Shown here in pieces: positions 1 through 64,000 of a stretch of 64,000 nt of DNA. The DNA lies in the NCBI GenBank assembly GCA_021738565.1, contig JAIPBT010000023.1, forward strand, positions 1 to 64,000, written 5' to 3'. Position 1 is the stretch's first letter, and every line of letters starts with the position of its first letter. Origin of the DNA: Bacteroidales bacterium. GTDB taxonomy: Bacteria; Bacteroidota; Bacteroidia; Bacteroidales; GCA-2748055. Both the position numbers and the translations under genes were made by a program. The notes under the pieces are model-generated. The model ran no database searches. It had not been told where the DNA came from and worked only from the letters and a program-made list of their open reading frames with translations.

Positions 1-71
1 CTACCCTTTCGTGTATTTTCCATCAATGATTCTCTTTCTTCTTTTGTTAAGGTTACTTTGTACTTTACCAT
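1..71 (-). CDS. IS630-type transposase, N-terminal fragment (runs off window)
   Basis: Read leftwards from the ATG at 71-69, the first 23 codons give MVKYKVTLTKEERESLMENT followed by RKG, then the frame runs off the window edge. A lysine-rich start with LTKEERE followed by a helix is how the winged helix-turn-helix N-terminus of IS630/Tc1-mariner transposases usually looks. That match is from memory of the family, and only 23 residues are visible. The catalytic DDE domain, the terminal repeats and the intactness of the element cannot be judged. Confidence 0.6.
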   Translation of the reverse strand, partial: MVKYKVTLTKEERESLMENTRKG

Positions 72-245
72 GATGTTTTTCAGTAAAGATACAAAATATT
101 TTAATTACGTCATACTATAATTGACATGACACTAGTTATGTTAATGATCTTTGTCTTTTACTGTTTTGAACGTAAAATATGCCAGTCATTGTTTCAGGTT
201 ACTCAGAGAACTGCAGAAAAAACAGAGGTTCACTGAGATATACAA

Positions 246-286
246 CCTCCGTGGTTCTCAATTTTCTCCGTGAAACTCCGTGTAAC
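246..286. repeat. Dispersed CACGGAG-type intergenic word
   Basis: On the minus strand this stretch contains repeated CACGGAG/ACGGAGTTTCACGG words. A related form, TTTCACAGAGTTCCACAGAG, lies at 2161-2180 upstream of the sulfatase gene. No reading frame is supported here. The stretch sits just beyond the sulfatase stop codon. It looks like a low-complexity dispersed repeat rather than a gene or a terminator. Confidence 0.45.
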
Positions 287-349
287 ATCACAAATCAGTG
301 CGACGGTTTAACAGTGCGACAGAGAACGGTTCCTCCGATCCCTGGCCTC

Positions 350-1972
350 TTATATCTCAAATTTACCAGGAAGCATCTCAACATACTTCTGAAGCTCATT
401 TTTCATATCTTCAAGTACCTCTTTATATTCCGGATCACCGGCCAGGTTTACCTGCTCGTCCGGGTCCTTCTCAAGGTCATAAAGCTGGTCGGGATCGAAA
501 TAACCGGGATATTTTCCGTATGATTGATGTTCTGCTGTTCCTCCACCCGGGATCAGCATAAGATGACTGAAAGGCAGCGTCGGGTCTTCATTACATATAT
601 CCATGCTCTTTTCAAGCCTGGGAATATTATATGCATCCAGAACACTGTCGCGCTGTGCAGCTGTCCAGTTTAAAGCATAACCAGGGTACCTGACTGCAAT
701 ATATTTGTATTTTCCTTTCCTTACTCCCCTAGCAAAACCAAGCTCATAATATTGTGTACCCGGTTCATCCATCTCCTCGCCTGCCAGGGCAGCAATGAAA
801 CTTCTTCCATCAAATGCATCCGGCTCATATTCCACACCTGCCATATCCAGGATCGTCGGTACAAAATCCACATTTGAAACAGTCTGATCGCATACGTCTC
901 CTACTTCAAATCCGCCTTTTTTCCAGATGATACCCGGGTTCAAAACACCATGCTGGTAAACGGTACCCTTGGCTCGCTGTCCATGATCGTTAAAGAAGAA
1001 TATGATTGTATTTTCCAACTCTCCTGAAGCCTCAAGTTGATCAAGCAATGCTCCAATCGCATCGTCCAGCCAGAGGATGTTCTCCCTGCCTGTTCCTTCA
1101 AGACCGGCTTCTTTTATCCTCTCTTCAAGCGTATACCTGGCTGGTAAAACATCCGGTGCTTTTTCAATAATCCCCTTTGCCGTCATCCTTGGATCGGCCT
1201 CGTATGAATGCTCCGGGTCGGTGGGACCATGGGGAACTGTCGTGGCAAAGTAGAGAAAGAAAGGCTTGTCACTTTCCTGACTGATGAACTCTATCCCCTT
1301 TTCCGCGATCCAGTCGGTATTTTGGACGGCAAGGTCATACAATCCCAAAAAACGGGGATTGTTATTAAATATGGCATCGGCATAATCAAACCCCATGTCG
1401 AGAATAGCCCGCCTGGCCACCTCGTAATTGTGCGCAACAAGCCCGGCAATTTCCGGATCAGCTGCACTTGCGTAATAGTCGGGTATCTGCTTGAACCCCC
1501 TGGCATCAATAGCATGGTTCTTCCCCACGAATCCGGTCCTGTAACCTCCATCTTTCAGGTAATGCGATATGATCCTGTCATTTTCAGTGAGAAATGAATT
1601 CCACTGAATGCAGGTCATCCCCTCTTCCTTTTCGGTTTTACGCAGGAACTCCCGGTTGACAGCTCTGCTGGCAAACTGTCCCGAAAGGCAGTTGAACCTG
1701 CTGGGCGTACATACAGGAGACACTACGGTCTGATTGACCATCAATACACCCTCATCGGCAAGCCGGTCAAGATTTGGAGTAAGGTTTTTGCCCTCTCCTT
1801 CAGGCAGGCAATTGAAATGGTGCGGGTACATGTCGTCCGCAATAAAGAAGATGATATTTGGAGGATCTGATGTTTTTCCAGCACGGTTGCCTGAATTGCA
1901 GGACGTAAATGCCAGTATTGTAATGATCAGAAGAAGAAAGAACGGGATTAATTTTTTCATGCTGAAGTTCAT
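350..1972 (-). CDS. Lipoprotein sulfatase (type I, formylglycine-dependent)
   Basis: A 540-residue secreted sulfatase that should hydrolyse sulfate esters on a glycan or small substrate at the cell envelope. The N-terminus has a hydrophobic signal ending in a lipobox-like TSC, so the mature protein is probably lipid-anchored. The alkaline-phosphatase-fold metal site begins at NIIFFIADD. The C-x-P-x-R activation motif is VCTPSR, with Cys88 the residue expected to become formylglycine. HDHG-type metal residues occur in FFFNDHGQRAKG. An in-frame ATG at 1960 is an alternative start. No sulfatase-maturing enzyme gene and no SusC/SusD pair is adjacent, so substrate and activation partner are unknown. 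The class is clear; the subfamily is not. Confidence 0.93.
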   Translation of the reverse strand: MNFSMKKLIPFFLLLIITILAFTSCNSGNRAGKTSDPPNIIFFIADDMYPHHFNCLPEGEGKNLTPNLDRLADEGVLMVNQTVVSPVCTPSRFNCLSGQFASRAVNREFLRKTEKEEGMTCIQWNSFLTENDRIISHYLKDGGYRTGFVGKNHAIDARGFKQIPDYYASAADPEIAGLVAHNYEVARRAILDMGFDYADAIFNNNPRFLGLYDLAVQNTDWIAEKGIEFISQESDKPFFLYFATTVPHGPTDPEHSYEADPRMTAKGIIEKAPDVLPARYTLEERIKEAGLEGTGRENILWLDDAIGALLDQLEASGELENTIIFFFNDHGQRAKGTVYQHGVLNPGIIWKKGGFEVGDVCDQTVSNVDFVPTILDMAGVEYEPDAFDGRSFIAALAGEEMDEPGTQYYELGFARGVRKGKYKYIAVRYPGYALNWTAAQRDSVLDAYNIPRLEKSMDICNEDPTLPFSHLMLIPGGGTAEHQSYGKYPGYFDPDQLYDLEKDPDEQVNLAGDPEYKEVLEDMKNELQKYVEMLPGKFEI

Positions 1973-2186
1973 TGTATTAAAAACAAGCGTTAATATACAA
2001 TTAAAATGTGCTTTCAGGAAAATGCAGCATTAAAAATCGACCAGATCCCGATCAGGACCCTGAGAAACCGGACCAATTATTATTCCGGGTTCTTCTTTAA
2101 GCTCGTTATGGGTAAATAAATATATATATTTCTTTTTTCTACTTGCACCTTATGATTTAGTTTCACAGAGTTCCACAGAGAATATT

Positions 2187-2220
2187 GGGGACTTGGGGAC
2201 TTGGGAACAGGGGGACTTGG
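2187..2220. repeat. Octamer-type GGGGACTT tandem repeat
   Basis: GGGGACTT occurs twice in direct succession at 2187-2202 followed by GGG, and GGGGACTTGG recurs at 2211-2220. The array abuts the stop codon of the asnA gene on its 3' side. The same 14-base word occurs at 3434-3447, and its exact reverse complement occurs at 13126-13139. Confidence 0.7.
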
Positions 2221-2221
2221 C

Positions 2222-3256
2222 TCACATCAACACAATCCCGCTTTTTTTGCAGTGGTCCACCATCTGTCCGGGCCAAAGGCTGGCCTGCACCTCCCCGATA
2301 TGGGCCTTACGAAGAAAATACATACAAAGTCTCGACTGCCCTATGCCTCCACCGATGGATTCAGGAAATTCCCCTGCCAGGAGTCTTTTATGAAAGAAAA
2401 GCTCTTTTCTCTCCTCTTTATCCTGGATCTTCAACTGGCGCAACATCGCCTCCCTGTCAACCCTGATCCCCATGCTGGAAATCTCAAAAGATCGTTCCAG
2501 GACAGGGTTCCAGACAATAATGTCACCGTTCAGCCCTTTGTATCCATTAACGGTCTCTGTTGACCAGTCATCATAATCCGGCGCTCTTCCGTCATGGGGC
2601 TCCCCGGATTCCAATTTATGCCCGATCCCGATAATGAATACTGCACGGTGCTCCCTGGACACCTCATCTTCCCGTTCCTTAGAATTCAAATCCGGGTATT
2701 TCTTTTCAAGCTCCTCAGTATGAATAAAAGTGATCTCTTCGGGCAATTCGGGAACAATCTCAGGGTGGTTCTCATAGACAATAAATTCTGTCCGCTTCAT
2801 CACAGCATAGATTCGTCTGACTGTATCCTTCAGTGTTTCAAGGATCCTCTCCTCATGACCAATGATCTTTTCCCAATCCCACTGATCAACATAGATCGAA
2901 TGCAGGTTGTCAAGCTCCTCATCAGGCCTTAATGCATTCATATCGGTATACAACCCGTATCCATTGGAAATTTCATAATCGGCAAGCATCATCCGTTTCC
3001 ATTTTGCAAGCGAATGAACAATCTCCGCCGTGGTCCCTTCCATGTCTTTAACGGGAAAACTCACGGGCCGTTCAACCCCGTTGAGATCATCGTTGATCCC
3101 TGTACCACGCTGCACAAACAGGGGCGCTGTCACACGCCTCAATTTCAACTCTGAGGATAGGTTTTCCTGGAAAAAATCCTTGATCAGCTTAATGGCGCGT
3201 TCAGTCTCTTTTAAAGTTAAAATAGATTTGTAATTCCGGGGAATAATTAGTTTCAT
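2222..3256 (-). CDS. asnA: Aspartate--ammonia ligase (asparagine synthetase A)
   Basis: A cytosolic enzyme that makes asparagine from aspartate, ammonia and ATP. The 344 residues match the usual AsnA length and the class II aminoacyl-tRNA-synthetase-like fold. Recognisable family segments are the N-terminal RVTAPLFVQRGTGINDDLNG and RPVSFPVK, the WKRMML helix, TDMNALRPDEELDN, and the C-terminal GGGIGQSRLCMYFL. The ATG at 3256 is preferred over an in-frame TTG at 3280 because the family normally begins a few residues before IPRNYKS. The gene stands alone, with a Bacteroidetes-type promoter candidate just upstream and a tandem repeat just beyond the stop. Confidence 0.95.
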   Translation of the reverse strand: MKLIIPRNYKSILTLKETERAIKLIKDFFQENLSSELKLRRVTAPLFVQRGTGINDDLNGVERPVSFPVKDMEGTTAEIVHSLAKWKRMMLADYEISNGYGLYTDMNALRPDEELDNLHSIYVDQWDWEKIIGHEERILETLKDTVRRIYAVMKRTEFIVYENHPEIVPELPEEITFIHTEELEKKYPDLNSKEREDEVSREHRAVFIIGIGHKLESGEPHDGRAPDYDDWSTETVNGYKGLNGDIIVWNPVLERSFEISSMGIRVDREAMLRQLKIQDKEERKELFFHKRLLAGEFPESIGGGIGQSRLCMYFLRKAHIGEVQASLWPGQMVDHCKKSGIVLM

Positions 3257-3277
3257 TTTTATATTATTTTGTTTATA

Positions 3278-3309
3278 CAAATAACAGATTTATATTTTTA
3301 AAAACAAAA
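3278..3309 (-). promoter_or_regulatory. Candidate Bacteroidetes promoter for asnA
   Basis: On the minus strand a TTTTG box (3309-3305) is followed after 19 bases by GTTATTTG (3285-3278). This resembles the TTTG / TAnnTTTG promoter of this phylum, with mismatches in the first two bases of the downstream box. It would put the start of transcription about 15 bases before the asnA ATG. Confidence 0.3.
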
Positions 3310-3319
3310 TAGTATCGAA

Positions 3320-3670
3320 TTGAAGTTTATACGGTCCGCCTTCGCTGAAAGGAGACAGCCCTCCTTCGCTGAAGCTACAGAGGAGAAAGGGGGATGGGGA
3401 GACCTGGGGACAGGGGTCAGGGGGACGAGTCAGGGGGACTTGGGGACCAGGAAAGCTGTTCACAAAGGACCAAAGAGCAATTACGCGCCGATTCGCCGCG
3501 GCGAAGAGCTCATGATCCCGACAATTAGTCGGGAGAATAATGTCGAAGTGAATACGAAAGTAACCAAACCGGTTCGACAGTGAGAAAGTATATAATCAAC
3601 GGACTGGCCCTCCACCGTCTCACCGTCTCACCGTCTCACCGTCTCACCGTCTCCCAGTCCTGGCTCCTGG
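3320..3670. repeat. Intergenic mosaic of short tandem and dispersed repeats
   Basis: This gap between the DUF2892 gene and asnA has no credible gene. It contains two copies of a CCTTCGCTGAA word (around 3338 and 3363), a G-rich block with GGGGACTTGGGGAC at 3434-3447, five perfect copies of CACCGTCT at 3613-3652, and CCTGGCT twice at 3659-3672. The last of these abuts the TAG stop of the leftward DUF2892 gene. Most units are 7-8 bp. The word CCTTCGCTGAAGCTAC at 3363-3378 is present as its exact reverse complement at 13081-13096. Confidence 0.75.
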
Positions 3671-3886
3671 CTATCGACCCTTGCCCTCCTTCCTGCAGGT
3701 ACTCAATCCAAAAGGCAGATACAACGGACAAAATTTCAGCAAACTGGTGACCAGGAAAACTCCTGCAACAACCAGCAGAACGATACCGAGTGTACCTGAA
3801 ATCACATCTGTCAGGTAAAGGATGGCAATGACCGCTGCAACAAGCAGCCTGATGATCCTGTCGGTAAAACCCATATTCTTTTTCAT
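3671..3886 (-). CDS. DUF2892 small inner-membrane protein
   Basis: A 71-residue protein with two membrane helices (about residues 9-27 and 30-50), preceded by the typical N-terminal N-x-G-x-x-D-R-x-x-R pattern, here NMGFTDRIIR. That pattern marks the DUF2892/YgaP-type transmembrane domain. The C-terminus carries a Cys-Pro-Leu-Tyr segment and one further Cys, as in many family members. Its molecular role is unknown. It is monocistronic, and its TAG stop lies against a CCTGGCT repeat shared with two other genes in the window. Confidence 0.85.
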   Translation of the reverse strand: MKKNMGFTDRIIRLLVAAVIAILYLTDVISGTLGIVLLVVAGVFLVTSLLKFCPLYLPFGLSTCRKEGKGR

Positions 3887-4027
3887 GATAAAATAAATTA
3901 TATTGTTAAAGGTAGTGCTTTAATAACTAAAACGTGCAATTTTTACAGTACCAAACCGTCTGCCTGAGTCAGAAATTGACCTGTTTATCAATTTTATTGA
4001 AATTTTTTTAGAAAAAAATACAACCGT

Positions 4028-4061
4028 TTTGCAATATAGACGTTAAAGGGTATAGAATTTG
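4028..4061 (+). promoter_or_regulatory. Candidate promoter upstream of the lipoprotein gene
   Basis: A TTTG box (4028-4031) is followed after 21 bases by TAGAATTTG (4053-4061), one base longer than the TAnnTTTG consensus of Bacteroidetes sigma factors. It lies about 75 bases before the ATG at 4136, in an A/T-rich leader. Confidence 0.35.
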
Positions 4062-4135
4062 TAGTAAAATAGCTTATTATGATCTTAACAGTTATTAGTA
4101 AAAACCTTTAATTCCAATTTAAACATTTAAATCAT

Positions 4136-5536
4136 ATGAAAAGAATTATCAATTTATCGTTAATTGCATCCTTTGTGCTCTTTATTACCTCATGCGACCC
4201 AATGGGCAGCAATCTCCCGTTCAGTGAACTCAGCGTGGAGCAGAACAAACAGGTGGTCGAGAACTCCGCCGTTGAAGCCGTACAGATCTTCGAGGGGATG
4301 ACGGATGTCGCAGCCGTAGAAGCTTCCATTAGTTTTGGAAATTACCTTTCCATGGCAGATCCGATGAGTGACATAGCGTTTAAAAAGACCAAGTTTATCC
4401 GTACCGTTGAAACAGTTGGCGGATTGCAGGACAACTCCACCACGATCAACGATATGTTTGCCCTGGTTACATCACCCGACGAACTGGCTGAGGATCCTGA
4501 ATCAGTCGAGGACGTCTGGAATGAGATTGTAGGTATCTACTCATGGAACTCGGCAACTGAAACATGGGATTACACTGCAAACTCAGAAATGGTCCAATTC
4601 AATTTCCCCTCCACTGAAGACGGTACAACCAACAATGCCTCCTTCACCATCTCAAATTACACGGGTGTTTATATGACCACCACAATTGATGATGAATACA
4701 CGGGCGATCTCCCTGTGTCTCTTGACATGGATTTTGTTGTTGATGGTACATCTGTTTTGAGTTTCACCTTTGCGGCTGAATACAACGATGATGGCGTCCC
4801 TTCTGCCATGGCATCTGACCTGATCATTGAGGCCTACGCGTTTGAAGTGGACATGTCCAACAATGATAAGAAAGCCTCCGCGAGTTATAAGTTCACGCAC
4901 GATGGTGAAACTGTAATAGAAATTTCGGGCAAAGTGGAAGGTGACTTCACCGAAGAGAACATCGAAGCCAATACCATTACCCATACCGAAACCTATGAGT
5001 GGACAGAATATGAATATGAATGGAATGAAACCACGAATTCATACGACGAAGTCGAAGTCACCCACACCGAAACCTATGATTGGGATGAACTGGATGTCGG
5101 GGAAGTTTTCAACTCCGGTTTAGTGAAATTCCAGATGATGAACATCTCCATCAACGCGATCGGCGACATCAAGGCACTCGCAGATTCAATGAACATGATC
5201 TATCCTGATGATTACTGGGATGATCCGAATTATGATGAAAAGGAAGCAACAGAGCGCGAGGCTGCAGCTATAAACAATACGATGGATATTTTCGCAATTG
5301 ATGAAGATGCCAAAACAAAGATAGCCGAAGTGGAAGCCTATGTTGTTATGGAGACCTGGGGTAACGATTACTATGAGTTCTGGATCGATTACAGGCTCAA
5401 GTTTGGTGACGGCTCACTGGTTGACATGGAAACATATTTCGAGGATGGATTCGAGCAGGTAGTGGCAGAGATCAATAACATGATCTATGACCTGAACTCA
5501 GAATATGACCTGGGGATAGATACCATTGAATATTAA
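4136..5536 (+). CDS. Secreted lipoprotein of unknown function
   Basis: A 466-residue protein with a signal peptide ending in a lipobox (ITSC at about residues 18-21), so probably anchored to the outer membrane. The mature part is acidic and rich in Thr, Asp, Glu and Tyr, with alternating beta-like segments and no catalytic motif I recognise. It contains an internal duplication around residues 281-325, in which THTETYEW and THTETYDW flank a Tyr/Glu/Trp-rich stretch. It stands alone between the DUF2892 gene and the convergent DUF4249 gene, and is followed by a strong hairpin terminator. A cell-surface binding or structural role is a guess. Confidence 0.85.
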   Translation: MKRIINLSLIASFVLFITSCDPMGSNLPFSELSVEQNKQVVENSAVEAVQIFEGMTDVAAVEASISFGNYLSMADPMSDIAFKKTKFIRTVETVGGLQDNSTTINDMFALVTSPDELAEDPESVEDVWNEIVGIYSWNSATETWDYTANSEMVQFNFPSTEDGTTNNASFTISNYTGVYMTTTIDDEYTGDLPVSLDMDFVVDGTSVLSFTFAAEYNDDGVPSAMASDLIIEAYAFEVDMSNNDKKASASYKFTHDGETVIEISGKVEGDFTEENIEANTITHTETYEWTEYEYEWNETTNSYDEVEVTHTETYDWDELDVGEVFNSGLVKFQMMNISINAIGDIKALADSMNMIYPDDYWDDPNYDEKEATEREAAAINNTMDIFAIDEDAKTKIAEVEAYVVMETWGNDYYEFWIDYRLKFGDGSLVDMETYFEDGFEQVVAEINNMIYDLNSEYDLGIDTIEY

Positions 5537-5574
5537 ATAATACCGGGACCGCAAATCCCAATTAGAATAGCATG

Positions 5575-5620
5575 CTCCGTGTTTCTGATTTCCGTCAGAA
5601 ACACGGAGTTTCTTTATTTA
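5575..5620 (+). terminator. Rho-independent terminator after the lipoprotein gene
   Basis: A perfect 14-bp stem (5575-5588 with 5595-5608) and a six-base loop, followed by a T-rich tail. It ends transcription of the plus-strand lipoprotein gene and lies between two convergent genes. The tail on the opposite side is not T-rich, so it probably works mainly rightwards. Confidence 0.85.
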
Positions 5621-6480
5621 GTAGTAAAAACAGTATCAACACTCACACCATACCCTCCCCAAACACCCAACCCATCTCCTTCGATATTGGATTCCAGGTT
5701 CATCATTGATGAGGCAAAGGGATTTGTTGCATTGATCACCTCTTCCTGGTAAGAACTCCAGAAATCAAAAGTATGCTCGTCCATCGTGCACAATTTGATC
5801 ACGATCGTATCCCCAGGACTGAAATTTTCACTCTCCTCTGTCGAAAGGAATGACTCCGGGGCCCTGTAAAGCGAAAAACTGAATGTCTCTCCGTTGAAAT
5901 ACTGATCGTTGATCGCAATAATGAATGCCGAAACAAATCGTTGATTCTTCCCCAATACCCTTGTGAATATCCGGTAGAAATTTTTCTCGTCAGGAGGATC
6001 TGTGAATTGCACCACCACATTTCCAATACTGTCTTCTCCTTCCTGTAGTACAAAATAGGTAGTATCGATAGGCACTTCAGGTGGTATAGTGGTTACAGCG
6101 GTGACGGATTTGCGCCCGAAATCAGCATTGAGTTTATATGTTTTCCCTCTCTTCCCGAAGATGGTATTTCCCTCGTAATAAAAAGGAGGAAAGTACCGCA
6201 TATCTTTGCGAAGGATCAAAACTTCTGAATGCTCCCCGTCGCTTAGTGTTACTTTTGCCCGCGAAAGCACCAGGTCGCGCAACGACGCTGAATCAACTGA
6301 GGCGAAATAGGGAGAATTGGTCGTCAGAAACACCTTCGCCTGGTCCCCTTCTTCGATCCACCCGTCCACCACGATCATTGCATCCGGAATGGTGATGTCA
6401 AGCTCCGGCATCTTCCCGCAACCTGTAAAAGAAAGGACCAACAGAATAACGGGAGCACTTATGGATTTAAAAATATTCAT
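5614..6480 (-). CDS. DUF4249 domain lipoprotein, partner of a TonB-dependent receptor
   Basis: A 288-residue lipoprotein with lipobox FTGC at about residues 18-21. It belongs by appearance to DUF4249, whose members usually sit directly downstream of a TonB-dependent receptor, much as SusD does for SusC but with an unrelated beta-rich fold. Visible hallmarks are the opening IVVDGWIEEGDQAKVFLTTN and a C-terminal segment leading to GVWGGYG. The ATG at 6480 lies one base after the receptor stop codon (TAATATG), which implies translational coupling. The annotated extension from a TTG at 6492 is unlikely. The ligand is unknown. Confidence 0.85.
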   Translation of the reverse strand: MNIFKSISAPVILLVLSFTGCGKMPELDITIPDAMIVVDGWIEEGDQAKVFLTTNSPYFASVDSASLRDLVLSRAKVTLSDGEHSEVLILRKDMRYFPPFYYEGNTIFGKRGKTYKLNADFGRKSVTAVTTIPPEVPIDTTYFVLQEGEDSIGNVVVQFTDPPDEKNFYRIFTRVLGKNQRFVSAFIIAINDQYFNGETFSFSLYRAPESFLSTEESENFSPGDTIVIKLCTMDEHTFDFWSSYQEEVINATNPFASSMMNLESNIEGDGLGVWGGYGVSVDTVFTTK

Positions 6481-6481
6481 A

Positions 6482-8860
6482 TTAAAATTCAAATCGGTAA
6501 CTTAATGTCGGCACAATTGGAAAAAGTGATACCATCACGGGTTCAACTTCCAGCCTGTAGTTGTCCAGGTTGCCTTTTGTTTCAAAATATATGTAAAAAG
6601 GATTCGAACGGTTGTAAGCATTGTAAACCGAAAAATCCCAGGAAGAGAGGTAGTCCCGCTTTGTCTTCACGGTTCTTGTGACTGAAAGATCGAGCCTGTT
6701 GTAGGGAGGCATCCGGTAATTGTTCACATCACCGTATTCATTCACGATGTTTCCTTCGATCACATACCTTCCCACGGGCAGTGTAAAAGCACTTCCGCTC
6801 ACATAGATAAAAACCGCCGAAACGTCCCACTTATCATCCAGTTTATACACCCCGGCAAGAGACAGGTCATGCCGCCGGTCGAACTTTGCAGGGTAGATCC
6901 TTCCATCATTGATCATATCGAATTTCCTTACCGCCCTGCTGATTGTGTATCCTGTCCATCCCGTGAGTCGTCCCTGCCTCTTTCTTAAAAAGAATTCAGC
7001 TCCGTATGACCTTCCCTTACCGATTGTGATATTCTCCATCATGGTCATGTTCAGACTGTTGCTGATCACCCCACGAAGAAATTCCACCTGATTCCTGGCA
7101 GTCTTAAAATACAATTCAACCGATGATTCGTACATATCACCGTCCCAGTTCCTGAAATATCCCGTGCTGAGCTGGTCTCCGTACTGTGGTTTTATTTCTC
7201 TTGAGCTTGGCAGCCATATGTCCATCGGAAGTGAAACCGTGGCTGATGTGGCAAGATGGACATACTGTGCCATATGCATGTAGGAGGCTTTGACCGATGA
7301 ACTTCCGTCCAGTCGGTAAACCAGTGATATCCTTGGTTCGGGATGGTGATAAAATGCAAGTGAGCTGCCGGCGGGATAGGTAACCGAATCCTGCAGGAGT
7401 GATGTTTCATCATACAGGTATTCGGTATAGGGCCCAACCTGGTTGAAGAATGAATACCTGAGCCCCAGGGAGAGATCCATGTTCGGTGTGAGGCTGAATT
7501 CATCCTCCGCGTAGATCCCCCCTTCAAAGCCAAACAGGTTGTTGTAGCTTAAAAAATTCATGACCAGTCCTGCTGCTTCCACATCGATCTCGTTCGGAAT
7601 AAACCGGTGCCTGGTCATTTCATAACCGAAAGAGAACCTGTGACCGCCAGCCTTATAATCAAGCTCCGATTTCAGAGAATGGTCCTCAACAGAGGAGAGC
7701 AGGCTAAAAATAAACTCCGACTGCGAGCCGGAGAGGTCGAAGTGATAATCGGTCCGGGAAAGGGTCGTCTTCAATGCCATGTCATCGGAAAAAACATGGC
7801 TCCATTTGCCTGAAAGAATAAAGTTCCCCCAATCCATCCCCGTCTCAGCGATCCTTGATGACCGTTCAATGCTGTAACGGTCCCTCCCGTAAAATGCCGT
7901 GAGGCTGAGGTAATCCTTTTCCCCGATCCTGTATGACAATCCGCCTTGCATATCGTAAAAATCGTAAGCGCTTTGTTTCAAAAAGGGATTGACATCTTCA
8001 AGCAACGGAAACAAAAGGGGTTTAATAACGAGGTTGATAGAGGCCATCCTGCCTGAAAGAATAAAGCTGCCGCGTCCACTTGCAAATGACCTGTTTAGCG
8101 TTAACCGAGAGGCTACCATTCCCACCTGTCCCCTCAACTGAAGGGAGTCGCTTCTGCCGCGGTCGGGATTTACCTGTATCACCGAAGAGAGCCTGCCGCC
8201 GAACCTGGCCGGGATCCCGGATTTCATCAGGCTGACCCCGGTAATGATATCAGGGTTAAATACGGAAACAAAACCGAGCAGGTGGCCGGGATTGTATACC
8301 AGTGCATCATCGAACAGCACCAGGTTCTGGTCTACCGATCCTCCCCTGACAAAGAAACCGATGCCTCCCTCACTGCCCGACTGCACACCGGGGGTCAGCT
8401 GCAGGAACCTGATGGGGTCGGCTTCACCCAGGAGCTTTGGCAAACTGTTGATATCGTTCCTTGAAAGGTATACATCACCCATTCTGACTGACCCGACAAA
8501 ATCTTCTGTATTTTCAGCAGTCACCGTTACCTCTTCATACTTTACCGGCTCGGGTGCCAGGTAAAAATCAAGATTTAAATTCCTTCCTGTAACCTCCAAC
8601 AGGGTGTCAACATCCCTGAACCCAAGGTACCTTACGCGCAATCTTACATTTCCTTGCAAAACTTCAATACTGTACCTGCCCGATCCATCCGTTGCCACCC
8701 CCCTTCCGGTTTGCATATTCACCACGGAAGCGCCATCCAGTGCCGAAAGATCCCGGGCATTGAAAACAACACCGCTAATGCTGGTATGGGACTGGGCAAT
8801 GGATATTGTTGCCATCACCATGAAATACAGAGAAAGCAGATGTCTTTTGCATGTGTTCAT
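6482..8860 (-). CDS. TonB-dependent outer-membrane receptor with carboxypeptidase-like N-terminal domain
   Basis: A 792-residue active-transport receptor. After the signal peptide (about residues 1-22) comes a carboxypeptidase-regulatory-like beta-sandwich starting ISGVVFNARDLSALDGASV. A plug domain follows, with LLGEADPIRFLQLTPGVQ and FFVRGGSVDQNLVLFDDA, and then a 22-strand-type barrel ending in Phe (TLSYRFEF). It lacks the long SusC-specific features and pairs with DUF4249 rather than SusD, so the substrate could be a peptide, siderophore or glycan. It forms a two-gene operon with the DUF4249 lipoprotein. The ATG at 8860 is chosen because the signal peptide begins there (MNTCKRHLLSLYF). 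Confidence 0.95.
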   Translation of the reverse strand: MNTCKRHLLSLYFMVMATISIAQSHTSISGVVFNARDLSALDGASVVNMQTGRGVATDGSGRYSIEVLQGNVRLRVRYLGFRDVDTLLEVTGRNLNLDFYLAPEPVKYEEVTVTAENTEDFVGSVRMGDVYLSRNDINSLPKLLGEADPIRFLQLTPGVQSGSEGGIGFFVRGGSVDQNLVLFDDALVYNPGHLLGFVSVFNPDIITGVSLMKSGIPARFGGRLSSVIQVNPDRGRSDSLQLRGQVGMVASRLTLNRSFASGRGSFILSGRMASINLVIKPLLFPLLEDVNPFLKQSAYDFYDMQGGLSYRIGEKDYLSLTAFYGRDRYSIERSSRIAETGMDWGNFILSGKWSHVFSDDMALKTTLSRTDYHFDLSGSQSEFIFSLLSSVEDHSLKSELDYKAGGHRFSFGYEMTRHRFIPNEIDVEAAGLVMNFLSYNNLFGFEGGIYAEDEFSLTPNMDLSLGLRYSFFNQVGPYTEYLYDETSLLQDSVTYPAGSSLAFYHHPEPRISLVYRLDGSSSVKASYMHMAQYVHLATSATVSLPMDIWLPSSREIKPQYGDQLSTGYFRNWDGDMYESSVELYFKTARNQVEFLRGVISNSLNMTMMENITIGKGRSYGAEFFLRKRQGRLTGWTGYTISRAVRKFDMINDGRIYPAKFDRRHDLSLAGVYKLDDKWDVSAVFIYVSGSAFTLPVGRYVIEGNIVNEYGDVNNYRMPPYNRLDLSVTRTVKTKRDYLSSWDFSVYNAYNRSNPFYIYFETKGNLDNYRLEVEPVMVSLFPIVPTLSYRFEF

Positions 8861-9085
8861 TCGAGGTAATAAATTCAGAGGAAAGTATTTCTTTAATTTT
8901 GTGTCATTTAAATTAGATTGGTTCACTCCAAAACTCTTAGATAACAATTAAGATAAAAGGGATTTACTTCTTCCTTTTTATAATTTATTCGAATCAGATA
9001 ACCTACGAATATTGCATCCTGTTACCGGGTTCCATTTGCTTTCTGTCCATGCTATTTTGGTTGTTGCCATTGTTTTTCTGTTCTT

Positions 9086-9543
9086 TCAATTGTCTGGATC
9101 ATGATAAAATTTATCATCGTTCCATTGCAATGGATTTTCGATGATGTATTGTTTAATTCGTTGGTATGATTCATCGTCACGGATAATGTGGTCGTGGTAA
9201 TTGGGTTGCCAATTTATTCTGCCGGGCGTATTTCGCAGGATATTTATTTGTTTTGATGTCTGCATCTGGAATTTTCCTGTCAATTTTGGTATTATCATTT
9301 TTCGCCGATATTTCCTGTATTGTTTTATTTCGTTAATGGTTGGTTTGTATTGGGTATTTTAATAAATTCTGATTCTACAATTTCCCCGTATTCAGATAAA
9401 ACCATGTTCCCATTATTAATTTTGCCTAAAATACATTCCCTGTTCACTATGCAAATGGTAACGAAATATCGTCCCGGCGCAGAATAATCCCAATATTGGC
9501 ATCTGTTCGATTCTATTCTGTATTTGTTACGGAATTTTGTCAT
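9086..9543 (-). pseudogene. REP-associated tyrosine transposase (RAYT/IS200-like), internally deleted
   Basis: Two fragments on the minus strand read as the two ends of one RAYT-type transposase. The N-terminal piece (9543-9325) contains YRIESNRCQYWDYSAPGRYF and TICIVNRE, then ends at a frameshift. The C-terminal piece (about 9340-9086) carries INWQPNYHDHIIRDDESYQR and IKQYIIENPLQWNDDKFY. The central part, with the histidine-hydrophobic-histidine metal motif, is missing, so the copy cannot be active. RAYTs normally mobilise REP palindromes. I saw no clear palindromic REP pair flanking it. It marks the left edge of an accessory stretch. Confidence 0.75.
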
Positions 9544-9709
9544 TATGTTTTTCGAGGTATTCCGGGAAATCTTTTATGGTTTCTTTGGCTTTGTCAACCG
9601 AAAATGAATCCCATTCTGATTTGGTAACGGTGTCAATAGTAATGTGGTCAATAATTTGTTCATGAATATGGTAAAGAAAAGCAATACTGGTCCTCTTCGC
9701 ATGGTGCAT
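9527..9709 (-). CDS. Small hypothetical protein overlapping the transposase remnant
   Basis: A 60-residue frame starting at the ATG at 9709 and ending 17 bases inside the start of the transposase remnant. It is rich in His, Lys, Glu and Asp, and ends with a predicted amphipathic helix. I recognise no family. It could be a genuine small gene, or the tail of a gene truncated when the transposase arrived. The overlap and lack of a clear start signal keep confidence low. Confidence 0.3.
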   Translation of the reverse strand: MHHAKRTSIAFLYHIHEQIIDHITIDTVTKSEWDSFSVDKAKETIKDFPEYLEKHNDKIP

Positions 9710-9841
9710 AAAATTCAGCAATAAACATACTACAAATCCGGGGTATTGACAACCTCGCTGAATACTGAGTCCAGGTGTCTCGAAATCTTAATAAAGCACA
9801 CGCAGGTCCATTGCAAATCTCATCAACTCAAAATTGGACAT

Positions 9842-10636
9842 CTATTCATAATCCACTACAAAATCCCACATGTATTCCATCTCAGGGGGACATTCAAATT
9901 CCATGCGGTCAATGCCGCAATCCCAGACAAGGTTATCGTTTTCGTCGATCAGGTAGGTGATGCAAGGCGTGGTAACACCTGCACCGAGCCTCCAGGTTAC
10001 TATTGCGGTTTTATCCGCCTCGATGGTAAAGCCACCGATCTTTTCACCATCCGAAACCAGCTCGAATACATCGTCATCATTGAGTCTATGGTTGCCCGCC
10101 GGTCCGAAGTAATTTGTGGTCGCCCATGTAGTGTCGTTCACATCACAGGGCTCTGTCCAGCTTCCCATTGTTTCCAGCAACTCGTAAGTTATTGAAGGGT
10201 CTGAGACCAGCTGCGCGTACCTGTAGAAAACATTTCTGAAGGTGATTTTTATGCTATTGTAGGTGCCGACCGGTATTGTCTTTGCCTCGAAGGAATAGTC
10301 CTCAAACAATTTAATTTCCCTGTTTGTTGATCCGGTGATTCTCAACCATTCCAGGCTGTCGGCTTCCCCTTCCTTCACCTCTCCCTGTGAGACCCATACA
10401 TCACCAATACACAGCAGCAGACTGGTTGTATAGGTTTTGGTTGTATCACCTGTCAATGGCGGATTCTCTGCCACCGATTTCAAATACGACATGCTTTTAC
10501 CGGCAATCACAACAGGATTGGATGTCCGGAAATCTAACAATCCTGACTCGCCTGATTGATCCGGATTCTCATCCTGGCATCCGGTAACCAGCAATCCAAG
10601 GCAGGCCATTGCAAAAATTAATTTTAGTTTTTTCAT
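9842..10636 (-). CDS. Secreted lipoprotein of unknown function
   Basis: A 264-residue protein with a lysine-rich start, a hydrophobic stretch and lipobox VTGC at about residues 17-20, so probably outer-membrane anchored. The body looks like a beta-sandwich binding protein: IPVGTYNSIKITFRNVFYRY mid-protein, and a C-terminus dense in acidic and aromatic residues with four Cys in the last ~60 residues. The pattern of a lipoprotein with IPVGTYN... is reminiscent of DUF4382-like envelope proteins, but I cannot confirm membership. The ATG at 10636 is chosen because the signal peptide starts there. No partner gene is evident. Confidence 0.75.
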   Translation of the reverse strand: MKKLKLIFAMACLGLLVTGCQDENPDQSGESGLLDFRTSNPVVIAGKSMSYLKSVAENPPLTGDTTKTYTTSLLLCIGDVWVSQGEVKEGEADSLEWLRITGSTNREIKLFEDYSFEAKTIPVGTYNSIKITFRNVFYRYAQLVSDPSITYELLETMGSWTEPCDVNDTTWATTNYFGPAGNHRLNDDDVFELVSDGEKIGGFTIEADKTAIVTWRLGAGVTTPCITYLIDENDNLVWDCGIDRMEFECPPEMEYMWDFVVDYE

Positions 10637-10759
10637 TGTTGGTAATTTTTTTGATCCTGGCAGCATCATTTGATGTAATCAAATATAAATTTTTGTATCC
10701 AATTTACAATGAGAATGATAGAAAATTATTGACAACATTTGTCCGAACAAATTACCTGC

Positions 10760-11233
10760 TTAATTTGCAGTTAAATCAGCTTCAAGAATTGTAAATCTCA
10801 CAAATCCGGTGGTGGATTCAGGCCCTGCTATGACATCCCAGGAGTTGTAATTGAAAAAACTATGAATACTGTCAGGCATTTCTCTAGGAGGACCATACCA
10901 TGTATGTTTAAATGTATCATTCCAAACGATTGAAATTTCATTCCAAAATCTATTGTCATCTGTAGAGAACAGACCATCAATAACAGGATCTTCCTCAAAA
11001 TCAAAACCAAATCCTCCCTCTGCAACATAATTAGAATCAGGAAGAATGAATAATATATTATCCTGTTGATGCGGGATGAAAATGATGCCAACTGTGTCAT
11101 CGGTACCATTCCTGTATTTGATTTTGTAAGACATTGGATCGAATTCGTCCCATGAAAAAAGTATACAGCTTTTAGGTAAAATCAAATACAGTAATAAGAT
11201 GGTTAGGATGGTGCTTATATTGGTCCTTTTCAT
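10760..11233 (-). CDS. Small secreted protein of unknown function
   Basis: A 157-residue protein with an N-terminal hydrophobic segment (about residues 8-22) ending near a Lys-Ser-Cys that may be a lipidation site. The mature part is short, acidic and aromatic-rich, with several Trp and Phe. No known domain is recognised. The ATG at 11233 gives a clean signal peptide; the upstream TTG at 11251 does not. It sits with another small membrane protein in an A/T-rich accessory patch, about 90 bases downstream of that gene. Confidence 0.6.
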   Translation of the reverse strand: MKRTNISTILTILLLYLILPKSCILFSWDEFDPMSYKIKYRNGTDDTVGIIFIPHQQDNILFILPDSNYVAEGGFGFDFEEDPVIDGLFSTDDNRFWNEISIVWNDTFKHTWYGPPREMPDSIHSFFNYNSWDVIAGPESTTGFVRFTILEADLTAN

Positions 11234-11326
11234 ATCAACTCTTTTATCCAAATATATTCAAAATCTCTTTCAACTGTTAAAGAGATCACAAACATTCCAT
11301 TTTCTTCCAACTGCGGGAGAATCCTT

Positions 11327-11491
11327 TCATTTTTGAAATTTTCTTTCCGAATATTGACCAACAAAGTAAAATGCCAATATGGGCACAAACATAAATTTGG
11401 CTGATTTTTCAAGTAATTCAATCTGATTAAGAGTGATTAGAAAGATTGCAATCAGCAATACCACAATAATGTCAAATGTTCTTTTTTTCAT
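11327..11491 (-). CDS. Small two-helix membrane protein
   Basis: A 54-residue protein starting MKKRTFDIIVVLLIAIFL, with two hydrophobic helices (about residues 7-22 and 30-47) and a charged C-terminus (SERKFQK). It is read from the ATG at 11491. The longer frame extending upstream has no membrane or family character and is probably untranslated. It has no recognised family. Position and orientation suggest co-transcription with the small secreted protein to its left. Confidence 0.5.
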   Translation of the reverse strand: MKKRTFDIIVVLLIAIFLITLNQIELLEKSAKFMFVPILAFYFVGQYSERKFQK

Positions 11492-11857
11492 TGCGGTCGA
11501 AGGTTTTAAATTAATATTAACGGTTTGCTGCCTGGCAAACAATACAAGGTATTCAAAATGTTGATCCCTGCAGTATTTATCATTCCCGGTATTAATGTTT
11601 TTACGATAATATGCGCCATTTTGATGATTAAGAACATCAACAGTTTCATGGCAGAAAAGCAAATTGCTTAATTCCTGTTTAATGAACTAACTGATCATAT
11701 CACCTGCTTTGGCATTTGACACATTAGTTGATGGTACGGTTTCGTAAGAGGGTACGAAGCGATTTCTTATCAGTTTACACCGACTTTATTTATGAGCCAC
11801 ATACCGTTGCATAACCGCTGCAACCCGCCTACACGTAAACTTGGGTTAATCATGGCT
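11492..11857. other. Intergenic stretch without supported gene
   Basis: About 370 A/T-rich bases between the small membrane protein gene and the DUF2059/SecD-like gene. I see no credible gene, hairpin terminator or repeat in it. One open frame extends upstream of the small membrane protein but lacks protein-like composition. Confidence 0.5.
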
Positions 11858-12697
11858 TTAATAATTTCTTATCCTGCTGATTATATTTTCAATCTGCTGA
11901 TCGGAGAGATGCTCGTCAATTCTTACCTTCCCGGCTGAAATTGCAGATTGTACGACAGGTAACGAAACAATATGCTTATTAATTACAATTGCAAGTGGTT
12001 TTGATATATTATACACGGTAAGCAAATATAATTTTTCTGCACCGTTCTCTGTAAGTGTAATATCAATATATGTATTTCCATAAGCATCGGTATTTTTTTC
12101 AGCCTCCAGCATATCCTTTGTTGTTATTGCCGGGGTTTCCTCAAGTATGATATCATTTACATCAGCGCCGGAATTATAATCAACCGTGGCATAAACACCA
12201 TCTTCCCTGTCAACAGGTACAGGCTTAAATTCATAGCCAGATTGTTCCTGGTTTTTCTTTTTGTTGATATTAATTGCAATTCTGTCAAGCTCAGCGTTTA
12301 TAGCTTCAAATTTCTTTGAAATACGTGTAATCGCTAATGAAGAATTAACAAGCTTGTGGAATGCTGAGGAGCTTATAAAATCATACAATTCATTTATTTC
12401 TTCTTCTGTAAAAACCTCATTGAAACATTCTGTAATTTTTTTACGTATCTCTTTGTCGCTTAGGTGCTTCTCCATTTCGATAAGCTTTATACTATCCGCT
12501 CCTGCAGCTTCATGTTGTAAAGGCTTCAATCGATATTCAATAAAGTTTAATTTTAGCATTTTAACAATCTTCAGACTGTCAATAATGATATATAATTTAT
12601 CTTCTGTTCCCTGCCCATAGCCAGCCATGGAAAATAAAAATATTATTAAAATCAAAAATGATTTTCTCCCATTACCATTGAAATTAACTCCTCTCAT
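11858..12697 (-). CDS. Exported protein with DUF2059-like region and SecD-P1-like C-terminal domain
   Basis: A 279-residue protein with a signal peptide (about residues 11-29, ending GYGQ). The central region (about 85-120) has FTEEEINELYDFISSSAFHK, as in DUF2059-type periplasmic proteins. The last ~75 residues (DITLTENGAEKLYLLTVYN, LAIVINKHIVSLPVVQSAI, then G-K-V-R-I and a C-terminal helix) follow the pattern of the SecD/SecDF P1 head subdomain. That domain normally sits inside the membrane translocase SecD, but here no transmembrane channel segments follow. This suggests a stand-alone periplasmic chaperone-like or binding protein; function is inferred only. Confidence 0.7.
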   Translation of the reverse strand: MRGVNFNGNGRKSFLILIIFLFSMAGYGQGTEDKLYIIIDSLKIVKMLKLNFIEYRLKPLQHEAAGADSIKLIEMEKHLSDKEIRKKITECFNEVFTEEEINELYDFISSSAFHKLVNSSLAITRISKKFEAINAELDRIAININKKKNQEQSGYEFKPVPVDREDGVYATVDYNSGADVNDIILEETPAITTKDMLEAEKNTDAYGNTYIDITLTENGAEKLYLLTVYNISKPLAIVINKHIVSLPVVQSAISAGKVRIDEHLSDQQIENIISRIRNY

Positions 12698-13158
12698 TTT
12701 TCAGTTATTTTTTTTTAGTGTCATTTTAAGACATTGACCAGCCTGCTGTTATATGTAGCATCATATATGATTCTAATGCATTCCTGTCAAAAATTATGCG
12801 TTTTCTTTCAGTCACTAATTAAAATTCTTGGTAAACAATTCGTTTCATAGCTTCTATAATTACTTCATAGGTAAAATTTAAAAGGAGTGCAGTTCAATTC
12901 CTTTAACAAGTTATGAAAAACATGTGTAAAGTCAAATTTTAATGACACATATTTGGTAGATTGGTTGCGGTGTTGCGGTGTTGCGGTGTTGCGGTACATC
13001 AGATACTATGTAGCCATGTCCGCTGATCATTTACTGTCGAACTGTCGAACCGTCGAACTGATTTTGTTGCTTTGTCCGCCGTAGCTTCAGCGAAGGCGAG
13101 TTACTGGTTGCTGGCCTGACTCCAAGTCCCCAAGTCCCCCTGTCCTGGCCCCTGGCTC
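12698..13158. repeat. Intergenic region with several 8-bp tandem arrays
   Basis: No gene is supported in this 460-base gap. It contains GTTGCGGT four times perfectly (12964-12995), TGTCGAAC three times with one mismatch (13035-13058), the word GTAGCTTCAGCGAAGG (13081-13096), CAAGTCCC twice (13123-13138), and a CCTGGCC/CCTGGCT pair (13144-13157) that abuts the TAG stop of the leftward esterase gene. Units differ in sequence but most are 8 bp long. Several words also occur at 2.2 and 3.3-3.7 kb. Confidence 0.75.
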
Positions 13159-14070
13159 CTATTGTCCCCTTATCCAGTCCACAACCCTGTCCGTCCATCC
13201 GGCCAGCCTCCCCTGCCCGATGGCCAGGGAATAACCATGACCTCCGTAAGGATAGATATGCATCTCCGCTTCAACCCCGTTTTCCAGCAATGCCTCGTAA
13301 TACACAATGCTGTTCTTTACAGGCACAGCTTTGTCATCTGAGGAGTGAATCAATATCGCGGGTGGGGTGTCTTCTGTTACCTGTAATTCATTTGAAAAGT
13401 ATTCCATCAGCTCAGGGTTGTCACCCACCAAAGCCTTCCGGGAGCCGGAATGCTGGAACTCACCGGTAAATGAGATCACGGGGTACATGAGTATCGAAAA
13501 ATCTGGCCTGCAGCTTTCTCTTTCCACCGGGTCATCTGCAACCATATTACCGGCATCATAATGCGTACTCAATGAAGAGGCCAGGTGTCCTCCTGCTGAA
13601 AATCCCATGATGCCGATCTTCCCCGGGTCGATCCCCCACGCTTCGGCATGATGCCTGGTCATGCGCATGGCTCGCTGTGCGTCCATGAGCGGACTCAAAT
13701 GCGGTTCGACCTGGGCCTCGGATGTGGGAAGCCTGTATTTCAGAACGATCCCGGCAATGCCCTTTGAATTGAAGAATTTTGCAATATCCTCCCCTTCCCA
13801 GTCGTAAGCAAGGATGTGGTAGCCGCCGCCCGGACAGATCACCACGGCCTCACCGGTCCGGTTTTTCTTCGCGGGCAGGAATACCTGGATATCCGGCACC
13901 TGAACCTTCCTGATCCGCACAATGTCTGTGGTATCCCATACCTCCTCCTCCCCAACATCTTTGTAATTCGGGATCGCTCCTTCAGGGTAAAGATCCAGTT
14001 TGAACGACTGCGCATGGAGTGCCATACAGGTTATGATAAGTGCGATAACTAGTAAAAAGCTGCTTTTCAT
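13159..14070 (-). CDS. Secreted alpha/beta-hydrolase, acetyl-xylan-esterase-like
   Basis: A 303-residue exported esterase of the type often annotated as xylanase/acetylxylan esterase next to glycoside hydrolases. It probably removes acetyl or other acyl groups from plant-type polysaccharide. The signal peptide ends ALHAQ. The oxyanion segment is VICPGGGYHILAYDWEGE, the nucleophile elbow is GFSAGGHLAS, an Asp lies in HSSDDKAVPV, and the catalytic His is in YPYGGHGYSLA. The start at 14070 is the ATG that opens the signal peptide; the longer frame adds an unlikely leader. It lies 138 bases downstream of the GH31 gene on the same strand. Confidence 0.88.
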   Translation of the reverse strand: MKSSFLLVIALIITCMALHAQSFKLDLYPEGAIPNYKDVGEEEVWDTTDIVRIRKVQVPDIQVFLPAKKNRTGEAVVICPGGGYHILAYDWEGEDIAKFFNSKGIAGIVLKYRLPTSEAQVEPHLSPLMDAQRAMRMTRHHAEAWGIDPGKIGIMGFSAGGHLASSLSTHYDAGNMVADDPVERESCRPDFSILMYPVISFTGEFQHSGSRKALVGDNPELMEYFSNELQVTEDTPPAILIHSSDDKAVPVKNSIVYYEALLENGVEAEMHIYPYGGHGYSLAIGQGRLAGWTDRVVDWIRGQ

Positions 14071-14208
14071 GATGAATGGTTTGAAAATATAATGGTTTGC
14101 AATTGGATATTTTAAAGGTAGGAATATTTTCGAAAGGATTTTCAATCCTTACATCCATTGGCGTAAGAACTTCTGTAACCCGACCTTTGGCCACTGACCC
14201 CTGGCTTC

Positions 14209-16584
14209 CTACTTCTTAAACTTAAACTTCACCGTTTTTCCAAACGGATTTTCCTTCAGCTCATATTTTCCCTCCGTGCCGGTAACCTCAATAGAATGTA
14301 ATTCCCCTCCCGGGATAACAACCAGTCCGTCTGCATTGCCGTTCTCATCTTCAAAGACATCAAGGGTGATCCTCGACCAGTCCATGAATGCAGTGGATTG
14401 AGCCAGTTTGATGTGGGGGATCACCGAACCTGCCCGAACCAGTGCAACGATGGGGACCTCACCGGATTCAATATGGTGCCAGCCACCGTTATATGCTGTA
14501 CCTGTCTGGTAATCGATCCATGTTCCGGACGGAAGGTATACATCGCGCGACAATTCATCGCTGAACAGCGGAGCAACCAGCATATCCGATCCGAACATGT
14601 ACTGGTTATCGATCAGCCAGGAGCCGGGATCACCTGGAAATTCCACGAACAATGCCCGCAGCATCGGCAATCCTTTTTCAGAGCAATCATGGGCCTGTGC
14701 ATAGATGTAAGGCATCAGCTCATAGCGCATGTTGGTTGCCTCACGAAAGGCATTCAGGAAATCTTCACCGTATTCCCAGGGTTCGGTGGGCGGGTGACCG
14801 TGGCTCCTTACATGGGAGGTCAGCATACCGAACGGGGTCCAGTGCCTGTAAATATTCTCCGGTGTCCTGGAAACAAAGCCGCCGATGTCGTGACTCCAGA
14901 ATGAGAATCCTGTAAGCCCGATCGAGAGTCCGGCCCTCAGGGTGGCAGACATGGCCGAGTAGGTGTTGGCAGGATCGCCGCCCCAGTGCATCGGGTAACG
15001 CTGACTGCCTGCCCAGGTGCTGCGCGCCCAGATAATCCTTTCTCCGGTTATTTCTTTGGTGATATCCGATACAGCTTTGTTGTACCGCAGCGGGTATAGA
15101 TTATGTTCATAGAAGCCTGTTCTCCCGTTGGAGTACAATCCATTAAATGGCGCTGCCTCGCCGAAATCAACCTTGATCACAGAAACGCCCAGGTCGAGCA
15201 GTCCCTTTATCTTATTCTGGTACCAGTCTACTGCAAGCGGATTGGTAAAATCCAGGACGGCATCTTCCCTTGGCAAGTTTCCTTTGTCGTTCTTGACGTA
15301 AAGGTCTTGCTCTATAATCTCATCAAACAATTTGTTGTTGGGAACGAAATAGGGAAGCTGCCAGAGACAGGTGCGAATCCCCTGGTCCCTGAAATCACTC
15401 AGCATCTTTTCAGGATCATCAAAACGGTCGGGTGCAAAGGTATAATCACATTGCCAGTCGACACCAAACCAGCCTGTATCGAAGTGCAGGACATCCGAAG
15501 GCACCTTGTGCTTCCTCAGCAGGCTCACCACTTCCCTTCCCTCTGCTTCAGAAAAATAGGTGATGCGGCTCATCCAGAAACCGAACGACCACAATGGGGG
15601 TACCGGTGACTTCCCGGTGATGTTCGTATATTCATCAAGGATGTCTTTCGGATCACCCAGAAATAGGAACAGGTCAAGTTCTTCGTCACCGATCATCAAT
15701 GAGGATACACCTGAATAATACTTTCCAAAATCGCAGGTTATCGGGGTGGATGTGTGCATGAATACGCCGTATCCCCGGCTGCTCATAAAGAAGGGAACGG
15801 GCTTGTACATGGTCTCATTCTGTGTGCCGTTGGCATCATCGGTAAACAGCACTACTTTTGATCCCCGCTTGTTGAATTGGGTAAACGACTCTCCCAGCCC
15901 GAATATCTTTTCGCCGGGAGATAGGTTGAATGCAGCATTGAAACTCCTCGAATAATCGGATGCACGTCTGACAAAGCTGAACGGCAGCACAGGCGTGTAG
16001 GTTCCTGAATTCTCCTGCATAGTATTGGTGCTGGTAAGCAACCTGTTGTTACCGTCATATACGCAGATCTGGAAAGGGGCCTCCTGTATCTCAATCCTTC
16101 CCTCCGAACCGGAATAGATGTGGACATTATCCTTTATGCTGTATTGCCACGGATCTGCGGGTTCAACTGTACCATCAACAAGCATTAATGAGCGCTCATC
16201 GTCGTACCGGTCAAATCCGCTTTTTGCCTTGATGCGAACCGTTCTGTCTGAAATGAATTCCAGGGCAAATGGCAGCGTGGGCGATGCTTCATATTCATTA
16301 GCCGGAAATTCATTCTGCTCCACCTCCCTCAATGCTCCCAGCATGTTGTTGAATGCCATCCGCGTGGAATACTCGTACCTGCGGTAAACGATTTTTCCTG
16401 TTGCCGAAGCGGGATCAAAATCGGTCAGCCCCGAAGCCACGTAATAGGTGTTTTGAAAATCAGCGAAATCCTTGCTGATATCCACCGGTTCATTAACAAT
16501 GTTGAAACCCTGCAACTGGGCATTCACAGTGACATTAAATGCAGCAACGAAAATAAGTGCCGCGAACAATCTTAGCTTTTTCAT
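14209..16584 (-). CDS. Glycoside hydrolase family 31, alpha-xylosidase-like
   Basis: A 791-residue exported GH31 enzyme. The signal peptide ends NVNAQ. An N-terminal galactose-mutarotase-like domain leads into the TIM barrel. The nucleophile is Asp473 in IKVDFGE, which matches the KTDFGE of YicI-type alpha-xylosidases better than the WIDMNE of alpha-glucosidases. The predicted acid/base is Asp537 in MHWGGDPANT. The last ~130 residues form the two beta-sandwich domains usual for the family. A role in releasing alpha-linked xylose, for example from xyloglucan fragments, fits the neighbouring GH2 and esterase. It starts 82 bases downstream of the GH2 stop. Confidence 0.93.
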   Translation of the reverse strand: MKKLRLFAALIFVAAFNVTVNAQLQGFNIVNEPVDISKDFADFQNTYYVASGLTDFDPASATGKIVYRRYEYSTRMAFNNMLGALREVEQNEFPANEYEASPTLPFALEFISDRTVRIKAKSGFDRYDDERSLMLVDGTVEPADPWQYSIKDNVHIYSGSEGRIEIQEAPFQICVYDGNNRLLTSTNTMQENSGTYTPVLPFSFVRRASDYSRSFNAAFNLSPGEKIFGLGESFTQFNKRGSKVVLFTDDANGTQNETMYKPVPFFMSSRGYGVFMHTSTPITCDFGKYYSGVSSLMIGDEELDLFLFLGDPKDILDEYTNITGKSPVPPLWSFGFWMSRITYFSEAEGREVVSLLRKHKVPSDVLHFDTGWFGVDWQCDYTFAPDRFDDPEKMLSDFRDQGIRTCLWQLPYFVPNNKLFDEIIEQDLYVKNDKGNLPREDAVLDFTNPLAVDWYQNKIKGLLDLGVSVIKVDFGEAAPFNGLYSNGRTGFYEHNLYPLRYNKAVSDITKEITGERIIWARSTWAGSQRYPMHWGGDPANTYSAMSATLRAGLSIGLTGFSFWSHDIGGFVSRTPENIYRHWTPFGMLTSHVRSHGHPPTEPWEYGEDFLNAFREATNMRYELMPYIYAQAHDCSEKGLPMLRALFVEFPGDPGSWLIDNQYMFGSDMLVAPLFSDELSRDVYLPSGTWIDYQTGTAYNGGWHHIESGEVPIVALVRAGSVIPHIKLAQSTAFMDWSRITLDVFEDENGNADGLVVIPGGELHSIEVTGTEGKYELKENPFGKTVKFKFKK

Positions 16585-16666
16585 ATTTTGTGTTTTATGG
16601 TATTGAATTTTGATTGGCTGTTTGTAATTTATAAAAGATCAAGGAGCCGATCCTTGATATAGATTT

Positions 16667-19099
16667 TCACCTCATTTTCACAGTCACCTCTCTACCCTGT
16701 AACCCTTCTGAATATGCACTGATCCTGATTTCCCCGGGTTTGTTCCCTGCCTGCACAACGGCCAGGCATTTTCCGTTAAATGCTTTCCTTGAAGGCGACC
16801 GGAAGGATTCGTGACCGACCTGGTTGCCATTATCTGTTGCTGCTATGTGTGCATCCCCTTCCACCCTGAACTGTACCATGTTGTCTGCATGCGGAACAAG
16901 AATGCCATTTTCATCCAGCACATTTACCGTCAGGAAAACCAGGTCCCGTCCATCTGCCAATATCTGATCCCTGTCTGCCAGCACTTCAAGTTTTACAGGC
17001 TCACCTGCAGTACGTACGCGTGTAACCAGTGTATCTCCGTCCGGCAACACCCCAACAGCGAGCACTTCACCGGGTTCATAGTTCAGCCTCCATTGCAAAT
17101 GCAGGGTTGTATCATTGTTCTGCTTTACACCCATGGACCTTCCATTAAGGAAAAGCTCCACCGATTCACAGTTTGTGTAGGCCCATACATCGATCTCCTG
17201 TCCGTCTACCCAGTTCCAATGTGGAAATATATGGAGGACAGGTTCATCGGTCCATTCGCTTTTGTACATGTAATACACATCCTTGGGAAATCCTGCCAGG
17301 TCGAAGATCCCGAAATAGGAGCTGCGCGATGGCCAGCCGTAAGGTGTGGGTTCACCAAGGTAATCGAAACCTGTCCAAATGAACATCCCCGACAGGAAAT
17401 CGTGTTTTTTGATTGCCGACCAGGATTCCTCATGCGTGGATCCCCATGGTGTGCTTACATTGTCGTAAGACGATACCGTATGATCGGGGTTGCCGTCACG
17501 AAAAGGCCTGTCCCACCGGTAGGGCCACCTCCTGATGCTGTCGGAGGGCATGTCGTAATACCCCCGGGTCATGAGTCCGGAAGTGGTTTCTGTCGCAATG
17601 AAGAATTTCCCCGGAAAGGTTTCCGGAAACTTCCGGAAATCCTCGTGTTTGTAATTGTATCCGATCACATCCATTACACCCGCTTCAAGCAACATGTTGC
17701 CGGGATAGGGAAAATTATTGCCTGTAACAATCTGTCTGGTTGTATCAAGTTCACGTACAATATCGTACAGCTCCCTGGTCATTTCGATGCCGGAGGAATC
17801 CCATTGCTCAAGAATTTCATTACCGATGCTCCAGAGAAATACGGAAGGATGGTTCCTGTCGCGCAGGATGTGATCCCTGAGATCCCGTTCATGCCATTCG
17901 TCCCAGAACCGGCTGTAGTCGAAGGGAGACTTTCTTTTTGCCCACATATCAAAGGTCTCATCCATTACAAGGAATCCCATCCTGTCGCACAGGTCAAGCA
18001 GTTCCGGCGCGGGTGGATTGTGCGCTGTACGTATGGCATTTACGCCCATGCCCTTCAACAGTTCCAACTGGCGTTCAATGGCCCTCCGGTTCACCGCCGC
18101 TCCAAGGCAACCGAGGTCGTGGTGGTTACACACGCCCAGTATCTTCAAAGGCTTCCCGTTCAGGAAAAAACCCTTCTCACTGTCAAACCTGAAGGTTCTG
18201 ATTCCAAATTTGGTTTCTTTAAGATCCTTTTCTCCTCCCGGTCGTCGGACGGCAATCTGAATGCGGTACAGCTCCGGCTTGTCAACCGACCAAAGCCGGG
18301 GCTTGGTGATCTCAAATGAAGCTTCAAGGTCTGCTGTTGATGAAGCAGGAATAACGGCGACCTTCCTGGCCCTGGAAACAACCTTTCCCGAGGGAGAAAT
18401 GATTTTATAGAAGATGTCAGCTTCCACGGGATCCACGTGTGTGTTCCGAATTGAAGCGGCAACATTCACTGTGGCAGTCTCGTTATGAAACACCGGGGTT
18501 GTAACAAAGGTTCCCCAGGAATCAATATGAACTTTGGGAACTTTGATAAGGTAGACATTGCGGTAGATACCGGAACCAGAGTACCACCTTGAATTGGGCT
18601 GTTCAGAATTATCCACTTTCACAGCAAGTATATTTTCCCGCTCCCCGAAATGAAGCAAAGGAGTCATGTCATAACGGAATGACACATAGCCGTTGGGGCG
18701 TTCCCCGATCAGTTTCCCGTTCAGGTATACTGTGCTGTTCCAATATATTCCGTCAAAATGTATAAAGAAATTCCTTCCTGAGTCCCGGGCAGGAACGGTA
18801 AAATGTTTCCTGTACCAGCCGGTGCCTCCCGGAAGGGCTCCTCCTCCCGTTGTGGCAGGATGCTCCGGGCTGAATTCCCCTTCAATGCTCCAGTCGTGCG
18901 GAATATCCAGCGCCCGCCAGTCATCATCATCCATATCTGTAGCAGAATGATCATCATCTGAGATCAGGAATTTCCAGTCATTATTGAAACGCACCGTTTC
19001 GCGGTCTGAACGCTCCTGAAAACGCGTGCATGTAACCATCGTGGGTAAGATCAGTAACGACAAAAATGTTCTGGATGTGAGCAATAAGAAACGATTCAT
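16667..19099 (-). CDS. Glycoside hydrolase family 2, beta-galactosidase-like
   Basis: An 810-residue GH2 enzyme with an N-terminal signal that may be a lipoprotein signal (MVTC near residue 24). The sugar-binding domain begins around residue 38 (FNNDWKFLI, IPHDWSIEGEF, TGWYRKHFTVP). It is followed by an immunoglobulin-like domain and the TIM barrel, with acid/base Glu428 in WSIGNEILEQW and nucleophile Glu504 in FIATETTSG. The C-terminus carries further beta-sandwich domains of the DUF4982/Big type. Expected to remove beta-galactosyl or related residues from oligosaccharides. It is first in a leftward GH2-GH31-esterase set, with a promoter candidate just upstream. Confidence 0.94.
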   Translation of the reverse strand: MNRFLLLTSRTFLSLLILPTMVTCTRFQERSDRETVRFNNDWKFLISDDDHSATDMDDDDWRALDIPHDWSIEGEFSPEHPATTGGGALPGGTGWYRKHFTVPARDSGRNFFIHFDGIYWNSTVYLNGKLIGERPNGYVSFRYDMTPLLHFGERENILAVKVDNSEQPNSRWYSGSGIYRNVYLIKVPKVHIDSWGTFVTTPVFHNETATVNVAASIRNTHVDPVEADIFYKIISPSGKVVSRARKVAVIPASSTADLEASFEITKPRLWSVDKPELYRIQIAVRRPGGEKDLKETKFGIRTFRFDSEKGFFLNGKPLKILGVCNHHDLGCLGAAVNRRAIERQLELLKGMGVNAIRTAHNPPAPELLDLCDRMGFLVMDETFDMWAKRKSPFDYSRFWDEWHERDLRDHILRDRNHPSVFLWSIGNEILEQWDSSGIEMTRELYDIVRELDTTRQIVTGNNFPYPGNMLLEAGVMDVIGYNYKHEDFRKFPETFPGKFFIATETTSGLMTRGYYDMPSDSIRRWPYRWDRPFRDGNPDHTVSSYDNVSTPWGSTHEESWSAIKKHDFLSGMFIWTGFDYLGEPTPYGWPSRSSYFGIFDLAGFPKDVYYMYKSEWTDEPVLHIFPHWNWVDGQEIDVWAYTNCESVELFLNGRSMGVKQNNDTTLHLQWRLNYEPGEVLAVGVLPDGDTLVTRVRTAGEPVKLEVLADRDQILADGRDLVFLTVNVLDENGILVPHADNMVQFRVEGDAHIAATDNGNQVGHESFRSPSRKAFNGKCLAVVQAGNKPGEIRISAYSEGLQGREVTVKMR

Positions 19100-19635
19100 C
19101 TGGTAATATTGGTTGGTAAGCGTTTATATTACGTTATCAAATGTAGGAAAATTCCTGAATACTGCGAAACAAAGCCGGCTCAATAAAAAAAGCATCCTGG
19201 TGGGATTATGGGAGGAAATTATGCCTTCATTTTCTCCAAATACTACCTGGCAGGCTCTATTTGTGTGTATGTTGACAATGTTTGATTAATTTGTCATTTT
19301 GATTTGATCCCTCCGGAATCAGGGGTTGAGGTGAATCCCAAAAAATCTGCAGCTTTCTTGCAAGCACTAAATAAAATTATTACTCCAGGATCTTTATATC
19401 ATCCAAAGATGTCATATCATACCCCCGGATCCCTGCTGTGACCATGCCCTGTTATTCGTTCGTCAAACAAAACCGAACCTTCATGTGGTCAAACTATATG
19501 TTTGTCAATAAAACTTACTCTGTTGAACATTTGAAAGTAATTATGGTTGTCTTTGTGATGTTTAATATAAGAATTACAGACCTTTTTTTATTATTAATTT
19601 TAAGCCCCTGTTTTTTTACAAAAATCATTCAAACC
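19100..19635. other. Divergent intergenic region between GH2 and the giant beta-helix gene
   Basis: A 536-base gap between divergently transcribed genes. An open frame in phase with the giant gene runs back to 19438, but its residues look untranslated and it precedes a classical signal peptide, so it is treated as leader. Apart from the GH2 promoter candidate I see no repeat, riboswitch or small gene. Confidence 0.5.
19138..19170 (-). promoter_or_regulatory. Candidate promoter for the GH2-GH31-esterase set
   Basis: The minus strand carries TACATTTG (19145-19138), a perfect match to the Bacteroidetes TAnnTTTG box, about 39 bases before the GH2 start codon. The upstream element is weaker: TTTCG lies about 19 bases away, or TTTG about 24 bases away. 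It is the best promoter candidate for the carbohydrate cluster. Confidence 0.45.
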
Positions 19636-22600
19636 ATGAAAAAGCAACTTCTACTTTTATCATTTTTTTTTATCGGCCTTACCGGCTTTTCACAAACCAA
19701 TAAATCAGGTACAATCTCAGTGGACGAAACCTGGACCACAACAGGCAGTCCATACAATGTAACGGCTAACCTGACAATTGCCGACGGTGTAACACTGACC
19801 ATCCAGAGCGGTGTTACCGTCAACGTAAGTTCCGGACAAAAGATCGAAGTGCTCGGAACACTGGATGCGACCGGTGCAACCATCACCTCGGCAGAGACTA
19901 CTCCGGCACCCGGGGACTGGCAATACATTGTGGTTGGAAATTCCTCCATTGTGGGTTCTGCCACACTGACTGACTGTGACATTTTGTACGCAGATCATTT
20001 TTACCTGTACAATGGTACGGCAACACTCGATGGAACAGACCTCCTGAATTTTGAAAACTATGGGGTCAATATCCGAAATACTACCGGAACACTCGTTATG
20101 AAAAACGGTGATATCAGCACTTCTTCCACCTGGGCAACTGACAATTCAAGTGCAGCGGGAGTGGAAATGAGTTATGGAGGAAATGTTACGCTGAACAATG
20201 TCAACATCAGCGGTTTTTACAATGGCCTCTACAGCAATTACCATGGTGCATCGGTGATGGATATTGATACTTCATCGATAAGTAACGGCACATACGGGGT
20301 AAGATTCAATACCAACGATACGGTTCAATTCAATACTGTATCAATTTCAAATACAGACAGACCAATTTTTTATGATGGCCCGGGGCACTTAATCGCAGAA
20401 GGCACAAACACATTCACCGGAAACCTTTCCAATGTTGCTTATATTTATTTTACGTCAAATAGCAACAACTGGGTACTACCCACACTGAACATTCCATACT
20501 GGTTTATATCTGGTTTTACCGTAAATGAAAGCGGAAGCCTCACGATAGGCCCAGGTAATATTCTTAAGTCTGGCTCCTCCATAAATATGAACGGAACCCT
20601 GTATGCCGATGCCCCGGTAGGATCCGCCATCTACTTTACATCCCACCTTGATGACAACTGGGGCGGAGATTCCAACAACGATGGATCGGCCACCGCACCT
20701 GCAGCCGCAAACTGGCAGGGACTGAGATTCAACAACGACAGTACAGCATCAGCCTCAGTCCTCCGCAGGGTGAAAATCAGGTATGCAGGTAGTTACAACA
20801 GTTATTATGGTTCTCTTGATGGTGGGGTTACTACTGTAAACTCCAGTCCAACCATAGATTCCTGTGAATTTACCAGCAACGTCTTCGGCATCGTCATGAA
20901 AGGGATATCAAATCCTGAATTGTCATACACGTCTATTGGCTCCAGCTCTGTGACCCCAATTGCCATGTCTTTTGAATCCAGCCCGGTGATGACGGAAAAC
21001 GTATTGTCATTCTCCGACAACCAGTACGATGCCATCGGACTGCTGGGCGGATCACTAACTGCTGATGCCTCCATCATACAACGATCCTTTACCAACATAG
21101 ACAGCATTACCTATTTCATGCTTGGAAAGATCACCATTCCCCAGGGAAGAACTCTCACCATCGATCCCGGGGTTGTGATCAAGGGAGACAACCGATACAA
21201 TATCCTGGTTGAAGGGACACTGATTGCTAATGGAACTGAATCAGACCCGATCGTGTTTACTTCTGCAAAGGACGACAACCACGGGAATCCCAACGATACC
21301 AACAAGGATGGTACAAGTACAACGCCTGCAATCGGAAATTTTGGGGGTATATTTTTTGCTCCCACTGCAAGCACCAGTTCATCTGTTGACAATTGCATCA
21401 TTAAATATGCATCGGCAAGCAATGAAAATTATTACAGCACGTCGATGAATGATGCAGCGATCATCACTGCCAACGTTAGTCCTTCCATCACCAACAATGA
21501 GATCAAGGATGTGAATTACGGCATAAAGTTCTATGAGGCCTCCAGTGCGACAGTCTCCGGGAACAACATGGTAAATGTCAAATACACTCCATTCGCGGTA
21601 TCAGGTTCAGCCGACCCTGTATTTACAGGAAACACATACTCCAATGTAGGATGGAATGCGCTCGGACTGCTGGGAGGTGTAGTTACGCAGAACGGTACCA
21701 TCAGGAAGCGCACTGTTGCAGGTTATGAAAACATTACCTACATACTGCTAAGTACAATGACCATCAACGAAGGAACCTATGTGGACGTTGAACCCGGTGT
21801 TGTAATTAAGTTGCTCAATCAGAGCATCCATGTAAAAGGAGGTTTCCAGGCCCTGGGGACCACCACGGAAAAGATCGTTTTCACCTCAACCTACAATGAC
21901 AACATCGGGAACCCGGGTGATACGAATGGCGACGGGAATTCTACAGCTCCCACCCGCGGGAACTGGGACAGGATCCTTTTTGAGGATACAAGCGATGATG
22001 CATACTGTAAACTGGACAACGTCGAAGTAAGTTATGGTGGAGACAACTATTGGTTAAGGAATTATTCCTCTCTTCAATTTAGCAATGCCAGCCCAGTGAT
22101 CTCAAATACACTGGTCAACCAGGGATTGCATTATGGCCTGCGTATAGAAGGGAACTCAGCACCTGTATTCGATGGTGTTACCATCCAGAACTGTGAGTCC
22201 AGTCCTGTCGGAATGTCACTTGCATCCGACCCGCAATTCAGCAACATGTCGTTTGTTGCAAACCGCGACAAGGCGCTTGCACTGCTCGAAGGAACACTTT
22301 CTTCAGATGCCACACTCGAAGTAAGAAATGTAGCGGGCATTGATAATATCGCCTATGTGCTGGACAAGACACTTACTGTTGGTTCCAATGCAACACTCAC
22401 CCTGGCTCCCGGTATCGTGATCAAATCCTACGGCCAGTATATTTATGTCGATGGCGCGCTTGTTGCAGATGCAACTTCCGATAACAAGATCACATTCACA
22501 TCCATCAAGGATGATTCAGCTGGTGGAGACAGCAACGATGATGGAAACAATTCCGTTCCTTCTCCGGGCAACTGGGGAGGGATAGTATTCAGATCCAGCG

Positions 22601-25086
22601 GAATCGATAATACAAACATCCTGCAGAACTGCAACATCAGGTATACCAGCAATCCTGTGAAGGTAGAGAGCGCATACGCGCTAATCGACTCATCTGTCAT
22701 CGAACTGGCCCGTTACAATGCCTTTACCATCAGTGGCTCTGCAGATCCTGTAATAACCAACAACGAGATCTTTAATGTGGCCTATTTCCCTGTACGCATG
22801 AGCATGTTCTCAAATCCTGTTTTCTCAGGGAACAGCATTGCAAATGTCGGATCCAGGACAATTGAGGTGATCGCTGAGACATATTCCCAGTCCGACACGA
22901 TCCCGTTCAGGAGCTTCGCCGATATTGACAGCATCACCTACCACCTGAACGGTACATATACCATCAATGACGGAACCGTTCTTACCATTCCCGCCGGAAT
23001 GGTTTTTGAAACAGCGAGGAGTTATTCGTATTATTCCTACTCATCTGCTAATTTCAGTGTAAACGGCCGGTTGATGGTCGAGGGCACAGCTGCGGAGCCA
23101 GTAGTATTTACAAGTTTTTATGACGATGATTACGGACGTCCTCTTGACAGCGGGAATGACGGTCCGACCAGCATCTCCAGCTGGAACGGTACATGGATCA
23201 CGTTTAACAACGTAAGTGACGATTCCAGCCGGATAGAACATGCTATTTTCAGGTACAGCAGTCTTGGTGCTGAACTGAAAAGTGCATCACCAACCTTCTC
23301 AAACAACATGTTCAGGGACATGAACACGGGAATAGCTATGAATGGGGTTTCAGAGCCTTTATTCTCGGGCAACACTTTCCACGATCTGAAATATTGTCCA
23401 TTCACCATTTCCCTGGTTGCTTATCCGGCGCTGACCGAGAACAATGTCATCTCAGGAACCACTTACAGGATGATCGAGGTGAATTACGAGACCCTTACAC
23501 AGGATGTGACCCTTCCGAGAAGGACTTTCGGTGGAATTGAGAACATCCCCTATATGTTCAACTATTATACAATTGGAACAGGAGCCATACTCAGCATCGA
23601 TCCCGGCGTAGTAATGAAATTCACCAACGGTGGTTATATCAATGTACAGAAAGGGCTGCTGGCAAATGGCAAGGAAGGAGCCGACAGCACCATTGTATTC
23701 ACTTCTATTTATGATGATTTTTACGGTGGCGATTCCAATGCCGATGGTGACAATACAAGTTCAAGCGATGGTTCCTGGCGAGGTATAGAGTTTCAGAATA
23801 CCGCTATTGACGCTTCCTGTGTCATTACCAACGGGGTGATCAAAAATACGGGCGGATATTCGGCTGTTGTTACATACAGTGCCAGCCCGACCATTACATA
23901 CACATCATTCATAAACGTAAACGAGGGGATTAATATCCAGGGCTCATCCAATCCTGTGATCAACTACAGCGATTTCTTCGATGTTCACAGCCTGGCTGTA
24001 AACAATGTGGATATGTCATTCACTGTTGATGCCACCAACAACTGGTGGGGAAACAACTCCGGTCCGACCCATGCCGGCAATCCCGATGGCACCGGGGAAG
24101 AGGTTACCGACGGAGTCACATATGATCCCTGGATGACCATGGGCAACAACCCGATCATGGGTGATGTGAGTCTGAACGGAAGGGTGCAGGCATATGATGC
24201 TTCACTTATATTGCAACATGCGGTGGCCAGTATTACCCTGGATGCGGCCCAGCAGGTAGTGGCCGATGTAAGCGACAATGGCGATGTTTCAGCTTTTGAT
24301 GCATCCCTGATCCTCCAGTTCTCAGTGGGACTAATCGATTACTTTGCAGCAGAAGAAACCAAGAAATCTGCAACGGTTCAAACGGTTTCCGATGTTGAAC
24401 TGAGCATGGATAATTTCACGGTATACCCGGGAGATGAGATCATGGTCCCGGTGAGGATCTCCATGGTGGATAACCTATACTCCCTGCAGGCTGTATTAAG
24501 ATATGATCCTGCTGTTCTCACGCTTACCGATCTTTCTACAGCGGCACTGATCAGCAATATGAATGTGAACATCAACATCAAAGAAGGAAAGATCTATATT
24601 GCTGCAGCAGGCACATCACCATTAAATAATGCAGGAGATGTTGCCTACCTTACATTCACCGTTGAAGAAAGCATTGTAGAATCAGGTACGGCAAACGTCG
24701 AAGTGGACAAATTCCTTGCCAACGATGCCAACCTTACATCCCTGGCATCGGGTGCCAAGATTACGTTCTACGGAAGTCCGACAGGCGTGGATCTGTTGAA
24801 TGCAGATCAGTCAGGTCTCGGGGACATCTACCCGAACCCGGTTCGCGATTACACCAACATCACTTACAGGGTTGATGCAGACAACCGGCACGTGAGACTT
24901 GAAGTATACAATACCTTCGGCCAGGTTGTGACGAGCCTCGTGAATGAAACTCAGCTCACAGGTAACTACACTTACCAGTGGGATGCCACGGACCAGAGTG
25001 GGAACAGGCTTTCAGAAGGGGTTTACTACATCAGGTATCAATCCAACGGTGATGCACAAACCAGGAAGATACAAATCATTCATTAG
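19636..25086 (+). CDS. Giant T9SS cargo protein: beta-helix repeats, dockerin, cohesin, sorting tail
   Basis: An 1816-residue surface or secreted protein. The ATG at 19636 opens a signal peptide (MKKQLLLLSFFFIGLTGFSQ). Residues ~25-1500 are right-handed parallel beta-helix (PbH1-like) repeats. Six ~205-residue modules each carry an Asp/Asn/Gly-rich probable calcium loop such as DDNWGGDSNNDG, at about 20650, 21271, 21898, 22507, 23119 and 23713. Residues ~1509-1568 form a dockerin-like pair of EF-hand-type loops (GDVSLNGRVQAYDASLIL and ADVSDNGDVSAFDASLIL; Asp1510 and Asp1544 are 34 residues apart). Residues ~1587-1712 look like a cohesin domain. The C-terminus is a T9SS type-A tail (YPNP at 1732). 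No catalytic centre is visible. It is followed closely by a second cohesin-bearing cargo gene. Confidence 0.88.
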   Translation: MKKQLLLLSFFFIGLTGFSQTNKSGTISVDETWTTTGSPYNVTANLTIADGVTLTIQSGVTVNVSSGQKIEVLGTLDATGATITSAETTPAPGDWQYIVVGNSSIVGSATLTDCDILYADHFYLYNGTATLDGTDLLNFENYGVNIRNTTGTLVMKNGDISTSSTWATDNSSAAGVEMSYGGNVTLNNVNISGFYNGLYSNYHGASVMDIDTSSISNGTYGVRFNTNDTVQFNTVSISNTDRPIFYDGPGHLIAEGTNTFTGNLSNVAYIYFTSNSNNWVLPTLNIPYWFISGFTVNESGSLTIGPGNILKSGSSINMNGTLYADAPVGSAIYFTSHLDDNWGGDSNNDGSATAPAAANWQGLRFNNDSTASASVLRRVKIRYAGSYNSYYGSLDGGVTTVNSSPTIDSCEFTSNVFGIVMKGISNPELSYTSIGSSSVTPIAMSFESSPVMTENVLSFSDNQYDAIGLLGGSLTADASIIQRSFTNIDSITYFMLGKITIPQGRTLTIDPGVVIKGDNRYNILVEGTLIANGTESDPIVFTSAKDDNHGNPNDTNKDGTSTTPAIGNFGGIFFAPTASTSSSVDNCIIKYASASNENYYSTSMNDAAIITANVSPSITNNEIKDVNYGIKFYEASSATVSGNNMVNVKYTPFAVSGSADPVFTGNTYSNVGWNALGLLGGVVTQNGTIRKRTVAGYENITYILLSTMTINEGTYVDVEPGVVIKLLNQSIHVKGGFQALGTTTEKIVFTSTYNDNIGNPGDTNGDGNSTAPTRGNWDRILFEDTSDDAYCKLDNVEVSYGGDNYWLRNYSSLQFSNASPVISNTLVNQGLHYGLRIEGNSAPVFDGVTIQNCESSPVGMSLASDPQFSNMSFVANRDKALALLEGTLSSDATLEVRNVAGIDNIAYVLDKTLTVGSNATLTLAPGIVIKSYGQYIYVDGALVADATSDNKITFTSIKDDSAGGDSNDDGNNSVPSPGNWGGIVFRSSGIDNTNILQNCNIRYTSNPVKVESAYALIDSSVIELARYNAFTISGSADPVITNNEIFNVAYFPVRMSMFSNPVFSGNSIANVGSRTIEVIAETYSQSDTIPFRSFADIDSITYHLNGTYTINDGTVLTIPAGMVFETARSYSYYSYSSANFSVNGRLMVEGTAAEPVVFTSFYDDDYGRPLDSGNDGPTSISSWNGTWITFNNVSDDSSRIEHAIFRYSSLGAELKSASPTFSNNMFRDMNTGIAMNGVSEPLFSGNTFHDLKYCPFTISLVAYPALTENNVISGTTYRMIEVNYETLTQDVTLPRRTFGGIENIPYMFNYYTIGTGAILSIDPGVVMKFTNGGYINVQKGLLANGKEGADSTIVFTSIYDDFYGGDSNADGDNTSSSDGSWRGIEFQNTAIDASCVITNGVIKNTGGYSAVVTYSASPTITYTSFINVNEGINIQGSSNPVINYSDFFDVHSLAVNNVDMSFTVDATNNWWGNNSGPTHAGNPDGTGEEVTDGVTYDPWMTMGNNPIMGDVSLNGRVQAYDASLILQHAVASITLDAAQQVVADVSDNGDVSAFDASLILQFSVGLIDYFAAEETKKSATVQTVSDVELSMDNFTVYPGDEIMVPVRISMVDNLYSLQAVLRYDPAVLTLTDLSTAALISNMNVNINIKEGKIYIAAAGTSPLNNAGDVAYLTFTVEESIVESGTANVEVDKFLANDANLTSLASGAKITFYGSPTGVDLLNADQSGLGDIYPNPVRDYTNITYRVDADNRHVRLEVYNTFGQVVTSLVNETQLTGNYTYQWDATDQSGNRLSEGVYYIRYQSNGDAQTRKIQIIH

Positions 25087-25119
25087 TAATGGATTCAACC
25101 AAGTGAATGCAAACTTTTA

Positions 25120-25128
25120 AAAGGAGAT
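25120..25128 (+). promoter_or_regulatory. Ribosome binding site that decides the start of the second giant gene
   Basis: An AAAAGGAGA purine run lies six bases before the ATG at 25134. Strong Shine-Dalgarno sites are uncommon in this phylum. It favours that ATG over the in-frame ATG at 25107 and gives a cleaner signal peptide (MRQTFKNFLILFLLLAGGEL). Confidence 0.6.
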
Positions 25129-25133
25129 TACTA

Positions 25134-28100
25134 ATGAGACAAACTTTCAAAAATTTCTTAATTCTCTTTCTGCTTCTTGCAGGAGGAGAATTATTCAGTC
25201 AATCCATAGGAATGCGTATTCCCGATACCACGGGCGTCGAGGGAACATATATTGACATTCCGGTTTACGCCGACAGCTCTTTTACAGATAAAGGAGTATT
25301 TTCATATGTGTTGGGGATAACTTACAACAGCAATTACCTCAGAGCTGACTCTGTGATCACTGAAGGAGCCATTGCAGGCTCTTTCGGCTCTGCAACTGCC
25401 AACCTTGATGATCCGGGCTTTATTGGCATTACAGGAGCCGGATCCTCCACATTGACAGGCAGTGGTGCATTCATTTACATCAGGTTCGAATTGCTTCAAC
25501 CCGGCACTATGTACATCGGATTCACAGCCTCGAATGAATATAACTACTTTAACGAGGGAAATCCCCTGATGGAATATATAAATGGAAGCGTTAACATTAC
25601 TCCGGCGCCCAAAATAACCATCGGACCCAACAGTTCACTGCTTCAGTCAGGCGAACAACTCCAGATGTATGTCAGAGGAGACACGCTTTCACCATTCACC
25701 TGGGAAGTTGTTGATACTGCAGTTGCAAGCATTGATGAAAGCGGACTGTTGACTGCAACAGGTCCGGGGATCAATAAGGTTAGTGTGACTGACAGCAATG
25801 GTCTCACAGACATAACAGACGGTTCCATTGAGGTACGCGGTTACAGGTTGAGCATTCCGGGAAACCTGGAAGAATGGCAGGGAGGAACCATCGACATACC
25901 AGTAAACACTACCGACCTCACCGGTCTGGGCATAGTGTCAGGGAACTTCACTGTAACTTACAACCAGGGGCTCCTGGAATTAGTAGAAATTATTACGGAT
26001 ACAACGCTGCTGGACGGAATTGTTCCTCAATATAATTTAGGGAACAATGCCATTGATATTGCATTTGCAGAGAATACACCGATTACCGGAGAAGGTGCGC
26101 TCATGTACCTCAGATTTGACATCTCTTCTGAAAATACAGGAGCTACCAGCCTGAGTTTCAACGATGTGCTTTTTAATGAGGATCTACTTGCCATGATTAC
26201 CAATGGCTATTTCTCCACCATCAACTTTGCAAACATCAGCATCAGTCCAAATACTGCAACGGTCATTGCGGGAGATTCACTGCAGTTTTCTGCTTCGAAC
26301 GGGATTCTTCCCTACACCTGGAGCTCCAGTGATACTTCTGTAGCTAAAATAGACAGCTCCGGTATGCTTTTGGGGATCCACAGCGGGGTAATACAGGTAA
26401 CAGCCGTTGATTCGGCCGGCGCAACCAAAACAAGCGGCAACATCACCGTTATTGATACGGAGGTTATCGTTCCGGATACCACCGGACCGGTCAATGCATC
26501 CTTTAATCTCCCGGTTTACATCAATGATCTTCCTGAAGGCAGATCTGTATCGTCCCTTGAAGCTGAATTCAGTTTCAGGACCCCGGAATTGGAGTATGTC
26601 GGGATCGTTACTTCCGGAACACTTACTGAAGGTTGGACATTCTCCGAATCATCCTCCGGTAATCTTATCAACCTTGCTATGGCAGGGGCGAATGGATTCA
26701 ACCAGGAAGGCATATTGTTCTACATAAGCTTCAATCTGACAGCTGATCTGACGCTCAACGAGTACGCCTATGTAAATATCAACAGCCTTCTCCTGAATGA
26801 GAGAACGCCAAATGCCAGAACTGATAATGGAAACATCATCGGATCCAAAAGCGAGGACCTTGGGGCATCTGCCATCATTTCGCCAGTTACGGCATGTGAA
26901 TTGACCGGTGCGGAGAGCGTTACGGTATCTGTTTACAATTACGGCTACATTACCTACAGTGCAGGAGATACCATAGTTGTTGGATACCAGCTTAACAGCG
27001 AAAATTCCATAAAAGACACTTTGATCCTGTCAGCTGAACTGCCGCCGGCGTCTTCTGTTGATTTTACCTTTGATTCAACAGTGAACATGTCCGCCCCCGG
27101 TAGCTACACCCTTAGTGCATATACATTATTAAGCAACGAATTTGACGGAAATACGGGAAATGATAAAAAAACCGTACAGATAGAAGTTTACGGGGATCTT
27201 GCCGTTTCGCTCGGCAGTGATGTGATTGCCTGTGAAGACGACACGGTTACATTGAATGCAGGTACCGGGTTTGAAACCTACACCTGGTCCAATGGTAGTT
27301 CTTCAACGGAATTCCTTGAAGTTACCGCATCAGGCGAATATTCCGTTATCGTTACCAATTCGCTGGGATGCCAGGGCACCGATACGGTCCTGGTCACCTT
27401 TAATGCACTTCCTGTTGTCGAGCTCGGAAGCGATACATCCATATGTGATGGTAGTGTTGTAACTCTCGATGCCGGATCCGGATTTGCATCCTACAACTGG
27501 AATCGAGGAGTTTCATCTGCACGGGAGCTCGCAGTTGACACCTCAGGAACATATTTCGTTGAAGTCACAGATACATATGGATGTTCATCTGTTTCGGATA
27601 CAATCAACATCACTGTTTTGCCTTTGCCGGAAGTGGATCTTGGCAGTGACACGGCCCTTTGTGCCGGCAGTGTGCTGGAGATTTCTGCAGGAACAGGTTT
27701 CAGCAGCTATGCCTGGTCCACCGGCGACTCCACTGAAACCATTTCCGTGGACCAGTCGGGCACCTACATTGCCACAGTGAACAATGCTAACGGGTGTTCA
27801 AACAGCGATACGATCCTGGTTGATTTTGTGCAGGTGGATGTTAACCTCGGTGAAGATGTAATTCTTTGTGAAGGATCCGACTACACGATCCAGGCACCAA
27901 ACGGAGATTACCTGTATGAATGGTCCGATAACAGCACCGGCAGTTCGATCACAGTGAGCCAGACAGGAACCTATTCCGTTACTGTCACCGATATAGTTAC
28001 CGGGTGTTCAAGCTCTGATACCATTGATGTTTCATTTGATTCCGAAATTACAGTGGACATGGGTCCGGATGTATATGCCTGCGGTACCGATTCGGTTGTG

Positions 28101-29762
28101 CTTTCAGCAGGGAACGGTTTTGACACCTACAACTGGGAAGGGACAACAAACAATACTTCAGAGCTCATCGTGACGGAATCCGGAACATATGTTGTAACGG
28201 TCACCAGCGGCAGCAACTGCTCTGCTACGGATACGGTAGAGGTATTCTACAATCCTGCTCCATCTCTGGAACTGGGAGCCGATATTGCTGCATGTGTGGG
28301 TGATTCTGTTCTGCTTGTTGCACCTTCCGGTTTTTCGGTCTACAACTGGAACAACGGATTGTCGGACAATGACACATTGCTTGTTACTGAACCAGGAACA
28401 TATGTTCTGGAAGTTGCCAACGAATTCGGATGTACAGTAAAAGATTCGCTGAATGTTGCTTTTGACTCAATCCCTGATATAACCATCAGTGGGGATACAG
28501 TCATCTGTGGAGGCAGCACAGTTGAACTTATTGCATCCGGGGCCGACACATATACCTGGAACACTGGAGAAACAACCGCCTCCATTTTTGTATCACCTGT
28601 GGAACCCATGGTTTATGAGGTAACAGGCACAGTCAATGCGTGCTCCGCGACTTCATCGATCGCGGTTCATGTGAATGAATCCTATCTCATCGAAGAAAAT
28701 GTGGCCATTTGTGCAGGTGACAGTGTAATGTGGGACGGCAATTATTATTCTGTTGCAGGAACCTATGAGGAAACCTATCCTTCAGTATCCGGTTGTGACA
28801 GCACAACACGCCTGAACCTGGAGGTTGGAACTTCATTCCTGACCGAAGAAGAGGTCACAATCTGTGAAGGCGACAGCGTGATGTGGGATGGGGCATACCT
28901 ATATCCCGAAGCAGGCACCTACCAATATGAGCTAAGCCTCACCTCCCTTTCCGGCTGCGACAGCACTGTTCGGCTAACCCTGAATGTAATACCTTCCTAC
29001 CTTTTTGAGGAGAATATTTCAATTTGCCAGGGAGACAGTGTGCAGTGGCAGGGCAATTACTACGATACTACTGGAATTTATGACATGGCATACCAGCCTC
29101 TGTTCGGATGTGACAGTATATATCGCCTGAACCTGGTTGTCGGGGAACCCTCTATCGATACTTTAGCATACTCGCTTTGCGGAGGTGATACACTAACCTG
29201 GCAGGGCATGGTCCTGACTGAAACAGGACAGTATGCATATACGACCACATCAGGCACTGGATGTGACAGTACGATAGTACTTGACCTTACAGTATTTGAG
29301 CAACCTGATACTCCTGTTGTTGCATTCAGTGATTCGATTCTTACTTCAAGTGTACCGGATGGCAACCAATGGTATTTCAATGGAACAGCCATCGAAGGCG
29401 CCACAGAACAGACTTTTAAAGTGATTCAAGAGGGAGACTATTTCGTGATCGTTACAAGTGCCGATGGGTGTTTATCGGCACCATCCGATACCCTGGCAGT
29501 AACCTTCACCAATGTGACTGAATTCAATAATTTCAACGTGAATATTTACCCGAATCCGGCCACTGATGTATTGTTCGTTGAAAACAGCAGCGGCATGGAG
29601 ATGCAGTTCGATATCTATGACATAACAGGTAAAAAGATGATGAATACCCTCATCAGGGGTGATTTTGAAGAAGTGGATATCATTGATCTGAAACCATCGC
29701 TCTACTTCATTAAAATCACAATAGATGGAAGCACCAGGGTGGATAAAGTGATCATTGAATAG
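25134..29762 (+). CDS. Giant T9SS cargo protein: three cohesin-like domains, BIG2-like and Ig-like arrays
   Basis: A 1542-residue secreted modular protein. Approximate order: signal peptide 1-22; cohesin-like 25-154; BIG2-like 158-236 (SIDESGLLTATGPG); cohesin-like 237-363; BIG2-like 364-441; cohesin-like 443-572; CARDB-like 574-688; seven ~70-residue Ig-like repeats 689-1182, most with a VxLGxD opening and a Cys pair; four C-x-G-D-S/T-x-W repeats ending in GCDS 1183-1392; one more Ig-like domain; and a T9SS sorting tail with YPNP at 1472. There is no enzyme domain. Cohesin-like folds bind dockerins in cellulosomes, and the gene immediately upstream encodes a dockerin, so a scaffold role is attractive but inferred. 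It probably shares a transcript with that gene. Confidence 0.88.
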   Translation: MRQTFKNFLILFLLLAGGELFSQSIGMRIPDTTGVEGTYIDIPVYADSSFTDKGVFSYVLGITYNSNYLRADSVITEGAIAGSFGSATANLDDPGFIGITGAGSSTLTGSGAFIYIRFELLQPGTMYIGFTASNEYNYFNEGNPLMEYINGSVNITPAPKITIGPNSSLLQSGEQLQMYVRGDTLSPFTWEVVDTAVASIDESGLLTATGPGINKVSVTDSNGLTDITDGSIEVRGYRLSIPGNLEEWQGGTIDIPVNTTDLTGLGIVSGNFTVTYNQGLLELVEIITDTTLLDGIVPQYNLGNNAIDIAFAENTPITGEGALMYLRFDISSENTGATSLSFNDVLFNEDLLAMITNGYFSTINFANISISPNTATVIAGDSLQFSASNGILPYTWSSSDTSVAKIDSSGMLLGIHSGVIQVTAVDSAGATKTSGNITVIDTEVIVPDTTGPVNASFNLPVYINDLPEGRSVSSLEAEFSFRTPELEYVGIVTSGTLTEGWTFSESSSGNLINLAMAGANGFNQEGILFYISFNLTADLTLNEYAYVNINSLLLNERTPNARTDNGNIIGSKSEDLGASAIISPVTACELTGAESVTVSVYNYGYITYSAGDTIVVGYQLNSENSIKDTLILSAELPPASSVDFTFDSTVNMSAPGSYTLSAYTLLSNEFDGNTGNDKKTVQIEVYGDLAVSLGSDVIACEDDTVTLNAGTGFETYTWSNGSSSTEFLEVTASGEYSVIVTNSLGCQGTDTVLVTFNALPVVELGSDTSICDGSVVTLDAGSGFASYNWNRGVSSARELAVDTSGTYFVEVTDTYGCSSVSDTINITVLPLPEVDLGSDTALCAGSVLEISAGTGFSSYAWSTGDSTETISVDQSGTYIATVNNANGCSNSDTILVDFVQVDVNLGEDVILCEGSDYTIQAPNGDYLYEWSDNSTGSSITVSQTGTYSVTVTDIVTGCSSSDTIDVSFDSEITVDMGPDVYACGTDSVVLSAGNGFDTYNWEGTTNNTSELIVTESGTYVVTVTSGSNCSATDTVEVFYNPAPSLELGADIAACVGDSVLLVAPSGFSVYNWNNGLSDNDTLLVTEPGTYVLEVANEFGCTVKDSLNVAFDSIPDITISGDTVICGGSTVELIASGADTYTWNTGETTASIFVSPVEPMVYEVTGTVNACSATSSIAVHVNESYLIEENVAICAGDSVMWDGNYYSVAGTYEETYPSVSGCDSTTRLNLEVGTSFLTEEEVTICEGDSVMWDGAYLYPEAGTYQYELSLTSLSGCDSTVRLTLNVIPSYLFEENISICQGDSVQWQGNYYDTTGIYDMAYQPLFGCDSIYRLNLVVGEPSIDTLAYSLCGGDTLTWQGMVLTETGQYAYTTTSGTGCDSTIVLDLTVFEQPDTPVVAFSDSILTSSVPDGNQWYFNGTAIEGATEQTFKVIQEGDYFVIVTSADGCLSAPSDTLAVTFTNVTEFNNFNVNIYPNPATDVLFVENSSGMEMQFDIYDITGKKMMNTLIRGDFEEVDIIDLKPSLYFIKITIDGSTRVDKVIIE

Positions 29763-29790
29763 ACAGGAACATCTTTTATATACTGAAAGG

Positions 29791-29828
29791 CCCTTCCATG
29801 CAATGTATGGAGGGGTTTTTCTTTTTTT
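29791..29828 (+). terminator. Rho-independent terminator after the giant gene pair
   Basis: A 9-bp stem with one G-T pair (29791-29799 with 29806-29814) and a six-base loop, followed by a long T-rich tail. It closes the two-gene transcript of cohesin/dockerin proteins. Confidence 0.85.
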
Positions 29829-30121
29829 AGGCAATCCGGTTGCAGGGAGCGAACCAATAATAAACTACAACTTTCAGTATGTGAAATGCAAATGTAAAAT
29901 TGCGTAATAAGTTGCATGTCAATATTTTAATATCCACATTCAAATTCGTACACTCCGTACAAACCTGTGCATAATCGGACAATTTTAACACATTTTTACA
30001 TCTTCACAAAAACGCTATATATCTGCATACCTGTAACTTAAACGATTTGGCATGAATTGTGATTTTTTTGAACCAATACATACAAACAATTATTCTCAAT
30101 GAACATTTAATATTAGAAATT
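29829..30121. other. Leader and spacer before the small secreted orphan
   Basis: An A/T-rich stretch between the terminator and the next signal-peptide gene. I see no supported gene and no clear repeat. A promoter for the downstream gene should lie here, but I found no convincing TTTG / TAnnTTTG pair. Confidence 0.4.
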
Positions 30122-30604
30122 ATGAAAACAAAGGTTAGTTTTATTTCAAGGATGATGACAATTGCAGTGGCAATTGTTATGACAGGTACAACAGTTTTTG
30201 CTGATGGCGGGATCACTGATGTATACACAACCGGGACCACGAATACACCGGCTGGTGATTTTGTGGTAAGATCCACCAATGATCTCTTTTACTTCCAGGG
30301 AGAGAAGTACGAAGTCTTTAAGGTTTATTACGACGATCCTGCAATGAACATGAAGATTGCCGTTAACCCGGATGAAAAATGTAAATCACTTATTGCATTT
30401 ACCGATGACTATACATTGTTCTATCAGTGTAATAGGCATGGTTTTGGGGTTCGAAGGGTTCTTTTTGCAAATCCTGATGCACAAAAAAGGTTTGATCCTG
30501 ACAAATATCAATCCCAAACCGTACTTTCCAAAAAACGCAGGATAGAGAAAAAGGATGCCGTGAAATTGATTGCCGGTTTTCTTCCCGGAATGCAATTATC
30601 ATAA
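30122..30604 (+). CDS. Small secreted protein of unknown function
   Basis: A 160-residue protein with a signal peptide ending VFADG (about residue 26). The mature ~134 residues include DLFYFQGEKYEVFKVYYDD, two Cys (one after DEK, one in FYQCNRHG) that could pair, and a basic KKRRIEKKD segment near the C-terminus. No family is recognised. The ATG at 30122 is chosen because it opens the signal peptide; the frame runs 21 codons further upstream with no export signal. It has its own strong terminator and lies directly after the giant cohesin/dockerin genes, but has no T9SS tail. Confidence 0.75.
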   Translation: MKTKVSFISRMMTIAVAIVMTGTTVFADGGITDVYTTGTTNTPAGDFVVRSTNDLFYFQGEKYEVFKVYYDDPAMNMKIAVNPDEKCKSLIAFTDDYTLFYQCNRHGFGVRRVLFANPDAQKRFDPDKYQSQTVLSKKRRIEKKDAVKLIAGFLPGMQLS

Positions 30605-30637
30605 TAAACTAACCACAACATATCAGAACTTACCCGT

Positions 30638-30675
30638 AAAAAAAGCGGCTTCAATTTGAAGCCGCTTTTTTTTCA
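30638..30675 (+). terminator. Rho-independent terminator after the small secreted orphan
   Basis: A 9-10-bp G/C-rich stem (AGCGGCTTC with GAAGCCGCT) around a five-base A/T loop, flanked by an A run on the left and a T run on the right. The flanking runs would let it act on both strands. Confidence 0.92.
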
Positions 30676-30828
30676 TTTTTTCCCGTACCATGTTCAACGA
30701 TTCTTCCTCCCCTGACCGTTGCACCCAGAACAATCCCGGCGCTCATTGCCACAAGATTCTTAACACTTATCCTTAACAAACAGGTGAGAAGAATTCTATA
30801 AAAACGCAAATGGGGGTAAATTGGACAT

Positions 30829-31029
30829 TCACCCCCATTTCACTGCATGATACACATAGCCACCATACAGTGCCAAGGTACGGTTTATGGCTGGCTTGTC
30901 TTCAAAATCCCTTTCCAGGATCCATTTAACAAACCCTGACTTACCGGCTAAGCTCCGTGGAGCAATACCGAAAAGCCCTCCGTTCAACAGGTAATTAAAC
31001 TTGTTTTCCTGGAACCGCTTACTGATCAA
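30829..31029 (-). pseudogene. Possible C-terminal gene remnant
   Basis: A frame of about 66 residues with protein-like composition, including NYLLNGGLFGIAPRSLAGKS and INRTLALYGGYVYHAVKWG. It has no ATG start: it begins at a TTG six codons after an in-frame stop. It is isolated in an 800-base gap. I do not recognise the family. It looks like the tail of a truncated gene, but a real small gene with a TTG start cannot be excluded. Confidence 0.3.
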
Positions 31030-31407
31030 TGACAGAACCAGGTCTTACGATCTGCATTCAGACATTGCGAAAAGCGTTCCGGAACCATAAAGATTCTTTA
31101 GTGCTCTTCATTCAGTAGTTCAACCATTAAAAGACCGACCAATTTTGATCTGCCTGGTTGAATGCGCCGGACGAATCCGTGCACACGTCCTGGCTCGTCG
31201 GACCACTGAAAAACAGTTTCCTGTTTGTTCAGCCAGCGCCGGAATCCATGGCTTAACAGCCGGACTCCTTTACCGGAAAGGTCCAGTGAGCAGCCACTTA
31301 TCTCTCACTTGGTATTTCCAAATTTATTTTATTTATACAGTTCTGTCAAATTTTATTGAAAAGTACTATTGACAATTAACCAACATGGGTTATTAACAAA
31401 CTGTTAA
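31030..31407. other. Intergenic stretch without supported gene
   Basis: About 380 bases between the possible remnant and the floA stop codon. A short rightward frame (31145-31372) has no credible protein features. I see no terminator hairpin or repeat. Confidence 0.5.
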
Positions 31408-32418
31408 TTATTTTTTGTCATTGTCCTCTTTCGAAGGGCCTCTGCCTTTTCCTTTTGTACCTTTTGATATGGAATCCCTCATCGTTGTATCGGCTTCAAT
31501 ATTTTTGAACTTGTAGTAATCCATTATGCCGAGATTTCCACTCCTGAAAGCATCTGCCATTGCCAGCGGGATCTCAACTTCCGCCTCAATCACTTTTGCC
31601 CTTGCTTCCTGGGCCTTGGCTTTCATTTCCTGCTCCGTTGCCACAGCCATGGCCCTTCTTTCCTCTGCTTTTGCCTGTGCAATATTCTTATCGGCATTGG
31701 CCTGGTCCATTTGGAGAACCGCACCGATGTTCTTCCCGATATCTATATCTGCAACATCAATGGAAAGGATCTCAAAAGCTGTTCCGGCATCCAGTCCTTT
31801 CTCAAGAACGATCCGTGATATAAAATCGGGGTTTTCAAGTACCTCCTTGTGTGAATCTGCAGATCCTATGGAAGAAACGATACCCTCACCGACACGTGCA
31901 AGCACGGTTTCCTCACCGGCTCCACCGACAAGCTGTTTGATGGATGCCCTCACCGTTACACGTGCCTTGGCAATAAGCTGAATTCCATCCTTGGCAACAG
32001 CCGTAACCGGTGGGGTGTTGATCACCTTGGGATTGACCGACATCTTTACTGCTTCAAGGACATCCCTTCCCGCGAGATCAATGGCCGTGGCCATGTTATA
32101 GGAAAGGTCGATGTTGGCCTTGTTTGCAGACACAAGGGCATGCACAACCTGCTCCACATGTCCGCCGGCAAGGTAATGCGCCTCCAGCGCGTCCCGCATG
32201 ATCTTAGAAAGTCCAGCTTTGTGCGCTTCGATCATTGATCTGACAATGACCGTTGGGGGAACCTTCCTCCAGCGCATGAGAATAAGTTGCAACAGGGAGA
32301 TCCTCACCCCTGAAAGCAACGCGGTAAACCACAATCCTATCGGGATAAAATAGAGAATAATCCAAAGGCCAATGATACTGGCAACAACAATAATGATCCA
32401 TGAGAAATTAAAATCCAT
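31408..32418 (-). CDS. floA: Flotillin-like protein FloA
   Basis: A 336-residue membrane-associated scaffold of functional membrane microdomains. An N-terminal hydrophobic hairpin (about residues 6-30 and 31-50) precedes the SPFH/UPF0365 core with [56 protein letters not shown] and [13 protein letters not shown]. The Ala/Glu-rich coiled region ([20 protein letters not shown]) and a basic, acidic-ended tail follow. It lies 112 bases downstream of an NfeD gene on the same strand, the usual pairing for flotillins. Confidence 0.96.
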
Positions 32419-32530
32419 AATGCATAAATTTATTTTTTGTTAATAACCATATTTTTCTGCTGTCCGCTTACCCGTTCGATGTGATCTAAACATCGCTTAA
32501 CCGGGTAAATTCAAAGAGCTGCACAGGCAC

Positions 32531-32995
32531 TCAAACCGTTTTTCTTACTTTGATAACTGTTCCCTCCACAGAAACAACCTCAATCTGTTTGTGTTCATCG
32601 ATGTAACCTTCAATTGATCTCGCTTCCCTGACCTTGCCTTTGATCATGATCTTTCCCATGGGGGCAAGTCTTGTAAGCGCCTCACCACTGTCTCCCTTTT
32701 TGATACCGTCACGTATGATCTCCTCACCCACTGATCCTTCCACATTGACATTCAGCATAAACTTCTTCCAGGTCCTGGCGCGCAAGGAAAATGCGATAAC
32801 AAAAACACTGAGGATCACTGTTCCTATCAACACCCAGGTGCCGGTTGTTGTGCCATAATTATCAAATGCCCTGTAGACACCCAATACGGTAAGTATCAAA
32901 CCCCCGATACCGGCAACGGTCACCCCCGGAACCAGCATAAACTCAATCACAAAAAGGACTATGCCAAGTACGATCAATATGATGATTCCGGCCAT
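32531..32995 (-). CDS. NfeD-family membrane protein
   Basis: A 154-residue protein with about three membrane helices (residues ~4-22, 27-45, 54-70), then a C-terminal OB-fold domain typical of NfeD (GDSGEALTRLAPMGKIMIKG, RSIEGYIDEHKQIEVVSVEG). NfeD proteins act with flotillin/stomatin-type proteins in membrane organisation. It is of the short class without the ClpP-like protease domain. It starts 9 bases after the clpS stop and precedes floA, making a likely three-gene operon. Confidence 0.93.
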   Translation of the reverse strand: MAGIIILIVLGIVLFVIEFMLVPGVTVAGIGGLILTVLGVYRAFDNYGTTTGTWVLIGTVILSVFVIAFSLRARTWKKFMLNVNVEGSVGEEIIRDGIKKGDSGEALTRLAPMGKIMIKGKVREARSIEGYIDEHKQIEVVSVEGTVIKVRKTV

Positions 32996-33004
32996 GAATG
33001 AATT

Positions 33005-33286
33005 TTATTCAATAGTAACTTTTAATCCCCTGCCAATCAACTGCAATCTCATTTCCCTGAGTGTCGTTGCATCGCTTTTCATGATCTCACAACTGCCCTT
33101 GTAATGTGTGATAATGGCACATTGCTCAGCCTGATCAGATGAATGGGCACATACTTCCTCAAGCGCTTTTATCACAAAATCAAAGGAATGCACCTTGTCA
33201 TTGTGCAATACAAGACAACCCCCGTTTTCAGTCTGCCTTTGCTCTGAACCTTTCCTGTTTGGATTGCTTGAAAAATTGCTGTCCAT
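33005..33286 (-). CDS. clpS: ClpS adaptor protein
   Basis: A 93-residue adaptor that delivers N-degron substrates to the ClpAP-type protease. The core motif is LHNDKVHSFDFVIKALEEVC, where the usual N-end-rule pocket residues (Asn-Asp and a following His helix) are visible, followed by QAEQCAIITHYKGSCEI. The C-terminal part ends LIGRGLKVTIE. The ATG at 33286 is preferred over the TTG at 33295. It leads the clpS-nfeD-floA set, with a TATATTTG promoter box candidate 20-27 bases upstream. Confidence 0.92.
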   Translation of the reverse strand: MDSNFSSNPNRKGSEQRQTENGGCLVLHNDKVHSFDFVIKALEEVCAHSSDQAEQCAIITHYKGSCEIMKSDATTLREMRLQLIGRGLKVTIE

Positions 33287-33305
33287 TAGTTTCAACTATT
33301 CCATC

Positions 33306-33313
33306 CAAATATA
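33306..33313 (-). promoter_or_regulatory. Candidate -7 promoter box for clpS-nfeD-floA
   Basis: On the minus strand TATATTTG (33313-33306) matches TAnnTTTG exactly and ends 20 bases before the clpS ATG, giving a short leader. I see no good upstream TTTG at the expected distance, so the call is tentative. Confidence 0.35.
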
Positions 33314-33393
33314 TGAAAAGAAATAATAACTACTTCTGTTTCACGATCAGTTTTAATCGAAAACAACAGCGGTTTGGAATGCATTTGTGCTGG

Positions 33394-35421
33394 CTAATCC
33401 CGTTTTTCCAGCTTTCGGACCTTTTCATAGGACATTTTCTTCCCATTGTACCATGCAACGATATATGCATCCGTATACCCCAGGTTTCTTAGCTGTCCGA
33501 GTGCCAACATTGCATCATTATACCATATAAAATGTCCAGCATAATATCTCATGAGGCCCCTGTCAGGGATCATCTCATAGCTGATCGGCACAATACCGCC
33601 GAACGTATCATAACCGGCCTGGTTTGAATAGACGGCAATCTGGATCCTGTAAAACGCACCGTCAGGTTCATTCCCTGCCGGGGGGAATGGATTTTTTTCA
33701 CTGTAGGGTGTTTCGGGCAGGACCCGGAAAGCTGTTAAGCCCCCTCCTTCTGAAGCATCTTTGCTGTCTGCAGTATTTGCGGATACAGTCTCTTCCGGAT
33801 CCGTGACTCCTTCCATCGGGGAACCTGTCGGCCCACTTTCCCGGAATACAAGTTTTGCGGCATCTGTTATTGAATCAGGCCCGGTATATGTGTACACTGT
33901 AATGCCATTAATAACTGTGTCCTTTTCAATCGCCCCAGGTACTCCCGGGTACCCGGCTACGGCTAACATTGAAAACAGCGAATCGGCAAGGGCCTGCTCG
34001 CTGGCTGCCATTTTATTCCAGGCTATGATCTTCTTCTGAATTTCCCATCGCTTGTCTCCGTCTTCTGTCTGACGAACCTCCACTTCTGCCTCAACAGAAA
34101 GTTCCAGGAGAGAGTCGGCCTTTTGCTGGTATCCCAATGCCTCTGATAATGGTTCATTGGTGCCCAACCCCCGGTCGTTGCCTGTTACAGGTGCATCGGC
34201 TTTCACCTCCCCGCTGTCCATCAATGTAGTATCACTCCTGGTTTTATTTCTTCCGTAATCCTGTGCCGGCATGCTGGCGATTAGATCCTTGAAAACATCA
34301 CCATCAGAAAGACCAAGATTTGCTATGTTCCTTATCTCACTGGGAGATCCCGTAGCCAGGGACCTGCGGGGTTCAGCGATAAGGAGTCGGTATGAAGCTA
34401 TGGAAGAGTCAGTTGCATGCCGGGAACTGTATACAGTTATCAATCCAAGATCCATTCCGGGAATGAACAGGTAATCATCAAAAACGGAATTGACCGGGAA
34501 CCCCAAGTTTACCGGATCTGAAAATTCATGTTTTTCCGTATCGTAATGTGCAACATACAGGTCAAATCCTCCCAATCCTTCCAATCCTTCCGATGCAAAA
34601 TAGAGGTCATTCCCTACGGGATCATAATACGGAAGTATCTCGTTGAGCCCGGTATTGAGGGCATCCACCGGGCGGATGTTCTTCCACCGGTCGCCCTTTC
34701 CTTTCTTTGCCTGCATGATCTGGAAACCATCCTTCCCCCCGGTCTCGCTTGCAGAAAAGAACACAAACTGCCCATTTGCAATATTTTCCGGCATGAACAT
34801 CAGGCTGTTAAGGTCGTCTCTGCTTTCATCCTTACCAAAGAATGCACCGGGCTTTCTGACAAGCCGGCCCCCTTTTGCCTTAATACTGCTGAACTGGCGG
34901 GGATCGGTAAAATTCATGGACCCGGTTTCCTGCATTTCAAAAGAGTTATATGACGATGTAATCTCTGAAGCCAGATCAGCTGATCTGATCAATAATTTTG
35001 AATGCCTTTCCCTGGCAAGACTTCTCGGGGCCTCGTCATCAAATTTTATATAGTAATGCTTTGCTTTTCTGAAATCATACAGTTTCCTGTGAGCTTCACC
35101 CAGGTAATAATAAACATCAACGGGAGCGCCACGCCCTGAAGCAAAATAAAGATATTCTGCTGCCTGTTCCAGGTCCTCATTCAACATTGTCATACATGCC
35201 CCAGTGAAGTACCTGTATATCGGGTCCTTTGGAAACCGGGTTATCAATTTCCGGAAATCAGAAACAGCAAATTCATAATCACCCCTCTCAAATTTGGCAA
35301 TCGCAGTTTCCTTCGTCACTTCATAATCCCCATCCCTGTCCTGTGCGACAAGTGTTGTTCCGGAAAGGCAAAACAAAACCAGGCACAGGAGTAAACCGGT
35401 CTTTGTCACTACTCTAAACAT
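33394..35421 (-). CDS. Envelope protein with TPR, propeller-like and SPOR-like regions
   Basis: A 675-residue exported protein. The signal peptide ends LVAQ. TPR-like helices (about residues 35-150) contain AIAKFERGDYEFAVSDFRKL and VYYYLGEAHRKLYDFRKAKH. A PD40/WD40-like beta-propeller region follows (about 195-370) with GQFVFFSASETGGKDGFQIM and GNDLYFASEGLEGLGGFDLY. A low-complexity linker leads to a C-terminal SPOR-like domain (about 595-675) with YRIQIAVYSNQAGYDTFGGI. The TPR plus propeller layout resembles Bacteroidetes OmpA/PorE-type envelope proteins, but no OmpA domain is present. It probably acts in the periplasm, perhaps on peptidoglycan. TATTTTTG at 35479-35472 is a possible promoter box. 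Confidence 0.85.
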   Translation of the reverse strand: MFRVVTKTGLLLCLVLFCLSGTTLVAQDRDGDYEVTKETAIAKFERGDYEFAVSDFRKLITRFPKDPIYRYFTGACMTMLNEDLEQAAEYLYFASGRGAPVDVYYYLGEAHRKLYDFRKAKHYYIKFDDEAPRSLARERHSKLLIRSADLASEITSSYNSFEMQETGSMNFTDPRQFSSIKAKGGRLVRKPGAFFGKDESRDDLNSLMFMPENIANGQFVFFSASETGGKDGFQIMQAKKGKGDRWKNIRPVDALNTGLNEILPYYDPVGNDLYFASEGLEGLGGFDLYVAHYDTEKHEFSDPVNLGFPVNSVFDDYLFIPGMDLGLITVYSSRHATDSSIASYRLLIAEPRRSLATGSPSEIRNIANLGLSDGDVFKDLIASMPAQDYGRNKTRSDTTLMDSGEVKADAPVTGNDRGLGTNEPLSEALGYQQKADSLLELSVEAEVEVRQTEDGDKRWEIQKKIIAWNKMAASEQALADSLFSMLAVAGYPGVPGAIEKDTVINGITVYTYTGPDSITDAAKLVFRESGPTGSPMEGVTDPEETVSANTADSKDASEGGGLTAFRVLPETPYSEKNPFPPAGNEPDGAFYRIQIAVYSNQAGYDTFGGIVPISYEMIPDRGLMRYYAGHFIWYNDAMLALGQLRNLGYTDAYIVAWYNGKKMSYEKVRKLEKRD

Positions 35422-35583
35422 AATTCAATTTTATGCGTTTAAACGGGTATAAGAGTCTGTTAAAAACGTATCAAAAATACGAATTAATATTCATTCATTT
35501 TGATGGCGAATTGTTAATAAACTCTGATCCATACACATCTCAAATACAATGAATCTTTTTAATTTTACAAAACAGAAAAAGCA

Positions 35584-36039
35584 ATGATCGAGTTAAAAAT
35601 TGGTGATCTGGCACCTGATTTTTCAGCGCCTGATCAAAGTGGGAATATTGTCTCACTGGAAAAATTCAAAGGAAAAAAACTGGTATTGTACTTTTATCCC
35701 AAGGACAATACACCGGGTTGTACTTCTGAAGCGTGCGATCTCAGGGACAATTACAATGTTTTCCTGGATAAGGGTTATGAAGTCCTTGGCGTAAGCCCTG
35801 ACAGTCAGAAATCGCACCAGAATTTTATCAAAAAACATGACCTGCCTTTCAACCTCGTATCTGATGTTGATAAAAATATACTCAGGGCCTACAATGCCTG
35901 GGGTAAAAAGAAAATGTATGGCAAAGCATACGAGGGTGTATTGAGAAAAACATTCATCATTTCAGAAGACGGCACCATAGAAAACATCATTGAAAAAGTT
36001 AATACAAAAGAACATTCCAAACAGATATTTGAGGAATAA
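35584..36039 (+). CDS. bcp: Thioredoxin-dependent peroxiredoxin (Bcp/PrxQ)
   Basis: A 151-residue cytosolic peroxidase that reduces hydrogen peroxide and organic hydroperoxides. The active-site segment is DNTPGCTSEACDLRDN with peroxidatic Cys46 and resolving Cys51, the five-residue spacing of the BCP/PrxQ class. The fold is complete, from the N-terminal GDLAPDFSAPDQSGN to the C-terminal helix. recA begins 24 bases downstream on the same strand, suggesting a shared transcript. Confidence 0.96.
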   Translation: MIELKIGDLAPDFSAPDQSGNIVSLEKFKGKKLVLYFYPKDNTPGCTSEACDLRDNYNVFLDKGYEVLGVSPDSQKSHQNFIKKHDLPFNLVSDVDKNILRAYNAWGKKKMYGKAYEGVLRKTFIISEDGTIENIIEKVNTKEHSKQIFEE

Positions 36040-36063
36040 ATCACATTAACAGGTAAAAACGCT

Positions 36064-37077
36064 ATGAGCAATCAAAAAAACAACAACCAGGAAAAACTAA
36101 AGGCGCTGCAGCTTACCCTGGATAAGATCGAAAAAGGGTATGGCAAAGGCACCATTATGAAAATGGGTGATTCAGCAGTAGCGGACGTACCTGTGATCGG
36201 AAGCGGCTCCATCGGACTCGATGTGGCCCTGGGTGTAGGTGGTTATCCACGAGGCCGGATCATTGAGATTTACGGACCGGAATCCTCAGGAAAAACAACA
36301 CTGGCCATACATGCCATCGCAGAAGCCCAGAAGCAGGGCGGAATAGCAGCTTTCATCGATGCAGAACATGCTTTTGACCGATTTTATGCACAGAAGCTGG
36401 GGGTTGATATTGACAACCTTTATATTTCACAACCCGATAACGGTGAGCAGGCGCTCGAGATAACTGATCACCTCATCCGGTCGGGAGCAATTGATATCAT
36501 TGTAATCGATTCGGTTGCGGCTCTTACTCCCAAAGCGGAAATAGAAGGAGAAATGGGTGATTCAAAAATGGGACTCCAGGCAAGGCTCATGTCGCAGGCC
36601 CTCAGGAAACTTGCTGCCAATATCAGTAAGACCAATACCACCTGTATGTTCATCAACCAGCTCAGGGAAAAGATCGGAGTAATGTTCGGGAACCCTGAAA
36701 CTACTACAGGAGGCAATGCCTTGAAATTCTATTCTACGGTCAGGCTTGATATTAGACGCATCGGACAATTGAAGGACGGGGAAGATATCCAGGGAAACAG
36801 GGCCCGTGTAAAGGTTGTCAAAAACAAACTTGCACCGCCCTTCAGAAAGGCCGAATTCGATATTATATATGGCCGGGGAATCTCCCGTTCAGGTGAGTTG
36901 ATTGATCTTGGTTCTGATCTGGATATCCTTAAAAAGAGTGGTTCGTGGTTCAGCTATGGAGAAACAAGGCTCGGGCAGGGCCGCGATTCTGTCAAACAAT
37001 TGCTGGAAGACAATCCCGAGTTGTCAGAAGAGATCACTGCAAAAATACTCGAGGAAATGAGCAAGGTGGATAAGTGA
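36064..37077 (+). CDS. recA: Recombinase RecA
   Basis: A 337-residue RecA, full length for the family. It forms filaments on single-stranded DNA for homologous recombination and triggers LexA-type cleavage. The Walker A motif is GPESSGKTT, the Walker B region is [20 protein letters not shown], loop L2 includes [17 protein letters not shown], and [15 protein letters not shown] is characteristic. The C-terminal acidic tail is short. No LexA-type operator is visible upstream. Confidence 0.99.
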
Positions 37078-37159
37078 TCCTTCCCTTTGGTTCCCCTGGT
37101 GTTCTCTTGATCTGCCATAATCCCCCGATTTGTTTCAGGTACTGTTTTTTGAAAAAAAC

Positions 37160-38122
37160 TCAAACATCTCTGCGTTTGGTCTCAGACAGGTTCTCTTTCC
37201 ATCTGTTGTACTTTTTCCTGATGGTCTCAATTTTTTCATCGAACGACAGTTCCCCCCTGATCCAGTTGATATGAACACCACGGCGCTCCATTCCCCGAAA
37301 ATAGGTCATCTGCCTCTTTGCAAAACGGTGAATGGCGGTGTTCAGCTGCTGAAACATCTCATCATAACCCACCAATCCACTCAGGTATCTTGAAAGGTAT
37401 TTGTATTCCAATCCGTAATATTCCAGTTGCGCATGGCCAACTCCCCTTTTAAGCAAATCCTCTGTCTCTTCGATCATGCCTTCTGCAAAACGTTGCTTCA
37501 ACCGTTCGGTAATTCTTCTTCTTCTCTCTTCCCTCTCCCACGCAACACCAAATGTAAGTGAATTGACTGTCGGCATCCTTTCCTGTTCATTGTTCACTGA
37601 ATCCATATATTCGGCGATCTCAATGGCCCGTATTGCCCTTTTCCTTGTTTCAGTATCCGTTATATTGTGCAGCTTCCTGTACCGCTTAAGGATCTGTTTG
37701 AGTTCGTCAAGGTCTTTTAATTCAAGCTGTTTTCTAAGGGTTGAATTTACAGGTACACGTGTCATGTTGTATTGCCTGATCACAGATTCAATGTATAACC
37801 CTGTACCGCCGCAAAGTACGGGGAGTAAACTTTTCGACCGGATCTTTTGTGCAGCATCCAGAAAATCCCTCTGGAATTCAAAGACACTGTACTCGTAACC
37901 AGCATCCGCAATATCTACAAGGTGAACCGCTACCTCTTTTTCACCGATTACATAATCCTTATAATCCTTACCGGTTCCAATGTCCATTCCGCGATACACC
38001 TGCCTGGAGTCAGCACTGATCACTTCTCCGTCAAGCTCATATGCAGTGCATGCACCAAGGCGCGTTTTCCCGGCGGCAGTATGGCCCAGGATGGTCAGCA
38101 TATCGATCTTTCCAGACATCAT
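37160..38122 (-). CDS. miaA: tRNA dimethylallyltransferase MiaA (variant P-loop)
   Basis: A 320-residue prenyltransferase that adds dimethylallyl to A37 of tRNAs reading UNN codons. The P-loop reads ILGHTAAGKT, with His where most MiaA proteins have Pro (GPTASGKT). Other motifs are ISADSRQVYRGMDIGTGK, PVLCGGTGLYIESVI and QLEYYGLEYKYLSRYL. Bacteroidetes often carry a divergent second MiaA with this kind of P-loop, and this gene may be that paralogue. The ATG at 38122 is followed directly by another at 38119; the longer frame starts with a TTG and is unlikely. It converges on recA. Confidence 0.9.
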   Translation of the reverse strand: MMSGKIDMLTILGHTAAGKTRLGACTAYELDGEVISADSRQVYRGMDIGTGKDYKDYVIGEKEVAVHLVDIADAGYEYSVFEFQRDFLDAAQKIRSKSLLPVLCGGTGLYIESVIRQYNMTRVPVNSTLRKQLELKDLDELKQILKRYRKLHNITDTETRKRAIRAIEIAEYMDSVNNEQERMPTVNSLTFGVAWEREERRRRITERLKQRFAEGMIEETEDLLKRGVGHAQLEYYGLEYKYLSRYLSGLVGYDEMFQQLNTAIHRFAKRQMTYFRGMERRGVHINWIRGELSFDEKIETIRKKYNRWKENLSETKRRDV

Positions 38123-38253
38123 ATACAAAAGTATATCTTTTTGTACATTGTCGATATTTTGAATAACTGAATAAGTTTCCTGAATTTTGCATATATATAA
38201 TAACAACCGGGAAAATAAAGTTTTGTATATTTATAAAAAGCACATAATCCGGA

Positions 38254-38853
38254 ATGGAAATAAAAAAGTTACTGTTAAGAAGCCGGAACCTGCTGATCGC
38301 TCCTGGTGATGAGTTTGACCGGATACGGCATGAAATGCAATCCGTTGCGCAGGTGAATAAAAACTATGTCATTCCCGTTGCACTGCTGGTGACTGTTTCA
38401 AGCCTTTTCGGATCAGCATTCTCTAATTTCTTCTCCCCGATCAATTCTTTTATATACATCGGGGTTAACACGGTCATAACTTTCCTGCTGGTGATCACCC
38501 ATACTTATGTTTCAGGGAAAGCCATCGCTCTGTTGGGGAAAAATACGTGTCCGGGAGAATCCCGGGCAAATTTCTATGCTTTAAATGCATACGCTCAGCT
38601 GCCTTTTTTTCTTTCACTTGCGATTATCAAACTTTTCCCCTCCCTGGTCTTTGTGATCATACTCGGGCTGTATTCAGGGTTTCTTTTGTATTCAGGAAGC
38701 AACAAACTCACCAGGGTACCAAATGAAAAACAGCTGCAGTTTACAATACTTTCAATACTGATCATGATCGCTGTATTTATTATCTCATCTGAAATATATA
38801 CCCTCCTGTATTCCGAGATTGTCATAGAGTTTAGTACTTTTGCCGCAGATTAG
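38254..38853 (+). CDS. Yip1-like integral membrane protein
   Basis: A 199-residue polytopic membrane protein with about five hydrophobic helices (around residues 43-62, 69-90, 110-125, 131-150, 165-185). The layout and the conserved N-terminal cytoplasmic segment (LLIAPGDEFDRI) fit the Yip1/DUF1282 superfamily. Function is unknown; bacterial members are common in Bacteroidetes. It ends six bases before smpB, so the two are probably co-transcribed. Confidence 0.75.
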   Translation: MEIKKLLLRSRNLLIAPGDEFDRIRHEMQSVAQVNKNYVIPVALLVTVSSLFGSAFSNFFSPINSFIYIGVNTVITFLLVITHTYVSGKAIALLGKNTCPGESRANFYALNAYAQLPFFLSLAIIKLFPSLVFVIILGLYSGFLLYSGSNKLTRVPNEKQLQFTILSILIMIAVFIISSEIYTLLYSEIVIEFSTFAAD

Positions 38854-38859
38854 TGCACC

Positions 38860-39312
38860 ATGGCAAACAGGATCAACATAAAGAACAAGAAGGCATATTT
38901 CGACTATGAAATTATCGAGAAATATACAGCCGGTATACAATTGTATGGTACAGAAATTAAATCAATCCGCCTTGGAAAAGTAAGCCTTGTCGAATCCTAT
39001 TGTGTGTTCCATGGACCTGAGTTGTTTGTTAAAGGACTGCAAATTGCTGAATATGCCTGGGCAAGCCACAACAATCATGATCCCCAAAGAGAAAGAAAAT
39101 TACTGCTGAACAGGAAGGAGCTGAATAAATTACAGCGAAAAGTCAGAGAATCGGGTCTTACCATCATTGCGCTCAGGATCTTCATCCCCGAAAGCGGCTA
39201 TGCCAAAATTGAAATTGCCCTGGCAAAGGGTAAGAAGCAATATGACAAAAGGGAAACCATAAAAAGAAAGGATACCCAGCGCCAGATGGAAAGGATGCAC
39301 AAGATCAAATGA
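38860..39312 (+). CDS. smpB: SsrA-binding protein SmpB
   Basis: A 150-residue partner of tmRNA in rescue of stalled ribosomes. Family segments are [56 protein letters not shown] and the C-terminal [19 protein letters not shown]. The full-length beta-barrel and basic tail are present. It lies directly after a Yip1-like gene. The next gene converges with only three bases between stops. The tmRNA gene itself is not in this window. Confidence 0.98.
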
Positions 39313-39315
39313 TCC

Positions 39316-40692
39316 CTACTGCGTGAAGAAATACTCATTCAGTTCCCTGAGTTCTTCATAGGTGAGATCCAGCCTGTAGTCAAAATAATCATCGATCGAC
39401 CGCAACAATTCCTCAAAAGAGATGTAGCCGTCACCGTCTGTATCGACGGAAAGAAATTTCTCCGGAATCTCCCTGTCAGCCCCATCAAGGAAAGGCTTGT
39501 TGTAAATGGCCCAGTATTCAGCAAGGTCATCACGGTCCATGGCGCGTTCCCTTTGCAATCTTTTAAGAAGTTCCTCTTCTGTAAGCGTTACCCCCTCATC
39601 ATCAACCCATGCGCCTTTTCTTGTTTCCAGCTCCAGGTCAAGGTAATCCGGTACCCCGTCCCCGTCACCGTCAAGCGGACACCCCAGGGTATCTGTAACA
39701 ACACCGTAGGGGGTTCCCGGACAATGATCCGCTATATCAAGGATAAAATCTCCGTCTTCATCTTCAAACAGCAGCGGGTCAAACTCAACTTCAGCATACA
39801 AAAGATCTACTGTTCGGGTAGTCGGATCCGAGAAAAGGTCGAAATGGAGTGTTGCATGGGTGAAAAGGTAACTGTCGTTATACGAATTGCCATTTATGGA
39901 AGTTCCCGTTTCGGCAACATTATCAATGTAATCAGTAAAGGTATAATGGTACTCCACTCCCATGCTGAAATACATGTTCCTCATTATTTTCAGTGTATAT
40001 CCTATTTCCAGGGGTATGCCAAATGATCTAAGGCTATAATCTCCAAGGTTATAAAGGTCCTTTTCCCTTCTCCTTAAATCTGCATCAGGAACGTAATCCC
40101 TTGATAATATTATAGTTTCCTGGGTTCCTGTTGGTGTTGAGCGAATGGTGCCATCGGGCCAGTAGTAATAGGGGTAACTGACATTGTTCGTCGCATCCCA
40201 GTATTCAAAATCCCCTTTAGGATTAAAATTGATCTGTTCAATTCCCAGAGATAAATAAGGACGGAAAGCAATGTGATCAGGGATGAAATGAGCGAATTCG
40301 TACCTGGAAGAAACCCCCACAGAATAGAGATAGGAAGAGAAATTCAGGTTTTTTGATAAATCGGAGAACGACCGTTCCTCACCCTTGAGCCGCCCTCCCT
40401 GGAAAAAGAAGTTTGCTGCAAAGTACTGGTTGTTATCGATAAATGTGGATATGTTTACCTTAAATGCCGGATCACCAAGCTGTGTAAGTCCATTCCTTCC
40501 CTTCACTTCCCCGAGAAAGCTAAAAATGCCGTAACTGACGGATACATGAGGTTTGTAAACTGGATTCTCTATGGTATCAATACGCTGCAAGAGGTCCTCG
40601 TATTCTTCCACCTGTCCGAAAAGATTCACCCCGGGAAGCAGTGCCAGGGAAAAAATAATGACCGTTTGGCGCAGGTAGTTGCAGGATCTCAT
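39316..40692 (-). CDS. Outer-membrane beta-barrel protein with TSP3-like and EF-hand calcium loops
   Basis: A 458-residue exported protein. The signal peptide ends LFGQ. Residues ~45-290 alternate as barrel strands with Tyr/Phe-rich segments (SYGIFSFLGEVKG, FFFQGGRLKGEERSF). Residues ~310-350 carry calcium-binding thrombospondin-type-3-like loops (DEDGDFILDIADHCPGTPYG, DGDGDGVPDYLDLE). An EF-hand (DTDGDGYISFEELL) lies near 415-428. No OmpA peptidoglycan-binding domain follows. It starts 20 bases after the SPOR-protein stop, in the same operon. A calcium-sensing or structural envelope role is an inference. Confidence 0.85.
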   Translation of the reverse strand: MRSCNYLRQTVIIFSLALLPGVNLFGQVEEYEDLLQRIDTIENPVYKPHVSVSYGIFSFLGEVKGRNGLTQLGDPAFKVNISTFIDNNQYFAANFFFQGGRLKGEERSFSDLSKNLNFSSYLYSVGVSSRYEFAHFIPDHIAFRPYLSLGIEQINFNPKGDFEYWDATNNVSYPYYYWPDGTIRSTPTGTQETIILSRDYVPDADLRRREKDLYNLGDYSLRSFGIPLEIGYTLKIMRNMYFSMGVEYHYTFTDYIDNVAETGTSINGNSYNDSYLFTHATLHFDLFSDPTTRTVDLLYAEVEFDPLLFEDEDGDFILDIADHCPGTPYGVVTDTLGCPLDGDGDGVPDYLDLELETRKGAWVDDEGVTLTEEELLKRLQRERAMDRDDLAEYWAIYNKPFLDGADREIPEKFLSVDTDGDGYISFEELLRSIDDYFDYRLDLTYEELRELNEYFFTQ

Positions 40693-40712
40693 TCAAGCAA
40701 TTTCTTACAAAT

Positions 40713-42257
40713 CTACAAAACTTCAGCGAGAGGAACACGCACTCCGTCTCTGTAAGCTACAATAAATGCACTTTCTGTGGGTGTTGTGTTCAATACTTTC
40801 ATCTTGAATGCCCGGGCTTCTTCCATCGTTTTGAAAGACCCGATGGTGAATTTATGCCAATGGTCGATGTATTCACACTTCACGTCCCTGAGGATGTCAT
40901 ATTCCGCATAGACCACCCGCGCGAAATAGGGCTTTTTTATCGCCCCAACCTGTACCCTGAAATAATTGCCATAACCATCTTCCAGTGGTTCGATCTTGAT
41001 GATCTTCTTCAGTCTTGTTTTAACATATACGCTTTGATACCTGGTAGTTCTTTCTGACGCCACAGGCCTGCTCACAGGTTTGGTTCTCTCTGTAGTTACA
41101 GGTGTGGTCACTGTTGTGGTACCTTCTTTGGTCTCTTCTGCATTATCGCTTTCTGTGATACTAATCTCATCATCCGTTTGCTCAAACTGCTCATTTGCGG
41201 GCTGCCGGGTTTCAGTGATCACTAAGTTTTCAGGGAATGCTCCACTTGAAAGCAGTTCTGTTTGCTGGTCAAGATTCATGGCATCGACCTTTACGCGCAT
41301 GTTCCGCACAGCTTCAACATGTGACTCCCCATCCCTTGTAAAGGTCATGTTTCCTTCCAGGTCCAGCTCTCCTGCTGTGGCACCGGTTATGGGAAGAAGC
41401 TGGTACCGGATGGTAAACACACCTTCTTCAGGCGGCTTCATCCATATGATATTTGCTTTCCCTCCCGATTGGGTTACAACGGCATTATTGAGATCCACTG
41501 CCTGAAATGTATAGCCTTCCGGTATTTTTTCCTCAATCCTCAAAAACTCTGTGTTGACCGGCCTTTTTATAAGCATGTGTACATTTACTGTTCCATCTGC
41601 ACCGGGAACCGGTTGTTGCCTGATGACCTGCGCAAACAGATCTTCGGGTTCGTCATCAACAAAAGATGTGGGTGCTGCAGGTTCTTCTGAATCCATAATA
41701 TTTGGGAATTCACTGATATCCACAACAAGCTCCGGATCAATATTCGAATTTGGCAAAACTTTAATGATTTTGGATTCGATGTTAGTAAAAAGCCGTTCAC
41801 CTTCCTTCACATAAGCGAATGTTCCACCCAGTTCCAGTTGACCTGACAACCTTTCATGAACACTTATGAGGTATACAACATGAACTTCATCTTCAGCGGG
41901 AAGTTTCAGCCAGATGATCCGAACCCGCTGGTCTTCAAAAGTAAAGTCTGCATTGGGTGAGCTCAGGTTCGTAGCGGTGAAACCAAGTGGCAAATCCTGT
42001 GAAAATCTCGAATAATCCTTCAGGTCTCCTTTCCTGAATGTCGCCGTTACCTTAAAATCATTTCCTGCCACTATACTTTCAGGCACATCAAGAAAGATCT
42101 CAACATCCTTTTGCCGTGCCAATTTGTAGTTTGTTATGTCAAAACTGTTGCTCGCAAGTATGGATTCGGAGTCGTCCGGCCAGACCCGGGAATCCTGTCC
42201 GGATGTAAGTGTAGGGATCGTAAAAAAAAAGAGTACGAGTACAACCTCAATTTTCAT
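40713..42257 (-). CDS. Periplasmic protein with two beta-sandwich repeats and a C-terminal SPOR domain
   Basis: A 514-residue exported protein (signal peptide about residues 1-20, ending TSG). Two related beta-sandwich regions occur around 50-170 and 215-325. The pairs LPLGFTATNL / IPEGYTFQAV and VRIIWLKLPAEDEV / ANIIWMKPPEEGV align, showing an internal duplication. A Thr/Glu-rich linker (about 345-400) leads to a SPOR-like domain (about 423-510) with YFRVQVGAIKKPYFARVVYA. SPOR domains bind denuded septal peptidoglycan. It is followed at 20 bases by a barrel/EF-hand protein, suggesting an envelope-spanning pair. No experimental role is known to me. Confidence 0.82.
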   Translation of the reverse strand: MKIEVVLVLFFFTIPTLTSGQDSRVWPDDSESILASNSFDITNYKLARQKDVEIFLDVPESIVAGNDFKVTATFRKGDLKDYSRFSQDLPLGFTATNLSSPNADFTFEDQRVRIIWLKLPAEDEVHVVYLISVHERLSGQLELGGTFAYVKEGERLFTNIESKIIKVLPNSNIDPELVVDISEFPNIMDSEEPAAPTSFVDDEPEDLFAQVIRQQPVPGADGTVNVHMLIKRPVNTEFLRIEEKIPEGYTFQAVDLNNAVVTQSGGKANIIWMKPPEEGVFTIRYQLLPITGATAGELDLEGNMTFTRDGESHVEAVRNMRVKVDAMNLDQQTELLSSGAFPENLVITETRQPANEQFEQTDDEISITESDNAEETKEGTTTVTTPVTTERTKPVSRPVASERTTRYQSVYVKTRLKKIIKIEPLEDGYGNYFRVQVGAIKKPYFARVVYAEYDILRDVKCEYIDHWHKFTIGSFKTMEEARAFKMKVLNTTPTESAFIVAYRDGVRVPLAEVL

Positions 42258-42343
42258 TGTTCATCAAGTTTGTAATGCAATTTAGAAAAAAACAATCCAG
42301 CTTCTTTCTGCACTTACTAACAATGACGAACAAGTATAACTAT

Positions 42344-43054
42344 CTAAAAATTAGGACTTAACAAATATTTGCTGTAAAATTCGTTAATTACTGCAACAGC
42401 CTCATCGGCAGTGTCAACCAGGGTGAATAATTCTTTATCTTCCGGACTGATGTTCTTTTGTTCTTCAAGAACCTTATCTTCGATCCAGTCAATCAGTCCT
42501 TTCCAATAAGATGTACCCACCAGGACGATTGGAAACCTGCCGATCTTTCCGGTTTGTATCAGGGTGGCCGATTCAAAAAACTCGTCAAATGTCCCGAATC
42601 CCCCTGGCAATACGATGAATCCCTGGGCATATTTCTGGAACATCACCTTTCTTACAAAAAAATGTTTGAAAATGATCAGCTTATCCTGGTCGATAAAGGG
42701 ATTTGAAGTTTGCTCAAATGGCAGGTGAATGTTCAGTCCCACACTTTTACCGTTGCCTCTTTTTGCTCCCTTGTTCGCCGCTTCCATGATTCCCGGTCCG
42801 CCCCCGGTAATAATCCCATAACCGTGCTGTGTAAGGGTAAAAGCAACCTGCTCGGCAAGCTGGTAATATTTATTGTCTTCCTTTGTGCGGGCCGATCCGA
42901 ATATTGAAACACATGGACCGATGGTACTCAATTTCTCAAAGCCCTCGACAAATTCAGCCATGATCTTAAATATCTGCCAGCTATCTGAAGTCTTGATCTC
43001 ATTCCAGTTCTTCTGGCTAAATGCTTTTTTTATTTTTTCATCACTTGTGCTCAT
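42344..43054 (-). CDS. LOG-family protein (TIGR00730-type nucleotide phosphoribohydrolase)
   Basis: A 236-residue cytosolic Rossmann-fold protein. The signature PGGxGTxxE occurs as LPGGFGTFDEFFE, and the nucleotide-binding part includes VSIFGSARTKEDNKYY and GIITGGGPGIMEAANKGAKR. Family members cleave nucleoside 5'-monophosphates such as cytokinin ribotides; the bacterial substrate is often unknown. Older labels of lysine decarboxylase are misleading. It stands between uvrA and the SPOR protein gene on the same strand. Confidence 0.93.
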   Translation of the reverse strand: MSTSDEKIKKAFSQKNWNEIKTSDSWQIFKIMAEFVEGFEKLSTIGPCVSIFGSARTKEDNKYYQLAEQVAFTLTQHGYGIITGGGPGIMEAANKGAKRGNGKSVGLNIHLPFEQTSNPFIDQDKLIIFKHFFVRKVMFQKYAQGFIVLPGGFGTFDEFFESATLIQTGKIGRFPIVLVGTSYWKGLIDWIEDKVLEEQKNISPEDKELFTLVDTADEAVAVINEFYSKYLLSPNF

Positions 43055-43167
43055 TTAAAAAGATTTTGGAATTGTTCTACAATATAGAAAAAATAGACAA
43101 TGAAGCCCTCATACACTATCGTTGCAAAATGCAATGAAAATAACATGCATTGTAAGAAGAGGTTTTT

Positions 43168-46023
43168 TCAATCTTCCTGAATTACTACAGTCTGGTTCTT
43201 ACCCAGCTCAATAAAAAGGCACTGTCCTGTATGACTTTCCTTTATCAGGGCCAGCTCCTCGGGTGTGCCCCGGGCAACGATCGATCCCCCGTCAGCACCT
43301 CCGCCGGGCCCCATATCAATAATATGATCCGCAACCTTGATCACATCCATGTTGTGTTCGATCATAATTACAGTATTTCCTTTATCCACAAGCCGTGCAA
43401 CAACATCAAGCAAGACCCTCACATCTTCAAAATGCAGTCCGGTGGTAGGTTCATCCAGTATGTACAGCGTTCTTCCTGTGTCCTTTTTCGAAAGTTCAGC
43501 AGATAATTTCACGCGCTGTGATTCACCTCCCGAAAGCGTAGTTGAAGGCTGTCCCAGTCTGATATAGCCAAGTCCCACATCCTGCATGGTTTTTAATTTT
43601 CGCTTTATATTGGGAATATTCTGAAAGAATTCTGCAGCCTGGTTGATGGTCATTTGCAGGATGTCATTAATGTTCTTTCCTTTGTATTCAACTTCAAGTG
43701 TTTCACGGTTGTACCTTTTTCCCCTGCATGCTTTACATTGCACATACACATCCGGAAGGAAGTTCATCTCAATGGTCTGCACACCTGCACCCCCACAGGA
43801 TTCGCACCTGCCTCCAGCTACATTGAAAGAAAACCTGCCCGCGCTGAAACCCCTGATCTTTGCATCCGGGGTTTGCTCAAACAGCTTTCGAATGTCCCCA
43901 AAAACATTGGTATAGGTTGCGGGGTTGGACCTGGGGGTTCTTCCCAGGGGTGACTGGTCAACTTCGATCACTTTATCAATGTGTTCAATACCTTCCAGGG
44001 AAACATATGGAAGCGGTTCCTTTAGTGCATTGTGCAGGTGGTTACTGAGAACAGGATGCAGCGTATCATTGATCAGCGATGATTTTCCGCTTCCGCTTAC
44101 ACCGGTCACGCATACAAAAACGCCCAGCGGGAATATTGTATCGATGCCTTTCAGGTTGTTGCCTGACGCTCCCCTGATCAGTAATTTTTTTCCGTTACCA
44201 GTTCTTCTTCTGTGCGGGACTTCAATGTTCTTTTTTGCACCAAGATAGGCCGCTGTCAATGAATCTGACCGGAGGATCTGTTTGGGAGTACCATTTGCAA
44301 CCAGGTAACCACCGAGCCTGCCGGCCCCGGGACCAAGGTCCAGGATGTGATCCGCCGCTTTCATCATTTCCCTGTCGTGTTCAACTACTATAACAGAATT
44401 GCCCTGGTCCCTCAGTTTCTTCAGGGAATCGATCAACTTCAGGTTGTCCCGTTGATGAAGGCCAATGCTCGGCTCATCAAGAATATAAAGTACATTTACA
44501 AGCCGGGAACCGATCTGTGTGGCAAGCCGGATACGCTGGCTTTCACCTCCTGACAGGCTTCTTGATGTACGGTTCAGAGAAAGATATCCAAGTCCAACGT
44601 CCATCAGGAAATGAAGTCTTGAAGAGATCTCCTTGATAATTTCCCTTGCAATTTCTTTTTGCCTGGACGATAAGGTATCCTCCACTTCATTGATCCACCT
44701 GTCAAGCTCCTGGATATCCATTCCGGCAAGCTCCGAAATATTTTTCCCGCCCATCCTGAAATGCAGCATCTCCTTTTTCAGCCTGTTCCCACCGCACTCC
44801 GGGCAGGTAACATTCCGGACGAACCGGACCGACTGTTTCCTGGTTTTTCCGGATGATCCATCACCCATTTGGTGATTAACGTAATTAACAATGCCATCAA
44901 AGCTCAATGTATAATTTGATGAAGACCCCAATGGCGTATTTTCAAGTCTCAATGGTTCTTCCGAACCAAACAGAATCTTATTCAGGGCTTCATCCGGAAT
45001 ATCTTCAATGGCATCATTCAAAGTGAAGCCATATTTTTTTGCAATGGCTTCAATCTGCCAGAATAACAAAGCATTTCGATATTTCCCCACTGGAGCGATC
45101 CCCCCCTGCCGGATCGACCGGGTCTTGTCAGGTATAATTTTATCCACATCAACATCCTTTATTACACCCAGTCCGTTGCATCTTGTACAGGCTCCGTGGG
45201 GAGAATTGAAAGAAAAACTGTGCGGAGCAGGTTCATTGTATGAAATACCGGTAGTGGGACACATCAGCTTGCTGGAATAATACCTTGGTTCCGGAACATC
45301 CTTTTCAAGTAACATACATACTCCCTTCCCCTCGGAAAGTGCAGTGGCCAGGGAATTCCTGACCCTCTTCACGTCGCGTTCATCAACGGCCAGTCGATCC
45401 ACAACAATTTCTATATCATGTACCCTGTACCGGTCAACCTTCATCCCCTGGTGAATCTCCCGTATCTCGCCATCAACCCTGACATGCAGATACCCTTTTT
45501 TACTGATCCTGTCGAAAAGTTCCCTGTAATGTCCTTTTCTGCCCTTTACCACAGGAGCAAGGAAATATACCTTTTTCCCTTCAAACTGGTCCATAATGAG
45601 CGACAGGATCTGGTCCCTGGTATACTTTACCATTTTTTCGCCAGTCATGTAAGAATATGCATCAGCTGCCCTTGCAAACAAAAGACGCAGGAAATCGTAT
45701 ACCTCGGTAACCGTACCTACCGTTGAGCGCGGATTCCTGTTCGTGGTCTTCTGCTCAATGGAGATCACAGGGCTTAAACCTGTAATGCGGTCCACGTTGG
45801 GTCTTTCAAGATTCCCCAGGAATTGTCTGGCATAGGCACTCATGGTTTCCACGTACCTGCGCTGACCTTCAGAATAAATCGTGTCAAAGGCAAGAGAAGA
45901 TTTTCCACTGCCACTCAAGCCAGTAACCACTGTAAGCCTGTTCCTTGGTATACTGACATCTATGTTTTTCAGGTTGTGTTCCCTGGCTCCGTAAACATGG
46001 ATATAATTCTTCTTCTCCGACAT
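43168..46023 (-). CDS. uvrA: Excinuclease ABC subunit A
   Basis: A 951-residue damage-recognition ATPase of nucleotide excision repair. Two ABC modules are visible: the first P-loop is [20 protein letters not shown], the second [15 protein letters not shown], and both signature regions read LSGGESQR. Zinc-binding cysteine sets include [17 protein letters not shown] and CESCGGAG...CKACRG. The ATG at 46023 is chosen; the frame extends only to a TTG three codons earlier. uvrB is not in the window. Neighbours are unrelated, so it is probably transcribed alone. Confidence 0.98.
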
Positions 46024-46123
46024 TTGAATCAATAAATAAGCTGATCACCCTGAATATTGCAGCAAAACGATATCATACGTACAATGCTGACCTTGTCTTC
46101 CTGTTCCTGCTGCAATTCCGGGG

Positions 46124-47095
46124 TCATACTCCTGAAAGGTTTGCCCTAACGTTCTCCCCCGGGATCTTAATAAAGTAAGTCTTCCCCCTGTTGTTTGTCA
46201 AAACATTTTCCCGCAGCCAGGGATTAAGATATTTCAGCATTTTATAATTGGTTCCGTGTTCTGCTGCAAAGTCAGCAAAATCCTTAACCGGACCATTCAC
46301 TTCAATAATTTCAAATGGGATGGGATGGTACAGGTCCTTTTTAGAAATATGGAATCCATACTCCTCCGGGTTTTCAATGATCAGTTTAAATGCAATGATC
46401 CGGAAAATGTACCTTGCTGTCTCCTCATTAAAAAGCAGGTCATAATAGTTGCTTACCTTCTGCCTGGCAACCTGCCGGTCGATGCCCTTTCTACCCACAT
46501 TGTAAGAAGCAGCGGCCAGTGTCCAATCGTTATATTTTTCATAGGATTCAGTAAGATACCTGCATGCAACTTCTGTTGATTTTTCAATATGATACCTTTC
46601 ATCAATTTCGTTGTTGATCTCCAAACCATAATCATTGCCCGTTCCCCTGGTGATCTGCCTGAAGCCCACAGCACCTGCCGGAGAAACGACATGCTCAAGT
46701 CCGCTTTCTGCAATAGCAAGGTATTTCAAATCATCCGGAAGTCCCTGCTCCTCGATAATTGGTTCAATCATAGGAAAATACCTGTTTGCCATTTTAATCA
46801 ACCTGATCGTCTGCGAATGAAAATAGGTATTGGAAAGCAATTCCCTGTCCAGGGATTCCCTGACATCAAACAGTTCCAGGGGGACTCTTTCTCCCAGGAA
46901 TGTCAATGAATCAGGTATGTCAACCGGAAAGATCGCATAAAAGGATTTCTCCCCTGGTTCAACCTCTTCAGTATCCGAAATGTTTCCAAATCCCTTATTG
47001 CCGGGAGGCATAACAAATACAAATGCAATTACTACCAACACTGCAGGCACCAGGATCCATGCCTTGCTGAATTTCCTTCGTTCTGTTACGTTCAT
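46124..47095 (-). CDS. Membrane-anchored lytic transglycosylase (SLT domain)
   Basis: A 323-residue enzyme that cleaves peptidoglycan glycan strands to 1,6-anhydromuropeptides. A single N-terminal membrane anchor (about residues 12-30) precedes the SLT domain, with catalytic Glu130 in IAESGLEHVVSPAGAVGFRQ and the downstream AAASYNVGRKGIDRQ. The usual GLWQ motif appears as GFRQ, a variant seen in MltD-like Bacteroidetes enzymes. The C-terminal ~60 residues (DFAAEHGTNYKMLKYLNPWL) resemble a degenerate LysM-type region. It lies alone upstream of uvrA on the same strand. Confidence 0.9.
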   Translation of the reverse strand: MNVTERRKFSKAWILVPAVLVVIAFVFVMPPGNKGFGNISDTEEVEPGEKSFYAIFPVDIPDSLTFLGERVPLELFDVRESLDRELLSNTYFHSQTIRLIKMANRYFPMIEPIIEEQGLPDDLKYLAIAESGLEHVVSPAGAVGFRQITRGTGNDYGLEINNEIDERYHIEKSTEVACRYLTESYEKYNDWTLAAASYNVGRKGIDRQVARQKVSNYYDLLFNEETARYIFRIIAFKLIIENPEEYGFHISKKDLYHPIPFEIIEVNGPVKDFADFAAEHGTNYKMLKYLNPWLRENVLTNNRGKTYFIKIPGENVRANLSGV

Positions 47096-47269
47096 CAGAT
47101 TTTATTAATGTGATTTGCAAAAGTAATGTTTCAATAAGACGTTACAAAACATTAACAATTGAATCATCCAATTGGTTGGGCAGAATTTTCCGGAGAACAG
47201 AAAACTTCTATAAGGGAAACGGCGAAAGCCGAATCGGACAGGGTTTTTGTTCAAAGGAATGAACGGACA

Positions 47270-48649
47270 TCAGAATGTATAATTCACTCCCGTATATAAT
47301 CCAAATGCATATGGTCTTGTAACGGGAAGCTGCGCTGTATTGATCGAGTTCAGGTAATAACGGAACCTGGGTTCAACGCTCAGGCTAATGTTCCGTGCAA
47401 GGTCATAAATAAATCCCATCCCTGCAGTTCCGGAATAATTAAGGGTCCTGACATTCATAACCTCCCCGATATCGATCCTGCCTTCTTCTGTATTCAGCAG
47501 GGTACTGCTGTTCACCAGGAAATTCGCGCTGATGCCTCCCATCAACTGAACCTTCAGTGAGCGATCGATGACGAGGTATTTGATCCTGAAAGGAACTTCA
47601 AGGTAGTCAAAAGATTGTGCCAGGCCCGAAACCAGCGTGCTATTGATAAGTATTTCCCCTGTACTCAGGTAATCCCCGTCTGTCCTTATGCCAGAGCCAT
47701 AATTTGCAATGAATGACAGGTCATTGTCTTCTGAAACGATCGTCCCCATGGAATTTGAAACAGCAACTGTGTTTTCTGCATCCGCAAGGGCATCTTCCAG
47801 GGGTGTTTCCCAAGTATTCTTGCTGCTGAAATCTCCGATATTCACACCCATTTTATTATAGTACAGACCTGATTCAACTGTAAATCTTTCAGATTGAAGA
47901 AAGCTTACCTTAACCCCCCCGGAGTAAGTGATCCTTGCAGACTCAGAATTGTCGACGATGCTGTTCAATGCTGCATCAGGGGATGCTGCATCCCTGTAGC
48001 TGTATAGGGGAGAGAAAGATGCACCGATTTCCCACCTGCTCTTTCCGTTATCAGCAATTGCAAGTATGGGTGCCAGTGTGTCTGCATGAAGCAGGCTCAA
48101 CAGGCTGTCTTCGTTAACAGGGAGATCCGGCGGGTCTGCTGCATATACCATTATTGTATCCCCTGCAACAGCAGTATCAGTTTTATCCCTGTCGATCCTT
48201 TCCATTTCTGCCTGGGCAATCGTTGTTGATTGTACCATCTGCTTCACATCTTCACGGACCTTTTTCTTAAATTTTCCAGGAGCTCCATGTACCTGCTGCC
48301 AGTCAGTGGATTGTGTACTTTTCTCAATTTTTTTATCTTTTTCAAATGACAGGTTTTCCTCCTCCCCTGCCCTGGCCGGTTCATCATCCGGCAACACGTG
48401 CTGTTCATCACCATATTCTTCCACGATGGCAATATCTTCTTCAGGCAAATTGAACAACAGGGATATGCCAACGGTTACTGCCAGCGCAATGCCGGCCGCC
48501 GCTGAAAGAAGGAATAGCAACCTTCTCTTCTCCCTGCCAGGATGAATGCGTTCCGTAACAGAATCCCATACGGATCCCGGTGGTTCCGGCCTGAACGAGG
48601 ACATTTTGTCAGAAAGTCCTCCCCTTGATATTTCTTCCCTTTTATCCAT
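47270..48649 (-). CDS. Anti-sigma factor fused to outer-membrane beta-barrel domain
   Basis: A 459-residue protein. The N-terminus is cytoplasmic-like (SSFRPEPPGSVWDSVTERI), then comes a single membrane helix at about 43-66 (LLFLLSAAAGIALAVTVGIS). A charged, Glu/Lys-rich linker follows, then a C-terminal PorT/OMP-like barrel (about 205-459) ending in YTF, with GGISANFLVNSS and YLVIDRSLKV segments. Its start overlaps the ECF sigma gene by 8 bases, as expected of its cognate anti-sigma. The combination implies one polypeptide linking inner-membrane sigma control to a barrel-like domain, although some such domains may fold elsewhere. Confidence 0.82.
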   Translation of the reverse strand: MDKREEISRGGLSDKMSSFRPEPPGSVWDSVTERIHPGREKRRLLFLLSAAAGIALAVTVGISLLFNLPEEDIAIVEEYGDEQHVLPDDEPARAGEEENLSFEKDKKIEKSTQSTDWQQVHGAPGKFKKKVREDVKQMVQSTTIAQAEMERIDRDKTDTAVAGDTIMVYAADPPDLPVNEDSLLSLLHADTLAPILAIADNGKSRWEIGASFSPLYSYRDAASPDAALNSIVDNSESARITYSGGVKVSFLQSERFTVESGLYYNKMGVNIGDFSSKNTWETPLEDALADAENTVAVSNSMGTIVSEDNDLSFIANYGSGIRTDGDYLSTGEILINSTLVSGLAQSFDYLEVPFRIKYLVIDRSLKVQLMGGISANFLVNSSTLLNTEEGRIDIGEVMNVRTLNYSGTAGMGFIYDLARNISLSVEPRFRYYLNSINTAQLPVTRPYAFGLYTGVNYTF

Positions 48650-49193
48650 TCCGCTTCATTGTTCCATATACTGCCTTTACTTTTTCCTGCAGGATTACCC
48701 GTGCACGCGACAGGTTGGATTTGCTGGTCCCTTCCGAAATGTTCAGCATTTCGCCGATTTCCTTATGACTGTAACCTTCTATCGCATAAAGGCTGAATAC
48801 CATCCTGTACCTGGGTGAAAGTTCCTGTATCATCTGTACAATGGTTTCTGCATTCAACCTGTCAAGTGTTTCCTCTGCAACCTGTTCGTTCAGCAGTCCC
48901 GGCTCATCATCCACCCGCTCCATATGAACCAGGCTCCGGTATTTTTCAAGTGCTGTATTGATCATCACCCTCCTGATCCACCCGGGGAATGCTTTGGGAT
49001 CTTTGACCTGGCTTATCTTATTGAAAACCTTCACGAAGCCATCCTGCAAAATATCCTGTGCATCTTCCTCGGATGATGCATATTGAAGGCAAATTCCGTA
49101 CATGGCCCTGCTGAATTGCCTGTACAGTTTTTGCTGACTGCCTGCATCTCCCCTTTTACAGCCACGTATCAGTATTTCAAGGTTAACTGCCAA
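48642..49193 (-). CDS. ECF-type RNA polymerase sigma factor
   Basis: A 183-residue sigma-70 family regulator with region 2 (LYRQFSRAMYGICLQYASSE and DAQDILQDGFVKVFNKISQV) and region 4 (LSPRYRMVFSLYAIEGYSHK, EIGEMLNISEGTSKSNLSRA). The frame starts at a TTG (49193): an in-frame stop lies five codons upstream, and the first ATG would remove part of region 2, so a rare start codon is likely. The overlap with the anti-sigma/barrel gene suggests coupled translation. Target genes are unknown; the divergent serpin gene is one candidate. Confidence 0.93.
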   Translation of the reverse strand: MAVNLEILIRGCKRGDAGSQQKLYRQFSRAMYGICLQYASSEEDAQDILQDGFVKVFNKISQVKDPKAFPGWIRRVMINTALEKYRSLVHMERVDDEPGLLNEQVAEETLDRLNAETIVQMIQELSPRYRMVFSLYAIEGYSHKEIGEMLNISEGTSKSNLSRARVILQEKVKAVYGTMKRNG

Positions 49194-49356
49194 TCTCTTG
49201 TTCGCTTATCTGCAAAGTTAAGGTATATAATCCTGAGCGATGCAAATATTATGCCCTGACAGATAACCCCCGGTATTGCTAATTCAATTGGCAGGCGTCT
49301 ACACATTTCAACACCATTTTAAAAAAGATGCATCAATGAGGGTATTGGTTGCGTCA

Positions 49357-49387
49357 TTGGGCCACGCAACTTTAGGAATGATATTTG
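49357..49387 (+). promoter_or_regulatory. Candidate promoter for the serpin gene
   Basis: TTG (49357-49359) is followed after 20 bases by GATATTTG (49380-49387), one mismatch from TAnnTTTG. It lies about 70 bases before the serpin ATG, in the gap divergent from the ECF sigma gene. Confidence 0.4.
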
Positions 49388-49454
49388 CATCTTGAAATAA
49401 AACACGATTAACAGAAAACAGCGTTTAAAATTCTATCCTTTAAAATTTATTGTC

Positions 49455-50669
49455 ATGAAAAGAATATTTATTCCCCTTATCATCGCTTTTATAGGATGCG
49501 GATGCGATTGGGTAACACCTGATGATCCCGTATTTGACTACAATTTGAAATCTGCAAAGGTGATCCATGCCAACAATGATTTTGGCCTGGAACTTTTTAA
49601 CAAAGTGGTATCAAATGATCCTTCTGCAAATATGATGATCTCACCTGCATCCATTGGTCTCGCAATGGGAATGACCTACAACGGCGCTGAGACCTCCACG
49701 AAAGCAGCATTCGACAGTGTTTTTAATTATGAGGGGCTGACCAGGGAGGAGGTCAACAGCATTTCCCTCGACCTGGTCAACACACTGGGAACAAACAGCA
49801 GGGGCAACCTGCTGGAAATTGCCAACTCAATATGGTACAGAAATGACCTGCCGGTATACCAGAGCTTTATTGAAATGAACAAGACCTATTACAATGCCAT
49901 GGTAAAAGAGCTGGATTTTTCTGATCCGGCATCATTGGACGAGATCAATGGTTGGGTTGCTGAAAAAACACATGATAAGATCAAGAAGATCATTAATCAA
50001 CTCTCGCCTGACGATATGATGGTCCTGATCAATGCCCTTTATTTCAACTGCCTCTGGGAGGTGGAATTTGATCCGGAAAATACCACGCAGCAGATGTTCT
50101 ATAATGAGGACAGTACCGAATTCGGAAATGTGGAAATGATGACCACTGAAAGTACCTATAATTATGCGGCGACAGATCTTTACAGTGCGGTTGAAATGCC
50201 TTACAAAAACGAAAAATTCAGTATGCACCTTATTCTGCCGAATACCGGAACAACTGTAAATGAATTGGTTGAATTGCTTGATAGCGATACCTGGGAGGAG
50301 TGGTTAACGGCCTACGAGGAATATTATGAAGTAAATGTAACCATGCCAAAATTTAAGTTTGATTATGAAAGGTCGCTTGGCAGCGATCTTATCAGCATGG
50401 GGTTGGGTGAGGCATTCTCCCCTTCAGCTGATTTTTCAGACATCAGCGAGATCAATCTTATGATCTCCCGCGTGTTACACAAAACATACATTGATCTAAA
50501 TGAAGAAGGAACCGAAGCCGCTGCAGCAACGGCAGTGGTGATGGAACTGACAGCCATGCCGGATTACCATCAAATAACTTTGGACAGACCATTTCTTTTT
50601 GCCATCACTGAGAACAGCAGCCATTCCATCGTGTTTATCGGCAAACTTAGCGAGCCATCCTATGAGTAG
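49455..50669 (+). CDS. Lipoprotein serpin (serine/cysteine protease inhibitor)
   Basis: A 404-residue serpin. The signal ends at a lipobox (FIGC, Cys15, or Cys17 as alternative), so it is probably anchored at the cell surface. Family segments include NMMISPASIGLAMGMTYNGA, VLINALYFNCLWEVEF, and VLHKTYIDLNEEGTEAAAAT as the reactive-loop hinge. That hinge starts at Glu350 and is rich in small residues, the pattern of inhibitory serpins that insert the loop after cleavage. The scissile P1 residue lies around Thr366-Met368; alignment from either side differs by two residues. The C-terminal DRPFLFAITENSSHSIVFIG is intact. The target protease is unknown, possibly a host or competitor enzyme. Confidence 0.93.
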   Translation: MKRIFIPLIIAFIGCGCDWVTPDDPVFDYNLKSAKVIHANNDFGLELFNKVVSNDPSANMMISPASIGLAMGMTYNGAETSTKAAFDSVFNYEGLTREEVNSISLDLVNTLGTNSRGNLLEIANSIWYRNDLPVYQSFIEMNKTYYNAMVKELDFSDPASLDEINGWVAEKTHDKIKKIINQLSPDDMMVLINALYFNCLWEVEFDPENTTQQMFYNEDSTEFGNVEMMTTESTYNYAATDLYSAVEMPYKNEKFSMHLILPNTGTTVNELVELLDSDTWEEWLTAYEEYYEVNVTMPKFKFDYERSLGSDLISMGLGEAFSPSADFSDISEINLMISRVLHKTYIDLNEEGTEAAAATAVVMELTAMPDYHQITLDRPFLFAITENSSHSIVFIGKLSEPSYE

Positions 50670-50678
50670 CATCAATGG

Positions 50679-52070
50679 TTAAATATGGATTACTTCACCA
50701 TATGCTGCAGCCGCAGCTTCCATAACCGCTTCTGACATGGTTGGATGCGGGTGAACCGATTTGATGATCTCTTCACCGGTTGTCTCGAGTTTTTTCGCAA
50801 CAACAAGTTCTGCTATTATTTCGGTCACATTGGCCCCGATCATGTGTGCCCCCAGCAATTCTCCATATTTTTCATCAAAGATCAATTTTACGAATCCCTC
50901 CTTTGCACCTGCAGCTGATGCTTTACCGGAAGCTGTAAAAGGGAATTTCCCTGTTTTTACTTTATAACCCGCTTCTTGTGCTGCTTTTTCAGTCATCCCA
51001 ACAGATGCTACCTCGGGATTGGTATATGTGCAGGCGGGAATATTTGAATAATCAACCGGCTGCGGGTGATGACCGGCGATCTTTTCAACGCATGTTATGC
51101 CTTCTGCCGAAGCTGCATGGGCCAGCGCAGGGCCGTCGACGATATCACCGATTGCATAAATGCCTTCTGCACTTGTCCGGTAATATTCATCAACCTTTAT
51201 CTTTCCATTTTCTGTACTGATCTTAAGTTCTTCCAGCCCAAGGTTCTCTGTATTGGGGCTGATTCCAACTGCAGACAGAACCACATCTGTCTCAACGGTC
51301 TCCTCTCCTTTTTTTGTCTTGATAACAACTTTACATTTTTTACCTGATGTATCAACTTTTTCAACACTTGAGGAGGTCATTACCTTCATACCCATTTTCT
51401 TGAAAGAGCGTGCAAGTTGACTGGAAACTTCTTCATCCTCCAGGGGAACAACATTGTCCAGAAACTCAACGAGTGTTACCTTGGTTCCCATGGTGGCGTA
51501 AAAATTTGCAAACTCACTGCCTATGGCCCCGGAGCCTACCACTACCATGGATCCCGGAAGCTTTTCAAGGGTCATAGCTTCCCTGTAACCAATGATCTTT
51601 TTGCCATCCTGTTTGAGATTGGGAAGTTCTCTCGATCTTGCACCAGTGGCAAGGATGATGTGTTTGGCCTCAACATCGCTGGTTTTCTTATCTTCACCTG
51701 TTACAGCAACCACTCCTTTAGACTTCAATTTTCCTGTACCCTTAATAACATCAACTTTGTTCTTCTTAAACAGGAACTGAATACCTTTGCTCATTCCATC
51801 AGCTATGGTTCTGCTGCGCTCAACCACTTTGCTGAAATCAGCTTTCGCCTCCCCGTCAATGTATATCCCATATTCTTCAGCGTGTTTTAGATATTCAAAC
51901 ACCTGGGCACTTTTGAGAAGGGATTTGGTTGGAATGCACCCCCAGTTAAGGCATATGCCGCCAAGGGACTCCCGTTCAATAACTGCTGTTTTTAAACCAA
52001 GTTGAGAAGCACGAATTGCAGCCACATACCCGCCGGGGCCACTTCCAATGACGATCAGATCATATTTCAT
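50679..52070 (-). CDS. lpdA: Dihydrolipoyl dehydrogenase
   Basis: A 463-residue FAD flavoprotein, the E3 component of 2-oxoacid dehydrogenase or glycine cleavage complexes. The FAD site is VIGSGPGGYVAAIRASQLG and the redox disulfide is GGICLNWGCIPTKSLL. The NAD site is VVGSGAIGSEFANFYATMG, a second FAD contact lies in IYAIGDIVDGPALAHAASAE, and the C-terminal His-Glu region is HPHPTMSEAVMEA. All catalytic elements are intact. The genes for E1 and E2 are not adjacent. Its stop converges on the serpin stop with only nine bases between them. Confidence 0.97.
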   Translation of the reverse strand: MKYDLIVIGSGPGGYVAAIRASQLGLKTAVIERESLGGICLNWGCIPTKSLLKSAQVFEYLKHAEEYGIYIDGEAKADFSKVVERSRTIADGMSKGIQFLFKKNKVDVIKGTGKLKSKGVVAVTGEDKKTSDVEAKHIILATGARSRELPNLKQDGKKIIGYREAMTLEKLPGSMVVVGSGAIGSEFANFYATMGTKVTLVEFLDNVVPLEDEEVSSQLARSFKKMGMKVMTSSSVEKVDTSGKKCKVVIKTKKGEETVETDVVLSAVGISPNTENLGLEELKISTENGKIKVDEYYRTSAEGIYAIGDIVDGPALAHAASAEGITCVEKIAGHHPQPVDYSNIPACTYTNPEVASVGMTEKAAQEAGYKVKTGKFPFTASGKASAAGAKEGFVKLIFDEKYGELLGAHMIGANVTEIIAELVVAKKLETTGEEIIKSVHPHPTMSEAVMEAAAAAYGEVIHI

Positions 52071-52442
52071 AATATCGATGTTTTAAGTCAGATTGTATAT
52101 ATAACAACAAAACTACGAATCGGTTTGAATAAAAAAGAAGAATTATACTGAAAAGACCCTTCCACTAGTTTACAAAAGCCATGAATTGGAGCCCGTTTAC
52201 AGAGCTTGTCGAGGTTTCATTATCCCCCTTAGCCTGTCGGTTCCTGAGCGAAGTAACGAGTTTACCGAGTTACAAGCCGAAGGATCCCCTAACGTTTGCC
52301 GCAGGCGAACCACAACGGTCTGGACTGCAAAACCCATATATCAAAGGAAAATACTGGGGGAAGTCCTTTACAGGCTCCAGTTGTTCGGGCATTATACCTC
52401 TGACCGCATAAATTCTTTACCTTTGCCATAACTATTTTGAAA
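52071..52442. other. Divergent intergenic region with FTELVEV-type repeat words
   Basis: No gene is supported between lpdA and meaB. The stretch 52190-52290 contains words (GAGCTTGTCGAGG, AGCCTGTCGG, CCTGAGCGAAG) that resemble the dispersed CTGAGC(T)TGTCGAAG intergenic repeats of Bacteroidetes. Their spurious translation gives FTELVEV. TACCTTTG at 52418-52425 matches TAnnTTTG and lies 18 bases before the meaB ATG, so it may be its promoter box. Confidence 0.5.
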
Positions 52443-53528
52443 ATGCCAGGAAAAAAGAAAAAAAGTGCTCTTAGCGTTTCAGGCGGAGTTGATCAACCGT
52501 CACCTGTAAACAGGCGTGCAATAGAGAATCTAAAAAAAATAAAAAGGCAGGAAGGGGATCCTGAGCTGCTTTTCAGGGAGATCCGCGAAGGCAGCATAAC
52601 TGCCTTATCCCGTGCCATTACGTTAATTGAAAGTTCCCTGCCCCTGCACCAGCTGCTTGCCCAGGAGATTATAAGAAAGTGCCTGCCCTACTCCGGCAAT
52701 TCGCTTCGCATCGGAATTACCGGTGTTCCCGGAGCCGGTAAAAGTACGTTCATCGAAGTATTTGGAAATTTCCTGATTGAAAACGGGCACAAGCTTGCCG
52801 TGCTGGCAATAGACCCCAGCAGTGAGCGTTCGGGAGGTTCCATCCTGGGAGACAAAACCCGCATGGAAACACTTGCGGGAAGCAGCCATGCATTCATTCG
52901 CCCCTCTCCTTCGGGGGGTACGCTTGGCGGTGTGGCGAGAAAAACAAGGGAATCACTCATATTATGTGAAGCTGCAGGATACGATGTAAATATTGTGGAA
53001 ACGATTGGTGTCGGTCAGTCAGAAACCACCGTCCATTCAATGGTTGATTTTTTTCTTGTTCTGATGATCCCCGGTGCAGGAGATGAGCTTCAGGGAATGA
53101 AAAGGGGCATTATGGAAATGGCCGATGCCATCCTTATCAACAAGGCGGATGGCGATAATTTGGAAAAGGCCCAGCGAGCTAAAAACGAGTATACCAATGC
53201 GCTTCACCTATTTCCCCTGCCCCCTTCAAAATGGTATCCCAGGGTTTTAACCTGCTCTGCGTTGGAGTCCAAAGGGATACACGAAACCTGGAAAATGATC
53301 AATGATTACAAATCCTTCACAGAGAAAAATGGCTATTTCAGGCAAAGAAGGACAGAGCAAAGTAAATACTGGATGTACCAGACACTGCACGAAGGGTTGA
53401 AAAACCGCTTCTTCAATGATCCGGAGGTAAGAAAGAAACTGGGGGAACTTGAAAGACTGATAATGAATGATGAAATAAGTTCATTCGCTGCAGCGACTGA
53501 ATTGCTCGAACAATATTTTCGAAGATAA
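52443..53528 (+). CDS. meaB: Methylmalonyl-CoA mutase-associated GTPase MeaB
   Basis: A 361-residue G3E-type GTPase that protects and reloads adenosylcobalamin-dependent methylmalonyl-CoA mutase. The P-loop is ITGVPGAGKSTFIE, followed by LAIDPSSERSGGSILGDKTR, FIRPSPSGGTLGGVARKTRE and the DVNIVETIGVGQSE switch region; INKADG is the guanine-specificity motif. The N-terminal ~55 residues are a variable extension. The ATG at 52443 is preferred over the TTG two codons earlier. No mutase subunit gene is in the window. Older databases call the family ArgK/LAO transporter ATPase. Confidence 0.96.
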   Translation: MPGKKKKSALSVSGGVDQPSPVNRRAIENLKKIKRQEGDPELLFREIREGSITALSRAITLIESSLPLHQLLAQEIIRKCLPYSGNSLRIGITGVPGAGKSTFIEVFGNFLIENGHKLAVLAIDPSSERSGGSILGDKTRMETLAGSSHAFIRPSPSGGTLGGVARKTRESLILCEAAGYDVNIVETIGVGQSETTVHSMVDFFLVLMIPGAGDELQGMKRGIMEMADAILINKADGDNLEKAQRAKNEYTNALHLFPLPPSKWYPRVLTCSALESKGIHETWKMINDYKSFTEKNGYFRQRRTEQSKYWMYQTLHEGLKNRFFNDPEVRKKLGELERLIMNDEISSFAAATELLEQYFRR

Positions 53529-53709
53529 AATGACATCCGGGCATTGCCTGAATTTGATCACTTCGAAACCTCTATTAAAATTCATGACCCACCAACAGGG
53601 AAGTCCTATTGATTTCCACTACAAGTGTTAAATTTACCGGTCAATGCTCCTTTTAAGAAAAAGGTTGTATTATTGCAACAACTAAACAGTAAAACAGAAA
53701 GTTAAAACC

Positions 53710-54795
53710 ATGAACAAACTTATTTTATTATTATTCGCCCTGGCGCTGGTATCGTGCGACAATCAGAAATATACGATCAGTTTCCAGATGGAGGAATTTG
53801 CAGACTCATATGTAATTCTCAATCAATTAAAGGAGAACAAAATGGTAGCGGTGGATTCCGTATTGCTGGATGATGAAGGGAAAGGTCTCCTTTCGGGTTC
53901 GGTGGATGCTCCTGAAATGATGTATATCTCAAAACAGGGTTCCGGAAATTCCCTGCCCATTTTCATCGACAACTATAAGTATACCATATCCGGCACATGG
54001 CAGGATGTGAACATAACAGCAGACGGTGGACCCCAGGAGGATTACAATAAATACAAGGATGAATCAAAACAATTTGATGACCGCATGGGTGCCATACTTG
54101 AGCGATACAACCAGGCAAGGGAAGCAGAGATGCCGGAGGACAGCCTGCAGGAAATTGTAAGTGAATACTATGCAGTGAACGATGATAAAAGTCGTTTTGA
54201 TTCTTTGTTTGTCACAAACAACCCTGGTTCCCCCGTTTCACTTTATTTGTTAAGGGGCATCTACTACCAGCTGAATGATGAACAACTTGAAGACCAGCTT
54301 TCACTGATAGATCCCTCCTTGCACAATACTTCGCTGTATATCTTCCTTTCGGATCACCTGGATAGAATGAAAAAGGTGAGGATCGGTGAAAAGTATATTG
54401 ATTTCGAGTTGCCGGATACCGAGGGAAATCCGATGAAACTCTCTGACGTCGCAGAAAAAGGAGTGCTTTTAATCGATTTCTGGGCCTCATGGTGCGGTCC
54501 ATGCAGAAGGGCAAACCCCGGCGTGGTTGAGATTTACAATCAATTCAAGGACAAAGGATTTGATATCGTTGGCGTATCTCTTGATAATTCCAGAGAAAAC
54601 TGGATCAAAGCGATCGAGGAAGACAACCTCACCTGGCATCACATGTCGGATGTTAAAGGCTGGCAATCGGCCGGTGCAAAACTCTATGCCGTAAACGCTA
54701 TCCCGCATACCGTATTGCTTGATGCCAACGGAACCATTATAGCCAGGAACCTTTCGGAAGAGGAATTGAAAGAAAAACTGGAAGCGTTGTTGTAG
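53710..54795 (+). CDS. TlpA-like thiol-disulfide oxidoreductase lipoprotein with DUF4369
   Basis: A 361-residue lipoprotein (lipobox VSC at residues 14-16). Residues ~20-115 resemble the DUF4369 beta-sandwich found N-terminal to many Bacteroidetes thioredoxins. Residues ~118-215 are helical. Residues ~222-361 form a TlpA/AhpC-TSA domain with DFWASWCGPCRRANP, where Cys262 and Cys265 form the redox pair, and the cis-Pro loop NAIPHTVLLD. It probably reduces or isomerises disulfides in exported proteins. It is monocistronic and converges on ppk1 with a 27-base gap. Confidence 0.92.
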   Translation: MNKLILLLFALALVSCDNQKYTISFQMEEFADSYVILNQLKENKMVAVDSVLLDDEGKGLLSGSVDAPEMMYISKQGSGNSLPIFIDNYKYTISGTWQDVNITADGGPQEDYNKYKDESKQFDDRMGAILERYNQAREAEMPEDSLQEIVSEYYAVNDDKSRFDSLFVTNNPGSPVSLYLLRGIYYQLNDEQLEDQLSLIDPSLHNTSLYIFLSDHLDRMKKVRIGEKYIDFELPDTEGNPMKLSDVAEKGVLLIDFWASWCGPCRRANPGVVEIYNQFKDKGFDIVGVSLDNSRENWIKAIEEDNLTWHHMSDVKGWQSAGAKLYAVNAIPHTVLLDANGTIIARNLSEEELKEKLEALL

Positions 54796-54822
54796 CATCC
54801 ATGCGAACTATATTGGATGGGA

Positions 54823-56898
54823 CTATAATTTGTATTTGTCCTTGAAGTATTCGTAGGTAGCCATCTGCGACCTGATCTTAGGCAGGTCATTCTGGATTCT
54901 GACATTTTGCAGGTCTTCATCTATCAGTGAGGCTTTCACATTATCTGCAAGTTGTATCTGCAGGATGTCAAGGATTTCATGCTTTATATTCTCCTGGTAA
55001 ATGGGGTAAACACATTCGATTCGCCTGTATAGGTTTCTTTTCATCCAGTCGGCCGAACCGAGGAATATTTTTTGCCTTCCGCCATTATTAAAGACAAAGA
55101 TCCTGGAATGTTCCAAATACCTGTCGACTATGCGTATGAGCCTGATGTTTCTGCTGTATGGCTGTCCGGGTTTCAAGATGCAGGCTCCGCGAACAATGAT
55201 GTCGATCTTCACTCCTGCCTCACTTGCCTTGTACAATTCCTCCACAAGGGAAGGATCCTGAAGTCCATTCATCTTCAGAATGATATAACCTTCGTTCCCT
55301 TTATTGACCTGTTTGATCTCTTCCCGGATCAAACCGGTGAAACGTTCAACCAAGTTGAAGCCTGGCACCAGGATGTGATCAAAACTGCACTGATATTGCT
55401 GATCTTCCAGGAAACGGTAAAGGTCCTTCACTTCATTTACAATCCCGATGTGGGCTGTGAACAGTCCATGGTCGCCATACAACCTGGCTGTCTTTTCATT
55501 GAAATTACCGGTTCCCAGGTATACCTGGTCGCCAATCTCACTGCCTTCTTCCCGGATAACCATGGCAATCTTGGCATGCACTTTGAGCTTCGGGATACTG
55601 TATATGATCTTTATCCCTGCTTTTGTCATTTCAGAGGCCCATTGAAGATTTGCTTCTTCATCAAAACGCGCCTTGAGTTCCACAAAAACGGTTACTTTTT
55701 TTTCATTTTCTGCAGCGGTAAGCAGTGAATTGATAACCGATGAATTTTCTGCAACCCTGTATTGTGTGGCTTTGATCTCGAGTACTGTTGGATCTTTTGC
55801 AGCTTCATTGAGGAAATCAATGAGGTAATCATAACGTTGGTAGGGAACACTCAACAACAGGTCCTTATTGTGGATCAGGTTTGCCAGGGATCCTTCACGA
55901 TCTTCAATTTCCGGCACCCTGAGGGGTGGTAATTTTTCGATTTCCAGGCTCGGACTCAAGGGATTGGGGAAACTGAAAAAATCCCGGAAATTATGCCTGC
56001 TTCCCCCTTTCACCAGGGTGTCGTCTTCCAGGTAAAAGGTACTGATCAGATACTTCAGAAGTTTGCCCGACATGTTCCTGTCATACTGAAACCTGTTCGG
56101 CTTACCAAGTGAACGGTGTTTTCGAAGGTCTTCGATCACATCGATCAGGTCCTCCCCTTCAAATTCATCGTATTCCAGGTCCGCATCCCTGGTCAGCTTG
56201 ATGGAATAATAACTTTTGATTATGTAGCCGGGGAAGATGGCGTCCACATGCCGCATAATAAGATCTTCAAGGAAAATAATCTTGTGCTGCTTTCCGTCGT
56301 ATGGCAGTGTCACAAAACGCGGCAGGTTCCTGTCCAGTGGCACCTTGATAATGCCATATTGCTCACGTCTTTTGCCGGTCTTCTTATAAAACCGGTCCTT
56401 TATTACCATTTCAAGGGCAAGGTATACGTTTCCCGTCATTAAAAATGGACGTATCCTGTGCTTTAAAAGAAGAACGGGCTGAATCTGGGTCAGCACTTCG
56501 GTAAAGAATATCTCCCTCAGGAAAAGCTGCTCCTCTTCATTGAGTTTGTCATCCTGGTCTACAAAAAAGATATTGTTCTTTTCCAGTTCAGGGACAATCT
56601 CTTCTTCAAATACACGATGGAATACAACCTGCTGTTCTGATACGATCTCATTTATATCATGTATCACCTTCGCCGGTCTGACCCTTTTTATCTGTTCCGG
56701 AAACCGGTCTTCATGCCGGAGCATGTGCTTGTAATAGCTCACCCTCACCGAATAGAATTCTTCCATGTTGTTGGAATAGATTGCCAGGAATTTAATCCTC
56801 TCATACAGTGGAAGGCTGCGATCCATAGCCTCTTCTAAAACCCTGTAATTGAATGACAACCAGCTAACATCCCGGTTAAAGAATTCATATTTCCCCAT
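54823..56898 (-). CDS. ppk1: Polyphosphate kinase 1
   Basis: A 691-residue PPK1 that reversibly makes polyphosphate from ATP. The N-terminal domain begins FFNRDVSWLSFNYRVLEEAM. The two phospholipase-D-like catalytic domains include LKVHAKIAMVIREEGSEIGD with the expected phospho-accepting His, YLGTGNFNEKTARLYGDHGL, and FVFNNGGRQKIFLGSADWMK. The ATG at 56898 is chosen because PPK1 proteins begin just there; the extra 32 upstream codons look untranslated. No exopolyphosphatase gene is adjacent. Confidence 0.96.
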   Translation of the reverse strand: MGKYEFFNRDVSWLSFNYRVLEEAMDRSLPLYERIKFLAIYSNNMEEFYSVRVSYYKHMLRHEDRFPEQIKRVRPAKVIHDINEIVSEQQVVFHRVFEEEIVPELEKNNIFFVDQDDKLNEEEQLFLREIFFTEVLTQIQPVLLLKHRIRPFLMTGNVYLALEMVIKDRFYKKTGKRREQYGIIKVPLDRNLPRFVTLPYDGKQHKIIFLEDLIMRHVDAIFPGYIIKSYYSIKLTRDADLEYDEFEGEDLIDVIEDLRKHRSLGKPNRFQYDRNMSGKLLKYLISTFYLEDDTLVKGGSRHNFRDFFSFPNPLSPSLEIEKLPPLRVPEIEDREGSLANLIHNKDLLLSVPYQRYDYLIDFLNEAAKDPTVLEIKATQYRVAENSSVINSLLTAAENEKKVTVFVELKARFDEEANLQWASEMTKAGIKIIYSIPKLKVHAKIAMVIREEGSEIGDQVYLGTGNFNEKTARLYGDHGLFTAHIGIVNEVKDLYRFLEDQQYQCSFDHILVPGFNLVERFTGLIREEIKQVNKGNEGYIILKMNGLQDPSLVEELYKASEAGVKIDIIVRGACILKPGQPYSRNIRLIRIVDRYLEHSRIFVFNNGGRQKIFLGSADWMKRNLYRRIECVYPIYQENIKHEILDILQIQLADNVKASLIDEDLQNVRIQNDLPKIRSQMATYEYFKDKYKL

Positions 56899-57009
56899 GG
56901 TATTGTTGCTAAGCAGGCACAAAGCACCGCAATTGGTGCATAAAGATAAGAAAATTAAGGAAAATAGCGGATGACGGGCCGCTGCTAACCCCATCCATGG
57001 AACCGTGAT

Positions 57010-58092
57010 TTAACTCACTTCAACTTCTCCTTTTATTCGCAGCACCACACTGCTCCTGTCTGGATCATTGGTAATGATGGTAACGGTCTTGTTCTGATTG
57101 CCCCGCTTCCCGGCAGAATTGAATACCGTTTTGATCTTTACACTTTCACCCGGTTCGATCTGTTTTTTCTCAGGCTGGACGGCTGTACATCCGCATGATG
57201 CCTTGATCTTCCTGATAAAGAGAGTGGATTTCCCATTGTTGGTGAGCACAAATTCATGTTCGAACTTCTCATTTTGCTGCATCTTTCCAAAATTCACCTC
57301 CGGGTTGTCGACAGATACAGCCGGTGCATTGGCAAGATCCTCATCGGTAAGTGAAGAAAAATCCTCCACCAGGTTCGCAGAAACAACCAGCCTGTAATCC
57401 CTCTCGGATTTACCGTTAACGGTAACATTTACCCGATCAATCAGTATCCCCCAGTCGTTTTTCACGGTCGCATCGTAAGTTGCAACAATGTATCCCTTTT
57501 CCTTCGCTTTCAATACCTGCGGTTGAAAATTAATTTCCATATGATCGGGCACCCTTTCAAATCCAAGTTCAATCTGATCATCGGATCCATTGACCACTTC
57601 AAGCCTGAAATCCTTTTTCTCTGTATTCATTATATTGCCAAAGGCAAGGTGCTTGGATTTCAGTCTCAGTGAGCCAATGGTATATGGATATTCATCTTCA
57701 ATGGACCTGGGTTTGGGAATCACCTCTCCCTTGATGGTGAGCCTTACCATTGGCTGGTCTGAATTCGTATCAACATAAAGGTATTTCGTAAATGCATTCG
57801 GCCTGCCTGCAGGATTGAAAGTGGCAGCAACATAGCCGCTTCCCCCGGGAGGTACAGGCTCCCTTGTCCAGTTGGGTGCAGTGCACCCGCATGTTGCCCT
57901 CACATTCTGTACCAACAACGGACTGCCCCCTGTGTTTACGAAGGTAAAACTGTAGGTCACCTTTCCTCCCTCTTCCCTGATCTTTCCAAAATCATGAACC
58001 GATTTTTCAAATGAAATACCTGGGTTCCTGGTTTGGGAATAACCCGCACATGCCAGCATTACGATCAATACTCCGGAAACAACAATTCTCAT
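57010..58092 (-). CDS. Exported protein with two DUF1573 domains
   Basis: A 360-residue secreted protein (signal peptide about residues 1-19, ending YSQ). Two immunoglobulin-like DUF1573 domains are recognisable by repeated GG..V.Y.F...N.G..PL patterns and by paired CGCT motifs: VRATCGCTAPNW near residue 65 and KASCGCTAVQPEKK near 300. Between them is a further beta domain. DUF1573 proteins are abundant in Bacteroidetes and resemble ASH/MSP folds, probably mediating binding in the envelope. No enzymatic role is known. It lies 111 bases upstream of ppk1 on the same strand. Confidence 0.9.
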   Translation of the reverse strand: MRIVVSGVLIVMLACAGYSQTRNPGISFEKSVHDFGKIREEGGKVTYSFTFVNTGGSPLLVQNVRATCGCTAPNWTREPVPPGGSGYVAATFNPAGRPNAFTKYLYVDTNSDQPMVRLTIKGEVIPKPRSIEDEYPYTIGSLRLKSKHLAFGNIMNTEKKDFRLEVVNGSDDQIELGFERVPDHMEINFQPQVLKAKEKGYIVATYDATVKNDWGILIDRVNVTVNGKSERDYRLVVSANLVEDFSSLTDEDLANAPAVSVDNPEVNFGKMQQNEKFEHEFVLTNNGKSTLFIRKIKASCGCTAVQPEKKQIEPGESVKIKTVFNSAGKRGNQNKTVTIITNDPDRSSVVLRIKGEVEVS

Positions 58093-58447
58093 GACATTAT
58101 TTTTAGGAAATGAATAACATAATTTTCAAATCAGATAACTTCTGTACAAAATTAACACCAAAATTAACTAAATGGTTGTATACAGCCAATTTTCTTTCAT
58201 GCGTCCAAAATTTGTTTTATTGATTACTAAGAAAAACCAATTGCTTCTCTCATGTATCCTGGGCGCTCGCATCAGAACTGCGCATGCGTTCGTTTGACGC
58301 TGTCTGCTTTCACATCAAAAACCGGGCCACCAGAATGAACTTCATTGTCACGAATAATGTTTATTTTTGGCATGATGGATGTTGCATGAGGTTTTATTCT
58401 AAATGTAACGTGCCGGGTATGAACAGGTTGTTATTTTGCAATTTATC
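58093..58447. other. Divergent intergenic region with a short upstream open frame
   Basis: About 350 bases between DUF1573 and the giant barrel gene. A 10-codon frame (ATG at 58419, stop TGA at 58449-58451) overlaps the putative GTG start of the barrel gene (58448-58450). TAATTTTG on the minus strand (58154-58147) may serve as a promoter box for the DUF1573 gene. I see no repeat or hairpin. Confidence 0.4.
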
Positions 58448-61400
58448 GTGAAGAAAAAAATATCGGTAACATACTTACTCATCATTGTTATTGCCTTTGG
58501 AAGCAGTTCTGCATCCTTTGCCCAATTCTACAACGGTATGCAGATGAAATTCGGAAAGAACCGTGTCCAGTTCAGTGAAAATTACTGGAAGTTCTACAGG
58601 TATGAGAGGTTCGATGTTTATTCTTATGAAGAGGGAGGGGACCTGTCGCTTTATGTAGGGGATTTCGTGGAAAAAGAACTTCCGCTGATAGAGCGTTTTT
58701 TTGACTACGACATTGAGCAGCGCCTGATCTTCATCTGCTATAACAAAATGTCGGACTTCCGCCAGAGCAACATAGGGCTGATGACTGAAGATGAGGAATA
58801 CAATACAGGTGGAACGACAAAGATCATTCAAAATAAAGTGGCGCTCTACTTCAATGGGAACCACATTGAACTGGAACGCCAGGTAAGGGCTGCCATTGCT
58901 GAAGTACTCATCAATGAATTCATGTTCGGGAAGAACATTGTCTCAAATGTCAGTAATACAACAACGATCAACCTGCCCGACTGGTATGTAAAAGGGCTTA
59001 TTTCATATGTTTCCAATCCATGGGATTACCAGATCGAAAACAGGGTGAAGGACGGGATCAACTCCGGTAAATTCACGAAGCTTGTAAAGCTTACCGATGA
59101 TGACGCTGTTTATGCCGGACATTCACTCTGGAAATACATTGCAGATCTCTATGGCGCATCCATCATTCCCAACATCCTGTACCTCACAAAGGTGAACAAA
59201 AGTGCTGAAGACGGCTTTCTTTATGTGCTCGGACAAAAACTCAAGGATATTTCTGCAGACTGGTCTGCCTATTACCTGGGTGTATTTCTTACTGCCGATG
59301 AAAAGAGGGCGCTTCCCGAAGCGGATAAGCGCATGTTAAAACCGAAAAAAAAGATGATCATTCTGCGGCCCGAGATAAGTCCGGACGGAAAATACCTATC
59401 TTACATAACCAACCAGGAAGGGAAATTCAAGATCTGGATCCAGGACATCAATACGGGAAAAAGACAAAAGATCTTCAAACGCGGACAGAAGCTTGACCAG
59501 GAACATGACTATTCATTTCCAGTGACTGACTGGCACCCTTCGGGTGAAATACTGGGATTTATCACCGAAGAAAAAGGGAACCTTTTTATTAACTATTACA
59601 ATGTTGCTGCTGAAGAATTAACTACCAGGCGGCTGTTCTATTTTGAAAAAGTACTGGATATGGATTTTTCTCCGGATAGAAGAAAGATAGCTTTTTCGGC
59701 TGTATTCAAAGGGCAGACAGACATTTATTCCTACGATATTGCTTCGGCAACCACTAAACAGATCACAGATGATCTCGCCGATGACTTCCATCCCCGTTTC
59801 ATAAATGGGATGAACGAAATATCATTTTCTTCAAACAGAAGGTATGACACATTATATACGGAAGGGAACGATCCTCCAAACAATACCACCACCGTATTTT
59901 CTATTTACATTTACAACAACAGGTCCAATGACAGGGTACTGAGAAAGATCTCCGAGGGCAACTATGTGAACCACCTGAAACCGGAATATACAGGAAATGA
60001 CAGCTTCGTGTACCTGAGCGATAAAAATGGGATATACAACATGTATTATGCAGAATATGACAGCGCCATAGCCTATATAGATACTTCAATACATTACCGC
60101 TACATCTCTAAAAGCCATCCCATATCCAATTACAAGCGGAACATACTGGATATGGATTACAATGCTGCAACGAAAGATATCAGCAATGTGATCTTCCATG
60201 ACGGCAGGTATCACCTGTATAATTACACAGGGGATCTTTCAAAAGAGTTGGGGGATGAACTCACACCCACTGAATTTCGTAAAAAAAGGGTTGACCGCCT
60301 GCTCCAGGAGGATTCAATTCACCACATAGAACAGGAGATCATCAGCATCAATGACATTGTTGACAACCAACTTGTAATTGACAACGATACCATTCAACTT
60401 CCGGTATTTGATATCAATATCAACAATTACGTTTTTGAAAGGGAAAAGATCAAATATTACAACGAACAGCTCAGGAAAAAGCGCATCTTCCTGGTGCTTG
60501 ATACAGAAGCCAACAAGGATAAAACCTACATTGATTACCGCACAACTTTTTACCCGGATCAGCTTGTCAGCCAGATCGATTTCAGTTTTCTCAACGCAGC
60601 CTACCAGCCTTTTACCGGCAATGCATTTTATTTTAATCCCGGATTCAATATGCTGTTCAAAGTAGGAGCAAACGACCTGTTTGAGGATTACAGGATCATT
60701 GGAGGTGTGAGGTTTTCCGCCGATTTTAACAGCAATGAATACCTGCTTAGTTTTGAAAACCTCAAGAACAGGCTTGACCAACAGGTCGTTTTCCATCGCC
60801 AGGCCATCAATAATGTTTCTGAAAACGCCCTGATAAAAACTTTTACCCATGAAGTTCATGCATCGGTTAAATATCCTTTTAACCAGGTCCTGGCACTTCG
60901 CGGCACAGGAACATTCAGACATGACAATTCTATATTTCTTTCCACCGACATCGCCAACCTTACAGAAGACAATATTCTAAAGGTATGGGGAGGAGTTAAA
61001 CTGGAACTTATCTTCGATAATTCCAGGTACCTTGGCACCAACCTTCTTGCAGGAACACGATTCAAGGTATTTGGGGAAGCCTACCGGCAGATCAATACCA
61101 CGGAATCCGACCTGTATGTGCTCGGAGCCGATTTCAGACACTATATCAGGATACACAGGTCACTGATCTGGGCCAACCGGTTTGCAGGCAGCGCCTCCTT
61201 TGGAAGAAGCCCGCTTATCTATTACCTCGGCGCGGTTGATAACTGGACCAACCTGCTTCAACTGCGCACCCCCACATTCAATGAATCGGTGGACATTGAC
61301 TATACCAGAAATTATTCCTACCAGGCCATTGCGACAAATTTGCGTGGTTTCTCACAAAATATACGGAACGGAAGCAACTTCAGCCTGATCAATTCTGAGA

Positions 61401-61747
61401 TCAGGTGGCCTCTGTTCAGGTACCTTGCCAATCACCCGCTCAGTTCGGCTTTCTTTAATAATTTTCAGATCGTTGGATTTGGAGACATAGGCGCTGCATG
61501 GACAGGATTGCACCCGTTCACCGGAAAGAATGCCTGGGATACGGAGACCATCCCCAATAACCCGGAACCCGGCACTCCCGTAGTGGTGACCATCAACTCA
61601 AACCGCTCTCCAATCGTTGGAGGAATCGGGTTTGGGGTAAGAAGCCAGCTGTTTGGCTACTTCATAAGACTCGACTGGGCCTGGGGTATTGAACACATGG
61701 AATTACAGCCCAGGATTTTCTATTTATCTTTAACCCAGGATTTTTAA
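58448..61747 (+). CDS. Outer-membrane barrel protein with degenerate peptidase-MA-like and TolB-like propeller domains
   Basis: A 1099-residue envelope protein if read from the GTG at 58448; a TTG at 58436 is an alternative and no ATG is available in frame. The signal peptide ends SFAQ. Residues ~27-285 resemble a peptidase-MA-like fold, but the expected HExxH is replaced (AAIAEVLINEFMFG), so it is probably non-catalytic. Residues ~300-545 are TolB/PD40-type propeller blades (ISPDGKYLSYITN, FSPDRRKIAFSAVFKGQTDI). Residues ~700-1099 form a BamA/D15-like barrel ending in Phe (SLTQDF). It is followed after one base by an M20 hydrolase start (TAATATG). The substrate or cargo is unknown. Confidence 0.82.
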   Translation: MKKKISVTYLLIIVIAFGSSSASFAQFYNGMQMKFGKNRVQFSENYWKFYRYERFDVYSYEEGGDLSLYVGDFVEKELPLIERFFDYDIEQRLIFICYNKMSDFRQSNIGLMTEDEEYNTGGTTKIIQNKVALYFNGNHIELERQVRAAIAEVLINEFMFGKNIVSNVSNTTTINLPDWYVKGLISYVSNPWDYQIENRVKDGINSGKFTKLVKLTDDDAVYAGHSLWKYIADLYGASIIPNILYLTKVNKSAEDGFLYVLGQKLKDISADWSAYYLGVFLTADEKRALPEADKRMLKPKKKMIILRPEISPDGKYLSYITNQEGKFKIWIQDINTGKRQKIFKRGQKLDQEHDYSFPVTDWHPSGEILGFITEEKGNLFINYYNVAAEELTTRRLFYFEKVLDMDFSPDRRKIAFSAVFKGQTDIYSYDIASATTKQITDDLADDFHPRFINGMNEISFSSNRRYDTLYTEGNDPPNNTTTVFSIYIYNNRSNDRVLRKISEGNYVNHLKPEYTGNDSFVYLSDKNGIYNMYYAEYDSAIAYIDTSIHYRYISKSHPISNYKRNILDMDYNAATKDISNVIFHDGRYHLYNYTGDLSKELGDELTPTEFRKKRVDRLLQEDSIHHIEQEIISINDIVDNQLVIDNDTIQLPVFDININNYVFEREKIKYYNEQLRKKRIFLVLDTEANKDKTYIDYRTTFYPDQLVSQIDFSFLNAAYQPFTGNAFYFNPGFNMLFKVGANDLFEDYRIIGGVRFSADFNSNEYLLSFENLKNRLDQQVVFHRQAINNVSENALIKTFTHEVHASVKYPFNQVLALRGTGTFRHDNSIFLSTDIANLTEDNILKVWGGVKLELIFDNSRYLGTNLLAGTRFKVFGEAYRQINTTESDLYVLGADFRHYIRIHRSLIWANRFAGSASFGRSPLIYYLGAVDNWTNLLQLRTPTFNESVDIDYTRNYSYQAIATNLRGFSQNIRNGSNFSLINSEIRWPLFRYLANHPLSSAFFNNFQIVGFGDIGAAWTGLHPFTGKNAWDTETIPNNPEPGTPVVVTINSNRSPIVGGIGFGVRSQLFGYFIRLDWAWGIEHMELQPRIFYLSLTQDF

Positions 61748-61748
61748 T

Positions 61749-62945
61749 ATGGACATCAGAGAATCAATAAGGAAACACACCTCGGAAATACTTGAAGATA
61801 TTACAGGTATCAGAAGACACCTGCACAAAAATCCGGAGTTATCCTTCAGGGAATTCAATACATCCGGGTACATCAGGTCATTGCTTGATGCCTGGGGATT
61901 TGAATATAAGTTTCCTGTTGTTGATACCGGAATTGTTGCGCTATTGCACGGGAAAAATGAAGATGGACCGGTTATTGCCCTGCGGTCCGATATGGATGGA
62001 TTGCCGATCAAAGAACAAACCGGGCTTCCTTTCTCATCTGCAAATGAGGGCGTAATGCATGCATGCGGACACGATATCCACATGTCGTGCCTGCTTGGCA
62101 CAATGCGCGTACTACAGGAACACAGGGAATTTTTCAATGGCAAAGTCCTTTTCATTTTTCAACCTGGTGAAGAGAAATTACCGGGCGGAGCAAAACTCAT
62201 GCTGGAAGAGGGGATCTTTAACGAAAACCAGCCCGATCTCATTCTTGCACAGCACGTATTGCCTGAAATGGAAGTCGGAAAAGTGGGATTCAGACCTGGC
62301 GAATATATGGCATCCAGCGATGAAATCTATATAACTGTAAAAGGCAAAGGAGGACACGGTGCACTGACGGAAAATATACATGACCCCGTTTTGATGGCCT
62401 CAAATATCCTGATCTCACTTCAGCAGGAGATCAACCGAGGATCACCCAAAGGAACTCCGACAGTACTCTCTTTCGGGAAGGTCATTGCCGACGGAGCAGT
62501 AAATGTAATCCCCGATGAGGTCAGAATTGAAGGCACCTTCAGAACCATGCACGAAACCTGGAGAAAACAGGCCCATACGCTTATTGAACAGGTAGCATCG
62601 GGTATTGCATCAGGAATGGGCGGCAAAGTCGATGTTGAAATAAGACACGGATATCCCGTCCTCATTAATGACAGGTCCGTTACGCGATCAGCAAGATCAT
62701 ACGCTGCCTCTCTTATCGGTGAGGAAAATATTGTTGACATGGATATAAGGATGACCGCCGAAGACTTCGCATGGTTCTCTGCCCATTATCCCTCCATGAT
62801 GTACCGGATCGGAGTAAAAGCACCCGGCGCCGCCAAAATGATCCCATTGCATACGAGCCGTTTCATTGCCGACGAAGGTGCAATCAGCACAGGGATCAAT
62901 ATGATGTCGTGGCTGGCCTTCAGCTTTCTTACAGCAAAAGAATAA
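61749..62945 (+). CDS. M20 family amidohydrolase (N-acyl amino acid / hippurate hydrolase type)
   Basis: A 398-residue cytosolic dinuclear metallohydrolase that removes acyl groups from N-acylated amino acids or related amides. It starts IRRHLHKNPELSFREFNTSG. Metal ligands lie in VIALRSDMDGLP, MHACGHDIHMSCLLGTMR and FQPGEEKLPGGAK, with a further His in ILAQHVLPEM. The dimerisation (lid) domain is complete. The ATG lies one base after the preceding stop, so its translation is coupled to the outer-membrane barrel gene. The specific substrate cannot be read from sequence. Confidence 0.94.
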   Translation: MDIRESIRKHTSEILEDITGIRRHLHKNPELSFREFNTSGYIRSLLDAWGFEYKFPVVDTGIVALLHGKNEDGPVIALRSDMDGLPIKEQTGLPFSSANEGVMHACGHDIHMSCLLGTMRVLQEHREFFNGKVLFIFQPGEEKLPGGAKLMLEEGIFNENQPDLILAQHVLPEMEVGKVGFRPGEYMASSDEIYITVKGKGGHGALTENIHDPVLMASNILISLQQEINRGSPKGTPTVLSFGKVIADGAVNVIPDEVRIEGTFRTMHETWRKQAHTLIEQVASGIASGMGGKVDVEIRHGYPVLINDRSVTRSARSYAASLIGEENIVDMDIRMTAEDFAWFSAHYPSMMYRIGVKAPGAAKMIPLHTSRFIADEGAISTGINMMSWLAFSFLTAKE

Positions 62946-63064
62946 ATTAATCTGATTTATTTGAAATGTTTCTAAATAATAATTATTCCATCTCTCAATG
63001 CACATTTTATTGCAAATGCATATAATTTTGCAGGAGATTATTCAACACCAAAAAAATCTATAAA

Positions 63065-63232
63065 ATGGCATACGTAATTAGTGATGAATGTACAGCATGC
63101 GGTACATGCTTAGACGAGTGTCCTGTCGAAGCAATTAGTGAAGGTGATATTTATGTAATTGATCCGGAACTGTGTACTGATTGTGGTGCATGTGCAGATG
63201 TTTGTCCGGTAGAAGCAATTTCACCAGAATAG
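63065..63232 (+). CDS. Ferredoxin, 2[4Fe-4S]
   Basis: A 55-residue clostridial-type ferredoxin. The two cluster-binding motifs are CTACGTCLDECP and CTDCGACADVCP, with eight Cys in the standard CxxCxxCxxxCP spacing and a VEAIS after each. It carries low-potential electrons for anaerobic metabolism, for example oxoacid:ferredoxin oxidoreductases or an Rnf complex. The gene is monocistronic, with a strong terminator directly after it. Confidence 0.96.
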   Translation: MAYVISDECTACGTCLDECPVEAISEGDIYVIDPELCTDCGACADVCPVEAISPE

Positions 63233-63250
63233 AATCTTGCTATATCAGAC

Positions 63251-63288
63251 GAAAAAAGCCACTTGCCAAGCAGGTGGCTTTTTTTTAT
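63251..63288 (+). terminator. Rho-independent terminator after ferredoxin
   Basis: AAAAAAGCCACTTG, a five-base loop, CAGGTGGC and then a run of T. The stem has about 8-10 pairs including one G-T, with an A run on the left, so it could act in both directions. Confidence 0.9.
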
Positions 63289-63351
63289 CATAAAAAACAC
63301 GGTACCTGTTAAATTGTTTGGTAAACTGATAGTCGAAGAGACCTGTCGAGT

Positions 63352-63383
63352 GTGTCTCAAAAGTCATAATGATTTTGAGACAC
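63352..63383. repeat. Perfect inverted repeat of GTGTCTCAAAA
   Basis: An 11-bp perfect stem (63352-63362 with 63373-63383) around a 10-base loop, with no T tail. It lies between the ferredoxin terminator and the 3' end of the leftward DUF5684-like gene. It may be a remnant of a small mobile element or a dispersed repeat; nothing in the loop identifies a function. Confidence 0.7.
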
Positions 63384-63439
63384 CCTCTGGAGCATTGTTA
63401 CAGGGTTTTATGGAAATGGCGCTGCCCATTCCATCAAAA

Positions 63440-63802
63440 TCACCCACGCTTAATTCTATTCTTAGAAGCACCGGCCGGGCCCTTGTAGAGATCATCACCC
63501 AAACCAAGGATCGGAATAAATACAAATGGAAGGAGGATCAGTCCGACAGTAAATCCCTCATCCTTCCCAAAACTCAGCGAGACCAGGTTCCACAGCCAGA
63601 TGCCATAAAAAATGTTCGCAACGGGCAGGATGAGAAGGAACAACCACCACCAGGGTTTGCCTGCGATCTCCAGTAAAATCAGTATGTTGTACACCGGAAC
63701 TATCACTGCCCAACCGGGCTTGCCTGCCTTGGTATAAATATTCCACATGCTGATCAGGATCAGCAGGAATACTACCACAGATAAAATGTAAAGGAATGTC
63801 AT
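63440..63802 (-). CDS. DUF5684-like small integral membrane protein
   Basis: A 120-residue protein with about four membrane helices: residues ~3-20, 30-42, 50-70 and 87-100. The sequence AGKPGWAVIVPVYNILILLE followed by AGKPWWWLFLLILPVANIFY and SFGKDEGFTVGLILLPFVFI is characteristic of the DUF5684/signal-peptidase-adjacent membrane family common in Bacteroidetes. Function is unknown. The last visible upstream ~200 bases of the window contain no other supported gene. Confidence 0.85.
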   Translation of the reverse strand: MTFLYILSVVVFLLILISMWNIYTKAGKPGWAVIVPVYNILILLEIAGKPWWWLFLLILPVANIFYGIWLWNLVSLSFGKDEGFTVGLILLPFVFIPILGLGDDLYKGPAGASKNRIKRG

Positions 63803-64000
63803 ATTGTAAACAGGTATGGCCTGAATTGTTCTTCAATCTTTATCTCATCAGGCAAATTATAAAATATTTGCTATAAATACAATTTGCTATTGTATTGGAC
63901 ATCCAAAATTCTCCTTTGATTTCACTGAATCCCGGGCTGGGTTGTCAGTTCAATACATCAGCAAATGATAAATCCAAAAAAACGGGGATACTCTTAACGA

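Follow-up and report, generated by a model that had tools for sequence, protein, structure and literature searches.

A neighbouring pair of cohesin and dockerin genes with type IX sorting domains in a Bacteroidales bacterium: a candidate enzyme-free surface complex

Introduction

Cohesin and dockerin modules have been studied almost only as the clips that hold enzyme complexes together. What might they do on proteins in which no enzyme can be recognized? Two neighbouring genes, here termed A and B, raise this question. Both are large and of secreted type, and they lie in a stretch of 64,000 nucleotides (the window) from a Bacteroidales bacterium (GenBank assembly GCA_021738565.1). An original prediction, made from the letters of the window alone, described the two products as a cohesin-dockerin pair with type IX secretion system (T9SS) tails. 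The coordinates and the 47-base gap that it gave for the two genes proved exact. We now consider the modules themselves, the other proteins of the genome that carry them, their conservation and the explanations that might account for them.

Results and discussion

Organization of the locus

The features of the locus are listed in Table 1. Translation of A from the ATG at 19636 begins MKKQLLLLSFFFIGLTGFSQ, and the orthologue in genome G001 has a like start; an in-frame GTG at 19438 provides an earlier alternative. For B there is an alternative in-frame ATG upstream, at 25107. The original prediction was right about the domain extents, although it left the right-handed β-helix that forms the body of A unnamed. 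This body carries six acidic insertions with the motif FTSxxDDxxG..DG. The T9SS tails were recognized by both profiles applied, PF18962 (Por_Secre_tail) scoring 39.8 bits for A, against a cut-off of 27, and 46.6 bits for B, with TIGR04183 values of 30.2 and 53.3 bits, respectively.

Table 1. Features of the A-B locus in window coordinates.
Feature	Position	Strand	Evidence or remarks
Gene A, 1816 aa	19636-25086	+	Signal peptide, β-helix repeats, dockerin, cohesin, T9SS tail
Sec-type signal peptide of A	19636-19695	+	Read by eye
Right-handed β-helix body of A	19696-24075 (approximate limits)	+	PF13229, seven Beta_helix stretches
FTSxxDDxxG..DG motifs of A	20635, 21256, 21880, 22495, 23107, 23698	+	Motif scan
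Type I dockerin of A	24157-24345	+	PF00404 over cut-off; PDB matches; loops DVSLNGRVQAYD and DVSDNGDVSAFD
Cohesin of A	24388-24771	+	PF00963; family-profile match; model matches solved cohesins
T9SS type A sorting domain of A	24826-25077	+	PF18962 and TIGR04183 over cut-off
Gap between A and B	25087-25133	+	47 bases; no terminator-like hairpin listed
Gene B, 1542 aa	25134-29762	+	Signal peptide, three cohesins separated by two Big_2 domains, Ig-like repeats, T9SS tail
Cohesin 1 of B	25200-25604	+	Pfam, family profile; 6kgc_A, Z 17.2
Big_2 domain 1 of B	25605-25838 (approximate limits)	+	PF02368, two stretches in B
Cohesin 2 of B	25836-26225	+	Pfam, family profile; 3kcp_A, Z 16.8
Big_2 domain 2 of B	26226-26438	+	PF02368 at residues 365-435; 7r3t_B, Z 12.7
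Cohesin 3 of B	26451-26840	+	Pfam, family profile; 5nrm_A, Z 17.9
Ig/CHU_C-like repeats of B	26856-29513 (approximate limits)	+	Ig_7 and PKD_4 under cut-offs; vary among relatives
T9SS type A sorting domain of B	29544-29756	+	PF18962 and TIGR04183 over cut-off
Terminator-like hairpin 3′ of B	29785-29821	+	17 pairs, T run; pattern scan only

The scan that gave the hairpin downstream of B covered positions 19000 to 30700 and returned 11 sites, compared with 8.9 (sd 3.2) in shuffled sequence. A search for RNA features gave nothing at the gathering score and no tRNA, and the 181-aa ORF at 30059-30604 is without any Pfam match. Upstream of the pair, on the other strand, are genes for GH2, GH31 and esterase-like proteins, on which neither a dockerin nor a T9SS tail was matched. 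A functional link of these genes to the pair was rejected because the flanks differ between loci.

Dockerin and cohesin modules

Type I dockerins follow a rule in which a 12-residue calcium loop is duplicated. Reading the sequence of A places such loops, DVSLNGRVQAYDASLIL and DVSDNGDVSAFDASLIL, at residues 1510 and 1544, within a Dockerin_1 match (residues 1509-1559) that exceeds the Pfam cut-off by a small margin, 24.6 against 22.9 bits. Solved dockerins are nevertheless matched both by the single sequence (4uyq_B, 3.4e-5) and by a profile built from 27 related dockerins (4uyp_B, 1.1e-10), and the two-loop dockerin predicted in A is upheld. The AlphaFold model of the dockerin-cohesin-tail part, built on six sequences, predicts a helix after each loop at the expected places, with pLDDT under 50. 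Since the pLDDT of the dockerin is mostly below 50, the assignment of its fold rests on sequence. It is the best conserved region of A, with 27 of 63 columns invariant. Among 18 homologues of A, two (L108 and L110) do not have the usual residues in the second loop, and in L109 that loop carries an insertion.

A cohesin follows the dockerin of A after 11 to 28 residues, measured between the ends of family-profile or Pfam matches. It spans residues 1588-1703 and scores 58.2 bits (Pfam cut-off 24.1), in keeping with the cohesin-like domain proposed for this protein, and the top Foldseek match of the A model is 2w1n. The module is divergent. Only three of 124 columns are invariant and Pfam Cohesin detects it (E ≤ 0.01) in five of 18 homologues; a family cohesin profile, which includes five A cohesins, detects it in 11 of the 12 genomes searched.

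The three Cohesin stretches of B together score 75.9 bits, over the Pfam cut-off. The best single-sequence PDB match (phmmer) of the second is the Archaeoglobus fulgidus cohesin 2xdh (1.3e-5), and a profile from 34 related cohesins gave 9.3e-14 with 2vn5_A. AlphaFold predicts three cohesin folds in residues 22-580 with a mean pLDDT of 89.8; alignment of the individual domains with solved cohesins (VIA) gives Z values of 16.8-17.9. Neither of two outcomes that would have spoken against the modules first read in the pair, a lack of profile matches or folds of a generic Ig sandwich, was encountered. A whole-chain Foldseek search does rank Ig-repeat and other proteins first. The half of B with the cohesin and Big_2 domains is the best conserved part, and none of the 460 columns of residues 1001-1460 is invariant. 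Pfam gave no carbohydrate-binding module (CBM) for B at E values up to 1.

Other carriers in the genome

Family profiles applied to the genome at E ≤ 1 give two dockerins and five cohesins in total. Besides A and B, the sole carrier is a lamin-tail-like protein of 702 aa encoded on contig C6, the one further dockerin protein that the genome search yielded. The C6 protein has an irregular second dockerin loop and PF00404 at E ≤ 0.1 misses the module. Pfam matched no catalytic domain on any of the three proteins, in agreement with the earlier reading that A and B have no visible enzyme, and the family profile placed no dockerin on any enzyme of this genome at E ≤ 1. The assembly is 98.5% complete, so a missed dockerin-bearing enzyme is possible but unlikely. 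PF00404 at E ≤ 0.1 also points to seven further places in ORFs 1044-1168 aa long. None of them reaches the cut-off or is among the family-profile matches at E ≤ 1, and they were set aside as chance.

Of the attributes of a cellulosome, a multi-cohesin scaffold is present (B, with three), whilst dockerins on catalytic subunits and a scaffold CBM were not found. The genome thus has cohesins and dockerins with none on enzymes, the pattern of a non-cellulosomal system, and a cellulosome with enzymes in this organism was rejected because the two dockerins found, those of A and the C6 protein, are on proteins for which no catalytic domain was matched. A gene for the sortase PorU is present at full length (1267 bits, C65:3345-6659).

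Conservation among relatives and across the phylum

In all 17 loci from a dockerin-cohesin scan the next ORF after A, with 150 aa as the minimum length, is B. Loci were not selected for B, and five of the 17 were also recovered using the whole of A. With the window included and E ≤ 0.01, homologues of B display Cohesin in 17 of 18, Big_2 in 18 of 18 and the T9SS tail in 18 of 18. Those of A have Beta_helix in all 18 and Dockerin_1 in 17, although the loci were found by dockerin patterns and conservation of the dockerin is therefore partly built in. In four genomes (G415, G409, G094 and G203; three genera, 98-99% complete) the pair holds the sole dockerin and all four cohesins found. Two others, G299 and G212, have two dockerin-cohesin pairs each.

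A sample of 392 genomes of the phylum contains 134 dockerins in 78 dockerin-bearing genomes, the window included. At least 49 of the 134 dockerins, in at least 40 of the 78 genomes, have a cohesin encoded by a different ORF on the same strand no more than 8 kb away, a lower bound since the cohesin matches cover 49 of 119 cohesin-bearing genomes. Among the matches listed the linked cohesins are downstream in 49 cases, with none upstream and none on the opposite strand, and for 85 of the 134 dockerins there is no cohesin ORF within 8 kb. At least 20 linked dockerins, in at least 16 genomes, are associated with one ORF carrying three or more cohesins. Of 20 loci picked for a separate downstream cohesin gene, which is hence present in every one, some also have a cohesin in the dockerin ORF itself: after the dockerin in eight and directly before it in four, two loci being counted in both groups. 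One of 20 dockerin genes upstream of cohesins encodes a Peptidase_S8 domain, which shows that this arrangement can include an enzyme. In the relatives G009, G016 and G023, where the A-B pair was not found, a C6-type protein combines a cohesin with a dockerin-like stretch.

In the same phylum genomes G027 and G294 possess cellulosome-like sets with dockerins on enzymes. The dockerin is there often at the site expected for a T9SS tail.

Proposed assembly and alternative explanations

On balance we favour, with some reserve, the explanation that A and B constitute one transcription unit for an enzyme-free, surface-bound complex, an adhesive or structural coat. The two genes would be transcribed together. 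Signal peptides would carry the products into the periplasm, from where the type IX secretion system would export both and, judging by the tails and the PorU gene, may fix them to the surface. Outside the cell the dockerin of A would fold with calcium and, through its two similar loop-helix repeats, bind one of the cohesins of B. Most likely, then, the dockerin of A plugs with calcium into B at the cell surface. As B has three cohesins and each dockerin would take one, a single B could hold up to three β-helix proteins. The cohesin of A might, more tentatively, accept a further dockerin, from another A or from the C6 protein, and such docking would link the units into a net. The original prediction had paired A with B, and the kept gene order together with the four genomes in which the pair has every dockerin and cohesin lends support to that proposed pairing. 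These observations would also fit self-assembly of the pair into a matrix that depends on calcium, and the likely role is coating rather than catalysis.

How strong are the competing explanations? The dockerin of A might dock mainly within A itself, either onto the cohesin of a neighbouring copy in head-to-tail fashion or back onto that of its own chain, with B as a separate cap or anchor. The short spacing of the two modules would suit this, as would the family-profile detection of the A cohesin in all but one of 12 genomes, including the four whose only dockerin lies in the pair, and the C6-type proteins of genomes that seem to lack the pair. In Paenibacillus guangzhouensis same-chain dockerin-cohesin proteins are described as monovalent adaptors (PMC11557425). 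Against this, conservation is much lower in the cohesin of A than in the dockerin, Pfam detects that cohesin in few homologues, and across the phylum loci a same-ORF cohesin after the dockerin is found in eight of 20 whereas the separate cohesin gene, by choice of the loci, is in all. We consider such A-A docking unlikely. Because the cohesin of A is divergent, even though the family profile detects it, B appears the better supported partner for the dockerin of A.

It is also unlikely, to a similar degree, that the modules have become vestigial, or represent generic units of the Ig-like and EF-hand-like kinds that do not bind each other, in which case A and B would simply be co-expressed T9SS surface proteins. 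The whole-chain ranking of B and the degenerate loops of some dockerins could be taken in that sense. The domain-level matches of B are, however, to cohesins, the dockerin and the cohesin/Big_2 half are the best conserved parts of their respective proteins, and the dockerin-cohesin linkage across the phylum is directional. Less probable by far is an unusual cellulosome in which B displays dockerin-bearing enzymes. The scaffold-like layout of B, the GH2, GH31 and esterase-like genes upstream and the enzyme-borne dockerins of G027 and G294 might encourage such a view, but the enzymes of this genome carry no dockerin by the family profile (E ≤ 1), the seven additional PF00404 places being under cut-off, and the neighbouring enzymes have neither dockerin nor tail in flanks that vary. 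The complex we favour is the enzyme-free one formed by A and B.

Implications

If this is correct, a conserved enzyme-free T9SS operon would make the cohesin-dockerin clip also a general device for outer-surface assembly in Gram-negative cells. At least 40 of the 392 phylum genomes have a cohesin gene a short way downstream of a dockerin gene, and at least 16 have the three-cohesin form. Genomes with one dockerin and four cohesins offer small, closed test cases, and the pairs may supply new orthogonal clips for protein engineering.

A broader proposition, which taken as a whole we regard as speculative and rather improbable, is that throughout the Bacteroidota the cohesin-dockerin plug serves as an addressing signal additional to the T9SS tail. 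Tailed scaffolds and tailed dockerin proteins would build an enzyme-free coat; in genomes of the G027 and G294 type the dockerin would replace the tail; and tail-less proteins (peptidases, a lyase) would be anchored, perhaps exported, via a tailed cohesin scaffold.

Comparison with known systems

We found no description of the A-B operon among the best matches from open-licence literature on cohesins, dockerins and type IX secretion. Archaeoglobus fulgidus resembles it in having a cohesin and a dockerin without cellulosomal enzymes, and its cohesin 2xdh is among the best fold matches of the B cohesins (Z 17.3). The archaeal genes adjoin, with one protein carrying both modules; to our knowledge that system has no T9SS, no β-helix body and not three cohesins. 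Clostridium perfringens has cohesin-bearing proteins and is not known to have a cellulosome. Its cohesins (2w1n, 2jh2 and 2vo8) are on glycoside hydrolases, unlike those of the pair. The clostridial type I cellulosomes (1ohz, 2vn5/2vn6 and 4uyp) share with A and B the module folds and the two-loop dockerin layout. In these the dockerins are on enzymes, with CBM3, SLH or similar anchors, whereas A and B have T9SS tails and A a β-helix body.

Two further systems bear comparison. Candidatus Stygibacter (Cloacimonadota) is described as having a cellulosome-like complex with dockerins on GH18, GH57, S8 and C25 enzymes, and a cohesin scaffold with CBMs and a C-terminal domain for surface attachment (PMC8542988). 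Gram-negative-type cells, a surface-attached cohesin scaffold and dockerin proteins are likenesses to the pair, but enzyme and CBM were unmatched on A and B. The monovalent adaptors of P. guangzhouensis often include GH domains and belong to a Gram-positive organism with SLH-anchoring scaffoldins (PMC11557425), in which they differ from A; like A, they combine one dockerin and one cohesin in a single chain.

Domain organization and folds

The original prediction placed a two-loop dockerin, a cohesin and a type IX secretion system (T9SS) tail at the end of the upstream gene (A, 1816 residues), and three cohesin-like domains with a second T9SS tail in the gene downstream (B, 1542 residues). Pfam matches all of these domains, with the A dockerin, the A cohesin and three Cohesin stretches of B scoring over their cut-offs, and NCBIfam TIGR04183 agrees with the Pfam assignment of both tails. 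Also as predicted, the coordinates separate the genes, both on the + strand, by 47 bases, and neither Pfam nor NCBIfam gives A or B a catalytic domain above the cut-off.

Features of the A-B locus and of the second dockerin-bearing protein of the genome
Feature	Position	Strand	Details
GH2, GH31 and esterase-like genes	13159-19099	-	upstream of A
Gene A	19636-25086	+
FTSxxDDxxG..DG acidic insertions	20635-23748		six in the A beta-helix, spacing ~200 residues
A Beta_helix	seven stretches		Pfam
A Dockerin_1	residues 1509-1559		Pfam 24.6 bits, cut-off 22.9
A Cohesin	residues 1588-1703		Pfam 58.2 bits, cut-off 24.1
A Por_Secre_tail	residues 1731-1814		Pfam
Gene B	25134-29762	+
B Cohesin	three stretches		Pfam, 75.9 bits in all
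B Big_2	two		Pfam
B Por_Secre_tail	residues 1471-1541		Pfam
Terminator-like hairpin	29785-29821		3' of B; 17 pairs and T run; pattern scan
181-aa ORF	30059-30604		downstream of B; no Pfam match
Second terminator-like hairpin	30638-30672		3' of the 181-aa ORF; pattern scan
C6 protein	L007:8254-10362		contig C6, 702 aa; lamin-tail-like, cohesin, dockerin-like, tail-like end

Both A dockerin loops, DVSLNGRVQAYD and DVSDNGDVSAFD, lead into ASLILQ. As a single sequence the domain matches solved dockerins (4uyq_B, E-value 3.4e-5; 1ohz_B, 1e-3) and, in two stretches, the serine-protease entry 8x39_A (5.1e-7). A profile of 27 related dockerins retrieves 4uyp_B at 1.1e-10 and one of 34 related cohesins 2vn5_A at 9.3e-14. 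An AlphaFold model of B residues 22-580, built from 18 sequences, has a mean pLDDT of 89.8 and pTM of 0.52. In VIA alignments, model positions 419-550 superpose on 5nrm_A (Z 17.9, RMSD 1.9, 130 aligned), 2-137 on 6kgc_A (Z 17.2) and 215-345 on 3kcp_A (Z 16.8); the Archaeoglobus fulgidus cohesin 2xdh gives Z 17.3. Whole-chain Foldseek places Ig-repeat and other long proteins on top, an order that a chain of successive beta-sandwiches can produce, with 2xdh at rank 49 (TMt 0.79). The model of A residues 1495-1816 (six sequences, mean pLDDT 62.8) has its cohesin part in ten-residue blocks at pLDDT 64-88 and its dockerin part mostly below 50; cohesins make up most of its top 50 Foldseek hits. The acidic insertions in the beta-helix of A are a possible second calcium-binding element.

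The 3.98-Mb draft genome (98.5% complete, 83 contigs) carries the window within contig C35. A pattern scan, only suggestive with 11 sites against 8.9 in shuffles, finds terminator-like hairpins after B and after the 181-residue ORF and none between A and B. The glycoside hydrolase and esterase-like neighbours have no dockerin or T9SS tail match.

Conservation of the pair

Searching 41 genomes, own included, gave long A matches in G001, G002, G003, G006 and G008, and a dockerin-cohesin alignment scan of genome contigs gave 17 loci, five on the same contigs as these matches. Named sources comprise Bacteroidales, Marinilabiliaceae and Bacteroidetes bins, together with one bin from Ignavibacteria and one from Chlorobiota; among named records carrying both genes, the nearest is JAGYMF010000056.1, a metagenome-assembled Bacteroidales genome. 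At all 17 loci the next ORF after the dockerin gene is a B gene of 843-1385 residues on the same strand; the spacing, measured for 16 of the pairs, ranges from -1 to 141 bases. Across 18 pairs, window included, B matches Cohesin in 17, and Big_2 and the T9SS tail in all (E ≤ 0.01). At the same threshold all 18 A proteins match Beta_helix, 17 match Dockerin_1, seven the T9SS tail and five Cohesin, the A of G003 being cut by a contig end. That A-B is a unit is well supported.

Conservation within A peaks in the dockerin (mean top-residue frequency 0.79; all sequences agree in 27 of 63 columns), a figure raised by selection of the loci through dockerin patterns; the presence of B was unselected. 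The A cohesin reaches 0.44 (3/124 columns invariant). In B the cohesins stand at 0.60, 0.54 and 0.51, the Big_2 domains at 0.59 and 0.64 and later regions at 0.25-0.46.

B is followed by a third gene of more than 1100 residues at 11 of the 17 loci (L111-L121), truncated in each case by the locus end; a complete one in G003 (L087:993-10148) encodes 3051 residues with CARDB and a T9SS tail. PKD_4 matches 11 of the 18 B proteins, probably at the same loci. The window has no third large gene after B.

Linkage across the phylum

The phylum was sampled evenly with 392 genomes of at least 85% completeness, ours among them. With only the best 15 or 10 candidates scored in many, the dockerin profile (E ≤ 1e-4) finds 134 places in 78 genomes and cohesins occur in 119. 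Besides our own, one dockerin genome (G218) belongs to the window's class and the others to different classes. The 134 dockerins were compared with 150 cohesins among the matches listed (49 genomes). Among these, at least 49 dockerins in at least 40 genomes are accompanied within 8 kb by a cohesin encoded in a separate ORF of the same strand, in 49 of 49 cases downstream and never upstream; no listed opposite-strand cohesin lies within 8 kb of any dockerin, and the remaining 85 have no listed cohesin gene within that distance. One downstream ORF carries three or more cohesins for at least 20 dockerins in at least 16 genomes among the matches listed; for 18 of the 20, the first of them lies 786-885 bases past the dockerin.

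Twenty linked loci display three layouts: beta-helix, dockerin and cohesin followed by three cohesins; a longer dockerin protein followed by two cohesins, often with a one-cohesin gene; and cohesin-dockerin followed by a cohesin gene. Their dockerin proteins match the T9SS tail (19), Dockerin_1 (16), Beta_helix (9), Cohesin (5) and Peptidase_S8 (1) at E ≤ 0.001; given the last, the layout is usually, not always, enzyme-free.

Potential partners

A search of the genome for other dockerin-bearing proteins, as originally proposed, yields one besides A. The dockerin profile (E ≤ 1) finds A and the C6 protein, and the cohesin profile (E ≤ 1) three domains in B and one each in A and the C6 protein; both profiles include these members, found by construction, so the informative part is that nothing further appears. 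Pfam recovers the same five cohesins, all over cut-off. PF00404 finds only the A dockerin at E ≤ 0.001 and seven other weak places at E ≤ 0.1, the C6 dockerin not among them; counterparts of the latter in G002 and G003 do exceed the cut-off. The C6 protein, aligned with eight counterparts from relatives, has a cohesin over cut-off (33.2 bits), a lamin-tail-like region under its own cut-off (30.5 against 34.3), a dockerin-like stretch and a tail-like end likewise under its cut-off (16.2 bits). This type of protein is kept in relatives, including G009, G016 and G023, where the A-B pair was not found. The genome encodes a PorU sortase.

Twelve genomes (own, few-dockerin ones and two with two pairs) were searched with PF00404 and the cohesin profile, both at E ≤ 0.01. 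G415, G409, G094 and G203, which span three genera, each yield a single dockerin, on A, and four cohesins, three in B and one in A; the G415 dockerin scores under the PF00404 cut-off and the G409 A frame has only 818 residues. G160 has one dockerin and two extra cohesins, one complete, the other partial. One further PF00404 match occurs in each of G044, G137, G361, G299 and G212, and two in G306. Since in the four closed genomes A supplies the only dockerin found for the B cohesins to meet, they argue for A-B pairing. Together with the directional linkage they form the main argument, an indirect one, that the A dockerin would pair with the B cohesins. In all of the 12 genomes but one (G361), thus in 11, the profile also detects a cohesin within A, so that A molecules may also contact one another.

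Proposed assembly and known systems

In the dockerin and cohesin families, dockerin folding and cohesin binding are calcium-dependent. Entries 2vn5 and 2vn6, of a clostridial pair, name dual binding by two similar repeats in their title, and the near-identical repeats of the A dockerin may allow the same. If A pairs with B, the cohesin count would permit up to three A per B. The presence of beta-helix, Ig, Big_2 and PKD modules and the lack of enzymes suggest that the complex would form a coat with an adhesive or structural role.

The known systems nearest in logic are the A. fulgidus non-cellulosomal modules, the Paenibacillus guangzhouensis dockerin-cohesin adaptors (PMC11557425) and the Candidatus Stygibacter complex with its CTD-bearing scaffold (PMC8542988, which also cites a planctomycete 'planctosome'). 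Cockroach gut single-cell genomes include Bacteroidota dockerins over the Pfam cut-off, with a cohesin only in a Firmicute (PMC10266427), and the Melioribacter roseus genome is described as having no cellulase gene with dockerin or scaffoldin domains (PMC3534657). The portions available of these four papers contain no description of an enzyme-free T9SS pair. The A-B observation is real and unusual.

Two genomes hold larger sets. In G027, of the same order (loci L093, L094, L095, L166-L185), PF00404 matches 39 times at E ≤ 0.1, and there are nine cohesin matches. Pfam was run on 17 of this genome's dockerin proteins: Peptidase_C25 occurs in seven and Peptidase_C10 in one, and in 13 the dockerin lies within approximately 15 residues of the C-terminus with no T9SS tail match. 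The cohesin proteins of G027 with T9SS tails are one of 1239 residues, with three cohesins, and a 2466-residue neighbour whose weak cohesins were found in one search and not listed in another. Judged by domain content, this is a proteolytic cellulosome-like set. G294, of the same phylum (L186-L197), has ten dockerins; in eight of nine scanned proteins the dockerin lies within approximately 40 residues of the C-terminus with no T9SS tail match. One of these eight is a polysaccharide lyase 14, and an 870-residue protein combines several cohesins with a T9SS tail.
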